64,000 nucleotides of DNA from Pseudomonadota bacterium (GTDB taxonomy: Bacteria; Bdellovibrionota; Bacteriovoracia; Bacteriovoracales; Bacteriovoracaceae). Positions 1 through 64,000 of this stretch are shown here, in pieces. Made by a program: the position numbers and the translations under genes. Location of the stretch: assembly GCA_027487685.1 (NCBI GenBank), contig JAIYDC010000050.1, positions 1-64,000 of the forward strand. The letters are read 5' to 3'. The notes below the pieces were generated by a model, which saw nothing but the letters and a program-made list of their open reading frames with translations, was not told the origin of the DNA and did not search any database. Every line of letters starts with the position of its first letter. The stretch's first letter is position 1.

Positions 1-31
1 AAAATAAAAAGGGCCCGGTAAAACCGGGCCC
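1..31 (-). terminator. Rho-independent terminator of the 56-1183 gene
   Basis: On the minus strand a 9-bp GC-rich stem (positions 11-19 with 23-31, GGGCCCGGT and its complement, loop of 3) is followed by a U-rich run (positions 10 to 1). It lies just past the stop codon of the minus-strand beta-barrel gene. Confidence 0.9.
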
Positions 32-55
32 CCTAAAACTTATCTCGTTAAGAGA

Positions 56-1183
56 TTAGAAACGGTAAGTCATAGAAACGCGAGACATGAGGACGTCTGT
101 GCGGAGTGTGCCAGAATCAGTTCCGTTGGCAGCAGTTGCAGTACCAGTAGAGTTACCTACAACGCCATCAACAGAGAGTTCGCCGAACTTCAGAGTTGCG
201 CCAGCATTGATGATGGTTGCGTTCTGGATCGTGCGCTCGTTGTCTTTGTCTTCTTCAGAGCCCCAAACAACCGCGCCGACTGAGCCGCGGAGTGTGAGCC
301 AAGAAGTGGCTTCAGTTTCGAGACCGACAGTCACAGGAACCTGTGAAGTCTTGTACTCTTCGCAAAGAACTGCTGCGTTTCCAGTGCCGCAATTGCCTAC
401 ACCGAAGTTATTAGTCGAGGCGTCGTTTTCGACATCGGCCATAAGATAAGAAGCCTTGAGGAAGAGATTTGACTTGTCGTTCAGGCGCTCAACACGACCG
501 AAACCGACTTCGAGGCGCTTCAGACCGATGTCGTCTTTCTGAGTCTTGTTCTCAGCTTCAAATGAGCGGTAATCAGCAAAGATAGTGTTGCCTTCCCATG
601 CCTGAATAACACCGACCTGGTAGCCAAGCTTACCTTCGAACTTATCTCCGTCAGTGCCTTTAGCATTGTTGATCAGGTTCACGTTACCGTAAGCCTGGAA
701 GTCACCCATGATGACACCGAGGCGTGTTCTCATTGACTCTGCAGAGAGAGGGCCTGATTCGTCAGCAGTTTTTGCGTAACCGAGGTTCGCACCCCACTTA
801 AGTCCTGCATCGCCGCCAACGAAGACGTCGACGTTGTTCTGCTCAGCTGCGCCAGTAAGACCCGCGCCAGTGCGGAGAGCATTAGCTGTAGAGGAAGCGC
901 CACCGAAGTGAACACCGTAAACCATGTTACCCATAGACTTATAAACGCCACCTTCGCCGCGAGCAGTAGCTGCGTCGTCAGAAGAATTCTCAGTACCGAA
1001 CTCGTAAGTCACGAGGTCTTTGTGGTTGTTGATCTGAGCAGCGTTCAACCAGATGTTCCGGTTGTCGTTGATGAACTGAGAACCGTAGTTGTCTTCGCCG
1101 AGGGCCTGAAGACGGGCCTTTGAAGCGAAGGCTGATGGTGCGAGAACAGCGAGAACGAGAGCACCTGCTAGCTGTTTTTTCAT
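56..1183 (-). CDS. Outer-membrane beta-barrel protein (porin-like)
   Basis: This 375-residue protein starts with a typical signal peptide (MKKQ, hydrophobic core, cleavage after the AFA of PSAFA-SKA). The mature part alternates polar and aromatic residues in strand-like stretches and ends in a C-terminal Phe (TYRF), the usual signature recognised by the BAM machinery. I infer an integral outer-membrane barrel, perhaps a general porin, but I do not recognise the family. A good Shine-Dalgarno (AAGGAG) sits six bases before the ATG, the 5' leader is long, and the gene has its own strong terminator, which suggests a well-expressed monocistronic gene. Two Cys in a loop (VGNCGTG, LCEEY) may form a disulfide. 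Confidence 0.8.
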   Translation of the reverse strand: MKKQLAGALVLAVLAPSAFASKARLQALGEDNYGSQFINDNRNIWLNAAQINNHKDLVTYEFGTENSSDDAATARGEGGVYKSMGNMVYGVHFGGASSTANALRTGAGLTGAAEQNNVDVFVGGDAGLKWGANLGYAKTADESGPLSAESMRTRLGVIMGDFQAYGNVNLINNAKGTDGDKFEGKLGYQVGVIQAWEGNTIFADYRSFEAENKTQKDDIGLKRLEVGFGRVERLNDKSNLFLKASYLMADVENDASTNNFGVGNCGTGNAAVLCEEYKTSQVPVTVGLETEATSWLTLRGSVGAVVWGSEEDKDNERTIQNATIINAGATLKFGELSVDGVVGNSTGTATAANGTDSGTLRTDVLMSRVSMTYRF

Positions 1184-1376
1184 GTAATCTCCTTGTTTAG
1201 TAATGACTAAAAGTCATCGTCTTTCATGGTTAACTAGAACGTTCACTGAGTAATATCTATAAGTCTCAACAACCTACATTCCTTTGGCAATATTTTTTTA
1301 GCTCCTCGAAGCCTATATATTGACCCTTAGGTATCAAAATTTTGACATCAACTGCCCCTATCCCCTGTGAAAGAGC

Positions 1377-1411
1377 AAAAAAAAGCTGCTCATAAAGAGC
1401 AGCTTTTTTTA
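1377..1411. terminator. Bidirectional hairpin terminator
   Basis: A-tract, stem AGCTGCTC / GAGCAGCT (1384-1391 with 1397-1404) and T-tract form a symmetrical intrinsic terminator. It ends the minus-strand gene at 1432 and could also stop plus-strand transcription. The remaining bases between 1184 and 1431 hold the leader of the barrel gene; I see no other gene there. Confidence 0.85.
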
Positions 1412-1431
1412 GGTCTTCAAAATAAAAAATA

Positions 1432-2034
1432 TTAAAACAGGATATCGAACTTCAGGAAATTGAAACGGAGTTCCGTTGCAGACTTGTAATACTCGTCCCG
1501 CAGATCACCACCGAAGCGCTTCCACTGGAAAGCGATTGTTGGGGCGTAAGAGATGTTGATCTTGGCATACTCGCCCATGTCCCAACGCTTACCGCCCTCC
1601 AGGAGAAGGAACATGTTGAGACCTGATTCATCGTCCGCACCGGCCTCTTCAATGGTTTGCCGCTCAAGACCCATGAGTGCAGAAGCCAGGAATGAGTTTT
1701 TTATATCTGAGGGCTGGAAGTTATAAAGAAGTCCGCCGGCCAGACCGAAGCGAGAATCGAGGGTGTCGTTGCTCCCCTGGTCAATGTCTGTGCGATTGAA
1801 GAAGACTTGGGCCTTCCACATCAATCCTTCATACTGAGGGAGTGATTGTGCGTAATTGAGATTTAAGCGGAAAGTTGTTTCGTCTTCATCTTTGCGGTTA
1901 CCGGCCGCATTTCTGGAACCAACGAGTAGACCGCCAGTGTAGGACATATCGAAGGCGTCGATCGAGACGAGCCGTGATTGGGCCGTGGCCGCAAAAGACG
2001 CGATGAAGAAGGAGAGAGCGAGGATTATTTTCAT
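1432..2034 (-). CDS. Small outer-membrane beta-barrel protein, hypothetical
   Basis: This 200-residue protein has a signal peptide (MKIILALSFFIASFAATAQS, cleavage near ATA-QS) followed by regular amphipathic strands and a terminal FDILF. Length and pattern suggest an 8- to 10-stranded barrel in the outer membrane; no ligand or family is recognised. It starts 18 bases after the stop of the upstream minus-strand gene (2053-3165), so the two are probably cotranscribed and end at the hairpin near 1390. A member of a lipid A deacylase-like or OmpW-like small barrel family is possible, but no diagnostic residues are visible. Confidence 0.7.
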   Translation of the reverse strand: MKIILALSFFIASFAATAQSRLVSIDAFDMSYTGGLLVGSRNAAGNRKDEDETTFRLNLNYAQSLPQYEGLMWKAQVFFNRTDIDQGSNDTLDSRFGLAGGLLYNFQPSDIKNSFLASALMGLERQTIEEAGADDESGLNMFLLLEGGKRWDMGEYAKINISYAPTIAFQWKRFGGDLRDEYYKSATELRFNFLKFDILF

Positions 2035-2052
2035 AAGAACTCCTATTAAAAG

Positions 2053-3165
2053 CTAACTAAGTAGTACGCGGGAAAGGTATTTCTCCTGGGCCAATGAAGC
2101 AATCATCGGCGTTGCCTGCCCAAGGAACTTGAGGGTGGGGAAATCAAACGCAAGCTGTTCGGCAGCTGCGTCCTTGACTCCGGAGATAAACATCTCTTCA
2201 TCGAAACGGATGTACTCTTTCTTGATGGACTTCTCGAGATCTGGAAAAACCCGATCGAGCACACGTTTCAGGAGCTTAATCTTCCCTGCGAGGTCTTCTG
2301 ATTGCGGCTCTTCTTCCTGAATGAGAAAAAGAACGTGGCAGACCTGTTCCTGATTTTCAGGATTGTAGGGAGTGAATTCCACAAGGAAATGACCCCATTC
2401 ATGAGTCATTGACTGGGGAATAAAGAGTGTGCGGTCCTCAGGGAAAATCTCTCGATCGAGTTTCCAGCTAACGGATATGGCGGCTTGAACATGGACACCG
2501 CTACACAGGTCAATAAGCTCAGGTGTAAGAGCGTCTTTTTGGTGAACGAGTCCTAGGAATCTTTTAGGTGAAAATGCGACATAAAGGTTCTCACAGGTCG
2601 AGAGTCCAAAGTCCTTAAAGGCAAGTGCCCACTCCTTCTTTTCAACAAAATCCTGAGGAACGGTTTTCTCGATCCCTTCAAAAATTCGCATCTGCGTATG
2701 CGCCGTCAGGAGCGAATCCAGGTTATCCCAATCCTCGGGGTGAAACAGACTCGCAATGTCCACGCGGTAGCCTTTCGGGACAAAGAAATCTTCTCCGGAC
2801 CGAAGGTCCATAGATTTGGCACGGCCTCCGAAGTCGTGGAACTTCCCATCTTTATAGAAAGCCGCTTCCTTAGATTGCGGAAGGATACGAGCGTTGAAAT
2901 AGCGACGGTAAATCCCCTCAACGGCCAGAGGCGATCGAAGGTGCGACACGCCAAACTCGTAGTTTTCCAGAAGTCCTTGACGGGTGAGAGGCCTGGTTGT
3001 GATCAGCCGCACTGACTCTCCCGGATGAGTCCGCAGGAGTTCCGTGAGCTTTAGGATTGCACCTAAATCCTGACCCAAAATCAAATGCTGATAATAAGCA
3101 GAAGGCTTCCCTTGAAAGGCGCTGGTCTTTGTTTCTTTGAAGCGTTTTAACAATCCAAAACTCAT
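2053..3165 (-). CDS. Conserved-looking hypothetical protein, 370 residues
   Basis: I do not recognise this soluble protein. It has no signal peptide or membrane segment. It contains an early hydrophobic/Gly stretch (YYQHLILGQDLGAILKLTEL, residues about 25-45) that resembles the beta-alpha-beta start of a dinucleotide-binding fold, but without the GxGxxG pattern. The rest is a mix of alpha and beta with many charged residues and a late acidic/helical segment (about 285-330). It is followed by the small barrel gene 18 bases downstream. A cytoplasmic or oxidoreductase-like role would be a guess. Confidence 0.55.
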   Translation of the reverse strand: MSFGLLKRFKETKTSAFQGKPSAYYQHLILGQDLGAILKLTELLRTHPGESVRLITTRPLTRQGLLENYEFGVSHLRSPLAVEGIYRRYFNARILPQSKEAAFYKDGKFHDFGGRAKSMDLRSGEDFFVPKGYRVDIASLFHPEDWDNLDSLLTAHTQMRIFEGIEKTVPQDFVEKKEWALAFKDFGLSTCENLYVAFSPKRFLGLVHQKDALTPELIDLCSGVHVQAAISVSWKLDREIFPEDRTLFIPQSMTHEWGHFLVEFTPYNPENQEQVCHVLFLIQEEEPQSEDLAGKIKLLKRVLDRVFPDLEKSIKKEYIRFDEEMFISGVKDAAAEQLAFDFPTLKFLGQATPMIASLAQEKYLSRVLLS

Positions 3166-3232
3166 GCAGTGATTCTAGCTTCTCTGTGAGAGGAATTACA
3201 AGTGTATTGGTCGGCTTCTACGACTTAAAACG

Positions 3233-3260
3233 TTGACTAAACTTGTTTTGGAACTAAGAC
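3233..3260 (+). promoter_or_regulatory. Sigma70-type promoter for the gene at 3292
   Basis: TTGACT (3233-3238) and TAAGAC (3255-3260) are separated by 16 bases and lie about 30 bases before the ATG at 3292, which is preceded by a GGAG Shine-Dalgarno. Recognised by consensus only. Confidence 0.5.
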
Positions 3261-3291
3261 TTCTAAAGGGTTAGAAAAAAATCGGAGTCTT

Positions 3292-3684
3292 ATGAACTTT
3301 GTAGCATTAGCTTTTACACTTATTGCAGGAACTGTATCGGCGGGGACAGACGGCTACGCCTTAAAGATTAATCTCTCTTTGAATGGTCAGCACATCGCCT
3401 CACCTCGGCTCTTAGTTAAGGCAGGCGAAAAGGCTACCATCTCCCAAAAAGTCGGTTCTCAAGAGAGCTTCATAGAAGTCATTGCTACAGAAAATGAATC
3501 CCGGAATAACCCGGGCATTAGGATGAAATTCATCATCGGATACATTCAAAAAAACGGCGAGCGCACCGTCATTGCACAACCACAGATCATTGCTCATGAA
3601 AACTCCCCAGCTGGTCTGACGCAGGGAAAGGCGGGGCAAGAGCAACTCTCATTAACCGTAGAAGCCGAAAGAAAATCTCTCTAA
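3292..3684 (+). CDS. Small secreted hypothetical protein
   Basis: A 130-residue protein with a short signal peptide (MNFVALAFTLIAGTVSAG) and an all-beta-looking mature domain. Its phrase 'LNGQHIASPRLLVKAGEKATI' type pattern (target of residues about 30-50) resembles small periplasmic proteins that carry a 'V.AGe.a.i' strand pair, but I cannot name a family. It has its own promoter, is monocistronic, and converges with the transglycosylase gene, whose stop lies 7 bases away. No cysteines are present. Confidence 0.6.
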   Translation: MNFVALAFTLIAGTVSAGTDGYALKINLSLNGQHIASPRLLVKAGEKATISQKVGSQESFIEVIATENESRNNPGIRMKFIIGYIQKNGERTVIAQPQIIAHENSPAGLTQGKAGQEQLSLTVEAERKSL

Positions 3685-3691
3685 CCGTAAG

Positions 3692-5191
3692 CTAGCGGAT
3701 CGCCAGTTTATCCCCAGGAAGCAGCTGGCGCCGCTTGATGAGGTGCCGGTTTGTTCGGATAATCGTGCTCATCGGAACACCTGTCCTCTGGGCCACGCGC
3801 CAAAGGGTGTCACCTTTTTTAACCGTGTAGAAAACTGAAGGGTGCTTGATCAAACGACCTTTCTTGAGATACGCCGCGATCCTTCGGTCATTGCTGGCGG
3901 CCCGAGATTTATTTTTCTTGGTAGGACTCTCGTAGATGTCAGCATAAAGACCATCCCGAAGCGAATGATCCTCGCGAAACGGGAGATTAACAACAGTTTG
4001 TGGGGTAATCCGAGAGGCATTGGCAAGGTCAGGATTCAGCTCTTCGAGGACATCCAGAGGAACCTTGAACTTTCTCGATATGTGCGTGAGCGAGGAGATC
4101 TCCGTAGCAACGTAGGTCTTGAAGCTATTGGCTACAACAGAGTCCTTTTCTTTGTACTCATCCCAAGAGTCCTTCGCTCCCACCGGCACTCGAAGCGGAT
4201 AGTTTTCAAGGTAAGGTGGGATCTGCCACCGAACGATCTCAGGGTTGTAGCGCTTGACCTCTTCAAAATCGAGCTGTAGCACCTCTGAAACTTCATACAG
4301 GTCAGCATTACCTTTAACCATGATCTCTTCATAATCAAGGGCCTGTTCGAACTTAACCTGATCCTTGAAGCCAAAGGCATCAAGGTTCTTACCGATGATG
4401 GCCAGGGCCATGATCTTAGGAACATAGTTCTTTGTCTCTGGCCGAAGGTAGCGTCCATTCGTGAGTTTCCAGAAGTCATGGGTTCGGTACATTCGAATGG
4501 CGCGACCGATCTTCCCTTCTCCGGCGTTGTAGCCGGCGGCGGCAAGCTCCCACGAACCAAAGAGGCCATGGAGGGTCTTTAGGTAATTTGCAGCTGCGAT
4601 TGTTGCCTTTAACGGGTCACGGCGCTCGTCAACGTACCAGTCGATGTTTAAGCCGAATTTACGGCCAGTAGCAGGCATGAACTGCCACGGCCCAACTGCT
4701 TTGGCCCAGGAGCGAGCGTGGTTCTGGAAACCAGATTCTGCCATGGCAAGGTAGATGAGGTCACGCGGAAGTCCATTATCCGCCATGATCTTCGAGAGCA
4801 CTGGCGCATAACGACCCGCACGCTGAGTATAGTTGATGAAGTGGCGACGGCCCTTGCCGGTGAAGAACTTAACCCACATGGCAGTCTGTTTGTTCCAAGT
4901 GATGGGGATGTCAAACTTTGTATTCTTAAGTCCCAGCTCTTGAGCAGCTTCTGGAGAAATATCATACGTTCGGAGGGGAGATGAGAAGGTCAGCTCATGA
5001 GCGCTGCCGTGAATACATCCAGAACAATTAGGAAGATCTTTCTCGATCAACTGCTCCTGTACTCGATAGTACTCGGCTTGCTCAGCGACTGAGGGATTGT
5101 ACTTATTTTTGTACCGATTGTTCGTCTTCGTCGTCGAACACGCCGTAGCAAACAACAAAACCGATAACGGCAACAGGGCCAGCTTAATCAT
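3692..5191 (-). CDS. mltD: Membrane-bound lytic murein transglycosylase D-like lipoprotein
   Basis: This 499-residue protein cleaves the glycan strand of peptidoglycan, forming 1,6-anhydromuramic ends. A lipobox (LLFATAC, Cys near residue 18) predicts an outer-membrane-anchored lipoprotein. The central SLT domain (about 120-280) shows the catalytic Glu in the MAESGF motif, followed by GPWQFMPATG and the AAGYNAGEG block typical of family 1D. Two LysM repeats follow: a weaker one at about 360-405 and a clear C-terminal one (TVKKGDTLWRVA, about 452-499) that bind glycan. Domain order and length fit MltD. It is transcribed alone. The symbol rests on domain architecture; organisms of this kind often have several such paralogs. 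Confidence 0.9.
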   Translation of the reverse strand: MIKLALLPLSVLLFATACSTTKTNNRYKNKYNPSVAEQAEYYRVQEQLIEKDLPNCSGCIHGSAHELTFSSPLRTYDISPEAAQELGLKNTKFDIPITWNKQTAMWVKFFTGKGRRHFINYTQRAGRYAPVLSKIMADNGLPRDLIYLAMAESGFQNHARSWAKAVGPWQFMPATGRKFGLNIDWYVDERRDPLKATIAAANYLKTLHGLFGSWELAAAGYNAGEGKIGRAIRMYRTHDFWKLTNGRYLRPETKNYVPKIMALAIIGKNLDAFGFKDQVKFEQALDYEEIMVKGNADLYEVSEVLQLDFEEVKRYNPEIVRWQIPPYLENYPLRVPVGAKDSWDEYKEKDSVVANSFKTYVATEISSLTHISRKFKVPLDVLEELNPDLANASRITPQTVVNLPFREDHSLRDGLYADIYESPTKKNKSRAASNDRRIAAYLKKGRLIKHPSVFYTVKKGDTLWRVAQRTGVPMSTIIRTNRHLIKRRQLLPGDKLAIR

Positions 5192-5443
5192 TTAATCCCT
5201 CAATCTTCCTGAAGTAAGTAGGATACTCCATCATAAATAGGATAATCCAAAGCTACTTATCGACATAGAAGGCAAAAACTAATGTGCCTATGGCCCAGAA
5301 ATGAAGCTAAATCAGTAATTTACCAAAATATTTTCCATGACCAAAAACACTCTTTACTTAAAATAAAAATCCGCATCCATGAAAAACCAAATCACTCAAC
5401 TACCGAAATCAGAGTCATCTAGCTCCAATTCAATGCTAAGATT

Positions 5444-5965
5444 ATGCTTATGCGAAAACTTGTCATCATTTTGCCATGTTTCTTATTCATGTTTCAACAT
5501 CTAATGGCGAAAGTTGAAGCACCAAACTATGATTTCAGCCTGGATGCGTTCGGAGATTTTTTTCCAGGCAAGCCAGTAACCGCCCTTGATGCTAAACATG
5601 GTAAGGGTGAAGTTGTGAGTACCGTGGACGGTATTCAGACGCTAAAATTCAAGGTCGCGCAGTTACGGTATAAATTTCCAGTGATCGTCCAGGCACGGGA
5701 GGGCTCCATCGAAGATTTTTTCGCCCGGCTGCCGAGCTACTTCCTCCACGACGTGTTTTTTGGCTCTCTGGTTAAACGATTGGGTAAACAGACAAACTAC
5801 AAAAAAACTGGTGAAGAGGCCTTCTACACCTGGGACGCTCCTCCCCTCAAGCACATTTACAGCGCTGCCTGCACCATCACTTGTTTTCCTATATTCTATG
5901 CAGTTCAAAGGATAGAGCCTTCGACGCTACCAGTTTTGGAAAAAATGAAGAGGGCAAATCGCTAG
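5444..5965 (+). CDS. Secreted hypothetical protein, 173 residues
   Basis: The protein has a hydrophobic signal sequence (residues about 4-22, ending HLMA-KVE). The start may equally be the second Met (5450). The mature region is rich in aromatic residues and ends with a Cys-containing stretch (SAACTITC) and a basic tail. No family is recognised. The 3' end overlaps the convergent lgt gene by the shared palindrome CTAG, so both stop codons use the same four bases. The 5192-5443 upstream region is AT-rich and holds no gene. Confidence 0.55.
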   Translation: MLMRKLVIILPCFLFMFQHLMAKVEAPNYDFSLDAFGDFFPGKPVTALDAKHGKGEVVSTVDGIQTLKFKVAQLRYKFPVIVQAREGSIEDFFARLPSYFLHDVFFGSLVKRLGKQTNYKKTGEEAFYTWDAPPLKHIYSAACTITCFPIFYAVQRIEPSTLPVLEKMKRANR

Positions 5966-6768
5966 GCGCGTGCCCGCTGAGGTTGATACGGGTTTGGAAC
6001 GTTGGCACGCCTTGCCCATTGGAGGATAAAAAAAGATAAGACAATCATCGCGAGACAGAGGAACTGCCCCATCGTGAAGTAGTTAAAGTAGTAACCTAGC
6101 TGTGCGTCGGGCTCGCGGTAAAACTCCACGATAAAACGGAAGGCCCCATAGCCCAGGAGAAATACGGCGCTGACGACACCATAGATCTTTTGCCGACGGT
6201 GGAGATAGAAAAGAATAATAAACAGCAGAATGCCCTCAAGAAACCCTTCATAAAGCTGGGACGGATGGCGAGGAAACGGCCCTCCGCCCGGAAAAACTAC
6301 GCCGACCCAAGAGTCAGTGACCCGGCCGTAGAGCTCACCGTTGATGTAGTTTCCGAGCCGGCCAAAAAGAAGACCAGGAGACCCGGCCACGGCCATGCAA
6401 TCGGCAATCTGAAAAAAGTGAAGCTTGTTTTTTCGCGCGAAGAGGTACGTAGCGATACACATACCAAAGACCGCTCCGTGGAATGAGAGGCCCCCCTTCC
6501 AGACTGCAAATGCATCTGCAAGGTTCACAGAGTAATATTCCCAGTTATAGACGACTACGTAGAAAAATCGCGCACCAAGAAACATTCCGATGATAAGGGA
6601 CGTGACATACTTATCAATCGCCTCTTTCGGTAGAGGCCAGAACTTCTTATCTGCGAGGTACTTGAGGATGGCCCCGCCAACGACGAATCCGAGGACGTAC
6701 ATGGCGCCGTACCAGCGAACCTGAAGAGGGCCGAGGGAAAAAATAACAGGATCAATCCAATCGTTCAT
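5962..6768 (-). CDS. lgt: Prolipoprotein diacylglyceryl transferase
   Basis: Lgt transfers diacylglycerol from phosphatidylglycerol to the lipobox cysteine of prolipoproteins in the inner membrane, the first step of lipoprotein maturation. The 268 residues contain about seven membrane segments. The Lgt signature is clear: GRLGNYINGELYGR (about residues 136-149), the HPSQLYEG motif, and FRFIVEFYREPD near the C-terminus. Length is normal. Several lipoproteins in this window are its likely substrates. It appears monocistronic with the 6804-7586 gene upstream on the same strand. Confidence 0.96.
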   Translation of the reverse strand: MNDWIDPVIFSLGPLQVRWYGAMYVLGFVVGGAILKYLADKKFWPLPKEAIDKYVTSLIIGMFLGARFFYVVVYNWEYYSVNLADAFAVWKGGLSFHGAVFGMCIATYLFARKNKLHFFQIADCMAVAGSPGLLFGRLGNYINGELYGRVTDSWVGVVFPGGGPFPRHPSQLYEGFLEGILLFIILFYLHRRQKIYGVVSAVFLLGYGAFRFIVEFYREPDAQLGYYFNYFTMGQFLCLAMIVLSFFILQWARRANVPNPYQPQRARA

Positions 6769-6803
6769 GAGGGTAGCTTAGCGAAGTCGACGACCGAAGA
6801 CAA

Positions 6804-7586
6804 CTACAGATTGACTGTGGCCTCGGTGACGGCATAGGAACCACTGGCGTTTGAGCTGAGGTCATAGATCGACTTTTTCATCATTGGGGTGATGCCCGTA
6901 AAACTCAAGAGACAAGTACTCACGCTGAGAAAACCAATGAGGTCTTCCCGGGACATCTGGGTCACTGTCCGTGACTCTTTATCTTTGCGGATAATCTTAA
7001 GACCAGCTCCGATCCTGAGCTCGCCGCCATTGGAAAAGACAACCCGTCGGCCAAAGTCGATAAGAACGGCCTCACCGAAGGAATGAGTCTGCTTCATAAT
7101 TATCACTGCGTCGTCTTTGACTGTACCCCAGTAGCAAAGAACGCCAGAGTAAGAGAGGGCCTGGGCGAGAAAGCGCACGAGAACAATCCGCAGACCGACT
7201 AGCTGGTCGGTCTGCGCGAGTTCTGGATGAACCGCGAGTTCCCAAAAGGTCTTTCCAAAAGGCATACCCATAAGACCCACCTTCCGGAAGGTATAAACTG
7301 GCATTCCCATCTGGAGTGACAATGATTCTGGGCCGTACTTATCTAAGATTTCTGATCCACCGATCTCTCTTTGGATCCGAGCGCTAGCTTCTTGTACGGA
7401 TAGAATTCGTAGGTGCATTCGGTTGAGGGGAATTTTCTTACCCTCAGCGTCTGTGAGCGCTGTAAAACCTAGTTCACTTAAAAGATGGATGAGCTTAGTT
7501 GTCGGTGCTTCCGCCGCTAGCCTGACATAGATGGGATAATCGTGAGGCTTCCGGTACTGATAGTAAGTCCACTTCGCCGATTCCAT
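6804..7586 (-). CDS. Hypothetical protein, 260 residues
   Basis: Not recognised. The protein is soluble, without signal peptide. Features seen are an N-terminal aromatic stretch (KWTYYQYRKPHDYPIY), an alpha/beta middle with short hydrophobic strands, and a Gly/Ser-rich C-terminal third with FTGITPMMKK. It lies 35 bases upstream of lgt on the same strand, so it may share its transcript. PilZ-like or chaperone-like folds are conceivable but no motif supports either. Confidence 0.55.
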   Translation of the reverse strand: MESAKWTYYQYRKPHDYPIYVRLAAEAPTTKLIHLLSELGFTALTDAEGKKIPLNRMHLRILSVQEASARIQREIGGSEILDKYGPESLSLQMGMPVYTFRKVGLMGMPFGKTFWELAVHPELAQTDQLVGLRIVLVRFLAQALSYSGVLCYWGTVKDDAVIIMKQTHSFGEAVLIDFGRRVVFSNGGELRIGAGLKIIRKDKESRTVTQMSREDLIGFLSVSTCLLSFTGITPMMKKSIYDLSSNASGSYAVTEATVNL

Positions 7587-7665
7587 GGTGACTCCTTAGT
7601 CATTCCACCTATCGGTTACTAGCAAAGGAAGTTAAATCTCGTCTTCGGCAGACTGTCGTGGTCAG

Positions 7666-8712
7666 TTAACGCTCGCGAGCGCGCAGAAACTCAATAAGCC
7701 GCTCTGCTCTAACCTGCTGAGTAGGCATGAAGCCAGTGGAGGTGTAGTGGGTACCTGGAACCGCCAGGAAGAGTTCACGGCGACTTTTAGAGTAAAAGTA
7801 GGTCCCGTTCATGAAGTGAGTGAAAAGCCAAATATCGTCCGTGACCTCCTGAACGTTCGAGGAGACAGAGGAATAGAATATATGACGGGGCGTAGCTTCA
7901 AATAGATGAATCAGCTTGCCAGTCCGAGGGTCGAGTTCGTTGACCGAAGACCAGAGGTCTGGAAGGCTCGGCCCAGAGACTTGAAAGAAATGCAGCTGAC
8001 CCGAATCCACCATGTTATTGAAGTAAAGAAAGTTTCCCCGTCGGGTAACCTGAACGTCGTGAACGTTGTGCAGACGAGAGTTCTTAAAGGTCATATGGTG
8101 GAGAACCTTCTGAAGGTCCGGGGACAGGATGAAAACGCCGAGAAAAGTTGAGTTGACGATAATGTTCCCTTCTCGGAGGTACGCAGGAAGATTCGAACCG
8201 ACGAGTTTGGGAATTTCGTAGATACTGTTAAAGTGCGTCGCCTCAACCTTCAACCCGGCCACCGGTTTTGATATCAAGAAGTTAAGTCGAGAACTATTTG
8301 TCGCCTTCAAAAGCGGAAGCGCTGTCTGAGAATGGAGGACGGTCCCTTTCAGATTAAGGACGAGAAAGCGATCTATACGCTCGCTACCAGAGACATCTGA
8401 GCTTAGGGCAAGGATTTTTTTTCCATCCGGGCTCAGATTAAGCTGATGATGAAAATGTCCTGGAATCTCCCAAAGTATCTCATCGTTCTTTGAGAAAAAG
8501 CGAAGATGCGTATCAGATCCCGAAATGAAGGAGCCATCGGGTAAGAAGATGCACATTGTCCCTGGAAAGCTTCCAACAGCCTCTCCGGTTAAAGCAAAGA
8601 GCCGGCAGCCATTGACAAGAGTAAACCCCTGAAGCCGAAGAATCTCTTGGGCAGAAGATGAGTGTGCGGCTAGAGGGAGTACGTACATAAGTACGGCGAA
8701 AATTAGTTGCAT
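7666..8712 (-). CDS. Arylsulfotransferase-like beta-propeller, paralog 1
   Basis: This 348-residue protein has a signal peptide (cleavage near LAAHS-S) and repeated strand motifs of the type 'DGSFISGSDTHLRFF' and 'SPDGKKILALSS' that mark a WD/NHL-like propeller. The HNVHDVQVTRRGNFLYFNN segment (about residues 205-223) followed by NELDPRTGKL resembles the HD...GN.L..N core of the arylsulfotransferase (ASST) superfamily. It probably acts in the periplasm or outside the cell. Whether it is a sulfotransferase is unknown: the family is named by fold. Paralog 2 (10080-11126) is very similar, including more than 50 consecutive identical residues. Its start codon overlaps the stop of a decayed lipoprotein gene (8703-8924). 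Confidence 0.75.
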   Translation of the reverse strand: MQLIFAVLMYVLPLAAHSSSAQEILRLQGFTLVNGCRLFALTGEAVGSFPGTMCIFLPDGSFISGSDTHLRFFSKNDEILWEIPGHFHHQLNLSPDGKKILALSSDVSGSERIDRFLVLNLKGTVLHSQTALPLLKATNSSRLNFLISKPVAGLKVEATHFNSIYEIPKLVGSNLPAYLREGNIIVNSTFLGVFILSPDLQKVLHHMTFKNSRLHNVHDVQVTRRGNFLYFNNMVDSGQLHFFQVSGPSLPDLWSSVNELDPRTGKLIHLFEATPRHIFYSSVSSNVQEVTDDIWLFTHFMNGTYFYSKSRRELFLAVPGTHYTSTGFMPTQQVRAERLIEFLRARER

Positions 8713-8924
8713 CGGTCAAACCTCTGAAAAATAGTCTCAGCGCTGGCCCTGAGTGGACTTGGACAACAGCGCCGAATAGAGGTCCAATCTGTGCTGCAGA
8801 ACGCACAAAGTCGCTGGTTCAAAGGCTAGACCAGTACATGGGGATGAAGCGACAATGATGACCGGTGCGCAGCACATCCGCTGAGACCCTCGGCGAGGAA
8901 GAAATAAAAGAGAATTGATATCAT
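8703..8924 (-). pseudogene. Collapsed small-lipoprotein gene (chimeric deletion remnant)
   Basis: Reading the minus strand from ATG at 8924 gives a lipoprotein signal sequence with lipobox (LAEGLSGC, then AAHRSS) and then a stop after about 32 codons. Further down, another frame reads RSAAQIG directly joined to FGAVVQV; these match RSAPQIG and LGAVVEV, which are far apart in intact lipoprotein B (9643-10089). The last codons, in the frame of the overlap, give IFQRFDRCN-stop against NYQRLDLCN-stop of B. The remnant is about half the length of an intact gene, with at least one internal deletion and frame changes. It keeps its promoter and its overlap with the propeller gene. Confidence 0.8.
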
Positions 8925-8930
8925 GTGATA

Positions 8931-8967
8931 ATAGTTTAGGTGATTAAAGGATAGCCGTCAAAGGTCT
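8931..8967 (-). repeat. Inverted repeat arm, promoter copy of the decayed unit
   Basis: The minus strand of this segment matches 9169-9205 on the plus strand at 32 of 37 positions by direct comparison. The two arms are the promoter ends of two head-to-head duplicated lipoprotein/propeller units, separated by about 200 bases that show no gene. Confidence 0.85.
8933..8961 (-). promoter_or_regulatory. Promoter of the decayed lipoprotein / propeller 1 unit
   Basis: On the minus strand TTGACG (8961-8956) and TAAACT (8938-8933) are 17 bases apart, an ideal spacing. The ATG of the remnant begins only 8 bases after the -10 box, so the transcript would have almost no leader. Confidence 0.65.
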
Positions 8968-9168
8968 CCGGTTTGGCCAGATATCCCTGATTTCAGTTGA
9001 GCTTCGCATGGCCCCTGAGATCTGAATATTTACTCGCCATCGTGATGGAGTCTATATCTACGCACATGTGACAAAATCGATGATCCATGCCCGGCCTACC
9101 ATAGACTTCTGGAATGGAGCTCCGATGCCTTTGCAGAAGATTCGAACTGTGAAGGCCTTCAAAACTCA

Positions 9169-9205
9169 AGACCTTTGACGGCCATCCTGGGATCACCTAA
9201 ACTGT
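9169..9205 (+). repeat. Inverted repeat arm, promoter copy of the intact unit
   Basis: Partner of 8931-8967 in opposite orientation (32 of 37 positions equal). Mismatches are mostly in the spacer between the promoter boxes; the boxes themselves are identical in both arms. Confidence 0.85.
9175..9203 (+). promoter_or_regulatory. Promoter of the lipoprotein A - lipoprotein B - propeller 2 operon
   Basis: TTGACG (9175-9180), a 17-base spacer and TAAACT (9198-9203) precede the ATG at 9212 by only 8 bases. No Shine-Dalgarno fits in that space, so a leaderless or near-leaderless mRNA is likely. Confidence 0.65.
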
Positions 9206-9211
9206 CTTCAC

Positions 9212-9661
9212 ATGAGAGCAATTATCACACTATCTTTCGTACTCGCAGTTGTCGCCGGCTGTGCATCGCCCAGATCAGCACCGCCTCTTCCTCTCCCTAT
9301 ATCAGAGAAGAACTATGAAGCGTCAACGGTATCTGTCGGCGAGGAAATGATAAGGCGAAGGCAGCGTTATCTTGAAATACTCTATGAGCAATCGATTGAG
9401 CCGTACTATGGAACACCCAAATGGCCTGAAGCGTGTCTAAGAGAGACGCAGATTGGTAAGATTGTAAACGGTCTTGCAGTCTCCATGCTCTACCTCGATG
9501 CCAAAGGCAACCCTGGCGGTTGTCCCGGGACTGAAGGAAGCAGAAAAATTTTTATGGTCATGGTTTATTGCCCGGAGAAAAAATCTGTCCGAGAACTCCA
9601 GTTTGACTATAATCTCGACTTAGTTTTTGAGCTCGCGGCCTTATGCGCACTGCGATCCTAG
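9212..9661 (+). CDS. Small Cys-rich lipoprotein A
   Basis: This 149-residue protein has a signal peptide ending in the lipobox VVAGC (Cys about 17). The mature part shares a pattern with lipoproteins B (9643) and C (12465): a basic-aromatic helix (RRRQRYLEILYEQ here), then conserved cysteines in the contexts ACLRE, GGCPG, VYCPE and a last Cys near the C-terminus. Four conserved Cys suggest disulfides in the periplasm. I do not recognise the family. It is first in an operon and overlaps gene B by 19 bases. Function is unknown; the constant pairing with a propeller gene suggests a partner or anchor role. Confidence 0.7.
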   Translation: MRAIITLSFVLAVVAGCASPRSAPPLPLPISEKNYEASTVSVGEEMIRRRQRYLEILYEQSIEPYYGTPKWPEACLRETQIGKIVNGLAVSMLYLDAKGNPGGCPGTEGSRKIFMVMVYCPEKKSVRELQFDYNLDLVFELAALCALRS

Positions 9662-10089
9662 TTCTTCTACTCACGTCTTGCTCTGGTATTGTGAGGCAGC
9701 CTGTAAGCGAGTACCTGGGTTCGGGAAGCTACCGAAGAGAATTCTATGTAGCAAATGCCAACGATGCTCGGAGATTGATCTTAGTAAAGAAGCGCTTCCT
9801 GGAACTTCTTATAGAGTCGATCCGATCAGCACCACAGATTGGACATCCTCTTGATTGCCTTGAGGCCCAGAGGATCATAGGGCTTTTTAACAACGGGCTT
9901 CGTCTTGATGCCTTGATTTACACCAGCTCTCCTAACAATCTCGGGCTCCCAGCAGGGACGTGCATCAACACAGACACTCGTCTCTCCTCGATAACTTATG
10001 CTTATTGCCCTGTCCTCGGGGCCGTCGTTGAAGTCCAGGTTCGCGCCGGGGTGATCACTAATTATCAAAGGCTTGACTTATGCAACTAA
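9643..10089 (+). CDS. Small Cys-rich lipoprotein B
   Basis: A 148-residue paralog of lipoprotein A. The signal peptide is very short (MRTAILVLLLTSC, lipobox Cys 13). The family pattern is present: VKKRFLELLIES helix, then DCLEAQ, GTCIN, AYCPV and a C-terminal LDLCN. The last codons (TTA TGC AAC TAA) contain the ATG of the propeller gene at 10080, so the two are translationally coupled. The same overlap is seen between lipoprotein C and propeller 3, and as a relic before propeller 1. No function is known. Confidence 0.7.
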   Translation: MRTAILVLLLTSCSGIVRQPVSEYLGSGSYRREFYVANANDARRLILVKKRFLELLIESIRSAPQIGHPLDCLEAQRIIGLFNNGLRLDALIYTSSPNNLGLPAGTCINTDTRLSSITYAYCPVLGAVVEVQVRAGVITNYQRLDLCN

Positions 10090-11126
10090 TCTTCGCCCTT
10101 GTTCTGTCCACACTTTCAATTCTTGCTCATTCCTCGCCGGTCAATGAGCTTCTTCAGCTACAGGCATTGACGCTCGTTAACGGCTGCCGTCTTTTTGCTT
10201 TGACTGGCGAATCGGTTGGGAGTTTCCCGGGTACCATGTGCATCTTCTTACCCGACGGCTCCTTCATTTCGGGATCTGATACGCATCTTCGCTTTTTCTC
10301 AAAGAACGATGAGATACTTTGGGAGATTCCAGGACATTTTCATCATCAGCTAAATCTGAGTCCTGACGGGAAGAGGATCCTCACTTTAAGCTCCGTCACT
10401 AGTGGAAAAGAGCGTGAAGACCGATTTCTCGTCCTTGATCTCAAAGGGAGTATTGTTCACGCTCAAACAGCCCAACCGCTCCTGGCGGCAACTAAAACTT
10501 CTCGCCTCAATCTTCGGATGCCCATTCCTATGGGTTCCTTGAAAATCGAATCGACGCACTTTAATAGTATCTATGAAATTCCTAAGCTCGACGGGTCGAA
10601 TCTTCCAGCGTACCTCCGAGAGGGGAACATCATCGTGAATTCGACTCATCTTGGGGTCTTCATCCTGTCCCCGGACCTCCAGCAGGTCCTATATCATTCA
10701 ACTTTCGCAAACTCTCGGCGGCACAATGTTCATGACGTTCAGGTAACCCGACGCGGAACTTTCTTGTACTTTAATAACATGGTGGAATCGGGCCAACCCC
10801 AGTTCTTTCAGGTTGCGGGCCCTGGGCTGCCCGACCTGTGGTCTGCGGTTAACGAACTCGACCCTAGGACCGGCAAATTATTGCATACCTTCGAAGCTCA
10901 ACCTCGCCACCTTTTTTATTCCTATATATCCTCTAACGTTCAAGAAGTGACAGAGGATATCTGGCTATTTACTCATTTCATCAATGGCACTTACCTCTAT
11001 TCCAAAAGCCGACGTGAACTAATTCTTGCCGTCCCGGGAACACACTACACCCCTAGTGGCTTCATGCCTTCTCAGCAGGTGAGAGCAGAGCGGCTTATCG
11101 AGTTTCTCCGCTCACGCGAACGTTAA
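10080..11126 (+). CDS. Arylsulfotransferase-like beta-propeller, paralog 2
   Basis: A 348-residue secreted propeller with signal peptide, nearly the same length and sequence as paralog 1. The block from GSFPGTMC to LSPDGK is identical apart from the ends. The HD...GN/TFLYFNN core and the C-terminal QVRAERLIEFLR tail are conserved. It is the third gene of the operon with lipoproteins A and B and starts within the stop region of B. About 40 bases past the stop also match the 3' flank of paralog 1, so the duplication covers the whole unit. The predicted location is the periplasm or cell surface; substrate unknown. Confidence 0.75.
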   Translation: MQLIFALVLSTLSILAHSSPVNELLQLQALTLVNGCRLFALTGESVGSFPGTMCIFLPDGSFISGSDTHLRFFSKNDEILWEIPGHFHHQLNLSPDGKRILTLSSVTSGKEREDRFLVLDLKGSIVHAQTAQPLLAATKTSRLNLRMPIPMGSLKIESTHFNSIYEIPKLDGSNLPAYLREGNIIVNSTHLGVFILSPDLQQVLYHSTFANSRRHNVHDVQVTRRGTFLYFNNMVESGQPQFFQVAGPGLPDLWSAVNELDPRTGKLLHTFEAQPRHLFYSYISSNVQEVTEDIWLFTHFINGTYLYSKSRRELILAVPGTHYTPSGFMPSQQVRAERLIEFLRSRER

Positions 11127-11436
11127 CTGACCAAGGAAGACTGACGAAGGGAGATCTGTGGCCCAGAAATCTTAGATGAATACGACGCAGAAGTATTGTC
11201 ACTCCAGGTGTGATCCCAATCTATAACTTAAAGAACTGTCGAAGTGTGACGATTCTCTATCCGACTTTCAGCTGAAAATGCAAAGAAAATACTCAGTGAA
11301 GCCCCCCCCCTCAGCTGAAGCAATAGATCTGACAGCATTTTAGAGCTGAATTGACTCGAAATCTAATTCTCCCGTAGTGCCATAAGGGTTCAGGATAATG
11401 GCACAAACAGTTCTATTTACTAAATACAAGACAGGA
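11127..11436. other. Intergenic region between convergent propeller genes
   Basis: No credible gene. The first 40 bases are a copy of the 3' flank of propeller 1. An 8-base C run lies near 11305. An inverted repeat GTGCCAT / ATGGCAC (11377-11383 with 11398-11404) sits downstream of the minus-strand gene that ends at 11437; it lacks a U-tract, so its role as terminator is doubtful. Confidence 0.5.
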
Positions 11437-12474
11437 CTACATCTTTCGTGCACGCATGAATCCACTGAGATTCTCAGCACGGACCTGCTGAGAAGGTCCA
11501 AAGCCCGTTTCCTGAAAATGAGTGCCGGGAACAAAAAGAATCAATTTCTTCTGAGAGTGGGAATAGATATAGGTGCCGTTAAGGTGATGTGTAAAGAGCC
11601 AGAGATCATCTGTCAATTGCTGGACGTTCGCAGAGACCCATGAATAAAAAGTTTCCTTCGGCTCCGCCTGAAAGTTTCTCACAATCTGATAGGTGCGAGG
11701 CCGAACTTCATGAACTGCGGAAAAGTTATTAGAAAAAAGAGATCCTGCAATTGGAACGTAAGATGCCTGGCCGGTGAAAACCAGGTTATTGAAGTAAAGA
11801 AAATTTCCCGCTGAGGTCACTTGCACGTCATGAACTCGATGGAGCTGGGAGTTCGGAAACTTGGTATGAAAAAGAACCTTTTGAAGATCTGGCGTCAGAA
11901 TGAAGACACCGAGTTCGAGAGAATTCAGGATGAGATTCCCCTCACGCAGGTACTCAGGATGACCGGCCCCTGAGAGCTTCGGAATTTCGTAAAAGCTGTT
12001 AAAGTGCGACACCTCGAGATCCACCTTACCGATAGGAACACGAATGTTATACCGAAGCGGAGATACGCCGGCTTGTCTCAATAATGGAAGCGAGGTCTGA
12101 GAATGAAGCACACGTCCATTGAGGTCTAAGACTAAGAACTTATCTTGTCTGGTCGTCCCTTCGAAAGAAGAGCTGAGGGCAAGTAACCGCTTCCGGTCCG
12201 GAGTCAAATTGACCTGAAGGCGGAAGTGCCCGGGGTGCTCCCAGAGGATGGCATCGTCTTTTGAGAAGTAGCGAATATGAGTATCGGAGGCCGAAACAAA
12301 GGAACCATCCTCAAAGAAGACACAGATAACTCCAGGGAACCGTGCCACCACCTGTCCCGTTATGGAAAAAAGTTGGCAGCCGTTAACAAGATGCAGCGTC
12401 TGCAGGAACGGTAGATCTGTCGCAGACACGATGAAAGAAAAAAGCCCTGAGAGGGCCAGGAGAATTAGTCGCAT
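11437..12474 (-). CDS. Arylsulfotransferase-like beta-propeller, paralog 3
   Basis: A 345-residue diverged paralog of the propellers at 7666 and 10080. The signal peptide (MRLILLALSGLFSFIVSATD), the NGC-LF motif near residue 32, the SDTHIRYFSKDD and LTPDRKRLLALSS strands, the HRVHDVQVTSAGNFLYFNN core and the QVRAENLSGFMR tail are all kept. Divergence is spread along the length, so this copy is older than the inverted duplication. Its ATG lies inside the stop region of lipoprotein C (ATGCGACTAA), giving the same coupled arrangement as unit 2. Confidence 0.75.
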   Translation of the reverse strand: MRLILLALSGLFSFIVSATDLPFLQTLHLVNGCQLFSITGQVVARFPGVICVFFEDGSFVSASDTHIRYFSKDDAILWEHPGHFRLQVNLTPDRKRLLALSSSFEGTTRQDKFLVLDLNGRVLHSQTSLPLLRQAGVSPLRYNIRVPIGKVDLEVSHFNSFYEIPKLSGAGHPEYLREGNLILNSLELGVFILTPDLQKVLFHTKFPNSQLHRVHDVQVTSAGNFLYFNNLVFTGQASYVPIAGSLFSNNFSAVHEVRPRTYQIVRNFQAEPKETFYSWVSANVQQLTDDLWLFTHHLNGTYIYSHSQKKLILFVPGTHFQETGFGPSQQVRAENLSGFMRARKM

Positions 12475-12941
12475 GGGTTTAGCCTTTTTGGATCACGGAT
12501 ATAACGCTGACGAAGTTTAACTTCGAGAACGGCCTTCAATTGTGGACAGTATGCCACGAAGTAAAAAGCCTTACCAACTCCGGGAACGTTCGGACAGGCA
12601 CCGATGTTCAGTCCCGGCGTATCCGTCACGTGAACATCGGCCAGGAGGATCAACTGATCACCGACTCGCTCGAGAGGGTAAATCTTATTCTCTGCGATGC
12701 AGGTCGGAGACAGGATGGGGTAACCAGAGCCGTCAGTATGCTGTTCGAAAAGGAGTTCAAGATAGCGTTGCTTCTGGGTGATAAAGGCAAGTGCCTCCTC
12801 GCTTGAGCCAACATAGTGGTGTTGGATGTTTATTCCGTAACCTCGTTGATCCACGCCTCGGAGATGACTCAATGGTTGGCGCTGCATGGAGGAGCAGGCC
12901 CCCAGAAAAATGAGAAAAAGAGACAGTAGGTTGGAGTGCAT
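12465..12941 (-). CDS. Small Cys-rich lipoprotein C
   Basis: I choose the ATG at 12941 because it opens a lipoprotein signal peptide (MHSNLLSLFLIFLGAC, lipobox GAC, Cys 16); the longer open frame upstream has no sense as a signal. The 158-residue product carries the family pattern: TQKQRYLELLFEQ helix, TCIAEN, GACPN, AYCPQ and a final NPCD. It overlaps propeller 3 by 10 bases. A weak promoter (TGGACA, 18 bases, CACTAT) ends 6 bases before the ATG, again implying a very short leader. Function unknown. Confidence 0.7.
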   Translation of the reverse strand: MHSNLLSLFLIFLGACSSMQRQPLSHLRGVDQRGYGINIQHHYVGSSEEALAFITQKQRYLELLFEQHTDGSGYPILSPTCIAENKIYPLERVGDQLILLADVHVTDTPGLNIGACPNVPGVGKAFYFVAYCPQLKAVLEVKLRQRYIRDPKRLNPCD

Positions 12942-13055
12942 ATCTAGATAGTGTCTATTATGTGTACGGCCTGTCCAGAAAATTGTCAGTTTTGGGAGGC
13001 CAAGATCTCTGGTGTCTCTGAATGGCCGGCACCGACTTTGCTGATACCCATAACT

Positions 13056-15971
13056 ATGGAACAGCAACAAAAAAGCCTCGTAATGAAAGACTCTCCCACA
13101 GTGGTGCCTGAGCTGGACTCGTTCCGGCTCTTCGCCAGACCCCTAACGGCCAGGCTCCTCGAGGCCATGGAGCTCGGGAAACATTTCTTCCATGGTGAGG
13201 GTGATTACCTCTACTATCAGCAAGACAACAGGATCCACCGTGCACTCGATGTAACTGGCGGCTACGGTGCCAATATACTTGGACACCGCCATCCATCGAT
13301 CCTTCAGAAGGTCCAGGAGTGGCGAGAGGCCGGAGCTCCCTCACTCACCCAGGGAAGCTCTCGCCGTGAGGCAGGCAGACTCGCAGAACGCCTCTCAAAA
13401 ACACTTCAGGAGGAAACAGGGGAAGGCCCTTGGGTTACGACGTTTTCAAATACCGGAACAGAAGCGGTAGAAGCCGCTTATAAGCATTGTCTTCTGTACT
13501 TCCGCCAGAAAGCACTTGAGCTCCAGCAGGAGATCGAAAAAGAATTAAACCTTGTCGTCACCAGAATCATGCGCTTAAAGACAGACCAGCAGATCGCTGT
13601 CATGAAAGGCCTGCGGGCAGAATTGATCCATCGTACAGATTCGCTCCGGATGTCTCCAGAGCGGCGTTCATACCTCCTTCATCAGCTCGCCAACTGCCAC
13701 GACCTCGATACTCTCGTCGGTTTGGTACGAATTGTTAACGAAGGCCAGCTCGCCGAACATCCCCATTTCATCGCTCTGGAGCGTGCCTACCATGGGAAGA
13801 CGATGGGCGCCCTCAGCCTCACTTATAATGAAAGCTTCCGCAATCCGTTTTTCCTGGATGCCAAGTCAAATACTCGAACAAGTTTCGTTTCTCAGTTCAT
13901 CGAGGCCAAGGAACTCGAGGCAATCATAGAAGGACTACGCAGGGACCTCCTGTTTATAGGTCTTGGACCAAATGGAGCAACCTGGGTACGGCACTCGTTT
14001 TCAATCCTGGCAGGAGCATTTGTTGAGCCTATTCAGGGCGAGGCAGGCGTTGTCCCGGTAAACACAAACTTTCTGGCCCAGCTTAAAAAGTTTTCCCTCC
14101 AGGAGAACTTTCTCCTTGTGTACGACGAAATTCAGGCAGGCATGTACCGGACCGGTCGCCTCGCTTCCGGGAGTCACTCCGATGTAACTGCCGACGTGTA
14201 TACTTTTTCTAAGTCTCTTGGAGCAGGAGTGGCGAAAATCGCGGCAACGACAATCAACGAAAAAAAGTATGTAGAAGAATTTGGCTTCCTCCACACGTCC
14301 ACCTTTGCTGATGATGACTTTTCTTCATCGGTGGCACTTGCAGTTCTGGACCTTCTTCAGAGTGAAGTATCTCCGGTGCCACAGGGCCTTCGAAACGCCG
14401 ACTACCTCGCAACACAGCTTGAGTCTCTGCGTGATCGTTATCCGGATTACATCAAGGAGATCAGAGGCAAAGGGCTTATGCTAGCGATTGAATTCCAAGA
14501 CCGCCTCGCCGAGCTGGGTTTTGAATTCAAGATCATGTGTGATGCAAAGATGCAGGGCTACCTACTTGCCTCTTGCCTCCTTAATCACGAAAGTATCCGG
14601 ACCACACCATCCCTCTCAAATAGCCTGACTTTGCGAATTCAGCCTAGTATCTACTTCACAGAAACTCAGACGGACGAACTGCTCCGAGGTCTCGAGAACC
14701 TGTGCCGAGCACTTACGGAGAAGAATCTTCGCTATTTTCTATCTGCGCTATATCCTAATGAGGAAGTTGCTAACATTCCCTCTCCTCCACTCAAGAACGA
14801 CTTTATCCCAGGTCAGCGACGCACAGCTGTTTTCCTTTGTCACCTTATCGATGAGCGCCACGTTCAAAGAGTGACTAATCCCTTGAGGCAAGTCTCAAGC
14901 AAACTCCTGGTCCAAAAGCTTGCTCTGACAAAGGAGTTAGCCGAGTTTGAAGTTTATCATTCTCAGACACTCATCGATAACTCTGGTCAGGAAATGGATG
15001 TTCTCTTGATGGCGGTTCCCATTACCTCAGAGGAACTTAAGAAAACTTTCACCTCTCGCCAAAAATCAAAGGTCATTCAAAAAGTTCAGAATGCCATCGA
15101 TTACGCCAAAGAGCTTGGTGCAAGTACCGTTGGGTTAGGTCAATTTACCTCCATCGTTTCAGGAAACGGTCTCTACTTGAATCCCAGAGGCCTGAACCTT
15201 ACTACGGGCAACGCTTTTACAATCGCTCTCACAGTTCAGTCTGCTCTCAGATCGGCAGAAGCTAAAAAGATTGATCTTCCTCGCGCTAGCGTGGCACTCA
15301 TTGGGGCAGCGGGTAACATCATGTCAGTTGCCACAACTCTCATGGCCGATCACGTCGGTAAACTTATTCTTGTCCACCACACACCGATCGAGGCGAGCAG
15401 TAAGTTCCAAGGGACGATGCGAAAGATGCTGACAGAAATGGCCTCCTCGGAAGCAACATCGGAGGTCTGCCGGGTTATTCGTGAGCATTGGAAAAATCAA
15501 GACCTCTTGAGTTTTCTCGAGCTAGAAGAAGTCAAGCGCGTCTTAGTCGCCACTGCAGACGTCACTCAAGTCAGGGAAGCAGAAATCGTCCTTTGCGGCG
15601 CCAGCGCTTCAAATGGATTCCTTACCCTCGACCTCTTTAAAGAAAATGCCGTGGTCGTGGACATCGCCGTCCCTCCATCCATAACGCCTGAGATGCATAA
15701 AGAGCTAAAGGTCAAACGGCCAGATCTTACTTATCACATGGGTGGAGTGGCACAGATCCCTAAGGGACAGAGCCTCGACTTCTTCATCTTCCCCCTGGGA
15801 GAGAATGAATGCTACGCCTGTATGGCGGAGACTTTCTCCCTCGGCTTCAGCGGACGCGAGAATTTCCTTAATATCGGTGACCTGAATAAGGCCATCGTCT
15901 TAGAGGTTCAGGAAATAGCCCGTCAAGTGGGGTTTGTCCTAGGAAGCGATAAGAAAAAAAGCTCGTTATAG
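13056..15971 (+). CDS. Class III aminotransferase fused to acyl-ACP reductase
   Basis: About 971 residues, two enzymes in one chain. Residues about 30-580 form a fold-type I, class III PLP aminotransferase: DEIQAGMYRTG (about 357) and the PLP lysine in TFSKSLGAG (about 386). Residues about 585-971 match long-chain acyl-ACP reductase (AAR, known from cyanobacterial alkane synthesis): LGQFTSIVS, the LTTGNAFT motif (about 715), a nucleotide-binding GAAGNIMSVA loop (about 748) and YACMAET with the position of the catalytic Cys (about 921). Known AAR reduces acyl-ACP with NADPH to an aldehyde; I infer that the aldehyde is then aminated to a primary amine. The start is uncertain: 12951 (GTG) and 13083 are alternatives, and none has a clear Shine-Dalgarno. 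The 3' end overlaps the convergent GNAT gene by 6 bases. Confidence 0.85.
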   Translation: MEQQQKSLVMKDSPTVVPELDSFRLFARPLTARLLEAMELGKHFFHGEGDYLYYQQDNRIHRALDVTGGYGANILGHRHPSILQKVQEWREAGAPSLTQGSSRREAGRLAERLSKTLQEETGEGPWVTTFSNTGTEAVEAAYKHCLLYFRQKALELQQEIEKELNLVVTRIMRLKTDQQIAVMKGLRAELIHRTDSLRMSPERRSYLLHQLANCHDLDTLVGLVRIVNEGQLAEHPHFIALERAYHGKTMGALSLTYNESFRNPFFLDAKSNTRTSFVSQFIEAKELEAIIEGLRRDLLFIGLGPNGATWVRHSFSILAGAFVEPIQGEAGVVPVNTNFLAQLKKFSLQENFLLVYDEIQAGMYRTGRLASGSHSDVTADVYTFSKSLGAGVAKIAATTINEKKYVEEFGFLHTSTFADDDFSSSVALAVLDLLQSEVSPVPQGLRNADYLATQLESLRDRYPDYIKEIRGKGLMLAIEFQDRLAELGFEFKIMCDAKMQGYLLASCLLNHESIRTTPSLSNSLTLRIQPSIYFTETQTDELLRGLENLCRALTEKNLRYFLSALYPNEEVANIPSPPLKNDFIPGQRRTAVFLCHLIDERHVQRVTNPLRQVSSKLLVQKLALTKELAEFEVYHSQTLIDNSGQEMDVLLMAVPITSEELKKTFTSRQKSKVIQKVQNAIDYAKELGASTVGLGQFTSIVSGNGLYLNPRGLNLTTGNAFTIALTVQSALRSAEAKKIDLPRASVALIGAAGNIMSVATTLMADHVGKLILVHHTPIEASSKFQGTMRKMLTEMASSEATSEVCRVIREHWKNQDLLSFLELEEVKRVLVATADVTQVREAEIVLCGASASNGFLTLDLFKENAVVVDIAVPPSITPEMHKELKVKRPDLTYHMGGVAQIPKGQSLDFFIFPLGENECYACMAETFSLGFSGRENFLNIGDLNKAIVLEVQEIARQVGFVLGSDKKKSSL

Positions 15972-17096
15972 CTCACGGCCATAGAGGACATACTCAGAAT
16001 AAGAATCCTGAGAACGCTCTTCGAATGAGCGCCGCGAAGGGGAATTCTTGATCTGAAAGGTTACGAGAACCGTCCGCATGACTGCAGCAATGAGTTGAAT
16101 CCTCTTCGAGACTTGGATCTGTACGCCCTTAATCTCTTCACCCTGAGGCCCAGGGATCTTACCTACGTGAGCGATAAGAAGTGTTGAAAGATTCATCCGG
16201 AGCTGAAGGAGAAGGAGGACCTTCCTCATCTTCGATAACTTAAGCCCTTTGACCTTAGACAGCACAGGTAAGGGATCCGCAAAATTGATGCTAAAACCCA
16301 CGGGCCTTCCGCGCAATTCGACGATGTACGAGTAATAGGGGTTAATGATGTACTTAAAGTCATCATAAATTGTTTTGAATTGCGGAAAACTAATCGGCTC
16401 CCATTCAGGCATACTCTTATAAGCCTCGTTAAAAAGACGGTGGATAATTTGGAGTTCTCCGTCCCAATCAGCAGGCCTCACACAACGGATCGTTGTCCGC
16501 ATTTGCTTATCTCTGGCCTTGGGATGACTTCCGTCACTCTTCTTTGCAAGCTTTTTGCGCTTAACGAGATAATCCCATATACCTTTGAGTCGCTGAATCT
16601 TGTAAGTGTCCCAGCGTCCAATCTCCGAAAATCCCGTAGCGGAGAAGAGCTCATGATAGTAGTCAGGGTAGATAGGTTCGCCCCAAAATGGCTTACCCCC
16701 TCCAGGGCATTTAATTCGGTACTTGATATAAAAATTGAGGTCAACGGGAGTTTTAAGTGACTTGAGCCCCAGGGCCCTGGCCTTCAGAACCACGGCTTCG
16801 ACGAGAGCGTGGGCCGCAGCTGGATTATTATCCCAGTCGAGAAATCCTAGATTTCCGAGAGTGCCATCTCGACGCCAGGCGAGGATCGCCTTCGCGCAGA
16901 CTGATTCGCCGCTGCGAACGATGAAACCGATCCAGGAATAGTCTACTGCAAAGGGATTACGAGGACCGAAATACCGCTCGTAGTCTGAAATAGTCTCTGG
17001 CAAACTCGACGGGACCTCCGAGTGGATTCGGTTCCGGTAGTCAACGAAGACTTCAAAAAAGGCCGTGTCCCAGGCCTCTACAGTGTCAACTCTCAA
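15966..17096 (-). CDS. GNAT-type N-acyltransferase-like protein
   Basis: A 376-residue protein that looks like two GNAT-like halves: residues about 1-170 and about 205-330, the second with the FNEAYKSMPEWEPIS block and a RGRPVGFSINFADP strand pair typical of GNAT acceptor-side elements. The C-terminal third is basic. The start is a TTG at 17096, supported by a GGAGG five bases upstream and by a TTGA overlap with the P450 stop. It is the last gene of the carS-like - ubiA - PPS-like - P450 operon, so its substrate is probably a pathway intermediate, possibly the amine formed by the adjacent fusion enzyme. That link is inference. Confidence 0.65.
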   Translation of the reverse strand: MRVDTVEAWDTAFFEVFVDYRNRIHSEVPSSLPETISDYERYFGPRNPFAVDYSWIGFIVRSGESVCAKAILAWRRDGTLGNLGFLDWDNNPAAAHALVEAVVLKARALGLKSLKTPVDLNFYIKYRIKCPGGGKPFWGEPIYPDYYHELFSATGFSEIGRWDTYKIQRLKGIWDYLVKRKKLAKKSDGSHPKARDKQMRTTIRCVRPADWDGELQIIHRLFNEAYKSMPEWEPISFPQFKTIYDDFKYIINPYYSYIVELRGRPVGFSINFADPLPVLSKVKGLKLSKMRKVLLLLQLRMNLSTLLIAHVGKIPGPQGEEIKGVQIQVSKRIQLIAAVMRTVLVTFQIKNSPSRRSFEERSQDSYSEYVLYGREL

Positions 17097-18394
17097 GTCC
17101 GCCTCCGGAATCTCATCATAATATTATTTACGGGTCTTAGGCTTATACCTGCCTCGTTCAGCTGGGGCCCCGGATCTAGAATTTCCCAGGTAAAATGCTG
17201 AACCAGACAGGCGAGGATGATCCTGGCCTCAATGCCAGCGAAGTAAGCCCCGATACACGCGCGCGGACCGAGACCAAAGGGGTAATATGCACCTGCGGGA
17301 ATTTTCTTTTTCTCCTCTGGCAGGAAGCGCGATGGTCGGAACTCATTTGGAGCGTCCCAGAGATCAGCCGCTCGGTGAGAGAGGATGGGTGCCAGGACGA
17401 CGTTGGCACCAGGCGGAATAACCTGGTCACCGAGCTTGTCCGAAATTTCCGCCTGTCGCATGAAAACCCAGACTGGAGGCCAGAGTCGCATCACTTCATC
17501 GAGAACCGCTCCATGCCAGGGAACGGTGTTTAGTTTCTCGAAGTCGCGATCACTAAAGAAGGTCCGGGCCTCCCTTTCAAGCTCAACTCGACATTCAGAA
17601 TGCTTGGCAATCTCGATCAAGGTGTACGTAAGTGAGTTCGTAATAGTCTCGTGACCCGCCATCATAAAAGTCATGATCTCGTCCCGAATCTCTCGATCAC
17701 TCATCTGCGTCGTCCCCTCGCCTTGAGCATCAATCAGGAGCTGAAGGAGATCTTGCTTACGTGTCCCATGACGCCGCTCATGAATAAGACCAAAAACATG
17801 GCGATCAAACTTCGCGATAATCTCTCTCAGCCGTAGATGATTACCTGTAGGTACCCAAAAAGGGATCGGAAGAGACGAGCGGGTTTTCGCTGTTATGATA
17901 CGCATGAGTTCTAGAATCTCATGAAGCCATTCATCGAGTGCCGGAGTCGGCTCCTGAGAGAAAAGAGTCCGGAGAATAATCCTCCAAGTAAGACGGTTCA
18001 TCTGGTGAAATCCGTCCACATCGCCATCCACATCCAGAGAGGGGAGAAAAGTTTCGACGGTCTCAAGCATTTTCGGTGCAAGGTCGAAGACACTCCGTAA
18101 GTTCATTACTGGGCGGATCATCCGGTGCTGCTTGCGCCAGGATTCTCCTTCATTGGTGATGAGTCCATTTCCGAGAAAGCGCCTTAAGGCCTTGGTAGTA
18201 CGACCTTTGGTATAAGAGCTATTATTTGTCTTAAGGACATACACAACGTCGTCCGGGTGGCTCACGAAAAAGATCTTCTTTCCAAATATTTCTAAGCGAG
18301 CGCGATGGCCCTGGAGTCGATGCAGGTTTTGAATGAACCCGAGGGGGTCGCTACGGTAGTCTTTCAAAGTCCGATATGATTTCAGAAAACTCAT
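17093..18394 (-). CDS. Cytochrome P450
   Basis: A 433-residue soluble P450, a haem monooxygenase that hydroxylates or otherwise oxidises a substrate with O2 and electrons from a redox partner. The I-helix motif MMAGHETITNS (about 245-255), the ExxR motif in DEVMRLWPP (about 298) and the haem loop FGLGPRACIG with the thiolate Cys (about 377) are all present. The N-terminal FLKSYRTLKDYRSDPLGF and the general pattern resemble CYP102/CYP4-like fatty acid or terpenoid hydroxylases. No ferredoxin or reductase gene is nearby. It overlaps the PPS-like gene by ATGA, so translation is coupled. Confidence 0.95.
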   Translation of the reverse strand: MSFLKSYRTLKDYRSDPLGFIQNLHRLQGHRARLEIFGKKIFFVSHPDDVVYVLKTNNSSYTKGRTTKALRRFLGNGLITNEGESWRKQHRMIRPVMNLRSVFDLAPKMLETVETFLPSLDVDGDVDGFHQMNRLTWRIILRTLFSQEPTPALDEWLHEILELMRIITAKTRSSLPIPFWVPTGNHLRLREIIAKFDRHVFGLIHERRHGTRKQDLLQLLIDAQGEGTTQMSDREIRDEIMTFMMAGHETITNSLTYTLIEIAKHSECRVELEREARTFFSDRDFEKLNTVPWHGAVLDEVMRLWPPVWVFMRQAEISDKLGDQVIPPGANVVLAPILSHRAADLWDAPNEFRPSRFLPEEKKKIPAGAYYPFGLGPRACIGAYFAGIEARIILACLVQHFTWEILDPGPQLNEAGISLRPVNNIMMRFRRRT

Positions 18395-20787
18395 AGTACC
18401 TCGATCGTTCCTTTAAGAGCGTCCATACGCAGCCGGTCGCCCGTCTTAATTTTCTGAGTGGCCCCACGCACACCTACAACTGTAGGAATGTTGAGCTCCC
18501 GTCCAATGATCGCCGTGTGACTCAACAGAGAGCCTTTCTCAGAAATAAGCCCACGGCTCCGAGACATGATGTAAACCCATGCCGGGTCTGTATTCTTTGT
18601 AACCAGGATAAAATCACTGAAGTCAGACACCAAAACGTCCCGTGGGTTGTCGAGCACCAGTGCAACACCTTCTGCGATACCAGGAGAAACCCCCTGTCCT
18701 GCGAGTGCTCCCAGGGTTCGATTCGCACTAGGCTCCGGAAGAGGCTCCTGTGCAACCCAAGCAATGACCTCCGGATAGTGACGTTTCTTATCCTTCCAAC
18801 CTCGCCGATCTTGCAGCCGTTCGCGGACCTTTTGCTCCGAGATTTTACCATCAGCATAATCAAGCCACTCCTCGGAAGAGAGGGAGAAAAAATCGAGGAG
18901 GTCGAACTCTTTCCATGCTGGATCGCTGTCCATCAACCGGCCGGCCAGAGCTAGTACCATTTGTCGAATAAGGTGATAGAACTTTCCTCGCCACAACCGA
19001 GTTGCTTCGCGCATAGAAACCGCATCTCGAGTATATCTGAGGATACGATTACCGACAAAACCCAGATTAGGCTTTTGGGGTGGAGTTGCGGATGCCAGAG
19101 TCAAGGCAGTATTTTTTTTACACCACAGCATGAGATCGGCCAAGAGCCGGGGATTGTTCCTTAGAGGAAGACTTTCAAGTTTGAGTTCTTCAAATGAGCG
19201 GTCACCGTAGCAGCGTAGAAAATCGTCTAGGAGCTTGACCTCGCGCTCTCTGCCCTGAGTACACAAATTTCGAAAGATTTCATCATAAGGTGATAGGCCA
19301 ATCGAAAGTTCCTGGGCCGCAAACTCTCGAAGGAATTCTTCGTCGAGCGCCTCAATAAGCTGGTTAAAGTGCTCAAGAGGCTTTACCGAGTCGACACCAT
19401 CATCAGTCTTAAGTAAGTCGATCACAGTATCCTCATGCAGGTTCTTCGCCTTCAATTTGCGAGTGAGATAACCTAGACCCATCATAATAAAGATGTCATT
19501 GACCACCGTGAGACCAAATCCCAGGGGGCGGTTAGTCACCTCCACTAAAAAGCGGATCAGCTCCGCAGGACTTTGTCGTGTTGTAATCTCTTGCTCAATC
19601 TCACCCCTGAATCGATCAAGATCCGCCAGAAGTTGATTGAAGATCTGGCGGTGCCCCTTGAGGATACGGACAAGAGCGATGCCTGTCTGGAGGGTTTCAA
19701 GTCGCGTGAGCTCTGTGGCATGGTAAGGGATGAAATGGTCGGCCACCTTTCCACCAATCATTTTATGCCAATTATCGATGTTACGTTCTCCTCCCGGTAG
19801 TGCACGAAGAACGGCGTAGTAATGCTCGAGATTGTAATAAAGGTGGTTATCCACTTCACTGATGAGTTGCGAATAGTGATGATTGAGAGCTTCGAGTCGC
19901 GGGCCCTGGGCCCCCATGAGAATCGCAGACTCCTTAAAAACATTTTGGTATGCCTTCTTCACAAAAGCAGCGGTAAATGGACTCACTGTACCCGGGTATG
20001 ATTCAGAAAGATTCGTATCGACGAAGTAGACGAGTGGTTCAAAGGAACGAGTGATAGGCCTAATCTGGAACACAAAAAGTGTGCCATCTTTTATGCCCCA
20101 TTCGATGTCACTGGGAGGGCCAGCCTTTGCTTCAAGTGCCAAACCAAACTTTAAAAGCATATCGAGTTCGAGGGAAGAGAGGACAGGATTCTCAGCGGCG
20201 AGCGTCGAAGCTACGAGTTCACCGGTCCGTGCTAATCGGTAGGTATCCACATCGGCGTGTCCGGAAACGACTCCCTCCCCCATTCCGAGGGCAGCATCAA
20301 TGACGACAGTCGAAGTCGGGGTTACCGGAGAGCGAGTAAAAAGAACGCCGCTTTTGTCTACCTGGACCAATGCCTGTACCACCACCGCCATCTCAAGGTT
20401 AATCGAGATTTTTTTCTGTAAGACATACTCACGGACGCGGTCACTTTCAAGTGATGCATAGATCTGACCTAGGGCCCGTTGCCAGTCATCTTCACGGACT
20501 CCGAGAATTGTGTCGAAGAGACCTGCGAAACTCGCGTCGGCGGCGTCCTCGGCGATCATAGAACTCCGGAGTGCTACAAGTGGATGGTCTTGAAAAAAAA
20601 GTCGAAAACGATCGAAGAGATCCGGAGGAAAGCTGCCATGCTTTTGAAACCATCGATAAGCATTCGTGGTCACCACGAAGAAAGGCGGTACTGGAGCGGC
20701 CCAAGAAACGAGTTTTTGAAGCTGATGACCTTTTCCCCCGACGGACGTCGCCGGAGCAGTAGGACCCATTTCCGCAATCAGAGTCAT
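18391..20787 (-). CDS. PEP-synthase-like ATP-grasp/phospho-His enzyme 1
   Basis: This 798-residue protein has the PEP synthase N-terminal ATP-grasp domain (GGKGHQLQKL near residue 18; ALRSSMIAEDAADASFAGL near 75; VDKSGVLFTRSP near 145) and, at its very C-terminus, the swivelling phosphohistidine domain (GSLLSHTAIIGREL, His about 757). The PEP-binding C-terminal barrel of true PEP synthase is missing. This order is that of rifampicin phosphotransferase and of PigC/RedH/TamQ condensing enzymes, which activate a substrate with ATP. The middle 400 residues would hold substrate specificity. It sits in an operon with UbiA-like and P450 genes through ATGA overlaps. I infer phosphorylation or ATP-driven condensation of a pathway intermediate. 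Confidence 0.85.
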   Translation of the reverse strand: MTLIAEMGPTAPATSVGGKGHQLQKLVSWAAPVPPFFVVTTNAYRWFQKHGSFPPDLFDRFRLFFQDHPLVALRSSMIAEDAADASFAGLFDTILGVREDDWQRALGQIYASLESDRVREYVLQKKISINLEMAVVVQALVQVDKSGVLFTRSPVTPTSTVVIDAALGMGEGVVSGHADVDTYRLARTGELVASTLAAENPVLSSLELDMLLKFGLALEAKAGPPSDIEWGIKDGTLFVFQIRPITRSFEPLVYFVDTNLSESYPGTVSPFTAAFVKKAYQNVFKESAILMGAQGPRLEALNHHYSQLISEVDNHLYYNLEHYYAVLRALPGGERNIDNWHKMIGGKVADHFIPYHATELTRLETLQTGIALVRILKGHRQIFNQLLADLDRFRGEIEQEITTRQSPAELIRFLVEVTNRPLGFGLTVVNDIFIMMGLGYLTRKLKAKNLHEDTVIDLLKTDDGVDSVKPLEHFNQLIEALDEEFLREFAAQELSIGLSPYDEIFRNLCTQGREREVKLLDDFLRCYGDRSFEELKLESLPLRNNPRLLADLMLWCKKNTALTLASATPPQKPNLGFVGNRILRYTRDAVSMREATRLWRGKFYHLIRQMVLALAGRLMDSDPAWKEFDLLDFFSLSSEEWLDYADGKISEQKVRERLQDRRGWKDKKRHYPEVIAWVAQEPLPEPSANRTLGALAGQGVSPGIAEGVALVLDNPRDVLVSDFSDFILVTKNTDPAWVYIMSRSRGLISEKGSLLSHTAIIGRELNIPTVVGVRGATQKIKTGDRLRMDALKGTIEVL

Positions 20788-21659
20788 AGAAGCGCACCGA
20801 CGAGGAGGGCCGAAACGACCAAAAGAATCTGCGCCTCGGCGATAGGTCTCAGGGGCCTTGGCAAACGGAGGGTCACGAGAAAATTCACTGACGGGAAAAC
20901 AAGTGCTGCCTGGATCACAAGGAAAATCGCCCAGAGATAGTTAGGGGTCGAAAGTTTTTCGAAAATGGCCACTACTGCGAATGTGTAGATGAACTGGAGA
21001 GCAAGGGCGATTATGATTGCAACTCGAGGTCCTAAAATCTTTGAGTAAGTCGTATAGGCATTCTCCTGCTCAGGGGCCCGAATCTTGCGAACTAGCTCCC
21101 AGGTAGTAAACATAAGGCAGACGGGGAAAATGTATCCAATCATAGAGAAGGAAACAGCTGGATTTATTTCAGTACAGGCCAGGACAAGGTAAGTGAAATT
21201 AAACAGAACAATCGGGTGATGGGAGACAAATGCGAGAGGAAGACTTCTCCGCATTCTCTCTTCTAAAAAAAACCATTTTAACATGAGGTAGGTAAACCCA
21301 AGCGTAACTAAAGCCCAGTTCAGAAGCTTGATGGAAGTAAGACTCAAAAAGATCACCATAAAAATGCAGAAAAACCCCAAGGAGCGAAGATCCGCAGCGA
21401 GCACCCTCCCGGATGGAAGAGGTCTTTCTGGAAAATTTGTAAGGTCGTCTTGGTAATCCTTGAACTCATCCATGACACGAATCAGGAGTGACACAAAGGC
21501 GAGCACCACTCCAGGAACGACCAGCATGAGGATCGAGCTGTGACGGACTCCGTATAGCCGCAGGTAGGTCAGCTGGACGGCAACAGCAGTTAGGATGGAA
21601 CCCGCAAATGACGACATCGGGAACATCTCATTAAGATAGACGAAAATGCGTTTCAACAT
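20784..21659 (-). CDS. UbiA-family prenyltransferase-like membrane protein
   Basis: A 291-residue protein with about eight or nine membrane segments. The first Asp-rich motif of the UbiA superfamily is visible as DEFKDYQDD (64-72), followed by FPERPLPSGR, and the second half has the degenerate counterpart ELVRKIRAPEQENAYTTYSKILG. UbiA enzymes transfer an isoprenoid chain to an aromatic ring, to glycerol phosphate lipids or to other acceptors. The adjacent CarS-like gene recalls archaeal lipid synthesis, where a UbiA member makes digeranylgeranylglyceryl phosphate. Acceptor and donor are not predictable from sequence. The gene lies 8 bases after carS and overlaps the PPS-like gene. Confidence 0.85.
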   Translation of the reverse strand: MLKRIFVYLNEMFPMSSFAGSILTAVAVQLTYLRLYGVRHSSILMLVVPGVVLAFVSLLIRVMDEFKDYQDDLTNFPERPLPSGRVLAADLRSLGFFCIFMVIFLSLTSIKLLNWALVTLGFTYLMLKWFFLEERMRRSLPLAFVSHHPIVLFNFTYLVLACTEINPAVSFSMIGYIFPVCLMFTTWELVRKIRAPEQENAYTTYSKILGPRVAIIIALALQFIYTFAVVAIFEKLSTPNYLWAIFLVIQAALVFPSVNFLVTLRLPRPLRPIAEAQILLVVSALLVGALL

Positions 21660-21667
21660 ATCAATTC

Positions 21668-22225
21668 CTAGAATGGATTCTTGCGGATGCCCGCGAAGTA
21701 GAGGGTTACATTAATGAGTAGATGGAGGATCGTGCCGAAGCCGACTGCGACTACCATGGTTACTGCACTTACTGGTAGGAGAAGTCGGTAGGCCAGGAGG
21801 CAGCCAACGGCAGAATCTGCCTGATCAAGGACTACAAAGAACCACTTGTACCGATCCGACGTCTGACCTTCCCGGATACCTAGCCGCCGCTTCAGGAATG
21901 AGTTCGGAAGTTCCGCGAGACAGTACCCCAATCCCAGAAGAAATGCGAAGAGGATTGCTGAGTGATCGCCGAATAGCGGTGTATTTAAGTCAAACAAGGG
22001 TTCTAATGAGCGTGCCAACAGAACTCCGGGCCAGGTAGCGAGGGGCATCACAAGAAACCCACGCCAGGTCTTGTTTTGTCCAAACCACCTTTGATGTATG
22101 GGCTTCTTAAAGTAAGATAGGATATCCGCCTTTACCGCAACCATATGAAAAACTCCCCCGACAATGAGGGGGACAGTAAGTAGGAACACCCGGCCAAACT
22201 CGTGAACGGCGGAAACTGGACTCAT
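21668..22225 (-). CDS. CDP-archaeol synthase (CarS)-like CTP transferase
   Basis: A 185-residue integral membrane protein. The block KPIHQRWFGQNKTWRGFLVM, then AELPNSFLKRRLGIREG and the short VLDQADS motif match the CarS/DUF46 family, which transfers CMP from CTP to a lipid phosphate to give a CDP-activated lipid. The length (about 180) is typical. In archaea this step follows prenyl ether formation; in bacteria the family is sporadic and its substrates are mostly unknown. It is the first gene of the five-gene minus-strand operon and starts only 11 bases from the divergent permease gene, so the two promoters must lie inside each other's coding sequence or overlap. Confidence 0.8.
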   Translation of the reverse strand: MSPVSAVHEFGRVFLLTVPLIVGGVFHMVAVKADILSYFKKPIHQRWFGQNKTWRGFLVMPLATWPGVLLARSLEPLFDLNTPLFGDHSAILFAFLLGLGYCLAELPNSFLKRRLGIREGQTSDRYKWFFVVLDQADSAVGCLLAYRLLLPVSAVTMVVAVGFGTILHLLINVTLYFAGIRKNPF

Positions 22226-22236
22226 AAGTAGATTAT

Positions 22237-23475
22237 ATGCTGAACGATGAAAACCGCTACCTTTTCAAATTTGCCTGGAAGAGCATCCGCCGCCATACGG
22301 GAAGAAGTTTCTTCATCGGCTTCTCCGTCTCCCTTGCTGTAGTCATCGCCGTTTGGGTGATCGCATTTTTTGACGGCCTAAATGCACAGATTGAAGAAGC
22401 GGTCGTGAATACTAACACAGGCTTCTTTCAGGTTCAGGATCCAGTCTATGCCAAGACGACTGACACGGGTCAGCCGCGGCCATACACCTCTGAGCTCCGG
22501 GCCCTCATCGAAAGTCAACCGGTTCTTGCTGCGTCTCCAGAAGTCGTCCTGGACGGAAACATCTCTACCCCCGAAGGTGCTGCAGGCCTTTTCGCCATCG
22601 GAGTGGTCCCGGAGCTTCATCAAAAACTACTACCGATCGCCCAAAGGATCGTCTCCGGCAGCTTTATCGATGATAAAACCGTTGGAGAAGTTATCATCGG
22701 AAACGAACTGTCCAAGCTCTTTAAATTTTCTGTGGGGGATCAGTTAGTTCTTAACTACCAGGACGTAACCGGAGACCTGCGCTCCGAGCTTCTCACGATC
22801 AAGGGCGTCTACCACTACAACAGCATGAGTTTCGAGAAGCGTTTCGTGTACATAAATCAACCCACCTGGCAGACACTCTTTCTTAACGGCAACTCTGGCG
22901 AAATTCTCTTCAACCGCATCGTCGTCAACACGCCCGGTTTTCAGGACGGGCCTGCTCTTCGGAGCCGAATCACGGGGCAGGGCCTGGAGCTTAGGAGTTG
23001 GAAGCAACTGAACCCGGAAATGGCCGTGGTCCTCGAATTCCATGATGGCATGATCAAATTCTTTTTCTTCATCATCGCAGTCACAATCACCATGACGATA
23101 TTGACACCAGTCAGGATGCTCTGGCAGGAACGGTTCAAGGAGCTCAAGATGATGAACGTCATCGGAGTCTCAGTTGGGAAGTTCTGGAAACTTGGCCTCT
23201 ATGAGGTCTTTCTTATGATCGTTTTCTCTGGGACTTCTTCGGCCCTCATTCTTGTGGGCCTGATTGGTTACCAGACCTGGAACGGCGTTGACTTTCGTTT
23301 CCTGAGTGACGGCATCTCGATTGAGCGGGCAGGGATAAAACTTCCGGGCGTGATCTACCCCCGTCTAACTCTGGAGCAGCTCGCCGTTACGTTCCTCTTC
23401 GTCATTTTCGTCCTGAGTGTGAGTTACATCTGGTCGATCCATCGGACTCTCCGCCGATTGGAAGTAGAGTCATGA
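22237..23475 (+). CDS. FtsX/LolE-type ABC transporter permease 1
   Basis: A 412-residue permease of the MacB/LolCE class: a first membrane helix at about 25-45, a large periplasmic domain (about 50-265), and three helices in the FtsX domain (about 275-295, 320-350, 380-405). The periplasmic part includes the typical 'VIIGNELSKLFKFSVGDQL' element (here near 150-170). In LolCDE such permeases pass lipoproteins to the carrier LolA. It overlaps permease 2 by ATGA and leads an export operon of five genes. Cargo is unknown; the neighbours suggest a lipid or lipopeptide product. Confidence 0.85.
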   Translation: MLNDENRYLFKFAWKSIRRHTGRSFFIGFSVSLAVVIAVWVIAFFDGLNAQIEEAVVNTNTGFFQVQDPVYAKTTDTGQPRPYTSELRALIESQPVLAASPEVVLDGNISTPEGAAGLFAIGVVPELHQKLLPIAQRIVSGSFIDDKTVGEVIIGNELSKLFKFSVGDQLVLNYQDVTGDLRSELLTIKGVYHYNSMSFEKRFVYINQPTWQTLFLNGNSGEILFNRIVVNTPGFQDGPALRSRITGQGLELRSWKQLNPEMAVVLEFHDGMIKFFFFIIAVTITMTILTPVRMLWQERFKELKMMNVIGVSVGKFWKLGLYEVFLMIVFSGTSSALILVGLIGYQTWNGVDFRFLSDGISIERAGIKLPGVIYPRLTLEQLAVTFLFVIFVLSVSYIWSIHRTLRRLEVES

Positions 23476-24680
23476 AGGCTTTTATCTTTCTCCTGAAGTT
23501 TAGTTACCGCAATCTCTGGCGCTCCCCTAAGCGGACGGCCATCATGCTCCTTTCCCTAGCTATAGGTACCGGTTTCATTATCTGGGACCTGAACTTCGCT
23601 AACTCGGGCTCAAAGGAAGTTATGAAAGAGTTCCTCGCGCAATACGCCGGAGAATATCATGTCACTCACCTGGACTATTACAGCGATAAAAATAAAAAGG
23701 AATTTGATAACTTCCAAACAATCTCGGACGATGAAATCGCGGATAAGAGAATTTTAGCAACCTCTACCCGTAGGGTTACGGCACCGGTCTTCGTGTCCGG
23801 GGAAAAGAAGACCCTCGGAGTCCTCCTTACGGGCATAGAACCCGAAAGGGAGAAGGCCCTCACATCCCTCGCCCAGGCCGTGACTACCGGCCGCTTCCTC
23901 GCCCCAGAGGCCCAACGGGAAATAATCCTCGGCAAACGCCTCGCTCGGCGCATCGATGTCAAAATTGGTGACGAAGTGGCGGTCATTGGTCAAGCCCTGG
24001 ACGGTTCGGTGGCCAATGACCTCATGACGGTCGTAGGACTTCTGGACTTCGGCGGTGGTGACCTCGAAGAGTCGCTTGCCTTCACCCAGCTCGCCAGCGC
24101 TCAAGAATTTCTTGCCATGTCTTCAGATAGCTACCATCAAAGAATCGACTTTGACATGAAAGACGATACGACGCCCGTGCTACCAGGCCTCGCTGTCACG
24201 AAATGGGAAGAGATCCTTCCCGAAATAGGAATTTCTGTCCAATTTGTCGATAACTTCACTTGGATCGTATCCTTCATCATTGTTATCGTCATAAGCCTTG
24301 GTCTTTCTAACACACTCATGATCACCTTCTTAGAACGAGAGCAGGAGTTTCAAACCCTGAACATCATCGGCGCTAAAACCTCATGGGTCGCAACTGCACT
24401 TATGATCGAAGTGTTCATGCTCGGAAGCGTCGCTGTTATCGTCGGCTCAGGTCTAGGCCACATTGCAACCACCCTCTGCTACTATTTCCCGATCGATCTT
24501 CAGTTATTCACAGGAGGACAACCTATCATTATGGGTGGACTTAGCATCCAGCCTCTTGTGCGATTCTACCCCGTCATCTCCTATTACTGGAAGGTCCCGC
24601 TACTTATCTATTTTTTCCTTGGGCTGACAATGATCTACCCACTTATCCGCGTTATCCGGAGGAGCAAAAATGCAATTTGA
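23472..24680 (+). CDS. FtsX/LolC-type ABC transporter permease 2
   Basis: A 402-residue second permease of the same architecture as its neighbour (helix at about 20-40, periplasmic domain with REIILGKRLARRIDVKIGDEV, three C-terminal helices). The RNLWRSPKRTAIMLL start is the typical MacB_PCD/FtsX opening. Two different permeases and one ATPase match a LolCDE-like heterodimer. Its last codons contain the ATG of the ATPase gene (24670). Function follows from context: extraction of an envelope lipid or lipoprotein from the inner membrane. Confidence 0.85.
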   Translation: MKAFIFLLKFSYRNLWRSPKRTAIMLLSLAIGTGFIIWDLNFANSGSKEVMKEFLAQYAGEYHVTHLDYYSDKNKKEFDNFQTISDDEIADKRILATSTRRVTAPVFVSGEKKTLGVLLTGIEPEREKALTSLAQAVTTGRFLAPEAQREIILGKRLARRIDVKIGDEVAVIGQALDGSVANDLMTVVGLLDFGGGDLEESLAFTQLASAQEFLAMSSDSYHQRIDFDMKDDTTPVLPGLAVTKWEEILPEIGISVQFVDNFTWIVSFIIVIVISLGLSNTLMITFLEREQEFQTLNIIGAKTSWVATALMIEVFMLGSVAVIVGSGLGHIATTLCYYFPIDLQLFTGGQPIIMGGLSIQPLVRFYPVISYYWKVPLLIYFFLGLTMIYPLIRVIRRSKNAI

Positions 24681-25359
24681 ACTCGTTAATGTAGAGAAAG
24701 TCTATCAGGCCTCAGAGGAGAGCAAGGTCTTTGGTGCCAAAGACGTTAATCTCCGAATCTCGGAGAGCGACTTCATGGCGCTGGTTGGCCCTTCTGGCTC
24801 CGGGAAGACGACGATCCTGAATCTCATCGCAGGTCTCATCCTTCCGACAAAAGGAACCCTCCGGCATGGAGGCGGGGACATCACTGCTCTGTCTCTCGAG
24901 GAGCGAACCAAGCACAGACTCGATTACATGGGTTTTATCTTTCAGGACTATCAGCTCCTCCCCATTCTTACTGCGGCCGAGAACGTTGAGTTCCCGCTCC
25001 AACTTAAGGGCTTCTCTCAAAGCGAGATCCGGGATCGAGTCAAGTGGGCCTTGGCCCAGGTCGGACTAGAGACCATGGGTCAACGATTTCCTAAACAGCT
25101 CTCAGGTGGCCAGCAACAGCGAGTCTCAATTGCCCGTGCGATTGCTGGAAAGCCGCAGCTCATCCTGGCCGATGAGCCGACGGCGAACCTCGATTCAAAG
25201 ACAGCACAAGAGATCATCGAACTTTTCAAAAAACTAAACCAGGACTACAAGCTCACGTTCGTCTTCTCGACTCACGATCAGCGGCTTATTGACCAGGTGA
25301 AAACCGTTCACTACGTAAAGGACGGCCAAATTTCAGACACAAGGACACACCATGCGTAA
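24670..25359 (+). CDS. LolD-like ABC transporter ATPase
   Basis: A 229-residue ATPase with Walker A GPSGSGKTT (about 39-47), Q-loop in IFQDYQLLP, signature LSGGQQQR (about 143) and Walker B LILADEPT (about 164), H-loop STHDQR. Size and motifs place it in the LolD/MacB/FtsE group that serves FtsX-type permeases. It lies between permease 2 and the LolA-like gene, overlapping both, which fixes the operon: permease, permease, ATPase, periplasmic carrier, outer-membrane protein. Confidence 0.93.
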   Translation: MQFELVNVEKVYQASEESKVFGAKDVNLRISESDFMALVGPSGSGKTTILNLIAGLILPTKGTLRHGGGDITALSLEERTKHRLDYMGFIFQDYQLLPILTAAENVEFPLQLKGFSQSEIRDRVKWALAQVGLETMGQRFPKQLSGGQQQRVSIARAIAGKPQLILADEPTANLDSKTAQEIIELFKKLNQDYKLTFVFSTHDQRLIDQVKTVHYVKDGQISDTRTHHA

Positions 25360-26083
25360 GTACATCTTCAGAAAAGATTTTGTTTTTTGCCTTGCTCTCG
25401 GAGCGAAGATTAACAACCCGGACGCCTGGCTTGATTATCAAGAAAAAGAAATGCGCGGCGACCGCTCACGCTCAGATATGGTCATGACAATCAAGACCCC
25501 TAACTGGAGCCGAACTCTAGAGATCCTCTCCGATGTCGAGGGTAAGAAGCAGGCCCTCTCGACCATCCAGTCGCCAGCGAAGGACAAGGGGATCCGAACA
25601 CTTCGGATCGAGAACAACATGTGGAACTATTTTCCTAAGCTTAAGAGGAAAGTTGCAGTCTCGAGCTCAATGCTCCTTGCGAGCTGGATGGGGTCTGATT
25701 TTACAAATGATGACATCTTGAAAGCTTCTTCCATGGCCGAAGATTATAGCCATAAGTTCGCCAAAGACATCCCCGGCTTTAAGGTCATTATCAACACAGC
25801 AAAGAGTAACTCGAAAGTCATGTGGCCTCGTATCGTAACCTACGCATCGAAGAAGGATTGTCTTCCGCGCCGTTATGGCTACTACGATAAGGAAGGAAAG
25901 CTTCGCCGAACACTCAACTTTAGTCAGATCAAAACCTTTAACGGACATAAGGTTCCAACTCATTGGGAGATGATTCCCCAGGATGATAAGACGAAGAAAA
26001 CAGTCATCGACTACCGGTCGATAGACTTCGCCGTGGTATTCAAACCCGACCAATTCTCACAAAAAAACCTCACCGGGAACTAG
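25352..26083 (+). CDS. Outer membrane lipoprotein-sorting (LolA-like) protein
   Basis: A 243-residue periplasmic protein of the LolA-like 'outer membrane lipoprotein-sorting' type: DMVMTIKTPNWSRTLEI, then IENNMWNYFPKLKRKVAVSS, MGSDFTNDDI and the C-terminal TFNGHKVPTHWEM pattern. Such proteins have a half-closed beta-barrel that carries a hydrophobic cargo and commonly accompany MMPL or FtsX-type exporters. The N-terminal MRKYIFRKDFVFCLALGAKI can serve as a signal sequence, though it is short. It overlaps the ATPase by 8 bases and is followed after one base by the outer-membrane protein. Confidence 0.8.
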   Translation: MRKYIFRKDFVFCLALGAKINNPDAWLDYQEKEMRGDRSRSDMVMTIKTPNWSRTLEILSDVEGKKQALSTIQSPAKDKGIRTLRIENNMWNYFPKLKRKVAVSSSMLLASWMGSDFTNDDILKASSMAEDYSHKFAKDIPGFKVIINTAKSNSKVMWPRIVTYASKKDCLPRRYGYYDKEGKLRRTLNFSQIKTFNGHKVPTHWEMIPQDDKTKKTVIDYRSIDFAVVFKPDQFSQKNLTGN

Positions 26084-26084
26084 G

Positions 26085-27302
26085 ATGAAGACAATCGCCT
26101 CGATCTTGTTGTTTAGCATGGCCCCGCTCATGGCAATCGCCATGAACGCCGATCTGTCTGGAAACCTAGAAGGTCAATTCCGGAACGCTACAAACAATGA
26201 CGAGGCAAAAAAATCGCCTCTGTTCCAGGACTGGGACAACGAGAACTTCTTCCTTGCCTATGGTAACGTTAACGCCAAAATCGAATTAGGTGATTCTCGC
26301 CTTGAGGCGAATTGGTTTGGGCGCCACGGACTATCCCCCCTGTACGAGCCAAAACCCTTAAGCCCTCTTGGGGCCGATCGAGATCCCTACCTCGCGACAA
26401 ATGTTTTCAGTTTTCCGCAGCGGCTCGTGGCACGGGATATGTTCAAGCTTCAACACGTGTACCAGCAAGGCGATCGAAAAACGGAGTCCGTCCTCAACAA
26501 GTTCTACTACGAGTGGGACTACGACAAAAACCGTTTCATGGTTGGCCGGATGTACATCAACTATGGTCTGGGCGAAATCTTTAATCCGATGAACCCCTTT
26601 AATCAACCCACAGGCCTCACGGCGATTTCTCAGGTTGCCCAAGGCAACGATGGATTCTCCCTCACCTACTTTGTCAGCGACTCCCACACTATCCAATTCC
26701 TGCTCCTGGGCGACAAACGTATCGAAGGTTACGACGGCGAGATCAATCGAACTCTCTGGCTCCATGGCGAGTACCAATACTCCGGTAATCTCCAGCTCGA
26801 TTATGTCATCGGCGAAGACCAGAACCGGCAGAAAATCGGAGGTCAGGTTAGCTACCAGTTAGAGGATGCACTCATTTTTACGCAGCTTCTCTACCAGTCG
26901 CCAAATATAAAGGACGAGCCGTCCCACAACCTCTTGGATCTGCTCTTTGGATACGATCAGCAGCTTACAGGAATCTGGCACGTACGGTTCGAGGGTGGGT
27001 ACCAGAAATCTGATCGCTTTGCGACGGCGACTACCTTCGACCGATTTCTGCCCACGGAGTACTTCGGTGCCCTTGCAAACGTCATAGAGGTCCATCCCTT
27101 ACTGAAAGTTAGTGGAACACTCATTCACGACGTCAAATCGGGTTTCAGCTACACCATCGCCAAGGCGACCTATAGCGCTACAAAAAGTACCGAGGTCGAA
27201 GCCTTCGCCTTTAGCCCAATCTCCCGGGGAGATGAGCCTGACAACCTAGCCCAGAAGCTTGTCACTCAAGACTTAGGCGTGGCCCTGCGCGCTTTCTTCT
27301 AA
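26085..27302 (+). CDS. Outer-membrane beta-barrel of the export operon
   Basis: A 405-residue protein with signal peptide (cleavage near IAMNA) and a long series of amphipathic strands ending in a terminal Phe (VALRAFF). It resembles the DUF1302-type barrels that sit with LolA-like proteins and lipid exporters, but I assign this by context and pattern, not by a diagnostic motif. It is the fifth gene of the export operon. The 3' end overlaps the convergent second PPS-like gene by 30 bases. It probably receives the cargo or acts as an outer-membrane exit or insertion site. Confidence 0.7.
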   Translation: MKTIASILLFSMAPLMAIAMNADLSGNLEGQFRNATNNDEAKKSPLFQDWDNENFFLAYGNVNAKIELGDSRLEANWFGRHGLSPLYEPKPLSPLGADRDPYLATNVFSFPQRLVARDMFKLQHVYQQGDRKTESVLNKFYYEWDYDKNRFMVGRMYINYGLGEIFNPMNPFNQPTGLTAISQVAQGNDGFSLTYFVSDSHTIQFLLLGDKRIEGYDGEINRTLWLHGEYQYSGNLQLDYVIGEDQNRQKIGGQVSYQLEDALIFTQLLYQSPNIKDEPSHNLLDLLFGYDQQLTGIWHVRFEGGYQKSDRFATATTFDRFLPTEYFGALANVIEVHPLLKVSGTLIHDVKSGFSYTIAKATYSATKSTEVEAFAFSPISRGDEPDNLAQKLVTQDLGVALRAFF

Positions 27303-29588
27303 GACCTCCACTAAACCCGTTTTTCCATTCATTCGGATGAGGTCACCATCTTTAATGAGCTTGGTAGCACCAATCAGATTTAGGATTGCAGGTATCCGAT
27401 ACTCTCGTCCAATCACAGCGGCGTGAGACAAAAGGCCTCCAACCTCGGTGATCACTCCCCCGACACGGGCGAGAACCGGTGTCCATCCGGGATCAGTGAA
27501 GACGGTCACAAGAATCTCATCTTTCCTGAGGCCTCCAGTCTGATGGATGTCGAATATGACCCGCGCACGCCCCGTAATTTCACCGGGACTACAGCCTACA
27601 CCCTTGAGATCTCCAGATCCCGAAGCTTTTGCAGCTTGAATACTCCCACCGAATTCATTGGGCGGAGTGAACAGGCGATACCCCTCATAATACTGACGCC
27701 TACGGGTCGTATCCGGGAGTGAGGAGCCGGATAAGGCCCTCAGGACTTCCTTGATGTCGAGCATGAAGACATCAAGCTCAGACATGTCCCGACGCTGAGC
27801 GAACTCAAGGAGTCCGAGGCGTAGGAGGTAATAAGCGCGCGTCGAATAAGAGCGCATCTCTTCACGCAGACGCAGGTACTCACGAGAGGCTTCCGTGCGT
27901 CGTTGGAAGGTCAGCCGTCCTAGAAAGCCGAGTTTATTTCGGATGCGCTCAAAGGTTGCACGGTAGCGGTCTTCTCCGCCCACGCTCGAGGGGAGGTAGC
28001 TTCTAACGAGGTCGTCAACCCAATCCTTACGTTCGCCCCAGCGTGGCACCCGAAGATCTAGCTCTGCAGGCCCATGATGGTAATGATCTTTAAGGAAGAT
28101 TTCTCGTTCTCGGTGATACCCCTCAGACCCGAGGCTGGATAACTCCGCCACAGACCATAACTTCGCAAGCCCGCCCTGTACGTCCAGATGCGCGACACCC
28201 CGGAGCTCACTCATAAGGTCGACCTCGTCGCCAAGTTCGTACCCAGGAAGTTTTTTCAGATAGCTTTTGTACTCCGTTTGGTAGTTTGAATTATTGTAAA
28301 TAGTCCGGAAATAGCTTTTCTCTGTCTCGTTCTGATAACGAATAACATCGGCAAACCAAGTGGCAAATTCTGACATCGGCATGAGATGAAGTTCTGGAAG
28401 CTTCGACTTCAGATAACCATCTCTTATCTCGAAAGCGTCCCGAAACAGGCGGATCATATTCCGGCAATCAAGGAATTCCTTATTGATCCCAATCAGTACA
28501 GGAATAGCTCCGACAATGGTCGCGAGAGAAACCGGGGTATGTGCCGGACCCGCCTCGCCGTAATCCTTCTGAACTCCGATATCGCGGTCAAAATCGGCTT
28601 CTTTGAAATCCGGTAGTTTTTTAAGACCGTCCTTCACCGCCCCGGCGTTCCAGTAAACGCGGCCGTAGTGATAAACTATCCAGTCAACCTCCTCATCGTT
28701 TGTAATCAACTGAACTTTTTTTAAATAATCTCCCATCGAATACCTAAGCGCATCTCGGTAGACGGAGAACATGAACTGGGTACAAACACGGGCGGAAACA
28801 CCTCCGTCTTTGAAATCAGCGTTGGTGAGTTCAGGAGAATCCGTACGAGGGGTGAAAGTGGTGACTGGCCTGGATTGGAGAATATAGACTTTGCCGTCTG
28901 CACCTATCGCCCACTCAATATCCTGAGGTGATCCATAATGGGCCTGGATACGTGCCGCCAAATCGACGAGCTCCTTTAGGTGCTCGAGAGCAATGGTTGT
29001 CCCTTCGGTGTTGATCGATTCAAGGAGCTTTCGATCCGATAGCCAGTCGTAGACAATCGATGTGGGTGTTACATGGCCCGAGACGAGGCGCTCCCCAAGT
29101 CCGGCACAACATTCGATGTACATCTCCTCCTCATGTCCGTTTAAGGGATTAATGGTGAAGAGAACACCCGCAATAAGTGCTGGAACCATTTTCTGCACTA
29201 AAACACTCATCCGCAGAGAATCTGGCGTCCAATCGATGCCTCGAGTCTGAAGGTAGTCACGCACACGCAGAGAATCCCGGGACGCAAAGCACTCAATGAT
29301 CCGCGCCTCTAGATCAGCGCCAGAGGTAACATCGAGGAAGGTCTCGTACTGGCCTGCAAAACTAGCATCTCCGAGATCCTCGAGACTTCCGCTCGAGCGC
29401 ACTGCCACAGGGAACCCCCCAATGATCTCGATTGCTGCCAAAGCTAAGGGAACGGGTTTTTCAAGCACAATGCCAGGAGGAACGGGAAAACCGGCAAGAA
29501 GGAGTTCGTGGAGCTTCCCTGCTTTACCGCCGAACGTTGAAATCGTCTCCACGTCCAGCGTGGGGTCTCCAAGATAAAAGTATGTCAT
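27273..29588 (-). CDS. PEP-synthase-like ATP-grasp/phospho-His enzyme 2
   Basis: A 771-residue relative of the 18391-20787 enzyme with the same domain order. The ATP-grasp part has TFGGKAGKLHELL (about 18-30), AVRSSGSLEDLGDASFAGQ and GVLFTINPLNG; the C-terminal swivelling domain has GGLLSHAAVIGRE (His about 721). The PEP-binding domain of PEP synthase is absent. The central region differs strongly from enzyme 1, so the two probably act on different substrates of one pathway or at two steps. It is convergent with the export operon and divergent from the radical-SAM operon. Confidence 0.85.
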   Translation of the reverse strand: MTYFYLGDPTLDVETISTFGGKAGKLHELLLAGFPVPPGIVLEKPVPLALAAIEIIGGFPVAVRSSGSLEDLGDASFAGQYETFLDVTSGADLEARIIECFASRDSLRVRDYLQTRGIDWTPDSLRMSVLVQKMVPALIAGVLFTINPLNGHEEEMYIECCAGLGERLVSGHVTPTSIVYDWLSDRKLLESINTEGTTIALEHLKELVDLAARIQAHYGSPQDIEWAIGADGKVYILQSRPVTTFTPRTDSPELTNADFKDGGVSARVCTQFMFSVYRDALRYSMGDYLKKVQLITNDEEVDWIVYHYGRVYWNAGAVKDGLKKLPDFKEADFDRDIGVQKDYGEAGPAHTPVSLATIVGAIPVLIGINKEFLDCRNMIRLFRDAFEIRDGYLKSKLPELHLMPMSEFATWFADVIRYQNETEKSYFRTIYNNSNYQTEYKSYLKKLPGYELGDEVDLMSELRGVAHLDVQGGLAKLWSVAELSSLGSEGYHREREIFLKDHYHHGPAELDLRVPRWGERKDWVDDLVRSYLPSSVGGEDRYRATFERIRNKLGFLGRLTFQRRTEASREYLRLREEMRSYSTRAYYLLRLGLLEFAQRRDMSELDVFMLDIKEVLRALSGSSLPDTTRRRQYYEGYRLFTPPNEFGGSIQAAKASGSGDLKGVGCSPGEITGRARVIFDIHQTGGLRKDEILVTVFTDPGWTPVLARVGGVITEVGGLLSHAAVIGREYRIPAILNLIGATKLIKDGDLIRMNGKTGLVEVLEESAQGHA

Positions 29589-29644
29589 CCCGCTATTCTA
29601 ATACCGACTTCACACGGAGCTTATACTTTTTTTAGCCGACGGAA

Positions 29645-29674
29645 TTGTTCACCTAACTCTGAAGGAACTATACT
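29645..29674 (+). promoter_or_regulatory. Putative promoter of the first radical-SAM operon
   Basis: TTGTTC (29645-29650), an 18-base spacer and TATACT (29669-29674) stand about 110 bases before the ATG at 29785. Transcripts would include a 24-codon reading frame (ATG at 29724) that overlaps the radical-SAM start. Confidence 0.45.
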
Positions 29675-29784
29675 GTCGAGCTTCCATTTGACCAAGGGAC
29701 GACGTTCCCAATAAGATGGCTCTATGAGCAGACTTTTTCCCTACTTCCTAGCTTCAAGCTTTGGATCGTTTTCAAGGGGGCTTA

Positions 29785-31209
29785 ATGCAAAGCCTTAACC
29801 TCCTGGAGCGGGTCGACCTCGAAGCCGTTCAGGGCCTGGTCTATCTTAAGCCAACCGAGCTTTGCTATGTGCGAGTCGCTTCCCTCACGAAACTGACCAG
29901 CATCGATTCGGTGGTGATTTCCGAGGCGGTGAGATACACCTCGAAGACCTTCGTGTCCTTTCCGATCGAAGAGATCAACAACCCTGAGAAAATCCTTTCG
30001 CTCTTAAAACTTGGGGTCAATGGCCTGGCACTTCGCGCGAGCTACGAGGATAAGAAGTTTCTCCACCACGAGCGCCGGGGCTCAGAGAGGTCTGGTGACC
30101 TGGATCTCATCGCAAAGGTCGAGCGGTTCCGCCGCGATTTTCCAAGCTTCGAGACCGTGGTCGAGTTTCAGCTCTTACCAGACATGCGCATCCTCGCCCC
30201 AACGATTGTACGCCTTTACGAAGATGGGATGCGGTGGGTGGTACTGAACGCAGAAGGCGAGCCCGACAAGCTCCGGATCTCCGGATTCCGGGAGATCTTT
30301 GAGTACCTCCGTATCAGAGGATGCAGCTACTTAAACGTCTACTTCCCTTTTTGGAACCGTCAGTTTCGCGAGTGGGACATAAAAACTCAGAACACATTCT
30401 CGGGCCTCTTTGAAGTTCACATCGACATCTCTAACCGATGCACTCATAGCTGTACCTTCTGCGGCCTTTATGGGCCCGCGGCCCTTGAGGATATCAAGAA
30501 AGACAATGGAGGCAAGCTCAGCTCGCAGGTCAACGAATTCATGAAAATGGAAATTGACTCTGAGCACTGTTACCAGATCATCGAAAGTCTGCCCTGGAGC
30601 GTAAACATCGTCCAGTTCGGCGGAGCGGGAGATCCCCTCATGCACAGAGATGCTGTGAAGTTTATCACGGCCGTCCGTAGTCGCGGATTCAAAGTAAGCG
30701 TACTCTCGAACATGGAGTACCTCGAAGAAGAGGACCTGCTCGAGCTTCACCGGCTTGGTGGACGCCAGGATGACCTTCACTTCATCGCTAACGTCTCCGC
30801 CGGAACTCCCGAGATGTACGTTAAAACCCGTCCTCGGCAAACTGATAAGACGTTTGACAAGGTCTCTTCAGTCCTGGACAGATTGAGCACACTGCGAGAG
30901 AGCAGCGCCGATGGGAGAGGAGTCTTCTTTACTGTGATGTGCGTAGTTACCACAATCAACTGCCAGTCTCTTTTGGACGTCGCCAAGCTTGCGGTTAAGC
31001 TCAGGGCGCAGAAGCTGTGGTTCAAACCAATGGAGCTTCATGCAAGTTTCCAGGCCCCTCTTATCCCAGGTGGCAATGAAATGATGCGCGATATGGCCCG
31101 TTCCCTCAAGGAAGCAGCTGACTATGCCCTGTCCCACGGTCTTGAACTTGAACAGCAGGAGTACTGCGAGCAGATCTTCGAGCGTTATTTGGGAGAGATT
31201 CATGTCTGA
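29785..31209 (+). CDS. Radical SAM protein with a separate SPASM partner, copy 1
   Basis: The start at 29785 follows an AAGGGGG Shine-Dalgarno and matches the start of paralog 40923-42350. The 474-residue protein has an N-terminal alpha/beta domain of about 200 residues that I do not recognise, then the radical SAM core with CTHSCTFC (Cys about 218, 222, 225) that binds the 4Fe-4S cluster and S-adenosylmethionine. FGGAGDP is the GGE-like SAM-binding strand. The usual C-terminal SPASM domain is missing; it is encoded by the next gene, which overlaps by 8 bases (ATGTCTGA). Such enzymes modify peptides or other substrates by radical chemistry. No precursor peptide is evident. Confidence 0.85.
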   Translation: MQSLNLLERVDLEAVQGLVYLKPTELCYVRVASLTKLTSIDSVVISEAVRYTSKTFVSFPIEEINNPEKILSLLKLGVNGLALRASYEDKKFLHHERRGSERSGDLDLIAKVERFRRDFPSFETVVEFQLLPDMRILAPTIVRLYEDGMRWVVLNAEGEPDKLRISGFREIFEYLRIRGCSYLNVYFPFWNRQFREWDIKTQNTFSGLFEVHIDISNRCTHSCTFCGLYGPAALEDIKKDNGGKLSSQVNEFMKMEIDSEHCYQIIESLPWSVNIVQFGGAGDPLMHRDAVKFITAVRSRGFKVSVLSNMEYLEEEDLLELHRLGGRQDDLHFIANVSAGTPEMYVKTRPRQTDKTFDKVSSVLDRLSTLRESSADGRGVFFTVMCVVTTINCQSLLDVAKLAVKLRAQKLWFKPMELHASFQAPLIPGGNEMMRDMARSLKEAADYALSHGLELEQQEYCEQIFERYLGEIHV

Positions 31210-31585
31210 CCTCGTTAAAAAACACCCCCAGGAGCTAGTCCTCGATGAAGTTCGGATCGGGGTGGCCAACGGCGACGTTCCAGCAAACCTCTATTCAGAA
31301 ATCCCGTGTACTATTGGCTACTCGTATATTCGCTTTGAAGTGTCCGGAAATATCGTCCCATGTTGCATCGCCAAGCATCGAATCGGTGATATAAAAAAGA
31401 ATGACTGGCGTGAAGTCTGGCACTCCGGCGCCTATGAATCCTTTCGGAGAAAAATGAGCCGAATTCATCTCGAACGTTTCCATTTGGTCGATCCGGAGTG
31501 GACCTTCTGCCAGCAGTGCAGCCACGTACCGCTTAACCAGGCCAATGCCGACCTGCTACGCAAAGGCAGAGAGGAAGAGAAATGA
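31202..31585 (+). CDS. Stand-alone SPASM-domain protein, copy 1
   Basis: A 127-residue protein consisting almost only of a SPASM domain. The start at 31202 is inside the end of the radical SAM gene. The cysteines expected for auxiliary Fe-S clusters are seen in CTIGYSYIRFEVSG, IVPCCIAKHRIGDI and TFCQQCSH. The WREVWHSGAYESFRRKM block is typical of the SPASM region of radical SAM/SPASM enzymes. It probably completes the upstream radical SAM core in trans. A paralog with the same arrangement is at 40553-40930. Confidence 0.85.
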   Translation: MSDLVKKHPQELVLDEVRIGVANGDVPANLYSEIPCTIGYSYIRFEVSGNIVPCCIAKHRIGDIKKNDWREVWHSGAYESFRRKMSRIHLERFHLVDPEWTFCQQCSHVPLNQANADLLRKGREEEK

Positions 31586-32949
31586 AGAAGCCTACTGAAG
31601 TCCGCGACGAACTTAACGCCGTCTCCCCTAGTTTTTGCCTCGCCAAGTGGCTCCAGGTAACGATCCATCTTCAGAACGGTCATACTCATTCGTGCCATCA
31701 CCCTATGACTCACAAGGTGTCACTTGATGAGTTGTCCTATGATTCGTCAGCACTTCATAACACCAGCGAAAAAAAGCAATACCGCAAGCAAATGCTCGAG
31801 GGCATGCGACCTAAGGAATGTCAGTACTGCTGGAACATCGAAGACGCACACGCAGAAAACTTGAGCGACCGGACATTCAAATCTGCGGATAGTTGGGCCT
31901 ACACGAGGCTCGGAGAAATCTCAACGGCACCTTGGGACCGGTCAGTGAATCCTACCTACATCGAAGTGAGCTTTGGGAACGAATGCAACTTTAAGTGTGC
32001 CTACTGTGCTCCGCATATATCCTCAGGACTTATGACCGAGTATTTAAAGCACGGCCACTACTCAGGCATGCCTCAATTTTCTCTCGACAACATCCGAGAG
32101 CTCGGGCAATTCCCCTACTCAAAAGACGAGCATAACCCCTACGTCGAAGCCTTCTGGAAATGGTGGCCAAGTGCCAGCCAAGACCTCAAAACGTTCCGGA
32201 TCACTGGAGGGGAACCGCTTCTCAACCCGAATACCTACAAGTTCTTCGATTTTCTCCGTCAAAACCCCATGCCGGATCTGAGCCTTGCGATTAATAGTAA
32301 CCTCGGAATCCCGCGTGGGACTCTGGATAAGTTCATCCGCGAGGTCAAGTATATCACTGACAACAAACTCATCAAAGACTTCCAGTTTTTTACAAGCGTC
32401 GACACCTATGGAAAGAATGCCGAGTTCATCCGCTTCGGTTTAGATTACGACGAGTATATGGAGAACGTCCGGCGCTTCCTTCGGGAGGTCCCTGAGGCAC
32501 AATTGGTCTTTATGTGCACCTACAACGCTTTCTCCGTTGTGAACTTCCGGAAATTTCTCGATCAGGTCATAGAGCTTAAACGCACACACAAAAACGAATG
32601 GAATTACACCAAGGTTTTCCTGGATACACCCTACCTGAAAGATCCACGCTTTCTCTCTTGCTATGTTTTAACCGAGGAATTCTGGCCCGTGATCCGCGCC
32701 GATCTCGATTATATGAAGCAGTTCGCCGTTGGTGATAAACCCGGCGAAGCACTCTTTTACGAACACGAGATAAGTAAGTTCGAGCGGATTCTTAACTGGC
32801 TTGAGAATCTCGAAGAAAACATGCACCGACAAGGTATGCGCCGAACGCTTTACGACTTCATTCAGGAGTACCAGGAGCGCAAAGGCATTCAGTTCCACGA
32901 CTACTGCCCGGAGTACACTTCCTTCTACGAGCTATGTAAGAACAGCTGA
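31582..32949 (+). CDS. N-twitch radical SAM protein, first copy
   Basis: A 455-residue radical SAM protein with an N-terminal 'twitch' Cys region (FCLAKWLQVTIHLQNG, SCHHP, CQYCW) before the core motif ECNFKCAYC (Cys about 134, 138, 141) and FRITGGEPLL as SAM-binding strand. The layout fits N-twitch radical SAM proteins, which carry an extra Fe-S cluster at the N-terminus. It overlaps the SPASM gene by ATGA and closes the operon. Members of this group are found in clusters of unknown product. The 3' end overlaps the convergent gene at 32932 by 18 bases. Confidence 0.85.
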   Translation: MKKPTEVRDELNAVSPSFCLAKWLQVTIHLQNGHTHSCHHPMTHKVSLDELSYDSSALHNTSEKKQYRKQMLEGMRPKECQYCWNIEDAHAENLSDRTFKSADSWAYTRLGEISTAPWDRSVNPTYIEVSFGNECNFKCAYCAPHISSGLMTEYLKHGHYSGMPQFSLDNIRELGQFPYSKDEHNPYVEAFWKWWPSASQDLKTFRITGGEPLLNPNTYKFFDFLRQNPMPDLSLAINSNLGIPRGTLDKFIREVKYITDNKLIKDFQFFTSVDTYGKNAEFIRFGLDYDEYMENVRRFLREVPEAQLVFMCTYNAFSVVNFRKFLDQVIELKRTHKNEWNYTKVFLDTPYLKDPRFLSCYVLTEEFWPVIRADLDYMKQFAVGDKPGEALFYEHEISKFERILNWLENLEENMHRQGMRRTLYDFIQEYQERKGIQFHDYCPEYTSFYELCKNS

Positions 32950-33888
32950 AGGGCCTAGGAAGAGCGCTCGAAGATTTTTCATCTCGACTGCCTCATCGAA
33001 ACCAGGTGCTACGACTGCTCGCACCTTAATCAAACGCTCAAGGTGCACAAGAACTTCTGTCGTCTGAATCAAGTGCCGCTGGCAGTAGAGTCCGCAAATT
33101 TCCCAATCAATCTGCCGCTCAACAAGTACACGCTCTTCGGCCAGGAGCCCCTTTAAGAGTTCCCGGTCCTGCGCCTCGCGGTCGTGATAAAACCACAAAT
33201 ACAGATGCGGGGCGAGGATTCGAAACCCTTCTCCAAGATCCGCATGATATACGTCGAATTCTGGATTCTTCGACTCTGCCATCCAGCGGCCTAAAGAACC
33301 AGAGAGTCCGGGCCGGGAAGGGAGAAGACTTCCAAGGATTTGAATGATCGTTTCCGTCTTGAGCAGACCCCCAGGTTCCTTAATGCCAGTGAGTTCAAGG
33401 TGGTGGCGCCATTTTTTTTGCCGCAGTAAAGGTCCGTCCCCAAGTGTCAGCGCATCTGAAAAAAACATCCGTTGAAGAAAAACCAGCTTTTCAATCCGAT
33501 CTTCAGAGCGTGCTGCTTTAGTTAAGGCTTCGAACACAGGGTCACGGCGTAGCTCAAACGTGTTCATACGTGTCACAAGCGCTTTGAGACCCACTGCACA
33601 ATAAACATTCGCCTCACCGAGAAAAGGTAGGACCCGCTTTGAGAGAGTAAGCGCCTTACAAAGAAAAGGAGCAGGTAATTCCCGATCTGAGAAAACAGTT
33701 ATGTCGAGGTCACTGACACCGAAAACAAAAGTTCGCGCGCGGACACTGTTCCGGTCCCAGATCTTGGTTGTAGGACCGAAGAGAAGCTTAAACAGTAAGC
33801 GAACAAAAAAGAGGCCCATGATATAAGGAAATAAGGCAACTCCCCTGGGGAGAATTTGGTCCAGGCGATAAAAGTGATGCTTTTTCAT
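32932..33888 (-). CDS. Hypothetical protein with possible nucleotidyltransferase motif
   Basis: A 318-residue protein. After an N-terminal hydrophobic stretch (PYIMGLFFVRLLFKLLF, about 21-37) the segment FVFGVSDLDITVF (about 53-65) looks like the G-S-x-D-x-D metal-binding strand of the nucleotidyltransferase superfamily. The rest is helical, with no third catalytic Asp that I can place. I therefore call it a possible minimal or inactive nucleotidyltransferase-like protein. It is convergent with the radical SAM operon and is followed upstream by the rplU promoter region. Confidence 0.5.
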   Translation of the reverse strand: MKKHHFYRLDQILPRGVALFPYIMGLFFVRLLFKLLFGPTTKIWDRNSVRARTFVFGVSDLDITVFSDRELPAPFLCKALTLSKRVLPFLGEANVYCAVGLKALVTRMNTFELRRDPVFEALTKAARSEDRIEKLVFLQRMFFSDALTLGDGPLLRQKKWRHHLELTGIKEPGGLLKTETIIQILGSLLPSRPGLSGSLGRWMAESKNPEFDVYHADLGEGFRILAPHLYLWFYHDREAQDRELLKGLLAEERVLVERQIDWEICGLYCQRHLIQTTEVLVHLERLIKVRAVVAPGFDEAVEMKNLRALFLGPSAVLT

Positions 33889-33999
33889 CCTCCTATTATA
33901 TCCCGATTACGAAGACTTAAGTTTCAATTAGACGGCTCAAATCATGGGAGGAATTTAAGCCTCCTCCTGGAAGATTCCATGGAAGCAATGCGCAACACT

Positions 34000-34036
34000 T
34001 GACAATAATGTCTCTAACACTTACAACCCTAAGATA
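34000..34036 (+). promoter_or_regulatory. Promoter of the rplU operon
   Basis: TTGACA (34000-34005) is a perfect -35 box. Candidate -10 boxes are TACAAC (34024-34029, 18-base spacing) or TAAGAT (34031-34036). The leader of about 70 bases ends with AAGGAG before the rplU ATG. No clear operator is seen. Confidence 0.5.
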
Positions 34037-34106
34037 CTTTAACTCACCTAGGGCCAAAGCAGGACGAACGTCCTCCCCGACAGGTGGTATCTCTTAAGGA
34101 GTTTTC

Positions 34107-34454
34107 ATGTATACGGTTGTTGAAATCAAAGGACACCAGTACAAGCTTGCAGCTGGTGACCTGATCGACGTAGAACGGATCGAGGCTGAAGTAGGCGCGA
34201 CTGTAACGTTCGACAAAGTTCTTCTCGTCGGTGGAACAAAGACCCTCGTTGGCGCACCAGTCGTCGGCGGCGCTACAGTCACAGCGAAAATTGTAAAGCA
34301 AGGCCGGACTCGCAAAATCCTCGTTCTTAAGCGCAAGCCGGGCGCGTACCGTAAGAAAAACGGTCACCGTCAGTGCTTCACAGGTCTACTCATCACCGAG
34401 ATCAACGACGGTCAGGGTGGCGTAGCTAAAGCTGAAGCTAAGGCGAAGAAGTAA
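34107..34454 (+). CDS. rplU: 50S ribosomal protein L21
   Basis: A 115-residue ribosomal protein binding 23S rRNA. The L21 pattern is clear: MYTVVEIKGHQYKLAAGD, VLLVGG, ATVTAKIVKQG and KRKPGAYRKKNGHRQ. The C-terminus has a short Ala/Lys-rich tail (AKAEAKAKK) beyond the usual end. AAGGAG six bases before the ATG. It is first in a directon with rpmA, obgE and downstream genes. Confidence 0.98.
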   Translation: MYTVVEIKGHQYKLAAGDLIDVERIEAEVGATVTFDKVLLVGGTKTLVGAPVVGGATVTAKIVKQGRTRKILVLKRKPGAYRKKNGHRQCFTGLLITEINDGQGGVAKAEAKAKK

Positions 34455-34483
34455 TACCAATTTCAAATTAGGAGATTCCATAT

Positions 34484-34738
34484 ATGGCACATAAGAAATC
34501 GGGTGGTAGTACATCCAACGGTCGTGACTCTAATCCAAAAATGCGCGGTGTAAAAAAATTCGGCGGTGAAGTCGTTCTTACTGGCATGATTATCGTTCGT
34601 CAGAAAGGAACTAAGTTCCACGCTGGTCCGGGCGTTAAGATGGGGCGTGACTTTACCCTCTATGCCACCACCCCCGGAACAGTTAAGTTCGGTTTCTACA
34701 ATAAATCGACAAAAATCGTTTCAATTATTCCAGCTTAA
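34484..34738 (+). CDS. rpmA: 50S ribosomal protein L27
   Basis: An 84-residue protein of the peptidyl transferase region. The start [15 protein letters not shown] and the [20 protein letters not shown] block are diagnostic. The N-terminus starts directly at the mature MAHKK form, without the extra cleaved residues seen in Firmicutes. It follows rplU by 29 bases and is followed by a hairpin terminator, so the ribosomal pair can be expressed apart from obgE. Confidence 0.98.
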
Positions 34739-34765
34739 TTGATCTTTAAAGATTAATAGCATAAA

Positions 34766-34792
34766 GAGGGAGCAGTAATGCTCCCTTTTTTA
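34766..34792 (+). terminator. Intrinsic terminator between rpmA and obgE
   Basis: Stem GGGAGCA (34768-34774) / TGCTCCC (34779-34785), loop GTAA, followed by TTTTTT. Located 28 bases after the rpmA stop and about 25 before the obgE ATG. Confidence 0.88.
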
Positions 34793-34814
34793 TTCTCCGC
34801 TCCAGAAGTTTTTT

Positions 34815-35849
34815 ATGAAGTTTATAGATGAAGTTGATATCGAGGTAATCTCCGGTGAAGGTGGTAAGGGCTTCGTAGGCTATCGCCGCGAGAAGTACGT
34901 TCCTTTAGGAGGTCCTGATGGTGGTGACGGAGGTCACGGCGGAAATGTCTATTTTCAGGGCGATGAAGGCCTGAACACCCTCCTCCATTTCAGGGGCTTA
35001 AAAACCTTCAAAGCGGATGCTGGTGGAAACGGTGCAGGTTCCAATATGACCGGGGCAAACGGAAACGACCTCATCTTAAAGGTTCCGGTGGGAACCCTCA
35101 TCTCCCATAAAGAAAGTGGCCAGCTCCTGTGTGACATAACCGAAAATGGTCAAGTCTATGAAGCCGCCAAGGGTGGGCAAGGCGGGTTCGGTAACGCTCA
35201 TTTCAAATCCTCTACACATCAGACTCCACGGTTCGCTCAGAACGGAGAGGCGGGTACGGCGATCCCTGTTCACCTTGAGCTTAAGCTCCTCGCTGACATA
35301 GCTCTGATCGGTCTCCCTAATGCCGGCAAGTCGACTCTCATCAGCGCCATCAGCGCGGCCCGACCAAAAATCGCCGACTACCCATTTACAACACTCGAAC
35401 CGAATCTCGGTGTCGTTGAGCTCGATGACAAGACGCTTGTCGTGACAGACATCCCCGGACTCATCGAAGGCGCCGCTGAGGGTAAAGGCCTTGGGATTAA
35501 ATTCCTGAAGCACATCGAGCGGACCTCTGCCTTGGTGCATCTCATTGACTGTTCCATGTTCCTTGAGGAATTTGAGGCCATAGAGGCCTACATGACGATC
35601 CGCCAAGAGCTTGAGAAGTTTAACCCAGAGCTTCTGAACAAGAAAGAAATCGTCTGCCTGACGAAGATTGACGCAATGACTGAGGACGAGATTGAAAAGT
35701 TTCGTTCGAGCATGGAAATTCAACTGGACCGGAAGGTGCTTCCTATCTCGGGAGTTTCTGGCCGCAACATTGAACACTTAAAGCAACTTATGTTAAAAAC
35801 TAAAGAAATTATCCAGGAAGAAGAGAAAGAGGCGAAACATGGTAAATGA
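34815..35849 (+). CDS. obgE: GTPase ObgE/CgtA
   Basis: A 344-residue Obg GTPase that binds the 50S subunit and links ribosome assembly with stress signalling. The Gly-rich Obg fold is at 1-158 (GGPDGGDGGHGGNVYF; GGQGGFGN); the G domain shows GLPNAGKST (about 165-173), DIPGLIEGA and the switch region. The C-terminal OCT domain is absent, as in many proteobacteria-like short forms. The stop overlaps the next gene's start. Confidence 0.97.
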   Translation: MKFIDEVDIEVISGEGGKGFVGYRREKYVPLGGPDGGDGGHGGNVYFQGDEGLNTLLHFRGLKTFKADAGGNGAGSNMTGANGNDLILKVPVGTLISHKESGQLLCDITENGQVYEAAKGGQGGFGNAHFKSSTHQTPRFAQNGEAGTAIPVHLELKLLADIALIGLPNAGKSTLISAISAARPKIADYPFTTLEPNLGVVELDDKTLVVTDIPGLIEGAAEGKGLGIKFLKHIERTSALVHLIDCSMFLEEFEAIEAYMTIRQELEKFNPELLNKKEIVCLTKIDAMTEDEIEKFRSSMEIQLDRKVLPISGVSGRNIEHLKQLMLKTKEIIQEEEKEAKHGK

Positions 35850-36303
35850 ATACATTCAAAACGAAGTAAAAAAAGTTATCACCAATTCTTCGTATGAATT
35901 CCCCTTGAATCACGCCATGGCGTCAGTCTGGATCCTGGCCAATTTTAAAGGTGATAACCTGAAGATCTTCGACATGAGAAAAGCTTCGGCACTTGTGGAC
36001 TATTCGGTTATGGCCACGGCCCAGAACGCGACTCAGGCCCGCGCCATGGTAGATGAGATCTCAGCAAACCTTAGGCAGCAGGGTGCAAACATCGTTTCCT
36101 ACGAGGGCTATGACTCGGCTGACTGGATTCTCCTTGATACCGGTGACATCATGGTTCACGTCTTCAATGGTCCTGCCCGAGATGTCTACGACCTCGACAT
36201 GGTTTATGCCAAGAGCCCACAGGTCAAGATCCCAGAGGAATTCTACTTCTCCAAGCCGGCACAAGTATCAACCGAGAAGTCAGATCTTAAGGGTTACTTC
36301 TAG
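35839..36303 (+). CDS. rsfS: Ribosomal silencing factor RsfS
   Basis: A 154-residue member of the RsfS/Iojap family, which binds L14 and prevents subunit joining under starvation. The family block LKIFDMRKASALVDYSVMAT and the later YDSADWILLDTGDIMVHVF are present. It has about 30 extra N-terminal residues before the core and an elongated C-terminus. Overlaps obgE by 11 bases. Confidence 0.9.
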   Translation: MVNEYIQNEVKKVITNSSYEFPLNHAMASVWILANFKGDNLKIFDMRKASALVDYSVMATAQNATQARAMVDEISANLRQQGANIVSYEGYDSADWILLDTGDIMVHVFNGPARDVYDLDMVYAKSPQVKIPEEFYFSKPAQVSTEKSDLKGYF

Positions 36304-36765
36304 GTGGCCCGCGCCCTCAACCTCGTTGTGGTGGGGAAGCTCAAAGATCCGCACCTCGAAGCCGTTGAGGCAGACTACTTGAAACGCATCACGTCCCCAG
36401 AACTTCTGATCCATGAACTTAAGGCGTCAGCGGAGAATAAAGGCACCGAAGGTGAGGCCATACTACGAAAAGTTCGGGACCTGTCCCAGGGCGGAGCGAC
36501 TCACCTCATTGCCATGACCGAGTGGGGCAAGCGACAGACTTCCGTCGCGTTCGCCGATTGGACCAAAGGTTTGATTGAGCGCCCTGCAAAAATTGTCTTT
36601 CTCATCGCCGGTGCGGAGGGTTTCTCCGAAGAAGTCTTAAATTCTTGCCAGGAGCGCATCTCCCTTTCCGAGCTGACTTTCCCTCACAAGTTGGCCAGAA
36701 TACTTCTGGTAGAACAGCTCTACCGTGCCCAGACCATAAGATCAGGACACCCTTACCATAACTAG
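36304..36765 (+). CDS. rlmH: 23S rRNA (pseudouridine1915-N3)-methyltransferase RlmH
   Basis: A 153-residue SPOUT methyltransferase that modifies pseudouridine 1915 of 23S rRNA. Signature: LIAMTEWGKRQTS, FLIAGAEGFSEEV (SAM-binding knot) and the C-terminal FPHKLARILLVEQLYRAQTI with HPYHN. It starts with GTG immediately after the rsfS stop (no gap), so translation is coupled. Confidence 0.95.
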   Translation: MARALNLVVVGKLKDPHLEAVEADYLKRITSPELLIHELKASAENKGTEGEAILRKVRDLSQGGATHLIAMTEWGKRQTSVAFADWTKGLIERPAKIVFLIAGAEGFSEEVLNSCQERISLSELTFPHKLARILLVEQLYRAQTIRSGHPYHN

Positions 36766-36774
36766 GGGAATCAT

Positions 36775-38319
36775 ATGCAGACGATCCAGAACCTCAGCCC
36801 GCGCGTCCTCCTCGTCGTGATGGATGGGTTTGGTATGAGCCAGAATGATCACAAGAATGCGATTAAAACGGCATTGAAGCCCAATATTGATGACATCTTC
36901 GCTCACTATCCTCTTACAGCCATTCAGCCTGGCGGCGAGGCGGTGGGACTCCCTAAGGGGGTTTCGGGAAATTCCGAAGTAGGCCACTTGAACCTTGGTG
37001 CCGGAAGACCTGTCAGGCAAGACCTTGTGATCATTAATGAGTGCATCCAGAAGAACGGACTGAGGGATCTAAAAGGGCTGACTGAGCTGGTAGCTAAGGC
37101 CCGAGCAGGTACTAAGCGCATTCACCTCATGGGGCTCCTCTCAGATGGAGGTGTGCATGCCCATATCAATCACCTGAAAGAACTCCTCAAAATACTCAGA
37201 GAAAACTCCGACATTCAGCTGTTTCTCCATGCTTTTACCGACGGCCGGGACACGGCGAGAGATCGTGGTGTTCAGTACGTGAAGGAGATCCTCGAGTGCC
37301 CTGGCTTTCAGTTCGCATCCATGGGCGGGCGATCAATTGGAATGGACCGGGATCGTCGTTGGCCTAAAATAGAACATCACTATAAAACCATGATCGGCCA
37401 GGGCGCCCAGACTAAACTAAAACCTCAGGACTATATCCTCGAGGAATACAAAGAGGGGCGCTTCGACGAATTCATAACACCTGTGCTTTTCGCAGAAGAG
37501 GGTGCGATCAGAAATGGTGACTGCGTATTCTTTTTCAACTACCGACCAGACCGTGCCCGGCAGATGACTCTTGCCATGAACGATCCTAAGTTTCATGAGT
37601 TCCCTGTTCCCGTCAAGCCTGGATACTTCCTTTGTATGACTCCTTATGTCCAGGATGAGCTACCGGATCTACCGATCCTTTTTGGTAAGGAGAAGATTCA
37701 AGGCACACTCTCTGAGTACCTCTCTAAAATGGGCAAGAAGCAGTTTAAAATTGCTGAGACTGAGAAGTATGCACATGTGACCTACTTCTTTAACGGCGGA
37801 GAGGAGCGGTCATTCCCAGGAGAAGAGCGCTGCCTGGTGCAGTCGCCGAGGAATGTAGCAACCTACGACGAAAGGCCAGAAATGAGTGCCGCCGAGGTGA
37901 CTGATAAGCTACTCCGTGCACTCGAGGATAAGAGCTTTAGTTTTTACCTTGTGAACTACGCCAACGCCGACATGGTCGGGCACACAGGTAACTTCGAGGC
38001 TGCTGTGAAAGCGGTTGAAGCGGTCGATGCATGCATCGGAAGACTTTTCAAAAAATGTCAGGAGCAGAACGTTACGATGCTTCTCACAGCTGACCATGGA
38101 AACGCTGATCAGATGGTCTACGAGGAAGGTGGCAAACACACCTCCCACTCTGATTCAGAGGTTCCTTTCTGCGTGGTTCATGCAAAGCTTCGCGATCAGA
38201 ATATCCTCGTCAATACTGACAGTAAGATCCTGGCCCTAAAGGACGTCGCCCCAACGGTCCTCAAGATCCTCAACATACTGAAGCCGAAGGAATTTTCGGG
38301 TAACTCGATTTTTGTCTAA
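36775..38319 (+). CDS. gpmI: 2,3-bisphosphoglycerate-independent phosphoglycerate mutase
   Basis: A 514-residue iPGM that interconverts 3- and 2-phosphoglycerate through a phosphoserine intermediate with two Mn ions. VVMDGFGMS near residue 17 and GNSEVGHLNLGAGR (catalytic Ser about 65) mark the active site; TADHGNADQM and THSDSEVPF complete the metal ligands. Length is normal. It follows rlmH by 9 bases in the same directon. Confidence 0.97.
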   Translation: MQTIQNLSPRVLLVVMDGFGMSQNDHKNAIKTALKPNIDDIFAHYPLTAIQPGGEAVGLPKGVSGNSEVGHLNLGAGRPVRQDLVIINECIQKNGLRDLKGLTELVAKARAGTKRIHLMGLLSDGGVHAHINHLKELLKILRENSDIQLFLHAFTDGRDTARDRGVQYVKEILECPGFQFASMGGRSIGMDRDRRWPKIEHHYKTMIGQGAQTKLKPQDYILEEYKEGRFDEFITPVLFAEEGAIRNGDCVFFFNYRPDRARQMTLAMNDPKFHEFPVPVKPGYFLCMTPYVQDELPDLPILFGKEKIQGTLSEYLSKMGKKQFKIAETEKYAHVTYFFNGGEERSFPGEERCLVQSPRNVATYDERPEMSAAEVTDKLLRALEDKSFSFYLVNYANADMVGHTGNFEAAVKAVEAVDACIGRLFKKCQEQNVTMLLTADHGNADQMVYEEGGKHTSHSDSEVPFCVVHAKLRDQNILVNTDSKILALKDVAPTVLKILNILKPKEFSGNSIFV

Positions 38320-38322
38320 AGG

Positions 38323-39303
38323 ATGCCCATGAAATTTACACACATTGGTTTACTCTGCTCTGGCGGTGATTCGCCTGGGATGAACTGCGCGATCCGTGCC
38401 GTGGTCCGAACCGCCCTCTTTCATGGTGTCCAGGTAACGGGCATCAAGCGCGGCTATGCGGGTCTCTTGCGCGGAGAATTTCAGACCATGAACCTCTCCT
38501 CAGTAGGAAACATCATCCAGCGTGGGGGAACCGTCTTACAGACGTCCCGCTCACCGGAATTCATGAAGCCCGTTTTCAGGAAAAAAGCCGTGGAAATCCT
38601 CCGAGCGCAACGTATCGAGGCGTTGGTCGTTATCGGTGGTGACGGATCCTTCAATGGCGCCAAGGCCATGTGGGAGGAACATCAGTTCCCAGTCATAGGG
38701 ATTCCTGGAACCATCGACAACGACGTCTCAAGCACCGAGTATACCATCGGGTTCGACACCGCCGTTCAGACGGCCATCGAAGCTGTCGACAGGATTCGAG
38801 ATACAGCACATTCACACGCCAGGACTTTCCTGGTCGAAGTGATGGGGCGAAACTCTGCGGCCATAGCAATCAAAACCGGAGTCTGTACCGGAGCGGAGAA
38901 TGTGCTCCTCCCTCACGACAAAGTTAACCACCAGAAGATCGTTGATGACATTCAGCGAGGCATAGCCCGAGGAAAAGACTCTTCAATCGTTATTGTGGCA
39001 GAAGGACCCATCGCGGGACGTAGTTATGAAATCCAGAAGGTCCTAAAAGACAATTACCAGATGGATACTCACGTTGTTATTCTGGGTCATATTCAACGGG
39101 GCGGGTCACCTACTTCCAACGACCGCTTCATCGCTTCACAGATGGGGAACATTGCTGTTGAGGGTCTTCTCTCGGGGAAATTTCCGACGGTCACAGTGGT
39201 CCAGGCAGGCAAAGTTCTTCTGGCCGACCTCGTTGACTGTGTGACCAAAGCCGATCATAACTTCGAAGAGTATCAGCAGCTCGCTCAAACACTTTCGATA
39301 TAG
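38323..39303 (+). CDS. pfkA: ATP-dependent 6-phosphofructokinase
   Basis: A 326-residue PfkA. GGDSPGMNCAIRAVV near the start, VIGGDGSFNGA, the catalytic GTIDND and GHIQRGGSPTSNDR match group I phosphofructokinase. The residue after GGDG is Ser (GGDGS), in line with ATP rather than pyrophosphate use. It starts three bases after gpmI, giving a glycolytic pair at the end of the ribosomal-assembly directon. Its stop abuts the convergent gene at 39304. Confidence 0.95.
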   Translation: MPMKFTHIGLLCSGGDSPGMNCAIRAVVRTALFHGVQVTGIKRGYAGLLRGEFQTMNLSSVGNIIQRGGTVLQTSRSPEFMKPVFRKKAVEILRAQRIEALVVIGGDGSFNGAKAMWEEHQFPVIGIPGTIDNDVSSTEYTIGFDTAVQTAIEAVDRIRDTAHSHARTFLVEVMGRNSAAIAIKTGVCTGAENVLLPHDKVNHQKIVDDIQRGIARGKDSSIVIVAEGPIAGRSYEIQKVLKDNYQMDTHVVILGHIQRGGSPTSNDRFIASQMGNIAVEGLLSGKFPTVTVVQAGKVLLADLVDCVTKADHNFEEYQQLAQTLSI

Positions 39304-40563
39304 TTACTGGCCTGGAAGAGAAATCTTGAGGGACATAATCTGACCCCGGTGGGAAACAAGAAGTAGCTCTCTTTGTCTTCCGGGAATTTTCCGGGCAATG
39401 TAATAAGTTTCACGAAGGGGGGTGGGTAAACACTCACTCACATCTCGGTAGCCCGATCGATCGCGATAGATCAAACGGGTGTGGAATGCAGGATGTCGCT
39501 TTTTGGGGTCCCGGAGTACGCTTCTAACTTCGGCCAGGATCACCGTTATGCCTGAACCAAGGGACAACTCCTCCAGCGAATTGACGTACCCCTCTGCCGT
39601 TGGCTCCGGCGAAAGCGGTAGCTCGTAGTCGCTAAAACGGACGAGGCCTGGCCGGGATTCGTTCCGGTAAATAACTATCTTCCAACGGTGAAAGCCCATG
39701 TCATGGACAGCGGTCAAAATATCGGGCTTTCCGTCTCCGTTCTCGTCGAAGGTTTTAGCAAAAACTGTCCCCCATGAGCGGGACTCCCGCCGCGGCGGAA
39801 TCGTCTCAGGTGGAAGTAGAACGAACTTCCCTTTCCGTTGCACCAGAATCCTATCATGGGCCTGCTCAGGTCTGTTCTGCGGCGTATCGCAGCCTCCTAG
39901 AAACAAATCTCTTACTCCGTCCAGATCAAAATCTTCGGCCACTGCAGTCATTAAACAGAGCTTTTGGGGTCCTAGATCCGGAGGCAAGAGGCCAGATCGA
40001 TCGATCCAAAATCCTTTTTCGAAAGCGAAAAAAAACGGATTCTTTCCGTTAACATTTGCCTTATAAAGCCCATGTTTTCCGCCGAAATTCAAAGCTGCGA
40101 CGTTAAAAGTGAAATCTTTCCCTAATGTTTTTGAGCGCTCGTCATACACCCATCGGTCATTCATTTTTCGGAGGATCACAGGTGCTGCTCCCGGGTAAGG
40201 AGGTTTATCTGTACCATGATCAGCGATGATAACTTCCCGTTTTTTATCTCCGTCTATGTCCTCCCAGAGCATGTGGCGGGCATGGTAAGTCCGAGGTAGT
40301 TTTTCAGAAGCTTTGGAGTCATAACTCCACTTCCCTTTGTTCAAAGAATAGATTGATATGGGTGCATCCAGGGCTTTTGAAATTGGAAAGTTAGTCACCA
40401 TTATTTCTTGAGGACCTGTGAAGATGAAGTCAGTCGGACCAAAAACGGGAGGACCATGAATCGGACTCTCCGGAGTGAGCGTTAACTTTAAGGGACAGGT
40501 TGCTCCAGAGACTAGAGGCAGGAAAGCTATGAAGAGGAGAAAGTACCAAGAGCTAATCGTCAT
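39304..40563 (-). CDS. Secreted FG-GAP/VCBS-like propeller protein
   Basis: A 419-residue protein with signal peptide (LLFIAFLPLVSGATC). Repeated segments such as EDIDGDKKREVIIADHG, EDFDLDGVRDLFLGG and FDENGDGKPDILTAVHD follow the FG-GAP/VCBS pattern with Ca-binding DxDxDG loops of integrin-like seven-bladed propellers. It is likely periplasmic or extracellular. Its start overlaps the end of the SPASM gene (40553-40930) by 11 bases, so it is translationally coupled to the second radical-SAM island, which makes it a possible target or partner of that system. Confidence 0.75.
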   Translation of the reverse strand: MTISSWYFLLFIAFLPLVSGATCPLKLTLTPESPIHGPPVFGPTDFIFTGPQEIMVTNFPISKALDAPISIYSLNKGKWSYDSKASEKLPRTYHARHMLWEDIDGDKKREVIIADHGTDKPPYPGAAPVILRKMNDRWVYDERSKTLGKDFTFNVAALNFGGKHGLYKANVNGKNPFFFAFEKGFWIDRSGLLPPDLGPQKLCLMTAVAEDFDLDGVRDLFLGGCDTPQNRPEQAHDRILVQRKGKFVLLPPETIPPRRESRSWGTVFAKTFDENGDGKPDILTAVHDMGFHRWKIVIYRNESRPGLVRFSDYELPLSPEPTAEGYVNSLEELSLGSGITVILAEVRSVLRDPKKRHPAFHTRLIYRDRSGYRDVSECLPTPLRETYYIARKIPGRQRELLLVSHRGQIMSLKISLPGQ

Positions 40564-40930
40564 TTTTCTTCAAGAGTTCGTTCATCTGTTTATTCTGATC
40601 AAGGTGGCTACACTGCTGACAAAAAGTCCATTCCGGATCTGTCAGGTGGAAGCGATCAACATGAATTCGCACCATCTTCTTCCGAAAATTTTCATAGGCC
40701 CCAGAAAACCAGACATCACGCCAGTCCTGATTGTAGATGTTTCCTACTCGGTGCTTGGCGATGCAACAGGGAGCAATATCGCCACTCACTTCAAAACGTA
40801 GATAGTTATACCCTATGAGGCACGGAGACCCAGAATAAAAGCTGGCAGGAATATTCCCATTTACGACCTCAAGCTTGATCTCGGCTGCTTCCATGGGAAC
40901 AGAGGTTGTATTCTTCGTAAGCTCAGACAT
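40553..40930 (-). CDS. Stand-alone SPASM-domain protein, copy 2
   Basis: A 125-residue paralog of 31202-31585. The start at 40930 lies within the end of the radical SAM gene, using the same ATGTCTGA overlap as copy 1. Cysteines appear as CLIGYNYLRFEVSG, IAPCCIAKHRVGNI and TFCQQCSH, the expected auxiliary-cluster ligands. The N-terminal tail differs from copy 1. It is followed by the FG-GAP-like gene. Confidence 0.85.
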   Translation of the reverse strand: MSELTKNTTSVPMEAAEIKLEVVNGNIPASFYSGSPCLIGYNYLRFEVSGDIAPCCIAKHRVGNIYNQDWRDVWFSGAYENFRKKMVRIHVDRFHLTDPEWTFCQQCSHLDQNKQMNELLKKNDD

Positions 40931-42350
40931 TAACCGAATCTCCTGAATATTTCCTGATGATTTCATCACAGACATCACGTTGGACAACTTTTACTCCACA
41001 TTCGTCTGCATAAGCGATCGCTTCGGCATAGGCACGCGCCATCGCCGACATCAATTCATCCCCTGGGACATAGGGACGGTGCATATCACCGTGAATTTCC
41101 ATCGGCTTGAACCATACCTGCAAAGCACCGATCTCCTTCGCAAGCTTAACAATGTCAAGGAGGCCAAGACAATTGAGCCGATTCACTACGCACATGATCG
41201 TAATGAGTACCCCGATACCTCCGGCCTGCTCACGAAGATCACGAAAGAGACTAAGATTGCGCACAACCTTCTCAAATGTTTTCTCATTTTGCCGAGGTCG
41301 AGTCTTAACGTAGAGCTCTGGCGTTCCGGCCGAGACATTCGCGATGAAATGAAACTCATAACTGTTGATGCTACCTAATCGATGAAGGAGGCCGATGTCA
41401 TCATCGCTTAAATACTCCATGTTCGAAAGAACTTCGACTGCAAAGCCACGCCGGCGAGCTGCCGCAATAATCTCCACAGCACTTTCGTGCATTAAAGGGT
41501 CACCCATGCCGCCGAATTGAATCATTCGTACGGACCACGGGAGGCTCTGGATAATTCCAAGGCACTTTTCAGGATTCATCTCCATTTTCATGAGATTCTT
41601 CAAGCCTTCCGGGAGTGTTCCTCCATGGCGCTTTTTAACATCATCAATGGCTTCCGCACCATACAGCCCACAAAAAACACAGCTATGTGAGCAGCGGTTC
41701 GAAATATCGATATGAACTATTTCGAGGCATGAAAAGGTGTTTTGAGTCTTAAGGTCCCATTCAGCAGTATCTTTTCTCCAAAATGGAAAGTAGACATTCA
41801 GGCGATTGGGTCCACGAATCTTCAAGTACTCAATGACTTCGCGAAACTGGCGAAACCGCTCATTGGACGGTTCACTCAGAGGATTTAAAACAATCCAACT
41901 TGCTCCAGCTTGATGGACGCCCATGATGCTGGGACCGAGCACTCTGGTATCTTCTCCAACTTGGAACTCAACTGTCAGGAATCGATCTAAGGGAAACGTT
42001 GATCGAAGATAGCTGTATCTATCTATAAGCTCGCGGTCACCAGAGTAAATATCTCCGAGACCCTGATTGAGTAGCCATCGTTCGGGTCGATGTGTCATAC
42101 GTAGGGCGAAACCATAGACCCCAACATTGAGGATCTTCTGAACGAGGAGGACATCATCGATCTCCTCTAAGGGAATGGAGAGCACGACTCTAGAGCTAAG
42201 ACTTGCTGCCCTTGCGACGAAAGATAGTAAATCATCACTCATTAATCTAAGAGAAGATAATCGAAGGTAGAGGAGTTCATCTGGTTTCAACAGGTCGATG
42301 GCCCTGTGATCAACGAAATCCCCTTGGCCAGCAAGGTCAAGACTTTTCAT
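40923..42350 (-). CDS. Radical SAM protein with a separate SPASM partner, copy 2
   Basis: A 475-residue paralog of 29785-31209 along its full length, including the unrecognised N-terminal domain (MKSLDLAGQGDF, VVLSIPLEEIDDV). The core motif is CSHSCVFC (Cys about 218, 222, 225) with FGGMGDP as SAM-binding strand. It lacks a SPASM domain, which is supplied by the overlapping gene 40553-40930. Gene order on the minus strand is twitch, twitch, ChlI-like, radical SAM, SPASM, FG-GAP. Confidence 0.85.
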   Translation of the reverse strand: MKSLDLAGQGDFVDHRAIDLLKPDELLYLRLSSLRLMSDDLLSFVARAASLSSRVVLSIPLEEIDDVLLVQKILNVGVYGFALRMTHRPERWLLNQGLGDIYSGDRELIDRYSYLRSTFPLDRFLTVEFQVGEDTRVLGPSIMGVHQAGASWIVLNPLSEPSNERFRQFREVIEYLKIRGPNRLNVYFPFWRKDTAEWDLKTQNTFSCLEIVHIDISNRCSHSCVFCGLYGAEAIDDVKKRHGGTLPEGLKNLMKMEMNPEKCLGIIQSLPWSVRMIQFGGMGDPLMHESAVEIIAAARRRGFAVEVLSNMEYLSDDDIGLLHRLGSINSYEFHFIANVSAGTPELYVKTRPRQNEKTFEKVVRNLSLFRDLREQAGGIGVLITIMCVVNRLNCLGLLDIVKLAKEIGALQVWFKPMEIHGDMHRPYVPGDELMSAMARAYAEAIAYADECGVKVVQRDVCDEIIRKYSGDSVNV

Positions 42351-42405
42351 AATGGCGCCTTATGTTTACCATCTATTTAAGCAAGATTCAGAACCCCAGT
42401 CTAGT

Positions 42406-42942
42406 TCAGAAACGTGTCGTATCCTTAACGAGTTCCTTAGCCTTAAACTCAAGTCGCGCGCTGACTCCGAAGAGATCTCTTCCATCGATGATCCTTCCGT
42501 GACCGTCGGATGTATCTGATGAGGTAATAAGATGGAGACCATTATCTTCGCAGAGCTGGTTGATCGCAGGACTAAATGGTTCCTCGACTACACCCCCAGG
42601 GTTTAGAGCTCCAAGAGCGAGGCAATTGTCGAGTGTTGAGATAGGAAGGAGGCCCGCAAGAAACCAGTAATGCAGTAAAAGCGGGTATTCAAGCCAGCGC
42701 ACGCTAGACCCTTCGATGTAACCGAGTTCGTCCCCAAGTTCGACATTGAGGACAAAGCGCTTAAGTGGGACTGGCAGGCCTCGCGCCCGGGTAATAAAGA
42801 TCACCTTCTCCTTGATTCCACGTCCATATTTTCCTAGACCGTTGATCTCTAACCCAGGAACGCTTTTGCTTGCGTAGCCAAAAAGAGAAACCAAGACTGG
42901 TCCTTTCTTCGTGATGTAGCAGCTCTGAAGTTGTGTTTCCAT
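42406..42942 (-). CDS. Stand-alone ComM/ChlI N-terminal-type domain protein
   Basis: A 178-residue protein. VPGLEINGLGKYGRGIKEKV followed by ARGLPVPLKRFVLNVEL aligns with the N-terminal domain of ComM/YifB (LPGL..VGL...KE.RDRV...SG...P.K.I..NL), a Lon-S16-like fold, and ALGALNPGGVV matches its GELALTG strand. The AAA+ ATPase part is absent, so it cannot be ComM itself. It sits between twitch radical SAM genes and the radical SAM/SPASM pair. I rate the domain call as probable and the function as unknown. Confidence 0.55.
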   Translation of the reverse strand: METQLQSCYITKKGPVLVSLFGYASKSVPGLEINGLGKYGRGIKEKVIFITRARGLPVPLKRFVLNVELGDELGYIEGSSVRWLEYPLLLHYWFLAGLLPISTLDNCLALGALNPGGVVEEPFSPAINQLCEDNGLHLITSSDTSDGHGRIIDGRDLFGVSARLEFKAKELVKDTTRF

Positions 42943-43039
42943 TGAATCCTCCCGTGAAACAGAAGAAGCAAATTATGTGCCGCCCTTCAAGATTCAACTC
43001 CTTTAAACTACGGAGCTCCCATGCGGAGGACTGGAAAAA

Positions 43040-44272
43040 CTACTTTCCATAGATAGGCAAAAATTCTGGGATAAACTCCAGAATCTTCTGACCTCGATTC
43101 ACGTCAAAGAGGTCGTTAACACGCTGAAATTCACGAAACAATTCCGGGCGGTCTTCACTATTGATGTAAGTAATAATTCCTCTTAGAGAGCGCACCAAAC
43201 TTAGATTTGCCCAGGGGTCGAGATCATTCCTGCCAAGTTCAACTTCGTCGGTGTAGTCAGAAATCTTTTTCGATATTTCTTCCCGGTATTGATGGGGTAG
43301 AACGTGAGGAGTCAAATAGGCGGGATCAAACAGAAGGTTCACAAGCGGATAGCGCTTTATTTTTTGAAATCCTGCAAGATATTCGCAGATCTCCACTATA
43401 TGGTGAATATTGTAGGCCTGAATCGTAGGCTGGACATGACAGTTAACAACATTCAAATCCTCAAAATTTTCCTCAATAAACTTAAGATTTCGCTCAAAGT
43501 CTTCCCACTTGAGTGGATAGCGGATGAAATCGTTCAGAGCGCCAACTCCGTCCATGGAAACAAGAAGTACGACACCCTTGAAGCGAGGCCAAATCTCTTT
43601 TGCCTGTGGAGGAATATGGGAGAGGTTAGTGTTGTAGGAAAGAGTGATATTTTTAGCGCAATCATCCTCGGAGAGCCTGCGAAGAAATTCCCAGCACTCC
43701 TTAATAATCAGGGGCTCCCCTCCTACAAGGTGAATTTTTTCTATCTGGTGTCGGTGGGCATGGAGCTCGTCCCAAAAGTGAGGTGACTCGAACCAGTTCA
43801 TATTCTGGAAAGGCTCTACCGACTTCGCTCCGTAAAGCTGGGCGAACTCAGGGGAAAGCTTCCGAGAGGAGTAAGGAGCACACATTCGGCAGGCAAGATT
43901 ACAGAGATTACCGAATCGAAGATCGATGTAGCGAAAGATAGGAGCTGGGTCAGTCATCGATAGCGTTGTCTCATCCATAGGGTACTCGCTATTGGCGGTG
44001 GCCCGGAAACTTGCCGAGCCAGTCTCCTCGACTCGCCAGCAGCCACTACAAGCTGAAACTTTTTCACCTGCAATCATTCCCTTTCGAAGCTCAACCATCC
44101 TCTTTGAGTTCCAGTGACGCAAAATAGCACCAGGCTCACTTGCCTTGATGATCTGTCCCGACTCGTCATAGGAGTAGGCTTGTTCAGCAATCCCGAAGCA
44201 GCAGTTATAAAAGTAGCCAAAAGAATCAACAAAAAGATGCATCCAAGGGAGTACACATTGAGCTTCGTTCAT
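43040..44272 (-). CDS. N-twitch radical SAM protein, second copy
   Basis: A 410-residue N-twitch radical SAM protein. The N-terminus CVLPWMHLFVDSFGYFYNCCFG and SACSGCW give cysteines for an auxiliary cluster; the core is NLCNLACRMC (Cys about 122, 126, 129) with LVGGEPLI. It overlaps its upstream paralog (44269-45513) by ATGA; the two align along their length and differ by scattered changes. Substrate unknown. Confidence 0.87.
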   Translation of the reverse strand: MNEAQCVLPWMHLFVDSFGYFYNCCFGIAEQAYSYDESGQIIKASEPGAILRHWNSKRMVELRKGMIAGEKVSACSGCWRVEETGSASFRATANSEYPMDETTLSMTDPAPIFRYIDLRFGNLCNLACRMCAPYSSRKLSPEFAQLYGAKSVEPFQNMNWFESPHFWDELHAHRHQIEKIHLVGGEPLIIKECWEFLRRLSEDDCAKNITLSYNTNLSHIPPQAKEIWPRFKGVVLLVSMDGVGALNDFIRYPLKWEDFERNLKFIEENFEDLNVVNCHVQPTIQAYNIHHIVEICEYLAGFQKIKRYPLVNLLFDPAYLTPHVLPHQYREEISKKISDYTDEVELGRNDLDPWANLSLVRSLRGIITYINSEDRPELFREFQRVNDLFDVNRGQKILEFIPEFLPIYGK

Positions 44273-45513
44273 TCCCGAGTCCTTATAGAACTGTACACAG
44301 GAGCAAGCTCAGGAAGAAAGTCGAGAATTTTCTGGCCACGGTGTCGATCGAAGATGTCATTGTGTCGTTGGAATTGCCGGAATAAGTGGTGCTTTTCTGG
44401 GCCACGGAGGTAACCAACCATGCCCTTCAACCCTGCCACGAGTGGATCTCGCTTCATGGGATGAAGGTTATTCAAACCCTTTTGAACCTTAAGGGTGTAA
44501 GCCTCGATCTGTGCAATTGCTTCTTCGCGATAGGCCTCCGGGAGAACATGGGGCGAGAGATACTCTGGCTCAAAGAGGAAGTTAAACAGTGGGTGGGATA
44601 AAACTTTGCGGTAGCTTGCCATATATTCACAGATCTCTTCAATTCGTTTGATATTATACGCCTGAACGGTCACCTGAACCTGACAAGTTCGTATGTTATA
44701 GGCATCGAATTCGTTTTCGATGGTCCGGAGGTTCCTGTCAAACTCGGCCCAGTTCTGCGGGTAGCGGATAAACTCATTCGCCGTGCCCACTGCATCCATA
44801 GAAACGATGAGCACGACATTCTTGAAGCGGGGCCAAATCTCTTTTGCCTCTGGGGGAATCCTCGAGAGGTTCGTATTGTAAGAAAGTGTGATGTCCTTAG
44901 CGCAGTCTTCCTCTGAAAGTTTCCGAAGGAAGTTCCAGCAATCCTTAATCAGAAGGGGTTCTCCGCCGGCGAGATGGATTTTTCTAAAGTGATGACGATA
45001 CTGGTGCAGTTCTTCCCAGAAATGCGGAGATTCGAACCAGTTCATGTTCCGGTAGGGTGCCACGGCCTCTGCGCTTAAGAGTTCTGTGTATTCATCGAAG
45101 AGCTTCCGGCTGTTATAGGGAATACACATCCTGCAGGCCAGGTTACAAAGGTTGCCAAATCGCAGATCGACATACTGAAAAGTAGGCTGGGCATGAACTG
45201 GACGTTCATTTTCAGGAATCGGATATTCGCTATTTGCGATCATCCGAAAGCTCTCGGTTCCAGTATCCTCAATCTGCCAACATCGAGCGCAGGCACCACT
45301 TTTTTCATTACGATTGAAGCTCTGGCGAAGCTCCTGCATGGCCTGGGAATTCCAATGATTTAAAATAGAATTTGGTTCACTCGCCTTGAGAATGTTTCCA
45401 TTTTTATCTTTGGAGTAGGCATCCGTCGCGAGGCCAAAACAGCAATTATAAAAATAGCCGTGACCATCGACGAAGAGGTGCATCCATGGGAGTACGCAGA
45501 AGGAATCGCTCAT
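44269..45513 (-). CDS. N-twitch radical SAM protein, third copy
   Basis: A 414-residue paralog of the previous gene. I prefer the ATG at 45513, because MSDSFCVLPWMHL aligns with the start MNEAQCVLPWMHL of its neighbour; a longer frame begins with GTG at 45549. Twitch cysteines (YNCCFG, CARCW), core NLCNLACRMC and LAGGEPLL are present. The tandem pair overlaps by four bases and arises from duplication. First gene of the second radical SAM island. Confidence 0.87.
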   Translation of the reverse strand: MSDSFCVLPWMHLFVDGHGYFYNCCFGLATDAYSKDKNGNILKASEPNSILNHWNSQAMQELRQSFNRNEKSGACARCWQIEDTGTESFRMIANSEYPIPENERPVHAQPTFQYVDLRFGNLCNLACRMCIPYNSRKLFDEYTELLSAEAVAPYRNMNWFESPHFWEELHQYRHHFRKIHLAGGEPLLIKDCWNFLRKLSEEDCAKDITLSYNTNLSRIPPEAKEIWPRFKNVVLIVSMDAVGTANEFIRYPQNWAEFDRNLRTIENEFDAYNIRTCQVQVTVQAYNIKRIEEICEYMASYRKVLSHPLFNFLFEPEYLSPHVLPEAYREEAIAQIEAYTLKVQKGLNNLHPMKRDPLVAGLKGMVGYLRGPEKHHLFRQFQRHNDIFDRHRGQKILDFLPELAPVYSSIRTRE

Positions 45514-45583
45514 GCTCTCATCATAGCTATGATGATTTGTCGGCGCCACTCAATTCCCACAGGTCTCAATAGACGTCAAATTG

Positions 45584-46075
45584 CTAGAGACCGACTTTTT
45601 CAGGTGCCGGTAGCGATTCGAAAAAGCAGTTTAACTGCTGGATACCTTTTTCATTTTTTAAGAAAGCGGCATGGACCAGGTCGAGTCGACGGGCAAGTTT
45701 GCCCTTAATATATCCACAGGCATAGTCGGCCGAACGCGAACATAGGGCCCGGTCCGTGAGTTTTACGCAAAGATATCGAAAGAGTACCTTTTTTCCAGAC
45801 ACACAGATGACTTCCTGGCGATCGGCATTCAAGACGGCACGAAGGTAGAAAGGATCGGCGGCGTGCTCGCGGTCACAAAAGTCAGCAGCGTCGATCTGGC
45901 GACCCATACAATCGATTGTAGTGCCCGAGATAAGCTCGATGAGAGGTGAATCCGGATGGCCAGATTTACTGCAAACTGATTTCAGAGAATAGCGAGTCTT
46001 TTCAGTGACGGTAACGTCGTCCTGGATCACATGGGCGAAGGCAAGAAACGGAATCAGAATAATAGTAAAAATCAT
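45584..46075 (-). CDS. Secreted Cys-containing hypothetical protein
   Basis: A 163-residue protein with signal peptide (MIFTIILIPFLAFAHV). The mature chain has about eight cysteines (SVCSKSG, DCMGR, FCDRE, VICVSG, YLCVK, LCSRS, YACGY, LNCFF), enough for several disulfides. No family is recognised. It lies 70 bases upstream of the twitch gene pair on the same strand but separated, so a role in that island is uncertain. Confidence 0.55.
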   Translation of the reverse strand: MIFTIILIPFLAFAHVIQDDVTVTEKTRYSLKSVCSKSGHPDSPLIELISGTTIDCMGRQIDAADFCDREHAADPFYLRAVLNADRQEVICVSGKKVLFRYLCVKLTDRALCSRSADYACGYIKGKLARRLDLVHAAFLKNEKGIQQLNCFFESLPAPEKVGL

Positions 46076-46133
46076 GAAATGATTTCAAAAACTAAAGGGG
46101 TCTTAACAACCCTTATTTGTAGACCTAAAACAT

Positions 46134-46158
46134 CCCGGATCTGAAGATCAAATCCGGG
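46134..46158 (-). terminator. Hairpin after the glutamate dehydrogenase gene
   Basis: CCCGGAT / ATCCGGG stem (46134-46140 with 46152-46158) just past the stop at 46180 on the minus strand, with only a short U-rich tail. Probable but weak terminator. Confidence 0.45.
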
Positions 46159-46179
46159 GCGGTAGAAAAGCAGAAAAAT

Positions 46180-47439
46180 CTAGCCCGGCCACATTCCACG
46201 CAGCCTCATCGCACCTTCGATGCGCTGGAGCGATGAAATGAAAGCAGCTTGCTTCATGTTGACCTTGTGAGTTTCAGCATTCTTCCAAACCTTATCAAAC
46301 GCGAGCTTCATAATGTCATGGAGTTTTTTGTTAACCGTCTCGAGATCCCAGAAGAACATCTGTAGGCCCTGCACCCATTCAAAGTAAGATACGATAACGC
46401 CGCCTGCATTGCAGAGAATATCTGGAATGATCAGGCCTCCACGATCGGTGATGATATCAACCGCTTCGTGGGTGAGAGGACCGTTTGCACCTTCAGCAAT
46501 CATCCTGGCCTTGACTCGATGAGCGTTGTCCTTAGTGACGACGCCGTCGATAGCGGCAGGAATAAGAATGTCGACGTCGAGCTCCAAGAGTTCTTCGTTA
46601 GAGATGTGTTCGGCACCCGGTAAATCACGCAGATGGCGGCGCTGCTTTACCCATTCGATGCACTGAGGAATATTGAGGCCATTTTTGTTGTATATCGCAC
46701 CGGAAACGTCAGAGACAGCGACGATCTTAGCACCCTGTGCAAAGAGATCGTCGGCGGCCGGCATACCGACCTTACCGAAACCGTGGATCGCCACAGTCGT
46801 GCTGGAGCCGACAGACTTATTAAGTTTTTCGTAGGCAAAATTGATGCAATAAACGACGCCTTTACCGGTGGATTCGGCACGGCCTAAAGAGCCGCCGATT
46901 GCAATCGGTTTACCGGTGACCACACCCGGGATGGCATACCCGTGAAGCTGAGAGTATGTATCCATGAGCCAGGCCATCGTCTGCCCGTCAGTGCCGATGT
47001 CGGGAGCAGGAATGTCTTTATCGGGACCGATCATCATCGAAATCTCCGTCGTATACCGACGTGTAAGGGCCTGGAGCTCGGCGCGAGACATGTCATTTGG
47101 ATCAACTTTGATTCCTCCCTTGGCCCCTCCAAGAGGTAGTCCAACGAGAGCGCACTTGAAGGTCATGAGCATTGCTAGAGCTGCAGTTTCGGAAAGCGAG
47201 ACGTGCGGGTGGAAACGGATTCCGCCCTTGCCAGGACCAAGAGTCATATTGTGCTGAACACGGTAGCCTTCGAAAACCTTTACCGTTCCATCGTCGAGCC
47301 GAACGGGGACTGAAACTTGAAGTGCGCGTTTAGGGTACTTAAGGCGTTCGAGGACGTTGGGATCCATTTTCATCGTTGTGCCAGCCGATTCTAACTGGGA
47401 AAAAGCATCCTGAAAAAATGGAGACTCGAAGAGACTCAT
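46180..47439 (-). CDS. gdhA: Glutamate dehydrogenase
   Basis: A 419-residue Glu/Leu/Phe/Val dehydrogenase. GPGKGGIRFHPHVSLSE and the catalytic LPLGGAKGGIKVDP block (Lys about 112) define the substrate site; IHGFGKVGMPAA is the nucleotide loop. Length matches the hexameric small type that converts glutamate to 2-oxoglutarate and ammonium. Cofactor is not certain from the loop alone. The gene is monocistronic with a possible hairpin terminator. Confidence 0.93.
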   Translation of the reverse strand: MSLFESPFFQDAFSQLESAGTTMKMDPNVLERLKYPKRALQVSVPVRLDDGTVKVFEGYRVQHNMTLGPGKGGIRFHPHVSLSETAALAMLMTFKCALVGLPLGGAKGGIKVDPNDMSRAELQALTRRYTTEISMMIGPDKDIPAPDIGTDGQTMAWLMDTYSQLHGYAIPGVVTGKPIAIGGSLGRAESTGKGVVYCINFAYEKLNKSVGSSTTVAIHGFGKVGMPAADDLFAQGAKIVAVSDVSGAIYNKNGLNIPQCIEWVKQRRHLRDLPGAEHISNEELLELDVDILIPAAIDGVVTKDNAHRVKARMIAEGANGPLTHEAVDIITDRGGLIIPDILCNAGGVIVSYFEWVQGLQMFFWDLETVNKKLHDIMKLAFDKVWKNAETHKVNMKQAAFISSLQRIEGAMRLRGMWPG

Positions 47440-47518
47440 GGCAACTCCAATCGGTGAGGTAAAATTTAGTGTAATTAGTTTACTTGGAGAGGCATGTGGA
47501 GGCTAGAAAAAATCCGCC

Positions 47519-48406
47519 CTAGAACTGCTTGGCGTACAGCAGCATTGCCTCATCACTTTGGCTCTTTACCTCAGGATTTTTTTGGCTTGTAACACGGAAA
47601 AACACGTTCTCCACCAAACGCTGGTCAACGGTCGTAAAATAGCGGCCGGAGTTAGCATAGTAGTTGTACATGAAGCGGGTCCCCGTTGAGTCAAAGGACT
47701 TCTGGATGTTGACTTCCGTCTCGCCATTGACACCAACCCAGGCACGGGCGTAAGCGATCGGCCCTCGAATACCGATAATAACCAGACCCTGATCGACCCG
47801 AGGTTGGAAAATAAAACGAGTCTTTTTCCAGAGTGACACTTCCTTCTCCTGTAATGCTTCAGGAAGGTTTTTATCAACTCTAGAGCCTTTGTTGCTCTTT
47901 CGAAAACGAGCCTCCATCTCGTCGATGGTATCGACTTCGTTAGACGTGCGGAAGTTCTGATACCAGTTCTTCGGTGCGTCCTTGATCGGCTGCTCTCCGC
48001 GCTGGCGCAGGTAGCGCATGTAGCGCTCCTTAAAGTACTCAAACTTCTCTTCTGGCGTTGGGACAAAAAAGGTGGAACCGGCCAGGGTTGAGTCGAGACC
48101 ATACTGGTCAGCAAACTGCTGATTCTCGTTCCAGATGCGAAGCTGATTACGAGACCGAACCACTTCCCGACCATTATCCGAAGCAACGTACTGTTGATAA
48201 AATGAGAGCTCGTTGTCGACAGGCCTTACGATGACGTCGTCATCCGGCACATAACTCGAAGGTTTGCGCATCACATAGGTATCCGGCTTGAGGGTCGCTG
48301 GGGTGACTTGCCCCTGAACAAGGCTTGAGCCAAGGATGAGAGCAGCACCAACAAGGTGTCGAATTGTTTGATAGTTCTGTAAGTCTGACCAAAGTTTCAA
48401 CAGCAT
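47519..48406 (-). CDS. Secreted hypothetical protein, 295 residues
   Basis: After a long N-terminal region with a signal-like segment (HLVGAALILGSSLVQG, about 18-33) the protein has charged helices (VDNELSFYQQYVASDN; FEYFKERYMRYLRQRG) and a C-terminal beta-rich part (QGLVIIGIRGPIAYARAWVG). No family recognised. The Met at 48406 gives a long n-region; an inner start is possible. Monocistronic, divergent from 48587. Confidence 0.5.
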   Translation of the reverse strand: MLLKLWSDLQNYQTIRHLVGAALILGSSLVQGQVTPATLKPDTYVMRKPSSYVPDDDVIVRPVDNELSFYQQYVASDNGREVVRSRNQLRIWNENQQFADQYGLDSTLAGSTFFVPTPEEKFEYFKERYMRYLRQRGEQPIKDAPKNWYQNFRTSNEVDTIDEMEARFRKSNKGSRVDKNLPEALQEKEVSLWKKTRFIFQPRVDQGLVIIGIRGPIAYARAWVGVNGETEVNIQKSFDSTGTRFMYNYYANSGRYFTTVDQRLVENVFFRVTSQKNPEVKSQSDEAMLLYAKQF

Positions 48407-48586
48407 GATATCCCCTGTAAAGACCTAACCATCTGAAATTCCATTTAAATCCGAGTCTGGTCTCTGTTTCTTACCTGTTATTCAGCAAGTAAAATGCCAA
48501 TGGGGATTGTAAAAGATTCAAGTGCGACGCAGTGCAAGGCAATATTGTGGTAAAAGGATCCCACCAACCACCCAGGAGGAGACAAC

Positions 48587-49420
48587 ATGAAGGGAATACT
48601 TTTACTAGCTGCGATAGCTATCTCAGCGCCGGCCTTTGCTAACATCTGCGAAGTCGATTTGATCGACCTGCGCTCAAACCGTTTGATCTCGCGCATTCGT
48701 GCCGATGACTTTGGCGACAATTGCCGGGAAGGAATGAAGTCGTGTCGTTTTGAAATTCGGCAGCGAGGCCTCCACGGTCGCGCAGACTGCGTTCGAGTAG
48801 AAGGCCGCTTCCCGGATCGTGATAATCGCCCTCTCCCCGATTACGATCCAATCCCTAGACCGAATCCGCGTCCACTTCCGGACTACGATCAGCGTCCAAT
48901 TCCTAGCAGTGCTGCTCGCCGCCTCATAAATAACGGTGAGACAGTTATCTATGCAAACCGCTACTTCAGAGTGTTGGGTGTAAGCTTCGACGGTCGCTTC
49001 GCTCTTCAGTCGATGGACGGATACAACACGATTAGCAACAATATTCCTCGGGAGCAGCTATCCGTAACGAACGGTTGTAATTTGGGGATTTGCGTTAGCG
49101 AAACTACAATCCAAACGACTTCGGCGCGCTATGCCCGGGTTGTCGCCTTGTCATTCAACGATCAGTTTGTCACTCAGTCTATGGACGGCTACAACGTCCT
49201 ATCGAGCAATGTCGATCGGCGCCAGATTGCAGAGACAAAAGGGTGCGTTTCGTCCTCATACGCACAGGTCTGCGTCGGGAACCAGGTCATTGATCAATTC
49301 AATCGCTACATGACTGTCGTCGGCGTTCAGCTCGACGGCCGCGTGGTTCTTCGTTCAACCGACGGCTACAATGTTCTTTCGGCGAACATAGACCCAACTC
49401 GCCTCGTTATTACTCGTTAA
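48587..49420 (+). CDS. Secreted protein with three internal repeats
   Basis: A 277-residue protein with a clear signal peptide (MKGILLLAAIAISAPAFA-N) and a strong AGGAGG Shine-Dalgarno at about 48574. A Pro/Asp/Arg-rich linker contains RPLPDYD twice (about residues 82-104). Three repeats of about 55-65 residues follow, each with a 'V-x-V-x(3)-GR/Q-x-V/A-L/T-Q/R-S-M/T-DGYN-x-hS-x-N' core (QSMDGYNTIS, QSMDGYNVLS, RSTDGYNVLS). I do not recognise the fold; small beta-barrel-like repeats are likely. Confidence 0.6.
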   Translation: MKGILLLAAIAISAPAFANICEVDLIDLRSNRLISRIRADDFGDNCREGMKSCRFEIRQRGLHGRADCVRVEGRFPDRDNRPLPDYDPIPRPNPRPLPDYDQRPIPSSAARRLINNGETVIYANRYFRVLGVSFDGRFALQSMDGYNTISNNIPREQLSVTNGCNLGICVSETTIQTTSARYARVVALSFNDQFVTQSMDGYNVLSSNVDRRQIAETKGCVSSSYAQVCVGNQVIDQFNRYMTVVGVQLDGRVVLRSTDGYNVLSANIDPTRLVITR

Positions 49421-49696
49421 GTATCTCTGCCGCTGGGCCCCTTTTGCGGTCTGGCGGCTTTCCTAATTTTTTACTGACATTAAATCCCAGAAGATGATTC
49501 AAACGAGGGAGCAAAGACTAGTTAGTTATTCAAAATATCCAGTCTCAGAAGAGCATAGCGGTTATTAGGTCTCAAGCGGGAAGTTGCTTATCTGGGAAAC
49601 TGATAAAACCTTGGACAGCCATCGGCACCATCGATCGACTCGCCTCGTCGCAGTCCTCTCCAGTGACCGAGGCGAGCATTTAGAATTCCGCACTTT

Positions 49697-50281
49697 TTAA
49701 ATATCGGATTTTTGACAGTTTTGGTTTTTCTCCCAAGCGCCCCGCTTAAGCTCGTACCGAACGGCCATTTTCTCTGGTCCCAGAAAAGACTCGTAGAGGT
49801 ACTCGCTCACGAACCGTAGACCAACCTTCTCCATCACACCTCGAGAAGCAACATTACTCTTCATCGTGACAGCAAAAACCGAGTCGAGGCCGTAGCCCCG
49901 GAAGCCGAACTCGATCAGTACTCGTGAGACCTCAGTCGCGAAACCCTTGCGCCAGAACTTCTGTTTGAGCCGGTAGCCAAGTTCTATGTTCCGAACGTCA
50001 TCAGGGGTCGATTTATCAGGACGGAAATGGAACCAACCCAGAAACTCCCCACTATCCTTGCGCAACGCCCACCATAACCCCAACCGGCCAGTGTGAGCGC
50101 GGAGAATCTTTTGCACTCGCCCCATTGCCACATTGGCTTCAACAACGCTTGTGGGCCTGCCGTCGGAAAGATAGCGCATCACCTCAGGGTCTTGGTCGAG
50201 TTCGTAGAAATACCTCGCCTCGTCCTCTCGGGGTTCTCGGAGAATGAGCAGCGAAGTTTCTAAGAAGGTATTAGAAAGCAC
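49697..50281 (-). CDS. GNAT N-acetyltransferase, RimJ/RimL type
   Basis: A 194-residue acetyltransferase starting at GTG 50281. The longer frame upstream adds residues that do not fit the family, and the GTG overlaps the stop of the preceding remnant (GTGCTTTCTAA), suggesting coupling. LREPREDEARYFYELDQDPEVMRYL, IELGYRLKQKFWRKGFATE and SNVASRGVMEKVGLRFV are typical RimJ/RimL blocks (acceptor and acetyl-CoA sites). Substrate may be a protein N-terminus or a small amine. Confidence 0.75.
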   Translation of the reverse strand: MLSNTFLETSLLILREPREDEARYFYELDQDPEVMRYLSDGRPTSVVEANVAMGRVQKILRAHTGRLGLWWALRKDSGEFLGWFHFRPDKSTPDDVRNIELGYRLKQKFWRKGFATEVSRVLIEFGFRGYGLDSVFAVTMKSNVASRGVMEKVGLRFVSEYLYESFLGPEKMAVRYELKRGAWEKNQNCQKSDI

Positions 50282-50790
50282 TGGCGGTCGGATCGCCACC
50301 ACAGGTGACAGGGAAATTTGGCCACACACTATAGCCCAGCTCAAAAGAATAAAAATGTTCCGGTGTCTGGCCAGGGTATATAGTTCTAAGTCCAAATATC
50401 CTTAGTTTGTTGTCATCGGACTTAAAGATTTTCGATATTTCTCTACTAGGCATGTATTTATAAAAAGGAGACCTCTCGAAATTTTGATAAATCTCGTTAA
50501 ACACGGCCGAACTAAACTAACACAGACCAGAGCATTCCCGTTTCTGATGGTGGTGTCACCATATCCAGAAGGTCCTTTGAAAAACTCTATCTCGCAAGGG
50601 GCATCGACATCATCAGGGCAATTAAAACGAGTGTGGATCTTGCCATTAAGAGTTATCTGGTAAGGGCTTACTCTAAGAGCGTCTCGCAGCCTCTCCGCAT
50701 CACTGCTAGATAAGGTGAGAGTAAGTTGCTCTCCAGATGGATCAAAATCTGGAACAACTTCATAAATGCCCCTAAAACTTAAATGATTGA
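50271..50790 (-). pseudogene. 5'-truncated, frameshifted coding remnant
   Basis: Behind the parB terminator the minus strand stays open for over 100 codons with coding-like content (GEQLTLTLSSSDAERLRDAL, KIHTRFNCPDDVDAPCEIEF) but has no usable start. After ALVCVSL the frame is lost and continues in another frame (NEIYQNFERSPFYKYMPS ... VTCGGDP) to a stop at 50271 that overlaps the GNAT start. I interpret it as a small gene with lost 5' end and one frameshift. A sequencing error or an unrelated short gene starting at 50504 cannot be excluded. Confidence 0.45.
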
Positions 50791-50794
50791 AACC

Positions 50795-50819
50795 AAAAAA
50801 AAGGCCCCGAAGGGCCTTT
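50795..50819 (-). terminator. parB terminator with UUCG loop
   Basis: Minus strand: AAAGGCCC, loop TTCG, GGGCCTTT, then T-run. A stable tetraloop terminator directly after the parB stop. Confidence 0.93.
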
Positions 50820-50824
50820 GAATT

Positions 50825-51664
50825 TTACTGAATCTGATTTTCGATGAGCTCGGCCATGAGTGCTTTCGCTTTCTCCTGGAGCTTCGGATCCTTCATCTGC
50901 GTCTTGAGAAGCTTCATCATTTTATCGACCGAGTCTTCCTTCTTACGCGGCTTTTCAATCTTCAACTGATCGATCACGCGCTTGAGCTGAACTCTCTTGG
51001 TGATTTCTCCCGACAGGATGTTATCCCGGATCTCGTTTTTAAACTCGTTCTTGGGAAGCTCGTCCCACTCGAGAAGAACGTACTTCTCTGTATTGTACTT
51101 CTTCGCCGCTTCCTTCAGTTCTCTAGGAAGTTTCGCGATCATGAGACAGCGATGAACCTCTGACTTAGAAATTCCTAAGGCGGCAGTGATTTTCCGCTCA
51201 GAAGTTCCAGTGAGTTTCTGGTAACCCATGATGGAATCAGCTTGATCGATGTAATGAAGATCCTCGCGCGCCTGGTTTTCAGAGAACTGAATCGCCATCA
51301 GTTCTTCTTTCGTCTTATTCTCGAGAATAAAGCACGGAGCTTCACTCATCTCAATCAAACTCATGGCGCGGAACCGACGCTCGCCGCAGATGAGGACGAA
51401 CTTATTTCCCTCGCGGTGGAGAACGAGGGGCTGAATCAGGCCATTGATCTTGATGTTCTCAGCAAGCTCCCTGAGGGACTCATCGTTGAACTTTGTCCGT
51501 ACCTGTTCTCGAACTTCGATCTGGTTCAGCGCGATGTTGGCGAGCTGTGCCCCCCGGAGGAGCTTCTGATCGTTAGCTCGTAGGATCTTTTCATCGATCC
51601 CCGATGTGATGTCTGTGACTTTACGTTCCCGCTTCGATACGCGGGGGGAAAAATCCTTGGCCAT
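50825..51664 (-). CDS. parB: ParB-family partition/nucleoid protein
   Basis: A 279-residue ParB. The CTP-binding N-terminal part has LRELAENIKINGLIQPLVL, GERRFRAMSLI and ENQAREDLHYIDQADSI; a helix-turn-helix follows (ERKITAALGISKSEVHRCL, about 150-170). The C-terminus is helical and Lys-rich for dimerisation. It is downstream of parA by 30 bases and ends at a UUCG terminator. A parS site was not found in this window. Confidence 0.9.
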   Translation of the reverse strand: MAKDFSPRVSKRERKVTDITSGIDEKILRANDQKLLRGAQLANIALNQIEVREQVRTKFNDESLRELAENIKINGLIQPLVLHREGNKFVLICGERRFRAMSLIEMSEAPCFILENKTKEELMAIQFSENQAREDLHYIDQADSIMGYQKLTGTSERKITAALGISKSEVHRCLMIAKLPRELKEAAKKYNTEKYVLLEWDELPKNEFKNEIRDNILSGEITKRVQLKRVIDQLKIEKPRKKEDSVDKMMKLLKTQMKDPKLQEKAKALMAELIENQIQ

Positions 51665-51694
51665 GGCCTCTCCTATTGATGATAAATCCGTTTA

Positions 51695-52471
51695 TTAATT
51701 GAGTCCGAGAGAATCCCAAAGAAGCTGATAATCCTGCTTGCCCTTTGAGTTGGTGGAGAACATGAAAACCGGCTTCCGAAGCGCGACTGATTCCTGCATG
51801 TCGACAAGGTTTCGGATCGTCGGGGTCACATTGAATGACTGAGAGAGTTCCTCGAGACGCTGGCGCTCGATTTTTCGACGAGTATTAACCATAGAAGGGA
51901 TAATCGAGAACTCTAGCTTAGGATTCTCAGTTTCCTTGATGATTTCAAACGTATCCATTAGCTCCTCGAGACCATCGATGGAGTAGTCCTGGGCCTGAGT
52001 CGGAATGAGAATCAGGTCCGAAGCGACGAGAGACATGATGAGTTCATCCCCCAGCATCGGAGGAGTATCGATGACAACGTAATCGAACTGATCTTCAATT
52101 TCCCTCAAGCGGAGCTTCAAGAGTCGCTCCTTGCGGCCGGCGTTCTTACGGACTTCACTCTCTGAGAGGATCAGGAGCTTGGCGAGATTTGCCATGTGCC
52201 GCGAGCTAGCGATGAGTCTTACATTTTTGTAGAAATCATACTCACCCTCGGCTTCAGAAATGATCTCGTCGACCTTTACGTCTCCAATCAACCACTCTGG
52301 AATGAGTGTCCGCTGGATGTTAACCCCAAGTGTCGAACTCAGGTTGGCTTGTGAATCGAGATCTATAGCGAGGACTCGGTGACCTCTATTGGCCAGATGG
52401 CAAACCAGCTGGTAGCACTGCATCGTTTTACCAACGCCACCCTTGTTATTACCAATCGTGATAATTTTCAT
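51695..52471 (-). CDS. parA: ParA-family ATPase
   Basis: A 258-residue deviant Walker A ATPase. NNKGGVGKT (residues 8-16) with the signature Lys, DLDSQANLS (switch I/Walker A') and VVIDTPPMLGDE (Walker B) are clear. ParA with ParB moves DNA or protein cargos along the nucleoid. No replication gene or gidAB is nearby, so this is either a second chromosomal pair or one acquired from a plasmid. Confidence 0.92.
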   Translation of the reverse strand: MKIITIGNNKGGVGKTMQCYQLVCHLANRGHRVLAIDLDSQANLSSTLGVNIQRTLIPEWLIGDVKVDEIISEAEGEYDFYKNVRLIASSRHMANLAKLLILSESEVRKNAGRKERLLKLRLREIEDQFDYVVIDTPPMLGDELIMSLVASDLILIPTQAQDYSIDGLEELMDTFEIIKETENPKLEFSIIPSMVNTRRKIERQRLEELSQSFNVTPTIRNLVDMQESVALRKPVFMFSTNSKGKQDYQLLWDSLGLN

Positions 52472-52698
52472 AACCTATCTCCTAAAAAAGAGTCTCCGAA
52501 AAGAGTCCGTGGTTAGTGGTCCTTTAAATGGTCCTATTCTTAAAAGTCTAGGAAAGCAGTCACACTTAGTCAAAGGCGCAACTCAAGAAAATTAAAAGTG
52601 TTTCTGCTACGCGGCCAAACCAGCGGCATTTGGCCCGACGCATCACAGCTAGGCTTGCCCCTTTCCACCTAGCGGAGTATTGTGGGGGCAAATTTTTG

Positions 52699-53823
52699 AT
52701 GAGGCCCTTTATGTTGGATATATTCGAGGAAAAAGAGAGCAAAGATCATCTCCCCCTGATTCCGGAGTCGGAGCTATCGGACGATAAAGTCCTTGAGGAA
52801 CTTACGGCCGTGAAGAAGCGTCTTGGATCACGGGTTGTGGTGCTCGGTCACCACTATCAGCAAGACGATGTCATCGCTTTTGCCGACGTCACCGGCGACT
52901 CCCTCGAACTCGCTCGGAAGGCAGCCAAGATTAAAGACGCCGAGTTCGTGATGTTCTGTGGTGTTCACTTTATGGCCGAGACTGCCGACATGCTGACAGG
53001 CCCTCACCAAAAAGTCATCCTCCCGGACCTTCGTGCAGGCTGCTCGATGGCAGACATGGCAAACCGCCGAGAAATTGACGTTGCCTGGGCCCATATGAAA
53101 GCTTGTACCTCAGAAAAAATTATTCCTATCACCTACATCAACTGCACAGCTGCACTAAAGAGCTTCGTGGGTGAAAACGGCGGCTCCATCTGCACTTCCT
53201 CCAATGCAGAAAAGGTTATCACCTGGGGACTCTCCCAGGGGGAAAAACTTCTTTTCTTTCCAGACCAGCATTTGGGAAGAAACACCTGCTTTAAGCTGGG
53301 AATCAATCTCGAGGACATGGTGGTTTACGATCCACGCCAGCGTCACGGCGGCCTGACACCGGAACAAATCCGGGACGCGAAGGTCATCCTCTGGTACGGC
53401 TTTTGCTCAGTTCACCAAGGCTTTAATGAGAGTCACATTAAAGAATGGCGCCGACGGGATCCGGAGCGCATCCTGATCGTCCACCCGGAGTGTAGCTTCG
53501 AGGTGGTCCAGGGGGCGGACCTTGCGGGGTCGACGTCATTCATCATTAATCAAATCTCGGCAGCATCACCCGGAACCAAGTTCGCGGTTGGAACTGAGAT
53601 CAATCTGGTGAACCGCCTTGCTCATCAATACCCGCATCTTGATATCACTTCGCTCTCTCCATACCAGTGTTTGTGCACGACCATGTACCGGGTCAGACCG
53701 CGCTGGCTTCTCGAGAGCTACCGCGCGATCGAGCGCGGAGAAGCGATTAATATTATCAGCGTTGATGAGGTAACAAAAAAATACGCTCTAAAGGCACTCG
53801 ACCAAATGCTGGCCATATCCTAA
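52699..53823 (+). CDS. nadA: Quinolinate synthase
   Basis: A 374-residue NadA that condenses iminoaspartate with dihydroxyacetone phosphate to quinolinate in NAD synthesis. The cluster-binding cysteines are in MFCGVHFMAE, PECSFEV and LSPYQCLCTTM; VVLGHHYQQDD is the N-terminal block. Start at 52699 (or 52711) is preferred over a TTG at 52630, because the upstream residues are not part of the family. The next gene is a cysteine desulfurase, likely providing sulfur for the 4Fe-4S cluster. Confidence 0.95.
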   Translation: MRPFMLDIFEEKESKDHLPLIPESELSDDKVLEELTAVKKRLGSRVVVLGHHYQQDDVIAFADVTGDSLELARKAAKIKDAEFVMFCGVHFMAETADMLTGPHQKVILPDLRAGCSMADMANRREIDVAWAHMKACTSEKIIPITYINCTAALKSFVGENGGSICTSSNAEKVITWGLSQGEKLLFFPDQHLGRNTCFKLGINLEDMVVYDPRQRHGGLTPEQIRDAKVILWYGFCSVHQGFNESHIKEWRRRDPERILIVHPECSFEVVQGADLAGSTSFIINQISAASPGTKFAVGTEINLVNRLAHQYPHLDITSLSPYQCLCTTMYRVRPRWLLESYRAIERGEAINIISVDEVTKKYALKALDQMLAIS

Positions 53824-53830
53824 GGAATCT

Positions 53831-54988
53831 ATGATTTACGCCGACTACAACGGATCCTCTCCTCTTCTTCCGGCCGTTCGGGAATACCTCAAGAAGCGAC
53901 TTGATAGTGACCTCTTCGCTAACCCAAATGCCATCCATTCGCTGAGCCAGAAAATAGCGAAGGGGATTGAAAAATGTCGCGGGATCGTAGCCGAGACTCT
54001 CGGGTGTTACCCTGACCAGGTGTTCTTCAACTCCGGTGCCTCAGAAGGCATCTCTCATATTTTCCATTCGATTCTCGAACAGGCCGGGCCGCTTAAGGAC
54101 ATCGTCATTACAAGTCCTATCGAGCACTCAGTGATCCCTAGTGCCCTATCCTTTTACGAGAAACGCCGTGGCTTCAAACTCCTTAAGTTAGATATCGACG
54201 AAGGCGGTTCTGTAAAACCCGAGAGTCTTCAGCAACTCCTGGATGAACACAAGGGCAAGGTTGCACTCGTGACCGTCATGGCCGTAAATAACGAAACAGG
54301 GGTCTACCAGCCATACCGCGAACTTGCACGAATGTGCCGGTCAAACGGAGTAGAGTTTTTCTGTGATACCACCCAGCTCATCGGAAAAGGCGAGTTTAAC
54401 TTCGAACAGTCGGGCTTGGATTACGCGGTCTGCTCAGGCCATAAGCTCGGGGCCCTCTCGGGATCCGGCTTTGTTATGGTTCGAGAGCCGGCGAAGCTTC
54501 TTCCCCTTGTCTTCGGTAGCACCCAGGAGCGCGGCATCCGCGGTGGAACTCAGCACTACCTCGGGATCGAAACTTTGGCGGTAGCTCTTAACGATTTCCA
54601 TGAGAATAAACACAAAATTCCTCTCCTGGCCGCCGCAAAGGAAAAGTTCGAAGCAGCTATCCTAGGCAGCTTTCCTGAGTGCGTCGTAATTGGTTCAGGG
54701 GCCAAGCGGCTTTCGGGAACTACTTTAATCGGTTATCCAGGAATTCATGGCCAGGCGATCCAGATCGAGCTCGAATCACAGGACATCTTTGTTACTACGT
54801 CTTCGGCGTGCCTTGATAATCAACCTGAAACATCCAAGGTTTTGCAGGCCATGGGTATTAACGACCGCCTAGGGCGGGGAGTGGTTCGAATTAGTCTCAG
54901 CTACGCCCAAGGGGAGAAAGAATATTCCGTCTTACAGAATGCGCTCCATGCCGCGTATCATAAACTAGGTAAGATCCAATCCTTCTGA
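53831..54988 (+). CDS. nadS: Cysteine desulfurase, NifS/IscS family
   Basis: A 385-residue PLP enzyme releasing sulfur from cysteine. YADYNGSSPLLPAV at the start, the PLP lysine in CSGHKLGALSG (about 207) and the mobile Cys in TTSSACLDN (about 325) are present. It follows nadA after 7 bases, and such pairs are known to serve NadA cluster assembly; the symbol reflects this context. It is not linked to iscU here. Confidence 0.85.
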   Translation: MIYADYNGSSPLLPAVREYLKKRLDSDLFANPNAIHSLSQKIAKGIEKCRGIVAETLGCYPDQVFFNSGASEGISHIFHSILEQAGPLKDIVITSPIEHSVIPSALSFYEKRRGFKLLKLDIDEGGSVKPESLQQLLDEHKGKVALVTVMAVNNETGVYQPYRELARMCRSNGVEFFCDTTQLIGKGEFNFEQSGLDYAVCSGHKLGALSGSGFVMVREPAKLLPLVFGSTQERGIRGGTQHYLGIETLAVALNDFHENKHKIPLLAAAKEKFEAAILGSFPECVVIGSGAKRLSGTTLIGYPGIHGQAIQIELESQDIFVTTSSACLDNQPETSKVLQAMGINDRLGRGVVRISLSYAQGEKEYSVLQNALHAAYHKLGKIQSF

Positions 54989-54998
54989 AGAAGACCAA

Positions 54999-56576
54999 AT
55001 GAATTACATCCTTTGTCTGCTCCTGGCCGTGGCATGTTCCTTTAAAAAGAGTAACCAGACCCTCAAAGGGCACTCGGAACTCTACTCTGAGCCCGAAGCT
55101 CAGCTCGGGAGTTTAGACAAAGACGAGCGACGTATCATCGTTGCTGCGACAAACGACCTCCACGGCAACCTTGCTCCCTTTGCTGTGAACTTCGACGATA
55201 GAAAAGAACAAAAGCAAACTGTGACGATGGGTGGGCAAGCGGTCATTAGCGATTACTTTCAGATTCTCCGGAAGACTTACAAAAACGTTCTTCTTGTAGA
55301 CTCTGGAGACATTCTCGGAAATGGTTCGGACATTTCGGAGGCGGCAAACTTCCTGAAAACTAACCATTATGATGCGGTCACTGTTGGTCTTCGAGACTTC
55401 AACCTCAAAGTCCCATCGGCCATCGGCGGAACCAGTGACCTCTTTAAGCGATTCGCAAGAGAGATCTCGACCCCACTTCTCTTGGGAAATCTCTATGACC
55501 TGAAAACAGCTAGCGTGGTTGAATGGGAGGGGACAAAGTCCCACCTTTTGAAGGAGATCGACGGGGTAAAAGTTGGCGTGATCGGGATCATACCGGACGA
55601 TATTGTAGAGCAGACACCAGTCAATAATCGCCTCGGCTTCTACGTGGAAAATATGCTTCAGGCGACACTGCGGCATGCCCGACTTCTCCGCTCCTTAGGT
55701 GCAGATATTGTCGTAGTCATCACTCACCAAAAAATCGACTGCCATTCCCGCCTCGCAGACGAGGGCCAGCTTCCGGCCGATAAAGTTAACTTCGATCCGG
55801 CACTTCAACGGGCCTGCGATCTTCGAAGTCCTTTAGGCGAATTTCTTAATCGCTTACCGCCGGGCCTAATCGATGTGGTCGTCGGTGGGCGGAGCGACGA
55901 GAAAATGGCAAACATCGTTAACGGTATATTGGTCCTCGGAGGCTTCCCGAATGGGAAAAGCTTTAGCTATGCAGAGCTCGTGGTGAACATTGGGTCACGG
56001 CAAATAAACCGAAAGAAGACTGTCGTGCACCAGCCGGTCCTTTTTTGCCATGAGTTTTTCAAGGAAACAGATGACTGCTATACGGGAGATCCTACCGTTG
56101 ATCACTCAAAGCGGATCCCTGCGCGCTTTCTGGGTCAGGAAATTACTCCACCGCCTAGGGAACAGACCGTCAAGACAGAGAAAGCAGAAGCACTTGAGAT
56201 TCAGCGGGCCATGGGCCTTCATGAAGCGGATCTTAGTTACGTGCACGACTCCAGCGGAGAAACCCAGCTCGTCGTCCTTAAGCTTTCAGGGCGCGAGCTC
56301 ATTGATCTTCTAGAGGAGGATTACAACTCTGGAATGAAAGAATTCTGGTGGCCATCTCCCTTCCTCGTTAAACATGACGAATTGACAGTCTCTATAGCGG
56401 GTGAGGAAATCGATATCCCAAGGACATATCGGGTCCTGACAGACCTGGAATCGGCCCAGAGTCACCAACGTCTTTTAAAGAGAGTGAATTCGTCGTCCGT
56501 AGAAAATATCGTAAACAGTTCTTTACGCTCCCTAGAGGATAAAGTTGCCACCGGTATGGCCGCCTCTACTCACTAA
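54999..56576 (+). CDS. 5'-nucleotidase/metallophosphatase-type lipoprotein
   Basis: A 525-residue protein with a lipobox (LLAVAC, Cys about 13). The calcineurin-like metal motif NDLHGNL, then LLVDSGDILGNG and VITHQKID mark a dinuclear metallophosphoesterase of the UshA/CpdB type; the C-terminal domain (about 395-525) binds the nucleotide base in the family. It acts in the periplasm or on the outer membrane to dephosphorylate nucleotides or similar esters. The H-GNHD block is replaced by an unusual GLRDFNLK segment, so activity needs care. Overlaps the convergent gene by four bases. Confidence 0.8.
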   Translation: MNYILCLLLAVACSFKKSNQTLKGHSELYSEPEAQLGSLDKDERRIIVAATNDLHGNLAPFAVNFDDRKEQKQTVTMGGQAVISDYFQILRKTYKNVLLVDSGDILGNGSDISEAANFLKTNHYDAVTVGLRDFNLKVPSAIGGTSDLFKRFAREISTPLLLGNLYDLKTASVVEWEGTKSHLLKEIDGVKVGVIGIIPDDIVEQTPVNNRLGFYVENMLQATLRHARLLRSLGADIVVVITHQKIDCHSRLADEGQLPADKVNFDPALQRACDLRSPLGEFLNRLPPGLIDVVVGGRSDEKMANIVNGILVLGGFPNGKSFSYAELVVNIGSRQINRKKTVVHQPVLFCHEFFKETDDCYTGDPTVDHSKRIPARFLGQEITPPPREQTVKTEKAEALEIQRAMGLHEADLSYVHDSSGETQLVVLKLSGRELIDLLEEDYNSGMKEFWWPSPFLVKHDELTVSIAGEEIDIPRTYRVLTDLESAQSHQRLLKRVNSSSVENIVNSSLRSLEDKVATGMAASTH

Positions 56577-57388
56577 CGACAAAACGCCTTTCTTCCTTCG
56601 CACACGACAGTCAGACCTGTGCCACAGTAAGCGAAAGAAGAGTTCGTGCGGCAATCAAACTCATCATCCTTCCGTTGCCAACGCAGACCACGACGGCAGG
56701 CCGGTCCGTTCTTCTTACCGCAGCGAAGAAAACCACAGTAGCGAGGCCCTACTCCGCAACCGTTGGGGACTTCATACCAACCAGATTCGCAGCTGGTACA
56801 AGTTGACGGAGTGGCTTCGGTACAGTCGTCATTGATGCCGTGACAGAGGGTATCGTTTTTTGGAAATGGATCGAATTTGCGTCGGTTGCTCGCCATTGCT
56901 GGGGCTAGAAAGATAAGCCCGGGTGCTTTGAAATCTGAAGATGAGAGACCCGATGCCGGCAAAGGTTTTTTGAATGATCCCGGAAGAACAACGTCCCAAC
57001 GAAACCGTTTTTCTCCGCGCTGAACATCCAGCCAGAAACCGGTGTCAGCAATGCTAAAGCGCAAAGAGCGAACATCGTCGATCTTCAGCCCTTGGTCGCG
57101 AAAATAATAATCGTCACAGCGCTCCCCCGGAGAGACCGTCTGGACCTTGAGAACTCCAGCGTCGTCACCGGGAACACGGTAGAAGACACAGTCCTTTTGG
57201 CGGGTGAGATTGCGATCATAGTAGACCAAGGAAAAGAGGGTCTGCCAGGCGTCTCGCGGCTTCACCACGAGTGAACCGTTTTGATAGAATTCGTGACGAT
57301 CGGTGATCTCGAGCACGTGATCCCAATGGCCTGGCACAGGAGCAGAGATGGCATTTCCAATGAGGATAATAAATAGCAATGAAATCAA
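56573..57388 (-). CDS. Secreted protein with Cys-rich C-terminal domain
   Basis: A 271-residue protein. A signal peptide (MISLLFIILIGNAISAP) is followed by an all-beta-like domain (about 20-175) and a Cys-rich tail of about 80 residues (CTSCESGWYEVPNGCG, CGFLRCGKKNGPACR, CRTNSSFAYCG) with at least ten Cys, likely disulfide-bonded. No family recognised. It is coupled to the FGE-like gene 57385-58620 by a four-base overlap, so they probably act together. Confidence 0.6.
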   Translation of the reverse strand: MISLLFIILIGNAISAPVPGHWDHVLEITDRHEFYQNGSLVVKPRDAWQTLFSLVYYDRNLTRQKDCVFYRVPGDDAGVLKVQTVSPGERCDDYYFRDQGLKIDDVRSLRFSIADTGFWLDVQRGEKRFRWDVVLPGSFKKPLPASGLSSSDFKAPGLIFLAPAMASNRRKFDPFPKNDTLCHGINDDCTEATPSTCTSCESGWYEVPNGCGVGPRYCGFLRCGKKNGPACRRGLRWQRKDDEFDCRTNSSFAYCGTGLTVVCEGRKAFCR

Positions 57389-58620
57389 TTCTCCACCTCT
57401 TCATAGCATCTGAAAGCAACGGGCATCTTGGGTTCCTGCTCACCATTCCAACTTGTGCGGACCCCTAGCTCGTGCCAGGGAGAAGATGCAGGATAGAAGC
57501 GAGACGAAGCCTTAAGATTGAGGGTTGGCTCGATGAAGTTCATAAATGATTCGGGATAAAATCCAAGAGCATGATGGATCCCCATCCAAGTTGCCGAATC
57601 GCTCGTAAAATATCTCTCCGGACATCCTTCTACTTGGGCAAGCTGGCAATCGAGGGGTGTCAGCTGATAATCAGGGTTAATGCGGGACATGCCCAGGAAG
57701 GACCTCGAGTGATCGCGCTGCCAGGGAGTCTCTGGCCGAGGAACTTTCTGGGGTAAGGGATCCTTTGGCTCAGATGGGGCCATGGTGGCGGCGTCGAAGA
57801 GTTTGGCCTCTAGGAGACGCTTACCATAATAAGCACAATAGGCCTCTTGGTCCGATCTAGACAAAAGCGCAGGCCTTGCCCAATGCTTCCGATTTTGCGT
57901 GATTTTCTCTGGCATTCCCGTCAGGAGATACCATTCATTGACTTGACGGTTAGTGACATAAAAGCGATCAAGGAACAGATGGCGGTCGAAGTTATCCCAA
58001 ATAAATCCTTCAGAGCGCTTATCCTTGACCTTCCCGTAGCCATAAATTCGTTGGGGAAGATATTTATCACGGCAGGAATCGGCGAGGAAGATCGACTGCG
58101 TATGCCCAGGAATTTCCCTGACGCTAAGTTCAACGACATAACCATACTGATGAGAAAAGCCAGGCTCGCGCCGACGGTACAAAGAGTAATACCTAGGACC
58201 AGCAGCTAATGCCGGTATCGCCGGGAAGGCCGGGGTAGCCACCACATGGAAGGTCTGACCGAAAAGATCGACTGAGAGTGACGGTGTCGGGGTAACACCT
58301 CCTTGCCAGTAGCACTGCCAGAAATGAGGATTACACTGGTAATAGCTCTTCCCGACTTCCTTTTCATGGAGAATCTCATCCGGGCACTGAGTACCGCTTT
58401 TAGGGAAGAATCGATCTCCCTCCCGCCAAAGACTAGCAACGGATGGTCCTGCGGCACGAATCACTTGAGTAAAAAGCTTGTCAACTGTGACCGGACGCTT
58501 AGGTCGGACCAAGGAGAGAGGACGCGGACGCATGAAGAGCAAAATTATGCCTAGGATGCTAAGAGTCCCCAATATCACGATGATTTTTGGTATAATCGAA
58601 TTATCGGAACGTCTCTTCAC
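57385..58620 (-). CDS. Membrane-anchored FGE/SUMF1-like protein
   Basis: A 411-residue protein with an N-terminal membrane anchor (IPKIIVILGTLSILGIILLF, about 10-29). The C-terminal half shows the FGE-sulfatase (SUMF1-like) pattern: FDRHLFLDRFYVTNRQVNEW, SDQEAYCAYYGKRLLEAKLF and a late MPVAFRCY. The fold is often non-enzymatic; the two active cysteines of true formylglycine-generating enzyme cannot be assigned. It starts 13 bases from the divergent prkA gene. Role unknown. Confidence 0.65.
   Translation of the reverse strand: MKRRSDNSIIPKIIVILGTLSILGIILLFMRPRPLSLVRPKRPVTVDKLFTQVIRAAGPSVASLWREGDRFFPKSGTQCPDEILHEKEVGKSYYQCNPHFWQCYWQGGVTPTPSLSVDLFGQTFHVVATPAFPAIPALAAGPRYYSLYRRREPGFSHQYGYVVELSVREIPGHTQSIFLADSCRDKYLPQRIYGYGKVKDKRSEGFIWDNFDRHLFLDRFYVTNRQVNEWYLLTGMPEKITQNRKHWARPALLSRSDQEAYCAYYGKRLLEAKLFDAATMAPSEPKDPLPQKVPRPETPWQRDHSRSFLGMSRINPDYQLTPLDCQLAQVEGCPERYFTSDSATWMGIHHALGFYPESFMNFIEPTLNLKASSRFYPASSPWHELGVRTSWNGEQEPKMPVAFRCYEEVEN
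58588..58596 (+). promoter_or_regulatory. Extended -10 promoter of prkA
   Basis: TGGTATAAT (58588-58596) is a perfect extended -10 (TGn TATAAT), 38 bases before the prkA ATG. The -35 region is poor, as expected for this promoter type. It lies inside the divergent FGE-like gene. Confidence 0.55.
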
Positions 58621-58633
58621 AGGATCAGGTTAT

Positions 58634-60829
58634 ATGAATTGGATGGAAGAAGTAAACAAAGAAGAAGGTCGCTACCAGAACGTGCTGGCCTTCGAAGATT
58701 ACATGAAACTCTTCTCGAAGAACCCTGAGAAGGAGCTCAGACCGTCGAACATCTACCTTCGGGATATGTTCGACTACTACGGAAAAACAGATGCCGATGG
58801 CTTTAGCATCTTTACCCGAGACCACGCAGATGCCCCGCCGGTTCATGGGCAAGTGAGAACGCAAAAGCGCATCTACAACTTCCTCCAGAACTTCATGGAA
58901 GAGGGATTCAATAACAAATTCATCCTTCTTGTCGGACCCAATGGCTCGTCTAAGTCAAGCCTGATAAAAAAAATCATGCTCGCGGCCGAAGACTACTCCT
59001 GCACTGACGAAGGCTCACTTTACAGTTTTAGCTGGATCTTTCCTATCGACCAATTTGTCAAAGGATCCCTCGGACTCTCAAGTGCTGTGGCAGATAAGAA
59101 CGTCACCTCTTATGCATTTCTTGAGGACAAAGATATTTCAGCGATCATTACCTCTGAACTTAAAGATCATCCTCTGCTATTGATTCCAATCAAAACCCGG
59201 CAGAAACTCATCGAGGATGCCTTTCGTGGCGATGGCGCCCGGCTTGAGACGATCCGCAAGTCCTATCTCTATAATGGGGATCTTTCACAACGGAACCGCC
59301 TAATCTTTGATGCCTTACTTAAGACCTACAAAGGCAGCTATCAGGAGGTCTTCAAGCATATTCGAGTCGAGCGTCTCTTCATTAACCGACGTTACTCGAT
59401 TGGTGCAACAACGATCGAACCCCAGCTCCACGTCGATGCGAATCTTCAGCAGATCACGATGGATCGCCGCCTGTCATCTCTGCCACCAAGCCTTCAGTCT
59501 CTTAACTTATTCTCGATTTCAGGAGAGGTGGTTCTCGCAAACCGCGGTATCCTCGAGTTCTCAGATCTCCTGAAACGTCCTCTCGATACGTTCAAATACT
59601 TGCTTATGACGATGGAATCAAAAACCATCAACTTGCATGGAATTCTTACAGAGCTAGACATTTTTTTCATCGGCTCAAGTAACGAGATCCACTTTGCTGC
59701 CTTTAAGCAGCATCCCGACTTCAACTCATTTAAAGGTCGCTTCAATTTTCTCAGGGTTCCATACCTCATGAATTACCGTGAGGAGGAACGGATCTACGTT
59801 GAACAAATCTCCAAGCTCAAGGAAGAAGCGACATTCGAGCCTCGAGCACTAAGTGCACTTTGCCTCTGGTCCGTCATGACCAGGATGCGTGCTCCTATCG
59901 GAAAAAACTTCCGAGAGGAGAAGCTAGGAAAGATCGCTGAGGCCCTCTCGCCGCTTGAAAAATGCCTCCTGTACGCGGACAAAGAAACTCCGGACGCATT
60001 TGATTCAGAATCGCGCCAGATCCTCCGCGCAGGGATTGAAGAAATTCAGGATGAGTACGAAAACGATACTATGTACGAAGGGAAGTTTGGAATTTCACCT
60101 CGGGAAGTGAAGCAGATCATCTACGACCTGGCCTACACCCACAAGGCAGTGACCTTCGTGGAAGTCCTTGAGTACCTTCGGGTCCTAATTGACCGCAAGG
60201 CAGAGTACGACTTTTTGAATATCTCTCACCAGGGCGAATATCACAACCCCAGAAAATTCATCGACCTCATCGAGGCTTGGAATATAGAGCGTCTCGACAA
60301 CGAAGTACGGGAATCCCTTGGCCTCGTCGATGAGCGTTCCTATGAAGAGTACATCTCGAGATACATCCTCAACATCAATGCTGTCATCAAGGGCGAAAAA
60401 GTTAAAAATAGCGTGACAGGTAAGTTTGAGGCCCCGGATGCCTATTTCATCAAAGAGTTTGAATCCAATGTTCATATGAACGAAGATCCAGAGAAATTTC
60501 GGTGGAATCTGATTGCACGCCTAGGCGCATACGCTCTAGATAATCGCGGGAAGGCGATCGTCTATGCCGAGGTTTTCGAGGACCTCGTTCACCTGCTTCA
60601 GGAATCATTTCGTAAAGAGCAGAAGAAGATCATCGACAAGGCCGGGAAGAACCTGGTCCTTTATCTTGCAGAAAAACAAGAGAACATCTCCCAGAATGTT
60701 CCTCGGGACGTGAAAGATATGCTCACGCACATCATCCATGCACTTCAGCAGAAGTATGGGTACAGCGAGAATGGAGCTATTTCTTCGCTTCAGTATTTGT
60801 TAAAAATGCGTTATGAAACTGAGAGATGA
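58634..60829 (+). CDS. prkA: PrkA family serine protein kinase
   Basis: A 731-residue PrkA: an AAA+ domain with Walker A LVGPNGSSKSS (about 101) and a C-terminal kinase-like domain. The start MNWMEEVNKEEGRYQNVLAF at 58634 is the beginning of the family; the longer frame upstream is not coding-like. PrkA proteins respond to stress and stationary phase, usually next to YeaH/YhbH and SpoVR genes; these are missing here. Slightly longer than the standard 640 residues. It overlaps the downstream pseudouridine synthase by ATGA. Confidence 0.93.
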   Translation: MNWMEEVNKEEGRYQNVLAFEDYMKLFSKNPEKELRPSNIYLRDMFDYYGKTDADGFSIFTRDHADAPPVHGQVRTQKRIYNFLQNFMEEGFNNKFILLVGPNGSSKSSLIKKIMLAAEDYSCTDEGSLYSFSWIFPIDQFVKGSLGLSSAVADKNVTSYAFLEDKDISAIITSELKDHPLLLIPIKTRQKLIEDAFRGDGARLETIRKSYLYNGDLSQRNRLIFDALLKTYKGSYQEVFKHIRVERLFINRRYSIGATTIEPQLHVDANLQQITMDRRLSSLPPSLQSLNLFSISGEVVLANRGILEFSDLLKRPLDTFKYLLMTMESKTINLHGILTELDIFFIGSSNEIHFAAFKQHPDFNSFKGRFNFLRVPYLMNYREEERIYVEQISKLKEEATFEPRALSALCLWSVMTRMRAPIGKNFREEKLGKIAEALSPLEKCLLYADKETPDAFDSESRQILRAGIEEIQDEYENDTMYEGKFGISPREVKQIIYDLAYTHKAVTFVEVLEYLRVLIDRKAEYDFLNISHQGEYHNPRKFIDLIEAWNIERLDNEVRESLGLVDERSYEEYISRYILNINAVIKGEKVKNSVTGKFEAPDAYFIKEFESNVHMNEDPEKFRWNLIARLGAYALDNRGKAIVYAEVFEDLVHLLQESFRKEQKKIIDKAGKNLVLYLAEKQENISQNVPRDVKDMLTHIIHALQQKYGYSENGAISSLQYLLKMRYETER

Positions 60830-61989
60830 GTGAAGTAAAAAAATCCTTCTCGACGGAAAAATACGTCGTCACCTATCCTGTTCAACTAGAACAGGACGGG
60901 TGGCGCTTGGATCAGTTCGTTCAAAAGTGCATGCCAACACTTTCCCGTCAGTTCCTGAAGAAAAAGATTGAACGTGGAGAAGTTGAAATTTCCGGACGCC
61001 AGTCTCCCCACAAGTCCAGCGTAAAAGTTCACCACGGCGAAGGTGTCACAGTCACGACTCATAATGATGGCATCATTGAAGAGGAGTACTGGTATGGTGA
61101 GGTTGTGGCAAAGACTGAAAGACCAACCATCGTTTTTGAGGACGAAGGTCTTCTCATAGTTAATAAGCCCCCCTACATGATCACGCATCCGGCCGGCCGC
61201 AATCTATTTTACTGCGCAACTGTTTATTTTGAAACGATCTACAAAAAAACGATCCACTCGATCCACCGCCTCGACCGGGAAACCTCAGGTCTTCTCCTCC
61301 TCGGAAAAAATCCTCGGGTCTCGCAACAGGTGGCAGCACTCTTTGAAGCAGATCTAGTTAGAAAGTGCTACTTTTTCATCGCTCAGAAAAGAGAGGGCGC
61401 GACATCGTTCCCCTTTACTGCTCGGGAGCGAATGGACCGAGAGGAAGATTCCATACCACGCGGAATGATGTACTGGTATCCCGAAGACTCTGCGAGGGGG
61501 AAGGAATCAGAAACACACTTCGAGATCGTGCTTGAGCAAGACGGATATGTTTTGGGTCTCGCGTTTCCACTAACAGGCCGGCAGCATCAGATCCGTGTGC
61601 ATGCCGCTTGCCACGGCTACCCACTCTTGGGTGACAAGCTCTACAACGGAGATCCCATGGTTTTTGTGCGTTTCAAGGACCACGCAGCGACGGAAGAGGA
61701 TCATGTGAAAATGCAGATTCCGCGTCAGGCACTCCATGCCGTGGCCATTAGGCTTGGATACCCGGCCAGTTCTGAATCTACTTTTGTTGCTCCTCTTCCT
61801 AAGGATCTCTCTGACTGGATCGAGCTGACACTCGGGCCCAAGCGCCCAGAAGTCGAAGCTTTAATTTCTGATAAGTTAGCAACCATTTTTACGAATGTTA
61901 AGATCGGCTTTACTCCTCAAGAAGTTCCTCAATCGTTCAAGTCATATAACCAACTCACCGATAAGAATATCTATGATACCAAAAAATAA
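60826..61989 (+). CDS. RluA-family pseudouridine synthase
   Basis: A 387-residue RNA pseudouridine synthase. An S4 RNA-binding domain (WRLDQFVQKCMPTLSRQFLK, about 26-85) precedes the catalytic domain with HRLDRETSGLLLL (catalytic Asp about 149) and a late TGRQHQIRVHAA (about 250). The C-terminal 40 residues are an extension. The specific RNA target is not visible. It overlaps prkA by four bases and the receiver gene by 17. Confidence 0.92.
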   Translation: MSEVKKSFSTEKYVVTYPVQLEQDGWRLDQFVQKCMPTLSRQFLKKKIERGEVEISGRQSPHKSSVKVHHGEGVTVTTHNDGIIEEEYWYGEVVAKTERPTIVFEDEGLLIVNKPPYMITHPAGRNLFYCATVYFETIYKKTIHSIHRLDRETSGLLLLGKNPRVSQQVAALFEADLVRKCYFFIAQKREGATSFPFTARERMDREEDSIPRGMMYWYPEDSARGKESETHFEIVLEQDGYVLGLAFPLTGRQHQIRVHAACHGYPLLGDKLYNGDPMVFVRFKDHAATEEDHVKMQIPRQALHAVAIRLGYPASSESTFVAPLPKDLSDWIELTLGPKRPEVEALISDKLATIFTNVKIGFTPQEVPQSFKSYNQLTDKNIYDTKK

Positions 61990-62425
61990 GATCCTCCTTA
62001 TAGATGACGAAGAAGACATTCTTGCTATTTTAAAGTTCATCCTGACGAGGGAAGGCTACGAAGTCGAGATGACGATGAGCGGACCAGAGGGCTATGAGAT
62101 GGCCATGAAAAATGATTATAAGGCCGTAGTTTGTGACCTCAGCATGCCAGAGCTAGACGGTCTGAGTCTAATTAAGAAAGTGCGTTCTGGGCATAACCTC
62201 ATACCCTTCGTATTCCTTTCGGGCCATGCTAACGAAGGCCATGAACGGGAGATGATCAACTACGGTGCCCACGACCTTGTTCATAAGCCGGATCTCGAAC
62301 GAATTCCCGGGATCCTCCGTGTCTTGATAAAGGCCGGTTGTGAAATTGAAGCCCTGGCAAAGAATGGCGGGGATTCTATGGAGTTCATAGAACTCATCCA
62401 TGATGTCGAAAAGAAAACGAGCTAG
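61973..62425 (+). CDS. Single-domain response regulator (receiver)
   Basis: A 150-residue receiver domain. ILLIDDEED (acidic pocket), the phospho-acceptor Asp in VVCDLSMPELDG (about 54), the Ser in FLSGHA and the Lys in VHKPDLE are complete. The start is the ATG at 61973, inside the end of the pseudouridine synthase gene. There is no output domain; a C-terminal 30-residue extension follows. It may act in a phosphorelay or bind a partner such as PrkA. The stop shares CTAG with the convergent gene. Confidence 0.88.
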   Translation: MIPKNKILLIDDEEDILAILKFILTREGYEVEMTMSGPEGYEMAMKNDYKAVVCDLSMPELDGLSLIKKVRSGHNLIPFVFLSGHANEGHEREMINYGAHDLVHKPDLERIPGILRVLIKAGCEIEALAKNGGDSMEFIELIHDVEKKTS

Positions 62426-63138
62426 ACTCGCCCCCGAACAAAATTCAAGACGCCTTTCGGTCCGGCGTTTTCCTTTCCCTCAAGGATGATCCTTGGCCTG
62501 TGCCGCAGTTTATGCAGGCATCGGTCGATATTGCTTACTCCAACGGAATTTGCAAATAATTCAAACATGCTCTCATCGTTCGGTGCGTCTCCAAAGAACC
62601 AACATTGATCCGCGGACATTCCCGGCCGATGGATTTTAAGGAAGCGTTCCACTCCTAGATACTTAGAGATCGTTCCACACCAGAAGTTGATATGAACGTT
62701 GGATTTTGAGTAGTTTATTCCCTCGGAATCCATGAAATTCATAACCTGATCAATCCATGACTCATCCATTAGGTGGAACTCAATGGCCCGGTCTGTGAGG
62801 CGGCCGAAGCTATCCACAGAGAGCGGAACGTGAGGGTAATGGTGCTTAAGCTGCGTTGTGAACTTGCGGAGCCGTTCGAGCTCGGGGCCGGTAACAAGAG
62901 GCTCCTCAATGATTTCCCCGCGATCGTCGACCCGAAGGATGACACCCCCGCCTTCCATGATGCACGCCTTGAGCGGAAAGTGCGTCAGGAAGAAGTGGCC
63001 CCATGAAATGGAGCGACCCGATACGATGACGAGCTCGTGGCCTCGAGACTGGATGAGCTGCATGATTTCAAAGAAGTCCCTGGTAAGGCCTTCGCCCTCC
63101 TGGGTAAGTGTTCCATCGAAGTCGGAGAAGAATATCAT
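62422..63138 (-). CDS. HAD-superfamily phosphatase (IIB type)
   Basis: A 238-residue hydrolase. Motif I DFDGTLT near residue 6, motif II VIVSGRS (about 40) and motif IV FGDAPNDESMF (about 190) are intact. The cap arrangement and size fit subclass IIB (Cof-like, sucrose- or mannosyl-phosphatase group). The likely substrate is a sugar phosphate; exact identity is open. It lies 3 bases after the 63142-63744 gene on the same strand. Confidence 0.8.
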   Translation of the reverse strand: MIFFSDFDGTLTQEGEGLTRDFFEIMQLIQSRGHELVIVSGRSISWGHFFLTHFPLKACIMEGGGVILRVDDRGEIIEEPLVTGPELERLRKFTTQLKHHYPHVPLSVDSFGRLTDRAIEFHLMDESWIDQVMNFMDSEGINYSKSNVHINFWCGTISKYLGVERFLKIHRPGMSADQCWFFGDAPNDESMFELFANSVGVSNIDRCLHKLRHRPRIILEGKENAGPKGVLNFVRGRV

Positions 63139-63141
63139 AGG

Positions 63142-63744
63142 TTAGTTCCAAATCCAGGAGACGAGGCATCCGAGTGAATCGGAAGACGCGCCCATGTTCT
63201 TATTGCCCTCTAGCGAGAGAAGCACGCGGTCAGTCCCCGAGGCCGGGAAAGGCATGCTCGCGCCGAAGGTTAGAGAAGCATAATAGACAAACTCGTTAGT
63301 GGCACTATCAATTTTGAGTCCCGTCGGGACGGCGAGGTACGGGAAGAATTCCTGGTTCGATACGACGAATCCTTTTCGAATAGACGGAGCAACTCCGAGG
63401 AGATTCGCCGATTCGCCGTCAAATTTCTGATTCTGGATATAGGATTTAAGAGATAACCTTGGGGCGGATACGTCTTCGCGTTGAACCTCGAAATCTAAAC
63501 CTGCCCCAAGAGTGAGTGCCCTTGATTCTTGCGCCCCTGCGACGTTAGCGTCAAGCAACCGTCCCTTCGCGACCTCCTGGGTGTAACGAAGGCCCGCCCC
63601 CACTTCATTACGCTGAGACATGTATCCGGTCATCTCCGAGCTAAGGACTCGCGCCTGCCGGTTTAGCGGATGAGTCGAAATGCCAATAATTGAGGCGGAG
63701 ACCGGAAGAGACACTATCGTGAGGAGGAAGAGTATTTGTTTCAT
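63142..63744 (-). CDS. Small secreted or outer-membrane barrel-like protein
   Basis: A 200-residue protein with signal peptide (MKQILFLLTIVSLPVSA) and alternating strands (RNEVGAGLRYTQEVAKG; ALTLGAGLDFEVQRED; YYASLTFGASMPF) that suggest a small barrel. The C-terminus (LGCLVSWIWN) does not end in Phe. Cotranscribed with the HAD phosphatase. Family unknown. Confidence 0.6.
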   Translation of the reverse strand: MKQILFLLTIVSLPVSASIIGISTHPLNRQARVLSSEMTGYMSQRNEVGAGLRYTQEVAKGRLLDANVAGAQESRALTLGAGLDFEVQREDVSAPRLSLKSYIQNQKFDGESANLLGVAPSIRKGFVVSNQEFFPYLAVPTGLKIDSATNEFVYYASLTFGASMPFPASGTDRVLLSLEGNKNMGASSDSLGCLVSWIWN

Positions 63745-63828
63745 CTCACAATTATCGAATAGTCCGAACTAATTGCAAGAAATCTAACCATTGGCGCAAT
63801 GCAAAGTACTATGAAATCCACCTTTTTA

Positions 63829-63856
63829 TTGACTTCAAGACCTCCTCTCCTATAGA
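63829..63856 (+). promoter_or_regulatory. Promoter of tRNA-His
   Basis: TTGACT (63829-63834), 16-base spacer, TATAGA (63851-63856); the tRNA begins 19 bases further on. Strong match to the sigma70 consensus. Confidence 0.7.
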
Positions 63857-63874
63857 TTGATCGCCTGTCTAAGT

Positions 63875-63951
63875 GGTGACCGTAGTTCAGTCGGTAGAGC
63901 GCCAGATTGTGATTCTGGTTGTCGTGGGTTCGATCCCCATCGGTCACCCCA
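63875..63951 (+). tRNA. tRNA-His (anticodon GTG)
   Basis: A full cloverleaf: acceptor GGTGACCG / CGGTCACC with the extra G-1 of tRNA-His paired to C73, D-arm with AGTTCAGTCGGTAGAGC, anticodon GTG at 63909-63911, TpsiC arm GTGGGTTCGATCCCCAT, and an encoded CCA end (63949-63951). No other tRNA follows in the window. Confidence 0.97.
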
Positions 63952-64000
63952 CTTTAAATTCAGTCGTGATCTTCGCAAGAAGTGAAAGATACTAAAGCCC

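Follow-up and report, generated by a model that had tools for sequence, protein, structure and literature searches.

At positions 13056 to 15971 of the window, as we call the whole 64,000-nucleotide stretch of Bacteriovoracaceae DNA analyzed here, a single gene raises the question of whether one polypeptide makes fatty amines and, if it does, what these amines are for. An earlier note had read the product as a class III PLP aminotransferase joined to an AAR-type (acyl-ACP) reductase, in an order that it believed to be undescribed. It suggested a domain search of the C-terminal part and a search for the same two domains elsewhere as checks, and gave a C-terminal part closer to another dehydrogenase family and lacking the AAR active-site Cys, or a break-up of the fusion in relatives, as grounds for dropping the idea.

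Two enzyme domains in one chain

The aminotransferase and the reductase are encoded, in that order and as the note had it, by a single intact 971-aa ORF free of stop codons (Table 1). The longest ORF begins at an upstream GTG, which may be the true start, as position 13056 is not preceded by a clear ribosome-binding site. Aminotran_3 (PF00202) covers residues 47 to 521 (E = 3.9e-57) and is the sole Pfam family above cutoff in the fusion; the C-terminal 386 residues gave no Pfam family above cutoff (Shikimate_DH, 19.8 bits). In a phmmer search of the PDB, however, this C-terminal part matched the N-terminal half of PigE (4ppm, 3e-8) and Synechococcus AAR (6jzu, 1e-5), and with a 15-sequence profile the same two matches reached 3e-37 and 7e-29, respectively. 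Among NCBIfam models, the best match of the fusion is PigE (NF053554), with 277 bits against a cutoff of 850.

Lys386, in the motif FSKSLGAG, is invariant in 30 of 30 homologues with identities down to 28%. The same holds for Cys922 of YACMAET, which aligns to Cys294 of AAR, and for T716, G718, N719, and G750/G753. The first and second Gly of the nucleotide loop (GxxGxxG) are invariant in 30 homologues; at the position of the third, members of the window's clade have Met or Ile. The aminotransferase with its FSKSLGAG lysine and the AAR-type reductase with its catalytic cysteine in YACMAET, both put forward in the note, are borne out by these matches, and the two-domain match is far above chance expectation.

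The AlphaFold model of the fusion has a mean pLDDT of 87.6, and 506 of 511 residues of its aminotransferase part superpose on CrmG at 2.5 Å (Z 39). Foldseek and VIA-align searches with the whole model returned aminotransferases only; the assignment of the AAR fold therefore rests on the profile and sequence matches.

Table 1. Coordinates of the fusion, its domains, and associated genes in the window, and of related ORFs at other loci (prefix L)
Feature	Position	Strand	Evidence or remark
Transaminase-AAR fusion, 971 aa	13056..15971	+	Alternative GTG start 12951; Pfam, phmmer, profile, model
Class III PLP aminotransferase domain, ~aa 21-556, PLP Lys386	13116..14723	+	PF00202; CrmG, 506 residues aligned, Z 39
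Helical insertion in aminotransferase, ~aa 150-235	13503-13760	+	Helices in predicted model
AAR-type thioester reductase domain, aa 586-971, GAAGNIM loop at 750, Cys922	14811..15968	+	PDB profile search
Tandem GNAT-fold protein, 376 aa	15966..17096	-	AlphaFold pLDDT 87.6; Foldseek best, tandem GNATs; no Pfam match
Cytochrome P450	17093..18394	-	PF00067, 2.3e-64
PEPS-B, dikinase-type phosphotransferase, N-terminal ATP-grasp, C-terminal His domain (Rph/PigC-like layout)	18391..20787	-	PF01326, PF00391
UbiA-like membrane protein	20784..21659	-	PRK13592 prenyltransferase, 117.7 bits, below cutoff 443
CDP-archaeol-synthase-like (CarS) protein	21668..22225	-	PF01864, 43.7 bits, over cutoff 22
PEPS-A, second PigC/RedH-like phosphotransferase	27273..29588	-	NCBIfam matches; co-inheritance; Nocardia gene fusion
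Nocardia single-chain ORF	L065:999-6569		
Nocardia single-chain ORF	L069:9935-16003		
Nocardia single-chain ORF	L074:9965-16012		
Nocardia single-chain ORF	L077:8372-14335		
Insertion-like ORF, same genus	L037:6599-6919	-	
Insertion-like ORF, same genus	L038:6277-6600	+	
Insertion-like ORF, same genus	L039:7961-8188	-	
Insertion-like ORF, same genus	L124:1483-1701	+	
Insertion-like ORF, same genus	L126:1034-1333	+	
Insertion-like ORF, same genus	L127:2695-2916	+	
Insertion-like ORF, another genus	L171:4346-4699		
Insertion-like ORF, another genus	L172:7425-7778		

Distribution of the fusion and of an insertion-like protein

In relatives at 88 to 28% identity the fusion is uninterrupted. Within the genus, 11 other genomes carry it near full length in one match, G010 shows it as two matches in one frame, and in G017 contig ends interrupt it; a fusion with 48% identity is present in the next genus. 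At the loci read in relatives, the fusion is intact, cut at contig ends, truncated (G001), or lost, and the transaminase and the AAR were never found there as two separate genes. Neither ground for dropping the idea thus applies: the AAR Cys is present, and none of these loci has the fusion split into separate genes. The nearest named relatives belong to the Bacteriovoracaceae, a family of predatory bacteria, and include a genome labeled Bacteriovorax stolpii. In a sample of the phylum, 28 of 291 genomes match the fusion at E < 1e-60, and a scan of species genomes recovered it from Desulfobacterales, Planctomycetota, Undibacterium, Pseudomonas, Riflebacteria, Saccharomonospora, Nocardia, and others. 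The fusion thus occurs in several phyla.

Two other kinds of ORF share parts of this sequence. Many family members have ORFs of ~680 to 700 aa that match the AAR without a transaminase (query residues ~640 to 778 and 830 to 964; e.g., G027:C1:1735052-1735948 and G033:C138:12872-13744) and represent a different AAR-containing protein. At L168:7278-11816, the transaminase-AAR of a 1,512-aa ORF is preceded by ~600 aa with the look of a diverged acyl-AMP ligase, a segment in which Pfam gave no supporting match; this ORF may possibly encode a one-chain acid-to-amine enzyme.

Six genomes without an intact fusion have, at the same place, an ORF whose product (~70 to 115 aa) can be aligned to residues ~155 to 235 of the fusion, in the helical insertion of its aminotransferase domain, and is homologous to window positions 13518 to 13760. 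In a seventh, G020, the insertion-like ORF runs off the contig. Between G022 and G023, a single pair with dS near saturation, dN is 0.35 and dS 2.6 (dN/dS ~0.13), and codon position 2 is the most conserved; this ORF therefore apparently encodes a protein under purifying selection rather than a decaying relic, perhaps with a role in docking or regulation. Two genomes of another genus have kept the GNAT, P450, PEPS-B, and UbiA genes (CarS in one of them), the fusion being reduced to a small ORF that abuts the GNAT gene.

Genes that accompany the fusion

Downstream of the fusion gene lies a five-gene minus-strand run (GNAT-P450-PEPS-B-UbiA-CarS) in which neighbors overlap or nearly touch; its GNAT gene is convergent with the fusion gene, and the two stop codons overlap. 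The predicted fold of the tandem GNAT protein makes it a likely N-acyltransferase. All NCBIfam matches of PEPS-B are below cutoff, and the homologues of the UbiA-like protein in L049 and L055 match Pfam UbiA. This block accompanies the fusion across the genus and into the next one, with the P450 missing in L031, L033, and L034. G010 has the fusion with neither PEPS-A nor the GNAT-CarS block. The five non-carriers read at the locus lack the whole block as one piece but retain gene 6804 and the ABC transporter, together with LolA and an outer-membrane gene where the locus reaches far enough. What sets carriers apart from non-carriers is the entire block that lies between gene 6804 and this transporter.

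PEPS-A lies beyond the ABC transporter, linked to the fusion over 11 kb. An orthologue of PEPS-A (56 to 83% identity) occurs in 13 of the 14 genomes that carry the fusion, and all 12 genomes of the genus without an intact fusion lack one (Fisher, 1.3e-6, a value corrected neither for common ancestry nor for the 11-kb linkage). The best NCBIfam match of PEPS-A is the undecylprodigiosin ligase RedH, but the protein does not reach the curated cutoffs of the RedH and PigC models (285 versus 1350 and 259 versus 1300 bits).

No acyl-AMP ligase with an ACP adjoins the window's fusion gene, so the acyl donor would have to come from elsewhere; this genome has PP-binding (ACP-type) matches on contigs C14, C86, and C121 and none on C7, the contig of the window. 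The genome also holds, outside the window, one decarboxylase and two CDP-alcohol transferase genes that could complete a head-group route.

Other genes stand out in the window. Three paralogues of ~345 to 348 aa (7666-8712, 10080-11126, and 11437-12474; no Pfam match for the one scanned) adjoin the fusion only here and in the closest relative, L024, and small genes of a second paralogous set lie near two of them. Radical SAM and SPASM genes occupy 29761-31585 and 40923-44272, with more related ORFs nearby.

Beyond the genus, distant loci were retrieved by the fusion alone, and close lineages were counted once (n = 20). A PEPS-A-type gene lies near the fusion in 11 of these lineages, a PEPS-B-type gene in 7, a phosphatidylserine decarboxylase gene in 7, and a UbiA-like gene in 6; given assumed copy numbers, the PEPS-A, decarboxylase, and UbiA-like counts are each well over chance. 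Similar sets, often with the decarboxylase or a DUF3419 protein, occur in Desulfobacterales, Planctomycetota, Undibacterium, and other Bdellovibrionota. Two Desulfobacterales loci (L055 and L061) have, in order, PEPS-A, fusion, UbiA, DUF3419, PEPS-B, GNAT, and decarboxylase; the order in Undibacterium (L056) is fusion, PEPS-A, CarS, CDP-alcohol transferase, decarboxylase, and PEPS-B. At four Nocardia loci, transaminase, AAR, and PEPS-A form a single ORF of 1,857 to 2,022 aa, which in L069, the one checked by Pfam, has a weak thymidylate-kinase-like match at its C-terminal end. Actinobacterial fusions adjoin acyl-AMP ligase genes, in one case with a TamA-like ACP. In a tree of 42 fusions, the linkage to PEPS-A is scattered over both deep sides, suggesting that the partnership is either old or repeatedly formed. 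The recurring gene set points to a shared pathway for which the papers searched gave no description: our literature search met this gene combination nowhere, and the comparative papers on Bdellovibrionota that it covered are silent on it.

A probable route from acyl thioester to amine, and the proposed destination of the amine

On balance, we favor the view that the fusion is a bifunctional enzyme of the TamH/KecF type whose amine serves as a building block of a conserved amine-lipid pathway encoded around the gene. The two parts of this view differ in strength, amine formation being much more certain than the lipid destination. By analogy with PtTamH, which together with TamA and NADH turned a C12 acid into the C12 amine in vitro via acyl-ACP and aldehyde (PMC9594044), the fusion very probably forms an amine from an acyl thioester, i.e., a fatty amine from a protein-bound fatty acid by way of the aldehyde; this precedent supports the acyl-ACP-to-amine logic of the earlier note. 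That a lipid is where the amine ends up is a tentative reading, with somewhat less than an even chance, drawn from the company of genes. Against it counts that PigC/RedH-type enzymes are best known in pigment biosynthesis and not in lipids.

In the proposed pathway, Cys922 of the C-terminal AAR-like domain would accept the acyl chain delivered by an acyl carrier protein, and this domain would use NAD(P)H to reduce the thioester to the aldehyde, which the N-terminal PLP domain (Lys386) would convert to a long-chain primary amine, probably with glutamate as donor. The tandem GNAT probably N-acylates this amine, one or both PigC/Rph-type enzymes may perform an ATP-dependent phosphorylation or coupling of an intermediate, and the P450 may tailor the chain. 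Assembly and capping of a polar lipid would then fall to the UbiA-like and CarS-like proteins, joined in other phyla by phosphatidylserine-synthase and -decarboxylase or DUF3419 enzymes. The analysis itself shows the domains, the catalytic residues, the integrity of the fusion, the recurrence of the gene set, and the Nocardia multidomain chain, and the two-step chemistry is known from TamH; we infer the chain length, the amine donor, the sequence of the later steps, and what the product is. In G019 and in two genomes from another genus, the GNAT-to-UbiA block persists with only a fragment of the fusion, so the other genes of the cluster do not strictly require it.

The main competitor, which we consider unlikely, is a tambjamine- or prodiginine-like small molecule, made by a PigC/RedH-type enzyme that condenses the fatty amine with an activated aldehyde or ketone, with tailoring by the P450 and the acyltransferase. 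The best NCBIfam matches (RedH for PEPS-A and PigE for the fusion) speak for it, and the Nocardia chain fits a direct hand-over of the amine to a condensing enzyme; the scores, however, are far under the curated cutoffs, and no bipyrrole-synthesis genes are among those listed beside the fusion. The UbiA-, CarS-, and decarboxylase-type genes have, to our knowledge, no role in tambjamine or prodiginine pathways, which also tells against it. Phospholipid synthesis proceeds by head-group activation, serine transfer, and decarboxylation (PMC9385802); these steps have counterparts in the CarS-like, CDP-alcohol transferase, and decarboxylase genes, and we therefore favor, with modest confidence, a lipid based on the amine rather than a pigment of the tambjamine kind. 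The sphingolipids of Bacteriovorax stolpii need not involve the cluster, since this organism has a serine palmitoyltransferase of its own, already characterized (PMC8895605).

It is improbable that the C-terminal domain uses another thioester (an aminoacyl or branched acyl carrier, for example) to give a diamine or short amine instead of a fatty amine. Its closest PDB relative is indeed the reductase domain of PigE, the substrate of which is a substituted medium-chain thioester (PMC8341465), and its nucleotide motif has a change at the third Gly; yet AAR is nearly as close in the profile search, and related fusions adjoin fatty acyl-AMP ligase-type genes. Slightly less probable still is a KecF-like route, in which reductive release frees a polyketide or a modified acyl chain, the amine of which cyclises to an imine alkaloid: the domain order is that of KecF, and kecF is needed for koreenceine-dependent antagonism (PMC6498172; PMC10829540), but no ketosynthase gene was seen beside the fusion, and its neighbors are unlike those of the kec cluster.

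For the preferred amine-lipid pathway, a bolder claim, which we hold to be rather doubtful, is that it would be the first bacterial route to a polar lipid recognized as being based on a long-chain amine from a transaminase-AAR, using phosphotransferases of the PigC/Rph type along with a UbiA-like enzyme and archaeal-type CDP-lipid activation, and common to predatory Bdellovibrionota and several other phyla. If the product is an amine-based phospholipid, it would open a new branch of bacterial membrane chemistry. The fusion in any case adds predatory bacteria and several other phyla to the small, biotechnologically used class of enzymes that convert fatty acids to amines.

The design of the fusion is already known; the earlier observation was right and its claim of novelty wrong. 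An N-terminal transaminase followed by a C-terminal AAR-type reductase has been published for PtTamH (PMC9594044), KecF (PMC6498172), and PP_2782 plus three thermophile fusions from Thermaerobacter and Thermincola (PMC10829540). The note's remark that PigE and TamH have the opposite order holds for PigE, which is reversed, and fails for TamH, in which the transaminase is N terminal as here; nor are their reductases of a different type, that of PtTamH being AAR-type (PMC9594044) and that of PigE AAR-like (PMC8341465).

CrmG, the caerulomycin aminotransferase (5dds), is the closest solved structure to the transaminase part but lacks a reductase domain. Synechococcus AAR is homologous to the C-terminal domain, with its Cys aligned, but is a stand-alone enzyme whose aldehyde goes to a deformylating oxygenase and not to a transaminase. 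PigE, of prodigiosin synthesis, shares both domain families and is the top PDB match of the reductase domain; in view of its reversed order and the low NCBIfam score, we reject membership of the fusion in that family. KecF, PP_2782, and the thermophile fusions agree in domain order and families and differ in their neighbors, KecF belonging to a polyketide (koreenceine) cluster. PtTamH, from the tambjamine YP1 pathway of Pseudoalteromonas tunicata, is alike in domain order, PLP Lys, Cys, and size (941 versus 971 aa). It acts, however, with TamA (a ligase-ACP) and a bipyrrole pathway, and we reject membership of the window gene in a tambjamine pathway, there being no TamA-like partner on its contig and no bipyrrole genes seen among its neighbors; what surrounds it, unlike in the TamH system, are UbiA-, CarS-, and GNAT-type genes and two PigC-type genes.

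Follow-up and report, generated by a model that had tools for sequence, protein, structure and literature searches.

Seven enzymes encoded in a compact block of the 64,000-nucleotide stretch analysed here (the window), which comes from a bacterium of the Bdellovibrio group, are best read, on balance and with modest confidence, as one pathway to a fatty-amine-derived envelope lipid, a reading built from sequence comparison. The block, at 13056-29588, is tightly packed and holds 12 genes, the seven enzymes and five genes of a Lol-like export line, where the initial annotation had counted 13 contiguous genes. The reading frames of all the families that it named are present and open, and Pfam, NCBIfam and fold matches agree with its family calls, the gene count apart.

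13056..15971, plus strand: AT-AAR, class III aminotransferase (N-terminal) and acyl-ACP reductase (C-terminal), TamH-like (PF00202, reductase profile)
15966..17096, minus strand: GNAT, tandem-GNAT N-acyltransferase, YghO homologue in the ceramide-synthase position (BLASTP, family profile, Foldseek)
17093..18394, minus strand: cytochrome P450, accessory (PF00067, E 2e-64; FGLGPRACIG heme motif)
18391..20787, minus strand: PEPS1, ATP-grasp/middle/His-swivel phosphotransferase, UbiA partner (PF01326 and PF00391)
20784..21659, minus strand: UbiA-type membrane transferase (PRK13592, conserved motifs, fold match)
21668..22225, minus strand: CarS-like CTP:lipid-phosphate cytidylyltransferase (PF01864, E 4e-11)
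22237..23475, plus strand: FtsX1, MacB/LolC-like permease of the export line (PF12704)
23472..24680, plus strand: FtsX2, MacB/LolE-like permease (PF12704, PF02687)
24670..25359, plus strand: ABC ATPase of the export line (PF00005, E 7e-35)
25352..26083, plus strand: LolA_like periplasmic carrier (PF17131, E 2e-41)
26085..27302, plus strand: outer-membrane-barrel-like protein, OMP (no Pfam match; its sister-locus counterpart matches DUF1302)
27273..29588, minus strand: PEPS2, RPH/PigC-type phosphohistidine enzyme, AT-AAR partner (PF01326 and PF00391)

The strand pattern is one of convergent and divergent units. AT-AAR (plus) is followed by a minus-strand run of five genes, GNAT-P450-PEPS1-UbiA-CarS, spanning 22225 down to 15966; the plus-strand export run FtsX1-FtsX2-ABC-LolA-OMP (22237-27302) diverges from CarS across a gap of 11 bp and converges with PEPS2 (minus). 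These mixed strands rule out a single operon for the whole block.

A candidate fatty-amine synthase and its N-acyltransferase

The aminotransferase domain of AT-AAR matches PF00202 at E 4e-57, and both the PLP lysine and the aspartate of class III transaminases, Lys387 and Asp358, are invariant in 14 relatives, as is C923 of the reductase domain. In profile comparisons the reductase domain matches PigE (4ppm, E 8e-39) and the cyanobacterial AAR (6jzq, E 1e-23). The same profile alignment places C923 on Cys296 of PigE, a residue taken to correspond to AAR's catalytic Cys294 (PMC8341465), and the catalytic cysteine of an acyl-ACP reductase is hence present. TamH, whose domain order is identical to that of AT-AAR, converts acyl-ACP to a fatty amine in vitro (PMC9594044), and PigE likewise performs thioester reduction followed by transamination (PMC8341465). 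By analogy with these two reactions, there is a strong case that AT-AAR would produce a fatty amine from acyl-ACP; the acyl reduction and amination proposed in the initial annotation are well grounded in domains and conserved residues. The likeness to TamH and PigE lies in the fusion of a class III transaminase to an acyl-ACP-type reductase with a conserved catalytic cysteine. Unlike theirs, the present locus lacks a TamA-type ACP/adenylation partner and bipyrrole genes, and has genes of membrane-lipid chemistry instead.

The neighbouring GNAT has no Pfam match. BLASTP aligns it to Escherichia coli YghO at E 2e-13 over 282 residues, its family profile scores 60 bits against YghO, and its AlphaFold model (pLDDT 81.5) matches tandem GNATs in Foldseek at E 1e-11; judged against E. 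coli YghO, it belongs to the YghO/bCerS family of N-acyltransferases. In E. coli strains, YghO adjoins spt, ACP, epimerase and fatty acyl-AMP ligase genes, a set that we take to be the composition of a ceramide cluster. With homology to YghO established and the substrate predicted, there is moderate confidence that GNAT acylates the fatty amine to form a ceramide-like amide. What the locus would share with the bacterial ceramide cluster (Spt, CerR, ACP, acyl-AMP ligase and an enzyme in the YghO/bCerS position) is a YghO-family tandem GNAT acylating a long-chain amine. The source of that amine differs, being reductive amination of acyl-ACP here rather than serine condensation by Spt, and the locus holds neither serine palmitoyltransferase (Spt) nor CerR; one Spt-related match, 36% identical to E. 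coli Spt, lies outside it. The P450 next to GNAT is missing from the block in two genomes (G193 and G213), and is a dispensable, accessory member.

Two phosphohistidine enzymes

PEPS1 and PEPS2 each combine an ATP-grasp domain with a C-terminal catalytic histidine domain. PEPS1 matches RPH structures at E 1e-41 and carries the His motif SLLSHTAIIGRE, and His722 of PEPS2 is invariant among relatives. Both resemble the RPH/PigC/RedH family in their ATP-grasp, middle and C-terminal His-swivel domains and in the catalytic histidine. They differ from it in scoring 188-285 bits against the RPH, PigC and RedH models, under cut-offs of 999-1350, and in being accompanied by the membrane enzymes UbiA and CarS. 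Against RPH proper, PEPS1 scores 188 bits and PEPS2 250, below the curated NCBIfam cut-off of 999; the best NCBIfam model for PEPS2 is RedH (285 bits), followed by PigC (259) and RPH. Because the two proteins score about equally against the prodiginine ligases (PigC/RedH) and rifampin phosphotransferase, the earlier statement that the locus has no synthase or ligase goes too far as regards ligases, while it stands for polyketide and peptide synthases (PKS and NRPS).

This resemblance raises the alternative that PEPS2, as a PigC/TamQ-like ligase, condenses the fatty amine into a tambjamine-like defensive alkaloid, soluble or membrane-active, which the ABC and outer-membrane proteins would export. 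In its favor, AT-AAR and PEPS2 form an obligate pair, reminiscent of PigE and the condensing enzyme PigC in prodigiosin synthesis, and RedH is the top model for PEPS2. Yet pyrrole, PKS and NRPS genes, bipyrrole (MBC) biosynthesis genes included, are absent from the 12 genes of the block, so that the tambjamine pathway itself is rejected, and CarS, UbiA, the YghO-type acyltransferase and, elsewhere, phosphatidylserine decarboxylase (Psd) all indicate membrane lipid chemistry. An alkaloid is considered unlikely, and a lipid product is preferred.

The genomic neighbors of the PEPS proteins bear on the mechanism. A UbiA-family gene lies within 1 kb of 44 of the 59 PEPS matches other than PEPS2, and CarS within 1 kb of five of them; PEPS2 itself lies no farther than 1 kb from CarS in four genomes. 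The genome from which the window comes (G000) contains two further UbiA-PEPS pairs, at L198 3-3541 (C45) and L197 9606-13005 (C101), one of which adjoins a P450 and the other a histone-deacetylase-fold protein.

UbiA, CarS and the head group

UbiA has no Pfam match and scores 118 bits against NCBIfam PRK13592. Its D64xxxD68xxxD72 and NFPxRPL motifs are invariant, and its closest solved folds are the DGGGP synthases 7bpu and 6m31 (TM about 0.6). The second acidic motif is unusual, and since it departs from the customary DxxxD, prenyl transfer by this enzyme is uncertain. CarS aligns over its full length to CDP-archaeol synthase (5guf, E 1e-6), retains invariant KR...DQ.DS motifs, and is a cytidylyltransferase of the archaeal-pathway family (PF01864; 5guf).

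The closest folds of UbiA and the match of CarS both lead to archaeal lipid synthesis, which invites the reading that the bacterium makes an archaeal-type ether lipid, with UbiA as the DGGGP synthase and CarS forming CDP-archaeol. The described bacterial ether-lipid case, however, depends on GGGP synthase (PMC7852524), and PF01884 has no match in the window's own genome, which is 97.7% complete, while control genomes were positive; the archaeal ether-lipid pathway is rejected on this ground. Moreover, such a lipid leaves no place for the fatty-amine and N-acyl genes. Compared with the archaeal polar-lipid pathway (GGGPS, DGGGPS/UbiA and CarS), the likeness is confined to the UbiA fold and the CarS family, whereas neither AT-AAR nor the phosphohistidine enzymes are paralleled there. 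An archaeal-type product is very improbable, and the fatty-amine-derived lipid remains the favored reading.

For that lipid, the best clue to its polar part comes from other lineages. In G144, a Psd gene is coupled to CarS-PEPS2, and Psd homologues adjoin the pathway in G155, G263, G090, L073, G287, G283/L076, G247 and G182, with a weak match in L091; these loci cover different families and phyla. The adjoining Psd is the sole one detected in G090, G155, G263, G247, G182 and G287. The window has no Psd, that of its own genome sitting elsewhere, and a motif scan revealed no PssA-type CDP-alcohol transferase beside the pathway. The pathway-adjoining Psd suggests that CarS feeds the synthesis of a phospho-head group, perhaps serine or ethanolamine.

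Conservation and co-occurrence

Window proteins were compared by tblastn with the neighborhoods around AT-AAR matches. Order and orientation are kept in every sampled enzyme-bearing genome of the same genus, as far as the contigs reach, and also in G138 from another genus, with protein identities of 30-94% across the compared genomes; an arrangement that recurs in this way is not a chance one. In several relatives, rplU-rpmA-obg (assigned from protein sequences) come after PEPS2, the radical SAM genes being missing, and the right boundary of the block is therefore fixed by this junction. The radical SAM genes at 29761-32949, missing at the site in G242, G236, G213 and G272, are rejected as cluster members. 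In the window, radical SAM/SPASM genes flank the rplU-obg region at 29761-32949 and 40923-45549. A tandem family of three similar proteins of secreted type, each about 345 aa long, is encoded at 7666-8712, 10080-11126 and 11437-12474, with small lipoprotein-like genes in between; the nearest relative, G123, is the only other genome in which it was seen at this site.

The enzymes recur in other gene orders in more distant genomes. Three from other families carry AT-AAR, UbiA, PEPS1 and GNAT with CarS and PEPS2 farther along (G144); CarS, PEPS2, AT-AAR, UbiA and PEPS1 (G090); and UbiA, AT-AAR, PEPS2 and CarS (G155). PEPS2, AT-AAR, PEPS1, GNAT and UbiA are clustered in a Planctomycetota MAG (L073). 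A Spirochaetaceae MAG (L091) carries PEPS2, GNAT and AT, with CarS elsewhere in the genome; among seven genomes of other phyla searched for CarS, only the Spirochaete G293 was positive. AT-AAR occurs at E<=1e-120 in 12 of 198 Planctomycetota genomes, and five of these 12 neighborhoods, including that of L073's genome, hold one or more additional partners in profile or BLAST searches.

Joint presence is striking in the 291 genomes of the phylum. AT-AAR and PEPS2 occur together in 28 of the 29 AT-AAR genomes and PEPS2 alone in none (Fisher p=3.5e-38, relatedness ignored); the sole AT-AAR genome without PEPS2 is G091, whose AT-AAR is truncated. UbiA (at least 150 bits) and CarS (at least about 170 bits) are jointly present in 20 of the 291 (p=1e-25, relatedness again ignored). 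The bit thresholds were set after the score lists were seen, that for PEPS2 lying in the clear gap between 516 and 363 bits. The UbiA/CarS part is missing in 11 of the 29 AT-AAR genomes, some of which have a different surrounding cluster; AT-AAR and PEPS2 are a smaller core that serves more than one pathway. Scattered, independent positions in related genomes were the initial annotation's own argument against a single pathway; what was found is clustering in close relatives and in distant core-bearing families, with a subset that keeps only AT-AAR and PEPS2. Together, block synteny, joint presence and absence, and recurrence in other gene orders support its grouping of the enzymes.

The export line as a separable partner

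Two FtsX-type permeases, one ATPase and a LolA-like carrier give the export line its likeness to LolCDE/LolA. It differs in the low score of FtsX1, the permease scanned, against the NCBIfam LolC/E family TIGR02212 (only 44 bits, cut-off 362), in an extra barrel-like protein, and in a carrier of the LolA_like PF17131 subfamily. A canonical LolCDE identity is rejected on the FtsX1 score.

An AT-AAR match is absent in eight same-genus genomes sampled, and the site could be read far enough in five (G228, G226, G141, G215 and G219). In all five, FtsX1-FtsX2-ABC-LolA-OMP is intact upstream of rplU-rpmA-obg, and both the left-side enzyme genes and the right-side PEPS2 are gone. This absence is certain for G228, G226 and G141, in which single contigs run from the left flank to rplU; the sites in G219 and G215 were read rightwards, starting a short way to the left of the export genes. 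Remnants persist in G141 (61 AT-AAR and 34 CarS residues), in G219 (89 residues of AT-AAR) and in G215 (54 residues of AT-AAR, a weak match at E 6e-5), and a sixth genome, G091, retains adjacent, truncated copies of AT-AAR and CarS. Given the remnants in these four genomes, the enzymes were deleted. On an export-protein tree rooted on G138 (support 56-100), the enzyme-minus genomes are scattered, and at least four independent joint losses are therefore the simplest account. The seven enzymes behave as one unit, kept or lost jointly. The export operon, because it is intact wherever same-genus enzymes were deleted, is a separable partner with some value of its own. Its earlier assignment as an integral part of the pathway is not supported in that form: genomes keeping export without the enzymes contradict a fixed membership, and the line outlasts enzyme deletions at the same site.

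The deletions in G141, G219 and G215 (L217, L216 and L218) leave overlapping AT-AAR stretches upstream of FtsX1. The overlap covers roughly residues 151-247, where the transaminase has an insertion, and could be due to chance or reflect an element that was kept, for instance a promoter.

An export operon that is intact where the enzymes are deleted could also mean two neighboring but independent functions, the enzymes making an inner-membrane lipid and the Lol-like operon exporting something unrelated. This is rather unlikely, as the export genes lie between the enzymes in G138 and in all enzyme-bearing same-genus genomes with spanning contigs, and sister UbiA-PEPS loci carry ABC/FtsX/LolA lines of their own. 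The same outer-membrane protein, moreover, is found between PEPS2 and CarS in G256. Given this placement and the scarcity of the barrel-like protein beyond the genus (a total of 16 among the family's 95 genomes), a link between export and enzymes remains likely. Transfer of the lipid to the outer membrane is a plausible, indeed probable, but not exclusive role of the Lol-like line.

Proposed pathway

The favored pathway would begin with acyl-ACP from fatty acid synthesis, which AT-AAR would reduce to an aldehyde on Cys923 and aminate to a long-chain amine. The YghO-like tandem GNAT would acylate this amine into an amide lipid analogous to ceramide, to which the P450 might add a hydroxyl. PEPS1 and PEPS2 would transfer phosphate from ATP via phosphohistidine. 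Co-occurrence and adjacency pair PEPS2 with AT-AAR and PEPS1 with UbiA; PEPS2 would act on the amine or amide branch, and PEPS1 would supply UbiA with a phosphorylated substrate. CarS would convert a lipid phosphate to a CDP-lipid, giving the product a phospho-head group, possibly serine or ethanolamine as the Psd genes beside the pathway in other lineages suggest, and UbiA may join a further, possibly isoprenoid, part. The adjacent Lol-like line would carry the lipid to the outer membrane, in addition to its role without the pathway. Phosphorylation, CDP activation and UbiA transfer are steps that we infer.

A text search of the open-access literature yielded no described pathway or paper with this gene set, in keeping with the initial remark that no named pathway is known to have it. 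A bolder proposal, put forward tentatively, is that of a new bacterial membrane lipid class, an N-acylated long-chain alkylamine that bears a phospho-head group derived from CDP and a chain attached by UbiA. The pathway to it would be present in at least three phyla and would employ RPH/PigC-type enzymes as lipid kinases or ligases. If true, bacteria would possess another route to ceramide-like lipids, in which reductive amination of acyl-ACP replaces serine condensation, and RPH/PigC-like enzymes would acquire a role in membrane lipid synthesis. AT-AAR, PEPS2, GNAT, UbiA, CarS and PEPS1 (and Psd elsewhere) make up a testable gene set in relatives of predatory bacteria and in some Planctomycetota, and the natural gene-loss genomes within the genus offer ready-made comparisons.

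Related loci

AT-AAR and PEPS2 also reside in another shared cluster, at L056 3215-19371 (G270) and in G147, G161, G182 and G287. Its genes encode an acyl-CoA dehydrogenase, AIRS-like proteins, a class I/II aminotransferase, HAD and PLD-domain proteins, and thymidylate-kinase-like and DAGK-like kinases.

Sister loci of variable content occur in many Bdellovibrionota genomes (L179 1400-17001, L180, L181, L183, L184, L185 and L191). They encode a protein that has an acyl-ACP-reductase-like domain and lacks a transaminase, an NAD_binding_4 reductase, a DAGK-like lipid kinase, a PEPS1-like enzyme, UbiA (fused in L179 to an AMP-binding domain), an alpha/beta hydrolase, a formyltransferase, a YghO-like GNAT and an ABC/FtsX/LolA/DUF1302 line, and represent another undescribed lipid pathway. 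A second undescribed lipid cluster is that of the CarS-PEPS pairs at L186 7930-16360, L187, L188 and L189, which are followed by a methyltransferase, a PlsC-type acyltransferase, a fatty acid desaturase and a GH3-family protein (families as scanned in L188 only). In the actinobacterium Planosporangium (L120 2810-11285), transaminase, UbiA-like and PEPS1-like matches lie near one another and near an AfsA-domain protein.

Follow-up and report, generated by a model that had tools for sequence, protein, structure and literature searches.

The 64,000-nucleotide stretch analysed here (the window) carries on its forward strand, at positions 29785–31585, a pair of overlapping genes that we call copy A. 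The upstream gene (P0001, 29785–31209, from an ATG at 29785 to a stop codon ending at 31209) encodes a radical SAM core protein of 474 amino acids, in which an N-terminal domain of about 200–205 residues precedes a radical SAM partial barrel and no SPASM or Twitch domain follows. Its sequence displays the CX3CX2C motif for the SAM-binding 4Fe-4S cluster at residues 219–226 (30439–30462, + strand). The downstream gene (P0002, 31202–31585, + strand, from an ATG at 31202 to a stop codon ending at 31585) encodes a stand-alone protein of 127 amino acids that consists almost wholly of an auxiliary Fe-S domain of the Twitch type, with cysteines at positions 36, 54, 55, 103 and 106. The genes share the 8-base sequence ATGTCTGA (31202–31209, + strand), and the 14-base pattern around this overlap occurs only once in the window. 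A Shine-Dalgarno-like GGGAGAG (31191–31197, + strand) ahead of the Twitch gene lies inside the 3′ end of the core gene. The Twitch gene in turn overlaps by 4 bases the next gene (P0003, 31582–32949, + strand), which encodes an N-terminal-Twitch radical SAM protein (NF033640, 307.7 bits, cut-off 170).

The earlier note on this DNA had described a core with CxxxCxxC that ends before any SPASM region and an overlapping gene that is little more than the auxiliary domain. Both parts of this description are borne out. The sole Pfam match of the core is Radical_SAM at residues 215–367 (E 2.5e-9), and that of Pfam SPASM (PF13186) to the small protein covers residues 36–106 of 127 (E 2.4e-10). Membership in the radical SAM superfamily is indicated by PF04055 scores of 38.0 and 38.9 bits against a gathering cut-off of 29.5, along with CX3CX2C.

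The single pair of the earlier note was an incomplete picture, as a second pair (copy B) lies 9 kb away on the reverse strand. Its core protein (P0011, 475 amino acids, 40923–42350) is 48% identical to that of copy A, the Twitch-type proteins of the two copies (P0012 in copy B, 125 amino acids, 40553–40930) are 58–61% identical, and the copy B genes overlap by the identical 8 bases (40923–40930). A whole-genome search finds exactly these two copies of the pair in the genome. Upstream of copy B on the same strand are two N-terminal-Twitch radical SAM genes, P0015 and P0016 (43040–44272 and 44269–45549), with NF033640 scores of 346.5 and 346.9 bits that both pass the cut-off of 170. Directly upstream of copy B is also a reverse-strand gene for 178 amino acids (42406–42942) that is conserved in four genomes of the genus. 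It has zero matches in Pfam and NCBIfam, and its product may resemble the N-terminal domain of ComM.

Divergent from copy A lies a gene for a 771-amino-acid PEP-synthase-like protein (27273–29588, − strand) with PPDK_N and a mobile domain, whose best NCBIfam match is RedH (285.3 bits, cut-off 1350). In genome G011 a relative of this gene directly adjoins an N-terminal-Twitch gene, and the split pair is missing from between the two. A possible biosynthetic cluster at 12951–20787 encodes a cytochrome P450, a 1006-amino-acid protein for which the PigE aminotransferase is the top NCBIfam match (277.6 bits, short of the cut-off, 850) and another PEP-synthase-like protein, which matches RedH and PigC below their cut-offs.

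The core protein ends where a Twitch domain would begin

An AlphaFold model of the core, built from eight sequences (pLDDT 82.1), fits radical SAM enzymes. The best structural match is to SkfB, with 209 residues aligned at an rmsd of 2.3 (Z 18.8) and core residues 207–460 placed on SkfB residues 105–322. The Twitch cysteines of SkfB are 333, 385 and 387, according to PMC6231123. Because these cysteines (333–387) lie beyond the structural fit, the core ends where the Twitch domain would begin.

The N-terminal domain was already described as unrecognised in the earlier note, and searches of Pfam and NCBIfam likewise returned no family covering residues 1–205. This domain is retained, with weak conservation, in 22 of 23 aligned sequences, the exception being the N-terminally cut sequence from G129. 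The AlphaFold model predicts alternating strands and helices in residues 1–205, and from this alternation the domain may have a barrel-like fold. The matches in the structure-match list (VIA-align) mainly span core residues 201–474 and hardly cover the N-terminal domain. The idea that this domain duplicates the radical SAM barrel finds no support from hhalign (probability 0.1–0.2%, E 0.3–0.4).

The small protein is of the Twitch type

The SPASM motif, as set out in PMC6231123, is CX9-15GX4C-gap-CX2CX5CX3C-gap-C, comprising seven cysteines and two clusters, and the same source describes Twitch as a truncated SPASM domain with the first four cysteines of the motif and one cluster. All 21 domains of the family, whether fused or split, carry CX12GX4CC and CX2C, with Cys 36, 54, 55, 103 and 106 invariant, and thus hold the first four cysteines of the SPASM motif. 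An invariant histidine lies two residues after the last cysteine. A further cysteine after CX2C is absent from 20 of the 21 domains as judged by script, and from the remaining one (G351) as judged by eye. A full, two-cluster SPASM domain is therefore ruled out by the cysteine count, both in the window copies and in the family, and the 'SPASM domain' of the earlier note has instead the cysteine set of a one-cluster Twitch. The small chain would thus carry one auxiliary Fe-S cluster.

The small proteins of the window pass the SPASM model PF13186 (41.0 and 39.3 bits, cut-off 21.5) and fail TIGR04085 (21.9 and 19.5 bits, cut-off 27). In a search with a profile of seven domains, a single solved relative, BtrN (4m7s, E 1.8e-5), falls below E 0.001; its alignment takes in the first two Twitch cysteines and breaks off before the last two. 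An AlphaFold model of the small protein alone (pLDDT 38.7) was set aside.

Split, fused and separate forms across the family

Within the genus, 5 of 26 genomes contain close core relatives, in seven copies, each with a Twitch gene directly 3′ of the core gene; two further genomes yield weak core matches only. Across the phylum, 24 strong core copies occur in 20 of 368 genomes, after exclusion of 8 of 32 matches (E 1.7e-16 to 4.8e-11) as other radical SAM proteins. The corresponding Twitch search gives 21 strong copies in 18 genomes after exclusion of 3 of 24 matches (E 7.4e-10 to 8.3e-9). The co-occurrence that the earlier note had proposed to check is tight: all 18 genomes with a Twitch domain are among the 20 that bear a core, and in the two core-bearing genomes lacking a Twitch match the core gene runs off the contig end.

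The junction can be read in 22 copies, those of G140 and G110 being cut by a contig end and omitted. Core and Twitch genes are separate, adjacent and on the same strand in 15 copies, which bears out the split into two genes that the window suggests with its two reading frames and paralogous pair. The search for fused homologues was also productive, as five copies form one chain (G351, G069, G062, G131 and the N-terminally cut G129). In the remaining two, the Twitch gene lies beyond another gene and on the opposite strand (G072) or no partner is nearby (one G071 copy). The earlier note had regarded homologues with the genes apart as evidence against its reading; such homologues do exist, but they make up 2 of 22. 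The partnerless G071 copy (contig 16, L095:7475-8860), which enters only the core tree described below, has an intact CX3CX2C motif and no Twitch gene nearby, and two other pairs are present in that genome. This copy may borrow a Twitch protein. Because of this copy and the opposite-strand partner in G072, coupled translation is inessential.

The 15 split copies differ in geometry. The distance between the genes is −8 four times, −17 twice and +30 in the genus-level copies, and −32 (with a GTG start), +13, +1, +12, +2, −4, −4 and −8 in the others, although single values may shift where several start codons are possible. The genes thus overlap by 4, 8, 17 or 32 bases or are separated by gaps of 1, 2, 12, 13 or 30 bases, and all three relative frames are represented. 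The 8-base overlap is common to the two copies of the window and both copies of G006. In G348 (L099:6944-10466), an extra one-chain radical SAM protein lies directly before the split pair; its open frame of 563 amino acids includes a C-terminal cysteine domain of its own.

In a tree built from 22 core sequences, three changes account for the fused state, and the well-supported branches allow no fewer; the tree has long branches (G247, G348 and G351) and a short G129 row, and the direction of change is unreadable from it. The family has therefore switched between fused and split forms more than once. As a control, 16 of 16 other SPASM- or Twitch-like domains, brought in by weaker matches (nine viral loci and seven weak matches of the genus search), sit in one open frame with CX3CX2C. 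Thus, separation is a trait of the split-pair family rather than an artefact of the search.

A scan of genome contigs with two peptide patterns found six loci, in records titled as Bacteriovoracaceae, Bacteriovorax stolpii or Proteobacteria MAGs; as the scan rested on these two patterns, the family may extend beyond the phylum. No core relative was found among plasmid records at E 1e-5 or among viral contigs in the two-pattern scan.

The surroundings of the pair vary. N-terminal-Twitch radical SAM genes number one to four per genome in most of these genomes, and 19 in G247, 7 in G131 and 5 in G129; in these last three genomes none lies within 5 kb of the pair. The 19 matches of G247 are found in a 4.1-Mb genome, ten of them on contig C275. 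The pair or fusion of G062, G065, G066 and G069, four genomes from another genus, has a glycosyltransferase gene and an M16 peptidase gene close by, joined in all of these except G066 by an ABC-2 exporter pair; these gene kinds come from a domain scan in G065 and from similarity clusters in the other three. Such neighbours hint at an exported or surface product. A search of 105 small open reading frames in the gaps of 12 sequences found zero conserved precursor candidates beside the pair. Genes matching P0004, P0003 and P0005 also occur together in G011, without the pair among them.

A proposed two-chain enzyme

We propose, with a probability of roughly 0.75, that core and Twitch protein together make up one heteromeric radical SAM enzyme, with the Twitch domain docked in trans. 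The 474-residue chain would hold the SAM-cleaving cluster and the active-site barrel, and the 127-residue chain, with one auxiliary Fe-S cluster, would dock at the barrel end as the Twitch domain does in SkfB and BtrN. The 5′-deoxyadenosyl radical would abstract a substrate hydrogen atom, after which the Twitch cluster would take up an electron from the substrate radical, giving a two-electron oxidation or bond formation. This role of the auxiliary cluster as electron acceptor is drawn by analogy with BtrN, PqqE and SuiB, following PMC9012708.

The existence of fused, one-chain relatives argues that the two chains form one enzyme, and fusion together with genetic linkage points to a physical complex of core and Twitch. 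The distance matrix of the core correlates with that of the Twitch protein, at r = 0.94 for 16 separate-chain pairs and r = 0.85 for all 21, although the nearest neighbours of core and Twitch agree in just 14 of 21 copies, which counts against a single enzyme. The partnerless G071 copy and the opposite-strand Twitch gene of G072 count against it as well. The neighbouring N-terminal-Twitch radical SAM enzyme is a probable working partner of the pair in many copies.

It is scarcely credible that the two genes are one chain broken by a frameshift, whether through sequencing or assembly error or through decay. The genomes appear to be draft assemblies and the overlapping gene does lie in another frame, but a single frameshift, as raised in the earlier note, is excluded in practice by 15 split copies with differing overlaps and gaps in all three frames, and the 8-base overlap recurs in both window copies and two of G006. 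Moreover, both genes are under strong purifying selection, with dN/dS of 0.03–0.06 where dS is unsaturated: 0.063 for the core and 0.032 for Twitch between copy A and G006 (dS near 2, thus rough), 0.063 for the copy B core (equally rough; dS of its Twitch is saturated), and 0.060 and 0.042, respectively, between G011 and G008. The varied geometry and the selection on both genes therefore argue against a frameshift artefact. Programmed frameshifting or stop read-through that joins the two frames into a fused protein is also very improbable. Fused homologues exist and GTC TGA stands at the stop in four copies, yet these shared letters also belong to the start codon overlap, whereas other copies have TAA or TAG stops, overlaps of 17 or 4 bases, or gaps of up to 30 bases followed by a new start, and no common slip site.

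An unlikely alternative of another kind is that the small Twitch protein is no fixed subunit but an independent, ferredoxin-like electron carrier that serves the core and perhaps the N-terminal-Twitch enzymes. It would suit the finding that 14 of 22 copies have an N-terminal-Twitch radical SAM gene no more than 5 kb away, the three core copies as against two Twitch copies in G071, the uncoupled Twitch gene of G072 and the intermolecular electron transfer proposed for PapB in PMC10470005. However, in the 5 of 22 copies with a fused chain the domain occupies the ordinary Twitch position, and six of the eight copies with no N-terminal-Twitch gene within 5 kb still have an adjoining Twitch gene or a fusion. 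A more specific form of exchange, which we consider distinctly improbable, has the free Twitch protein take up the substrate-radical electron, leave, and return the electron to the SAM cluster of the same or neighbouring enzymes. If this is true, the split would be a natural form of PapB-type intermolecular electron transfer, with the auxiliary cluster as a shared, mobile part.

The role of auxiliary clusters remains elusive with few exceptions, as stated in PMC10470005. In one-chain enzymes the cluster is removable only by altering the protein, whereas a separate Twitch protein could be omitted, titrated, swapped between copies A and B, or reduced alone. A family that offers the domain fused, coupled, apart or missing is thus a natural system for examining its role. 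The split pair occurs in some relatives of predatory bacteria, in which the auxiliary domain, elsewhere usually built into the enzyme chain, is a separate small protein.

Comparison with known systems

A literature search, with subscription papers mostly outside its range, found no report of a SPASM or Twitch domain acting in trans or switching between fused and separate forms. The nearest solved profile relative of the small protein is the Twitch radical SAM dehydrogenase BtrN (PDB 4m7s/4m7t), which likewise has a four-cysteine, one-cluster Twitch domain. Unlike the split pair, BtrN is one chain of 269–270 residues, with no space for a comparable 200-residue N-terminal domain. The Twitch sactisynthase SkfB (PDB 6efn), the best structural match of the core chain, is also a single chain, and its N-terminal part is an RRE according to PMC6231123. 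No precursor peptide was found in the gaps searched beside the split pair.

The N-terminal-Twitch radical SAM proteins (NF033640) are operon neighbours, and the two split proteins weakly match the two halves of this model, at 23.9 (P0001), 36.9 (P0011), 24.6 (P0002) and 25.7 bits (P0012), all below the cut-off of 170. In contrast to the split pair, each of these proteins is a single chain that carries its auxiliary domain at the opposite end. By its NCBIfam names, GeoRSP (TIGR04303 and TIGR04304) likewise pairs a radical SAM/SPASM protein with a 'SPASM domain protein', but there the partner is itself named radical SAM/SPASM and the model of the SPASM protein has 293 positions. P0001 scores 19.9 bits against TIGR04303 (cut-off 400) and P0002 10.9 bits against TIGR04304 (cut-off 300, E 0.17). 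A comparable switch between fused and separate forms is known for the RRE domain, of which PqqD is the stand-alone case (PMC6231123).
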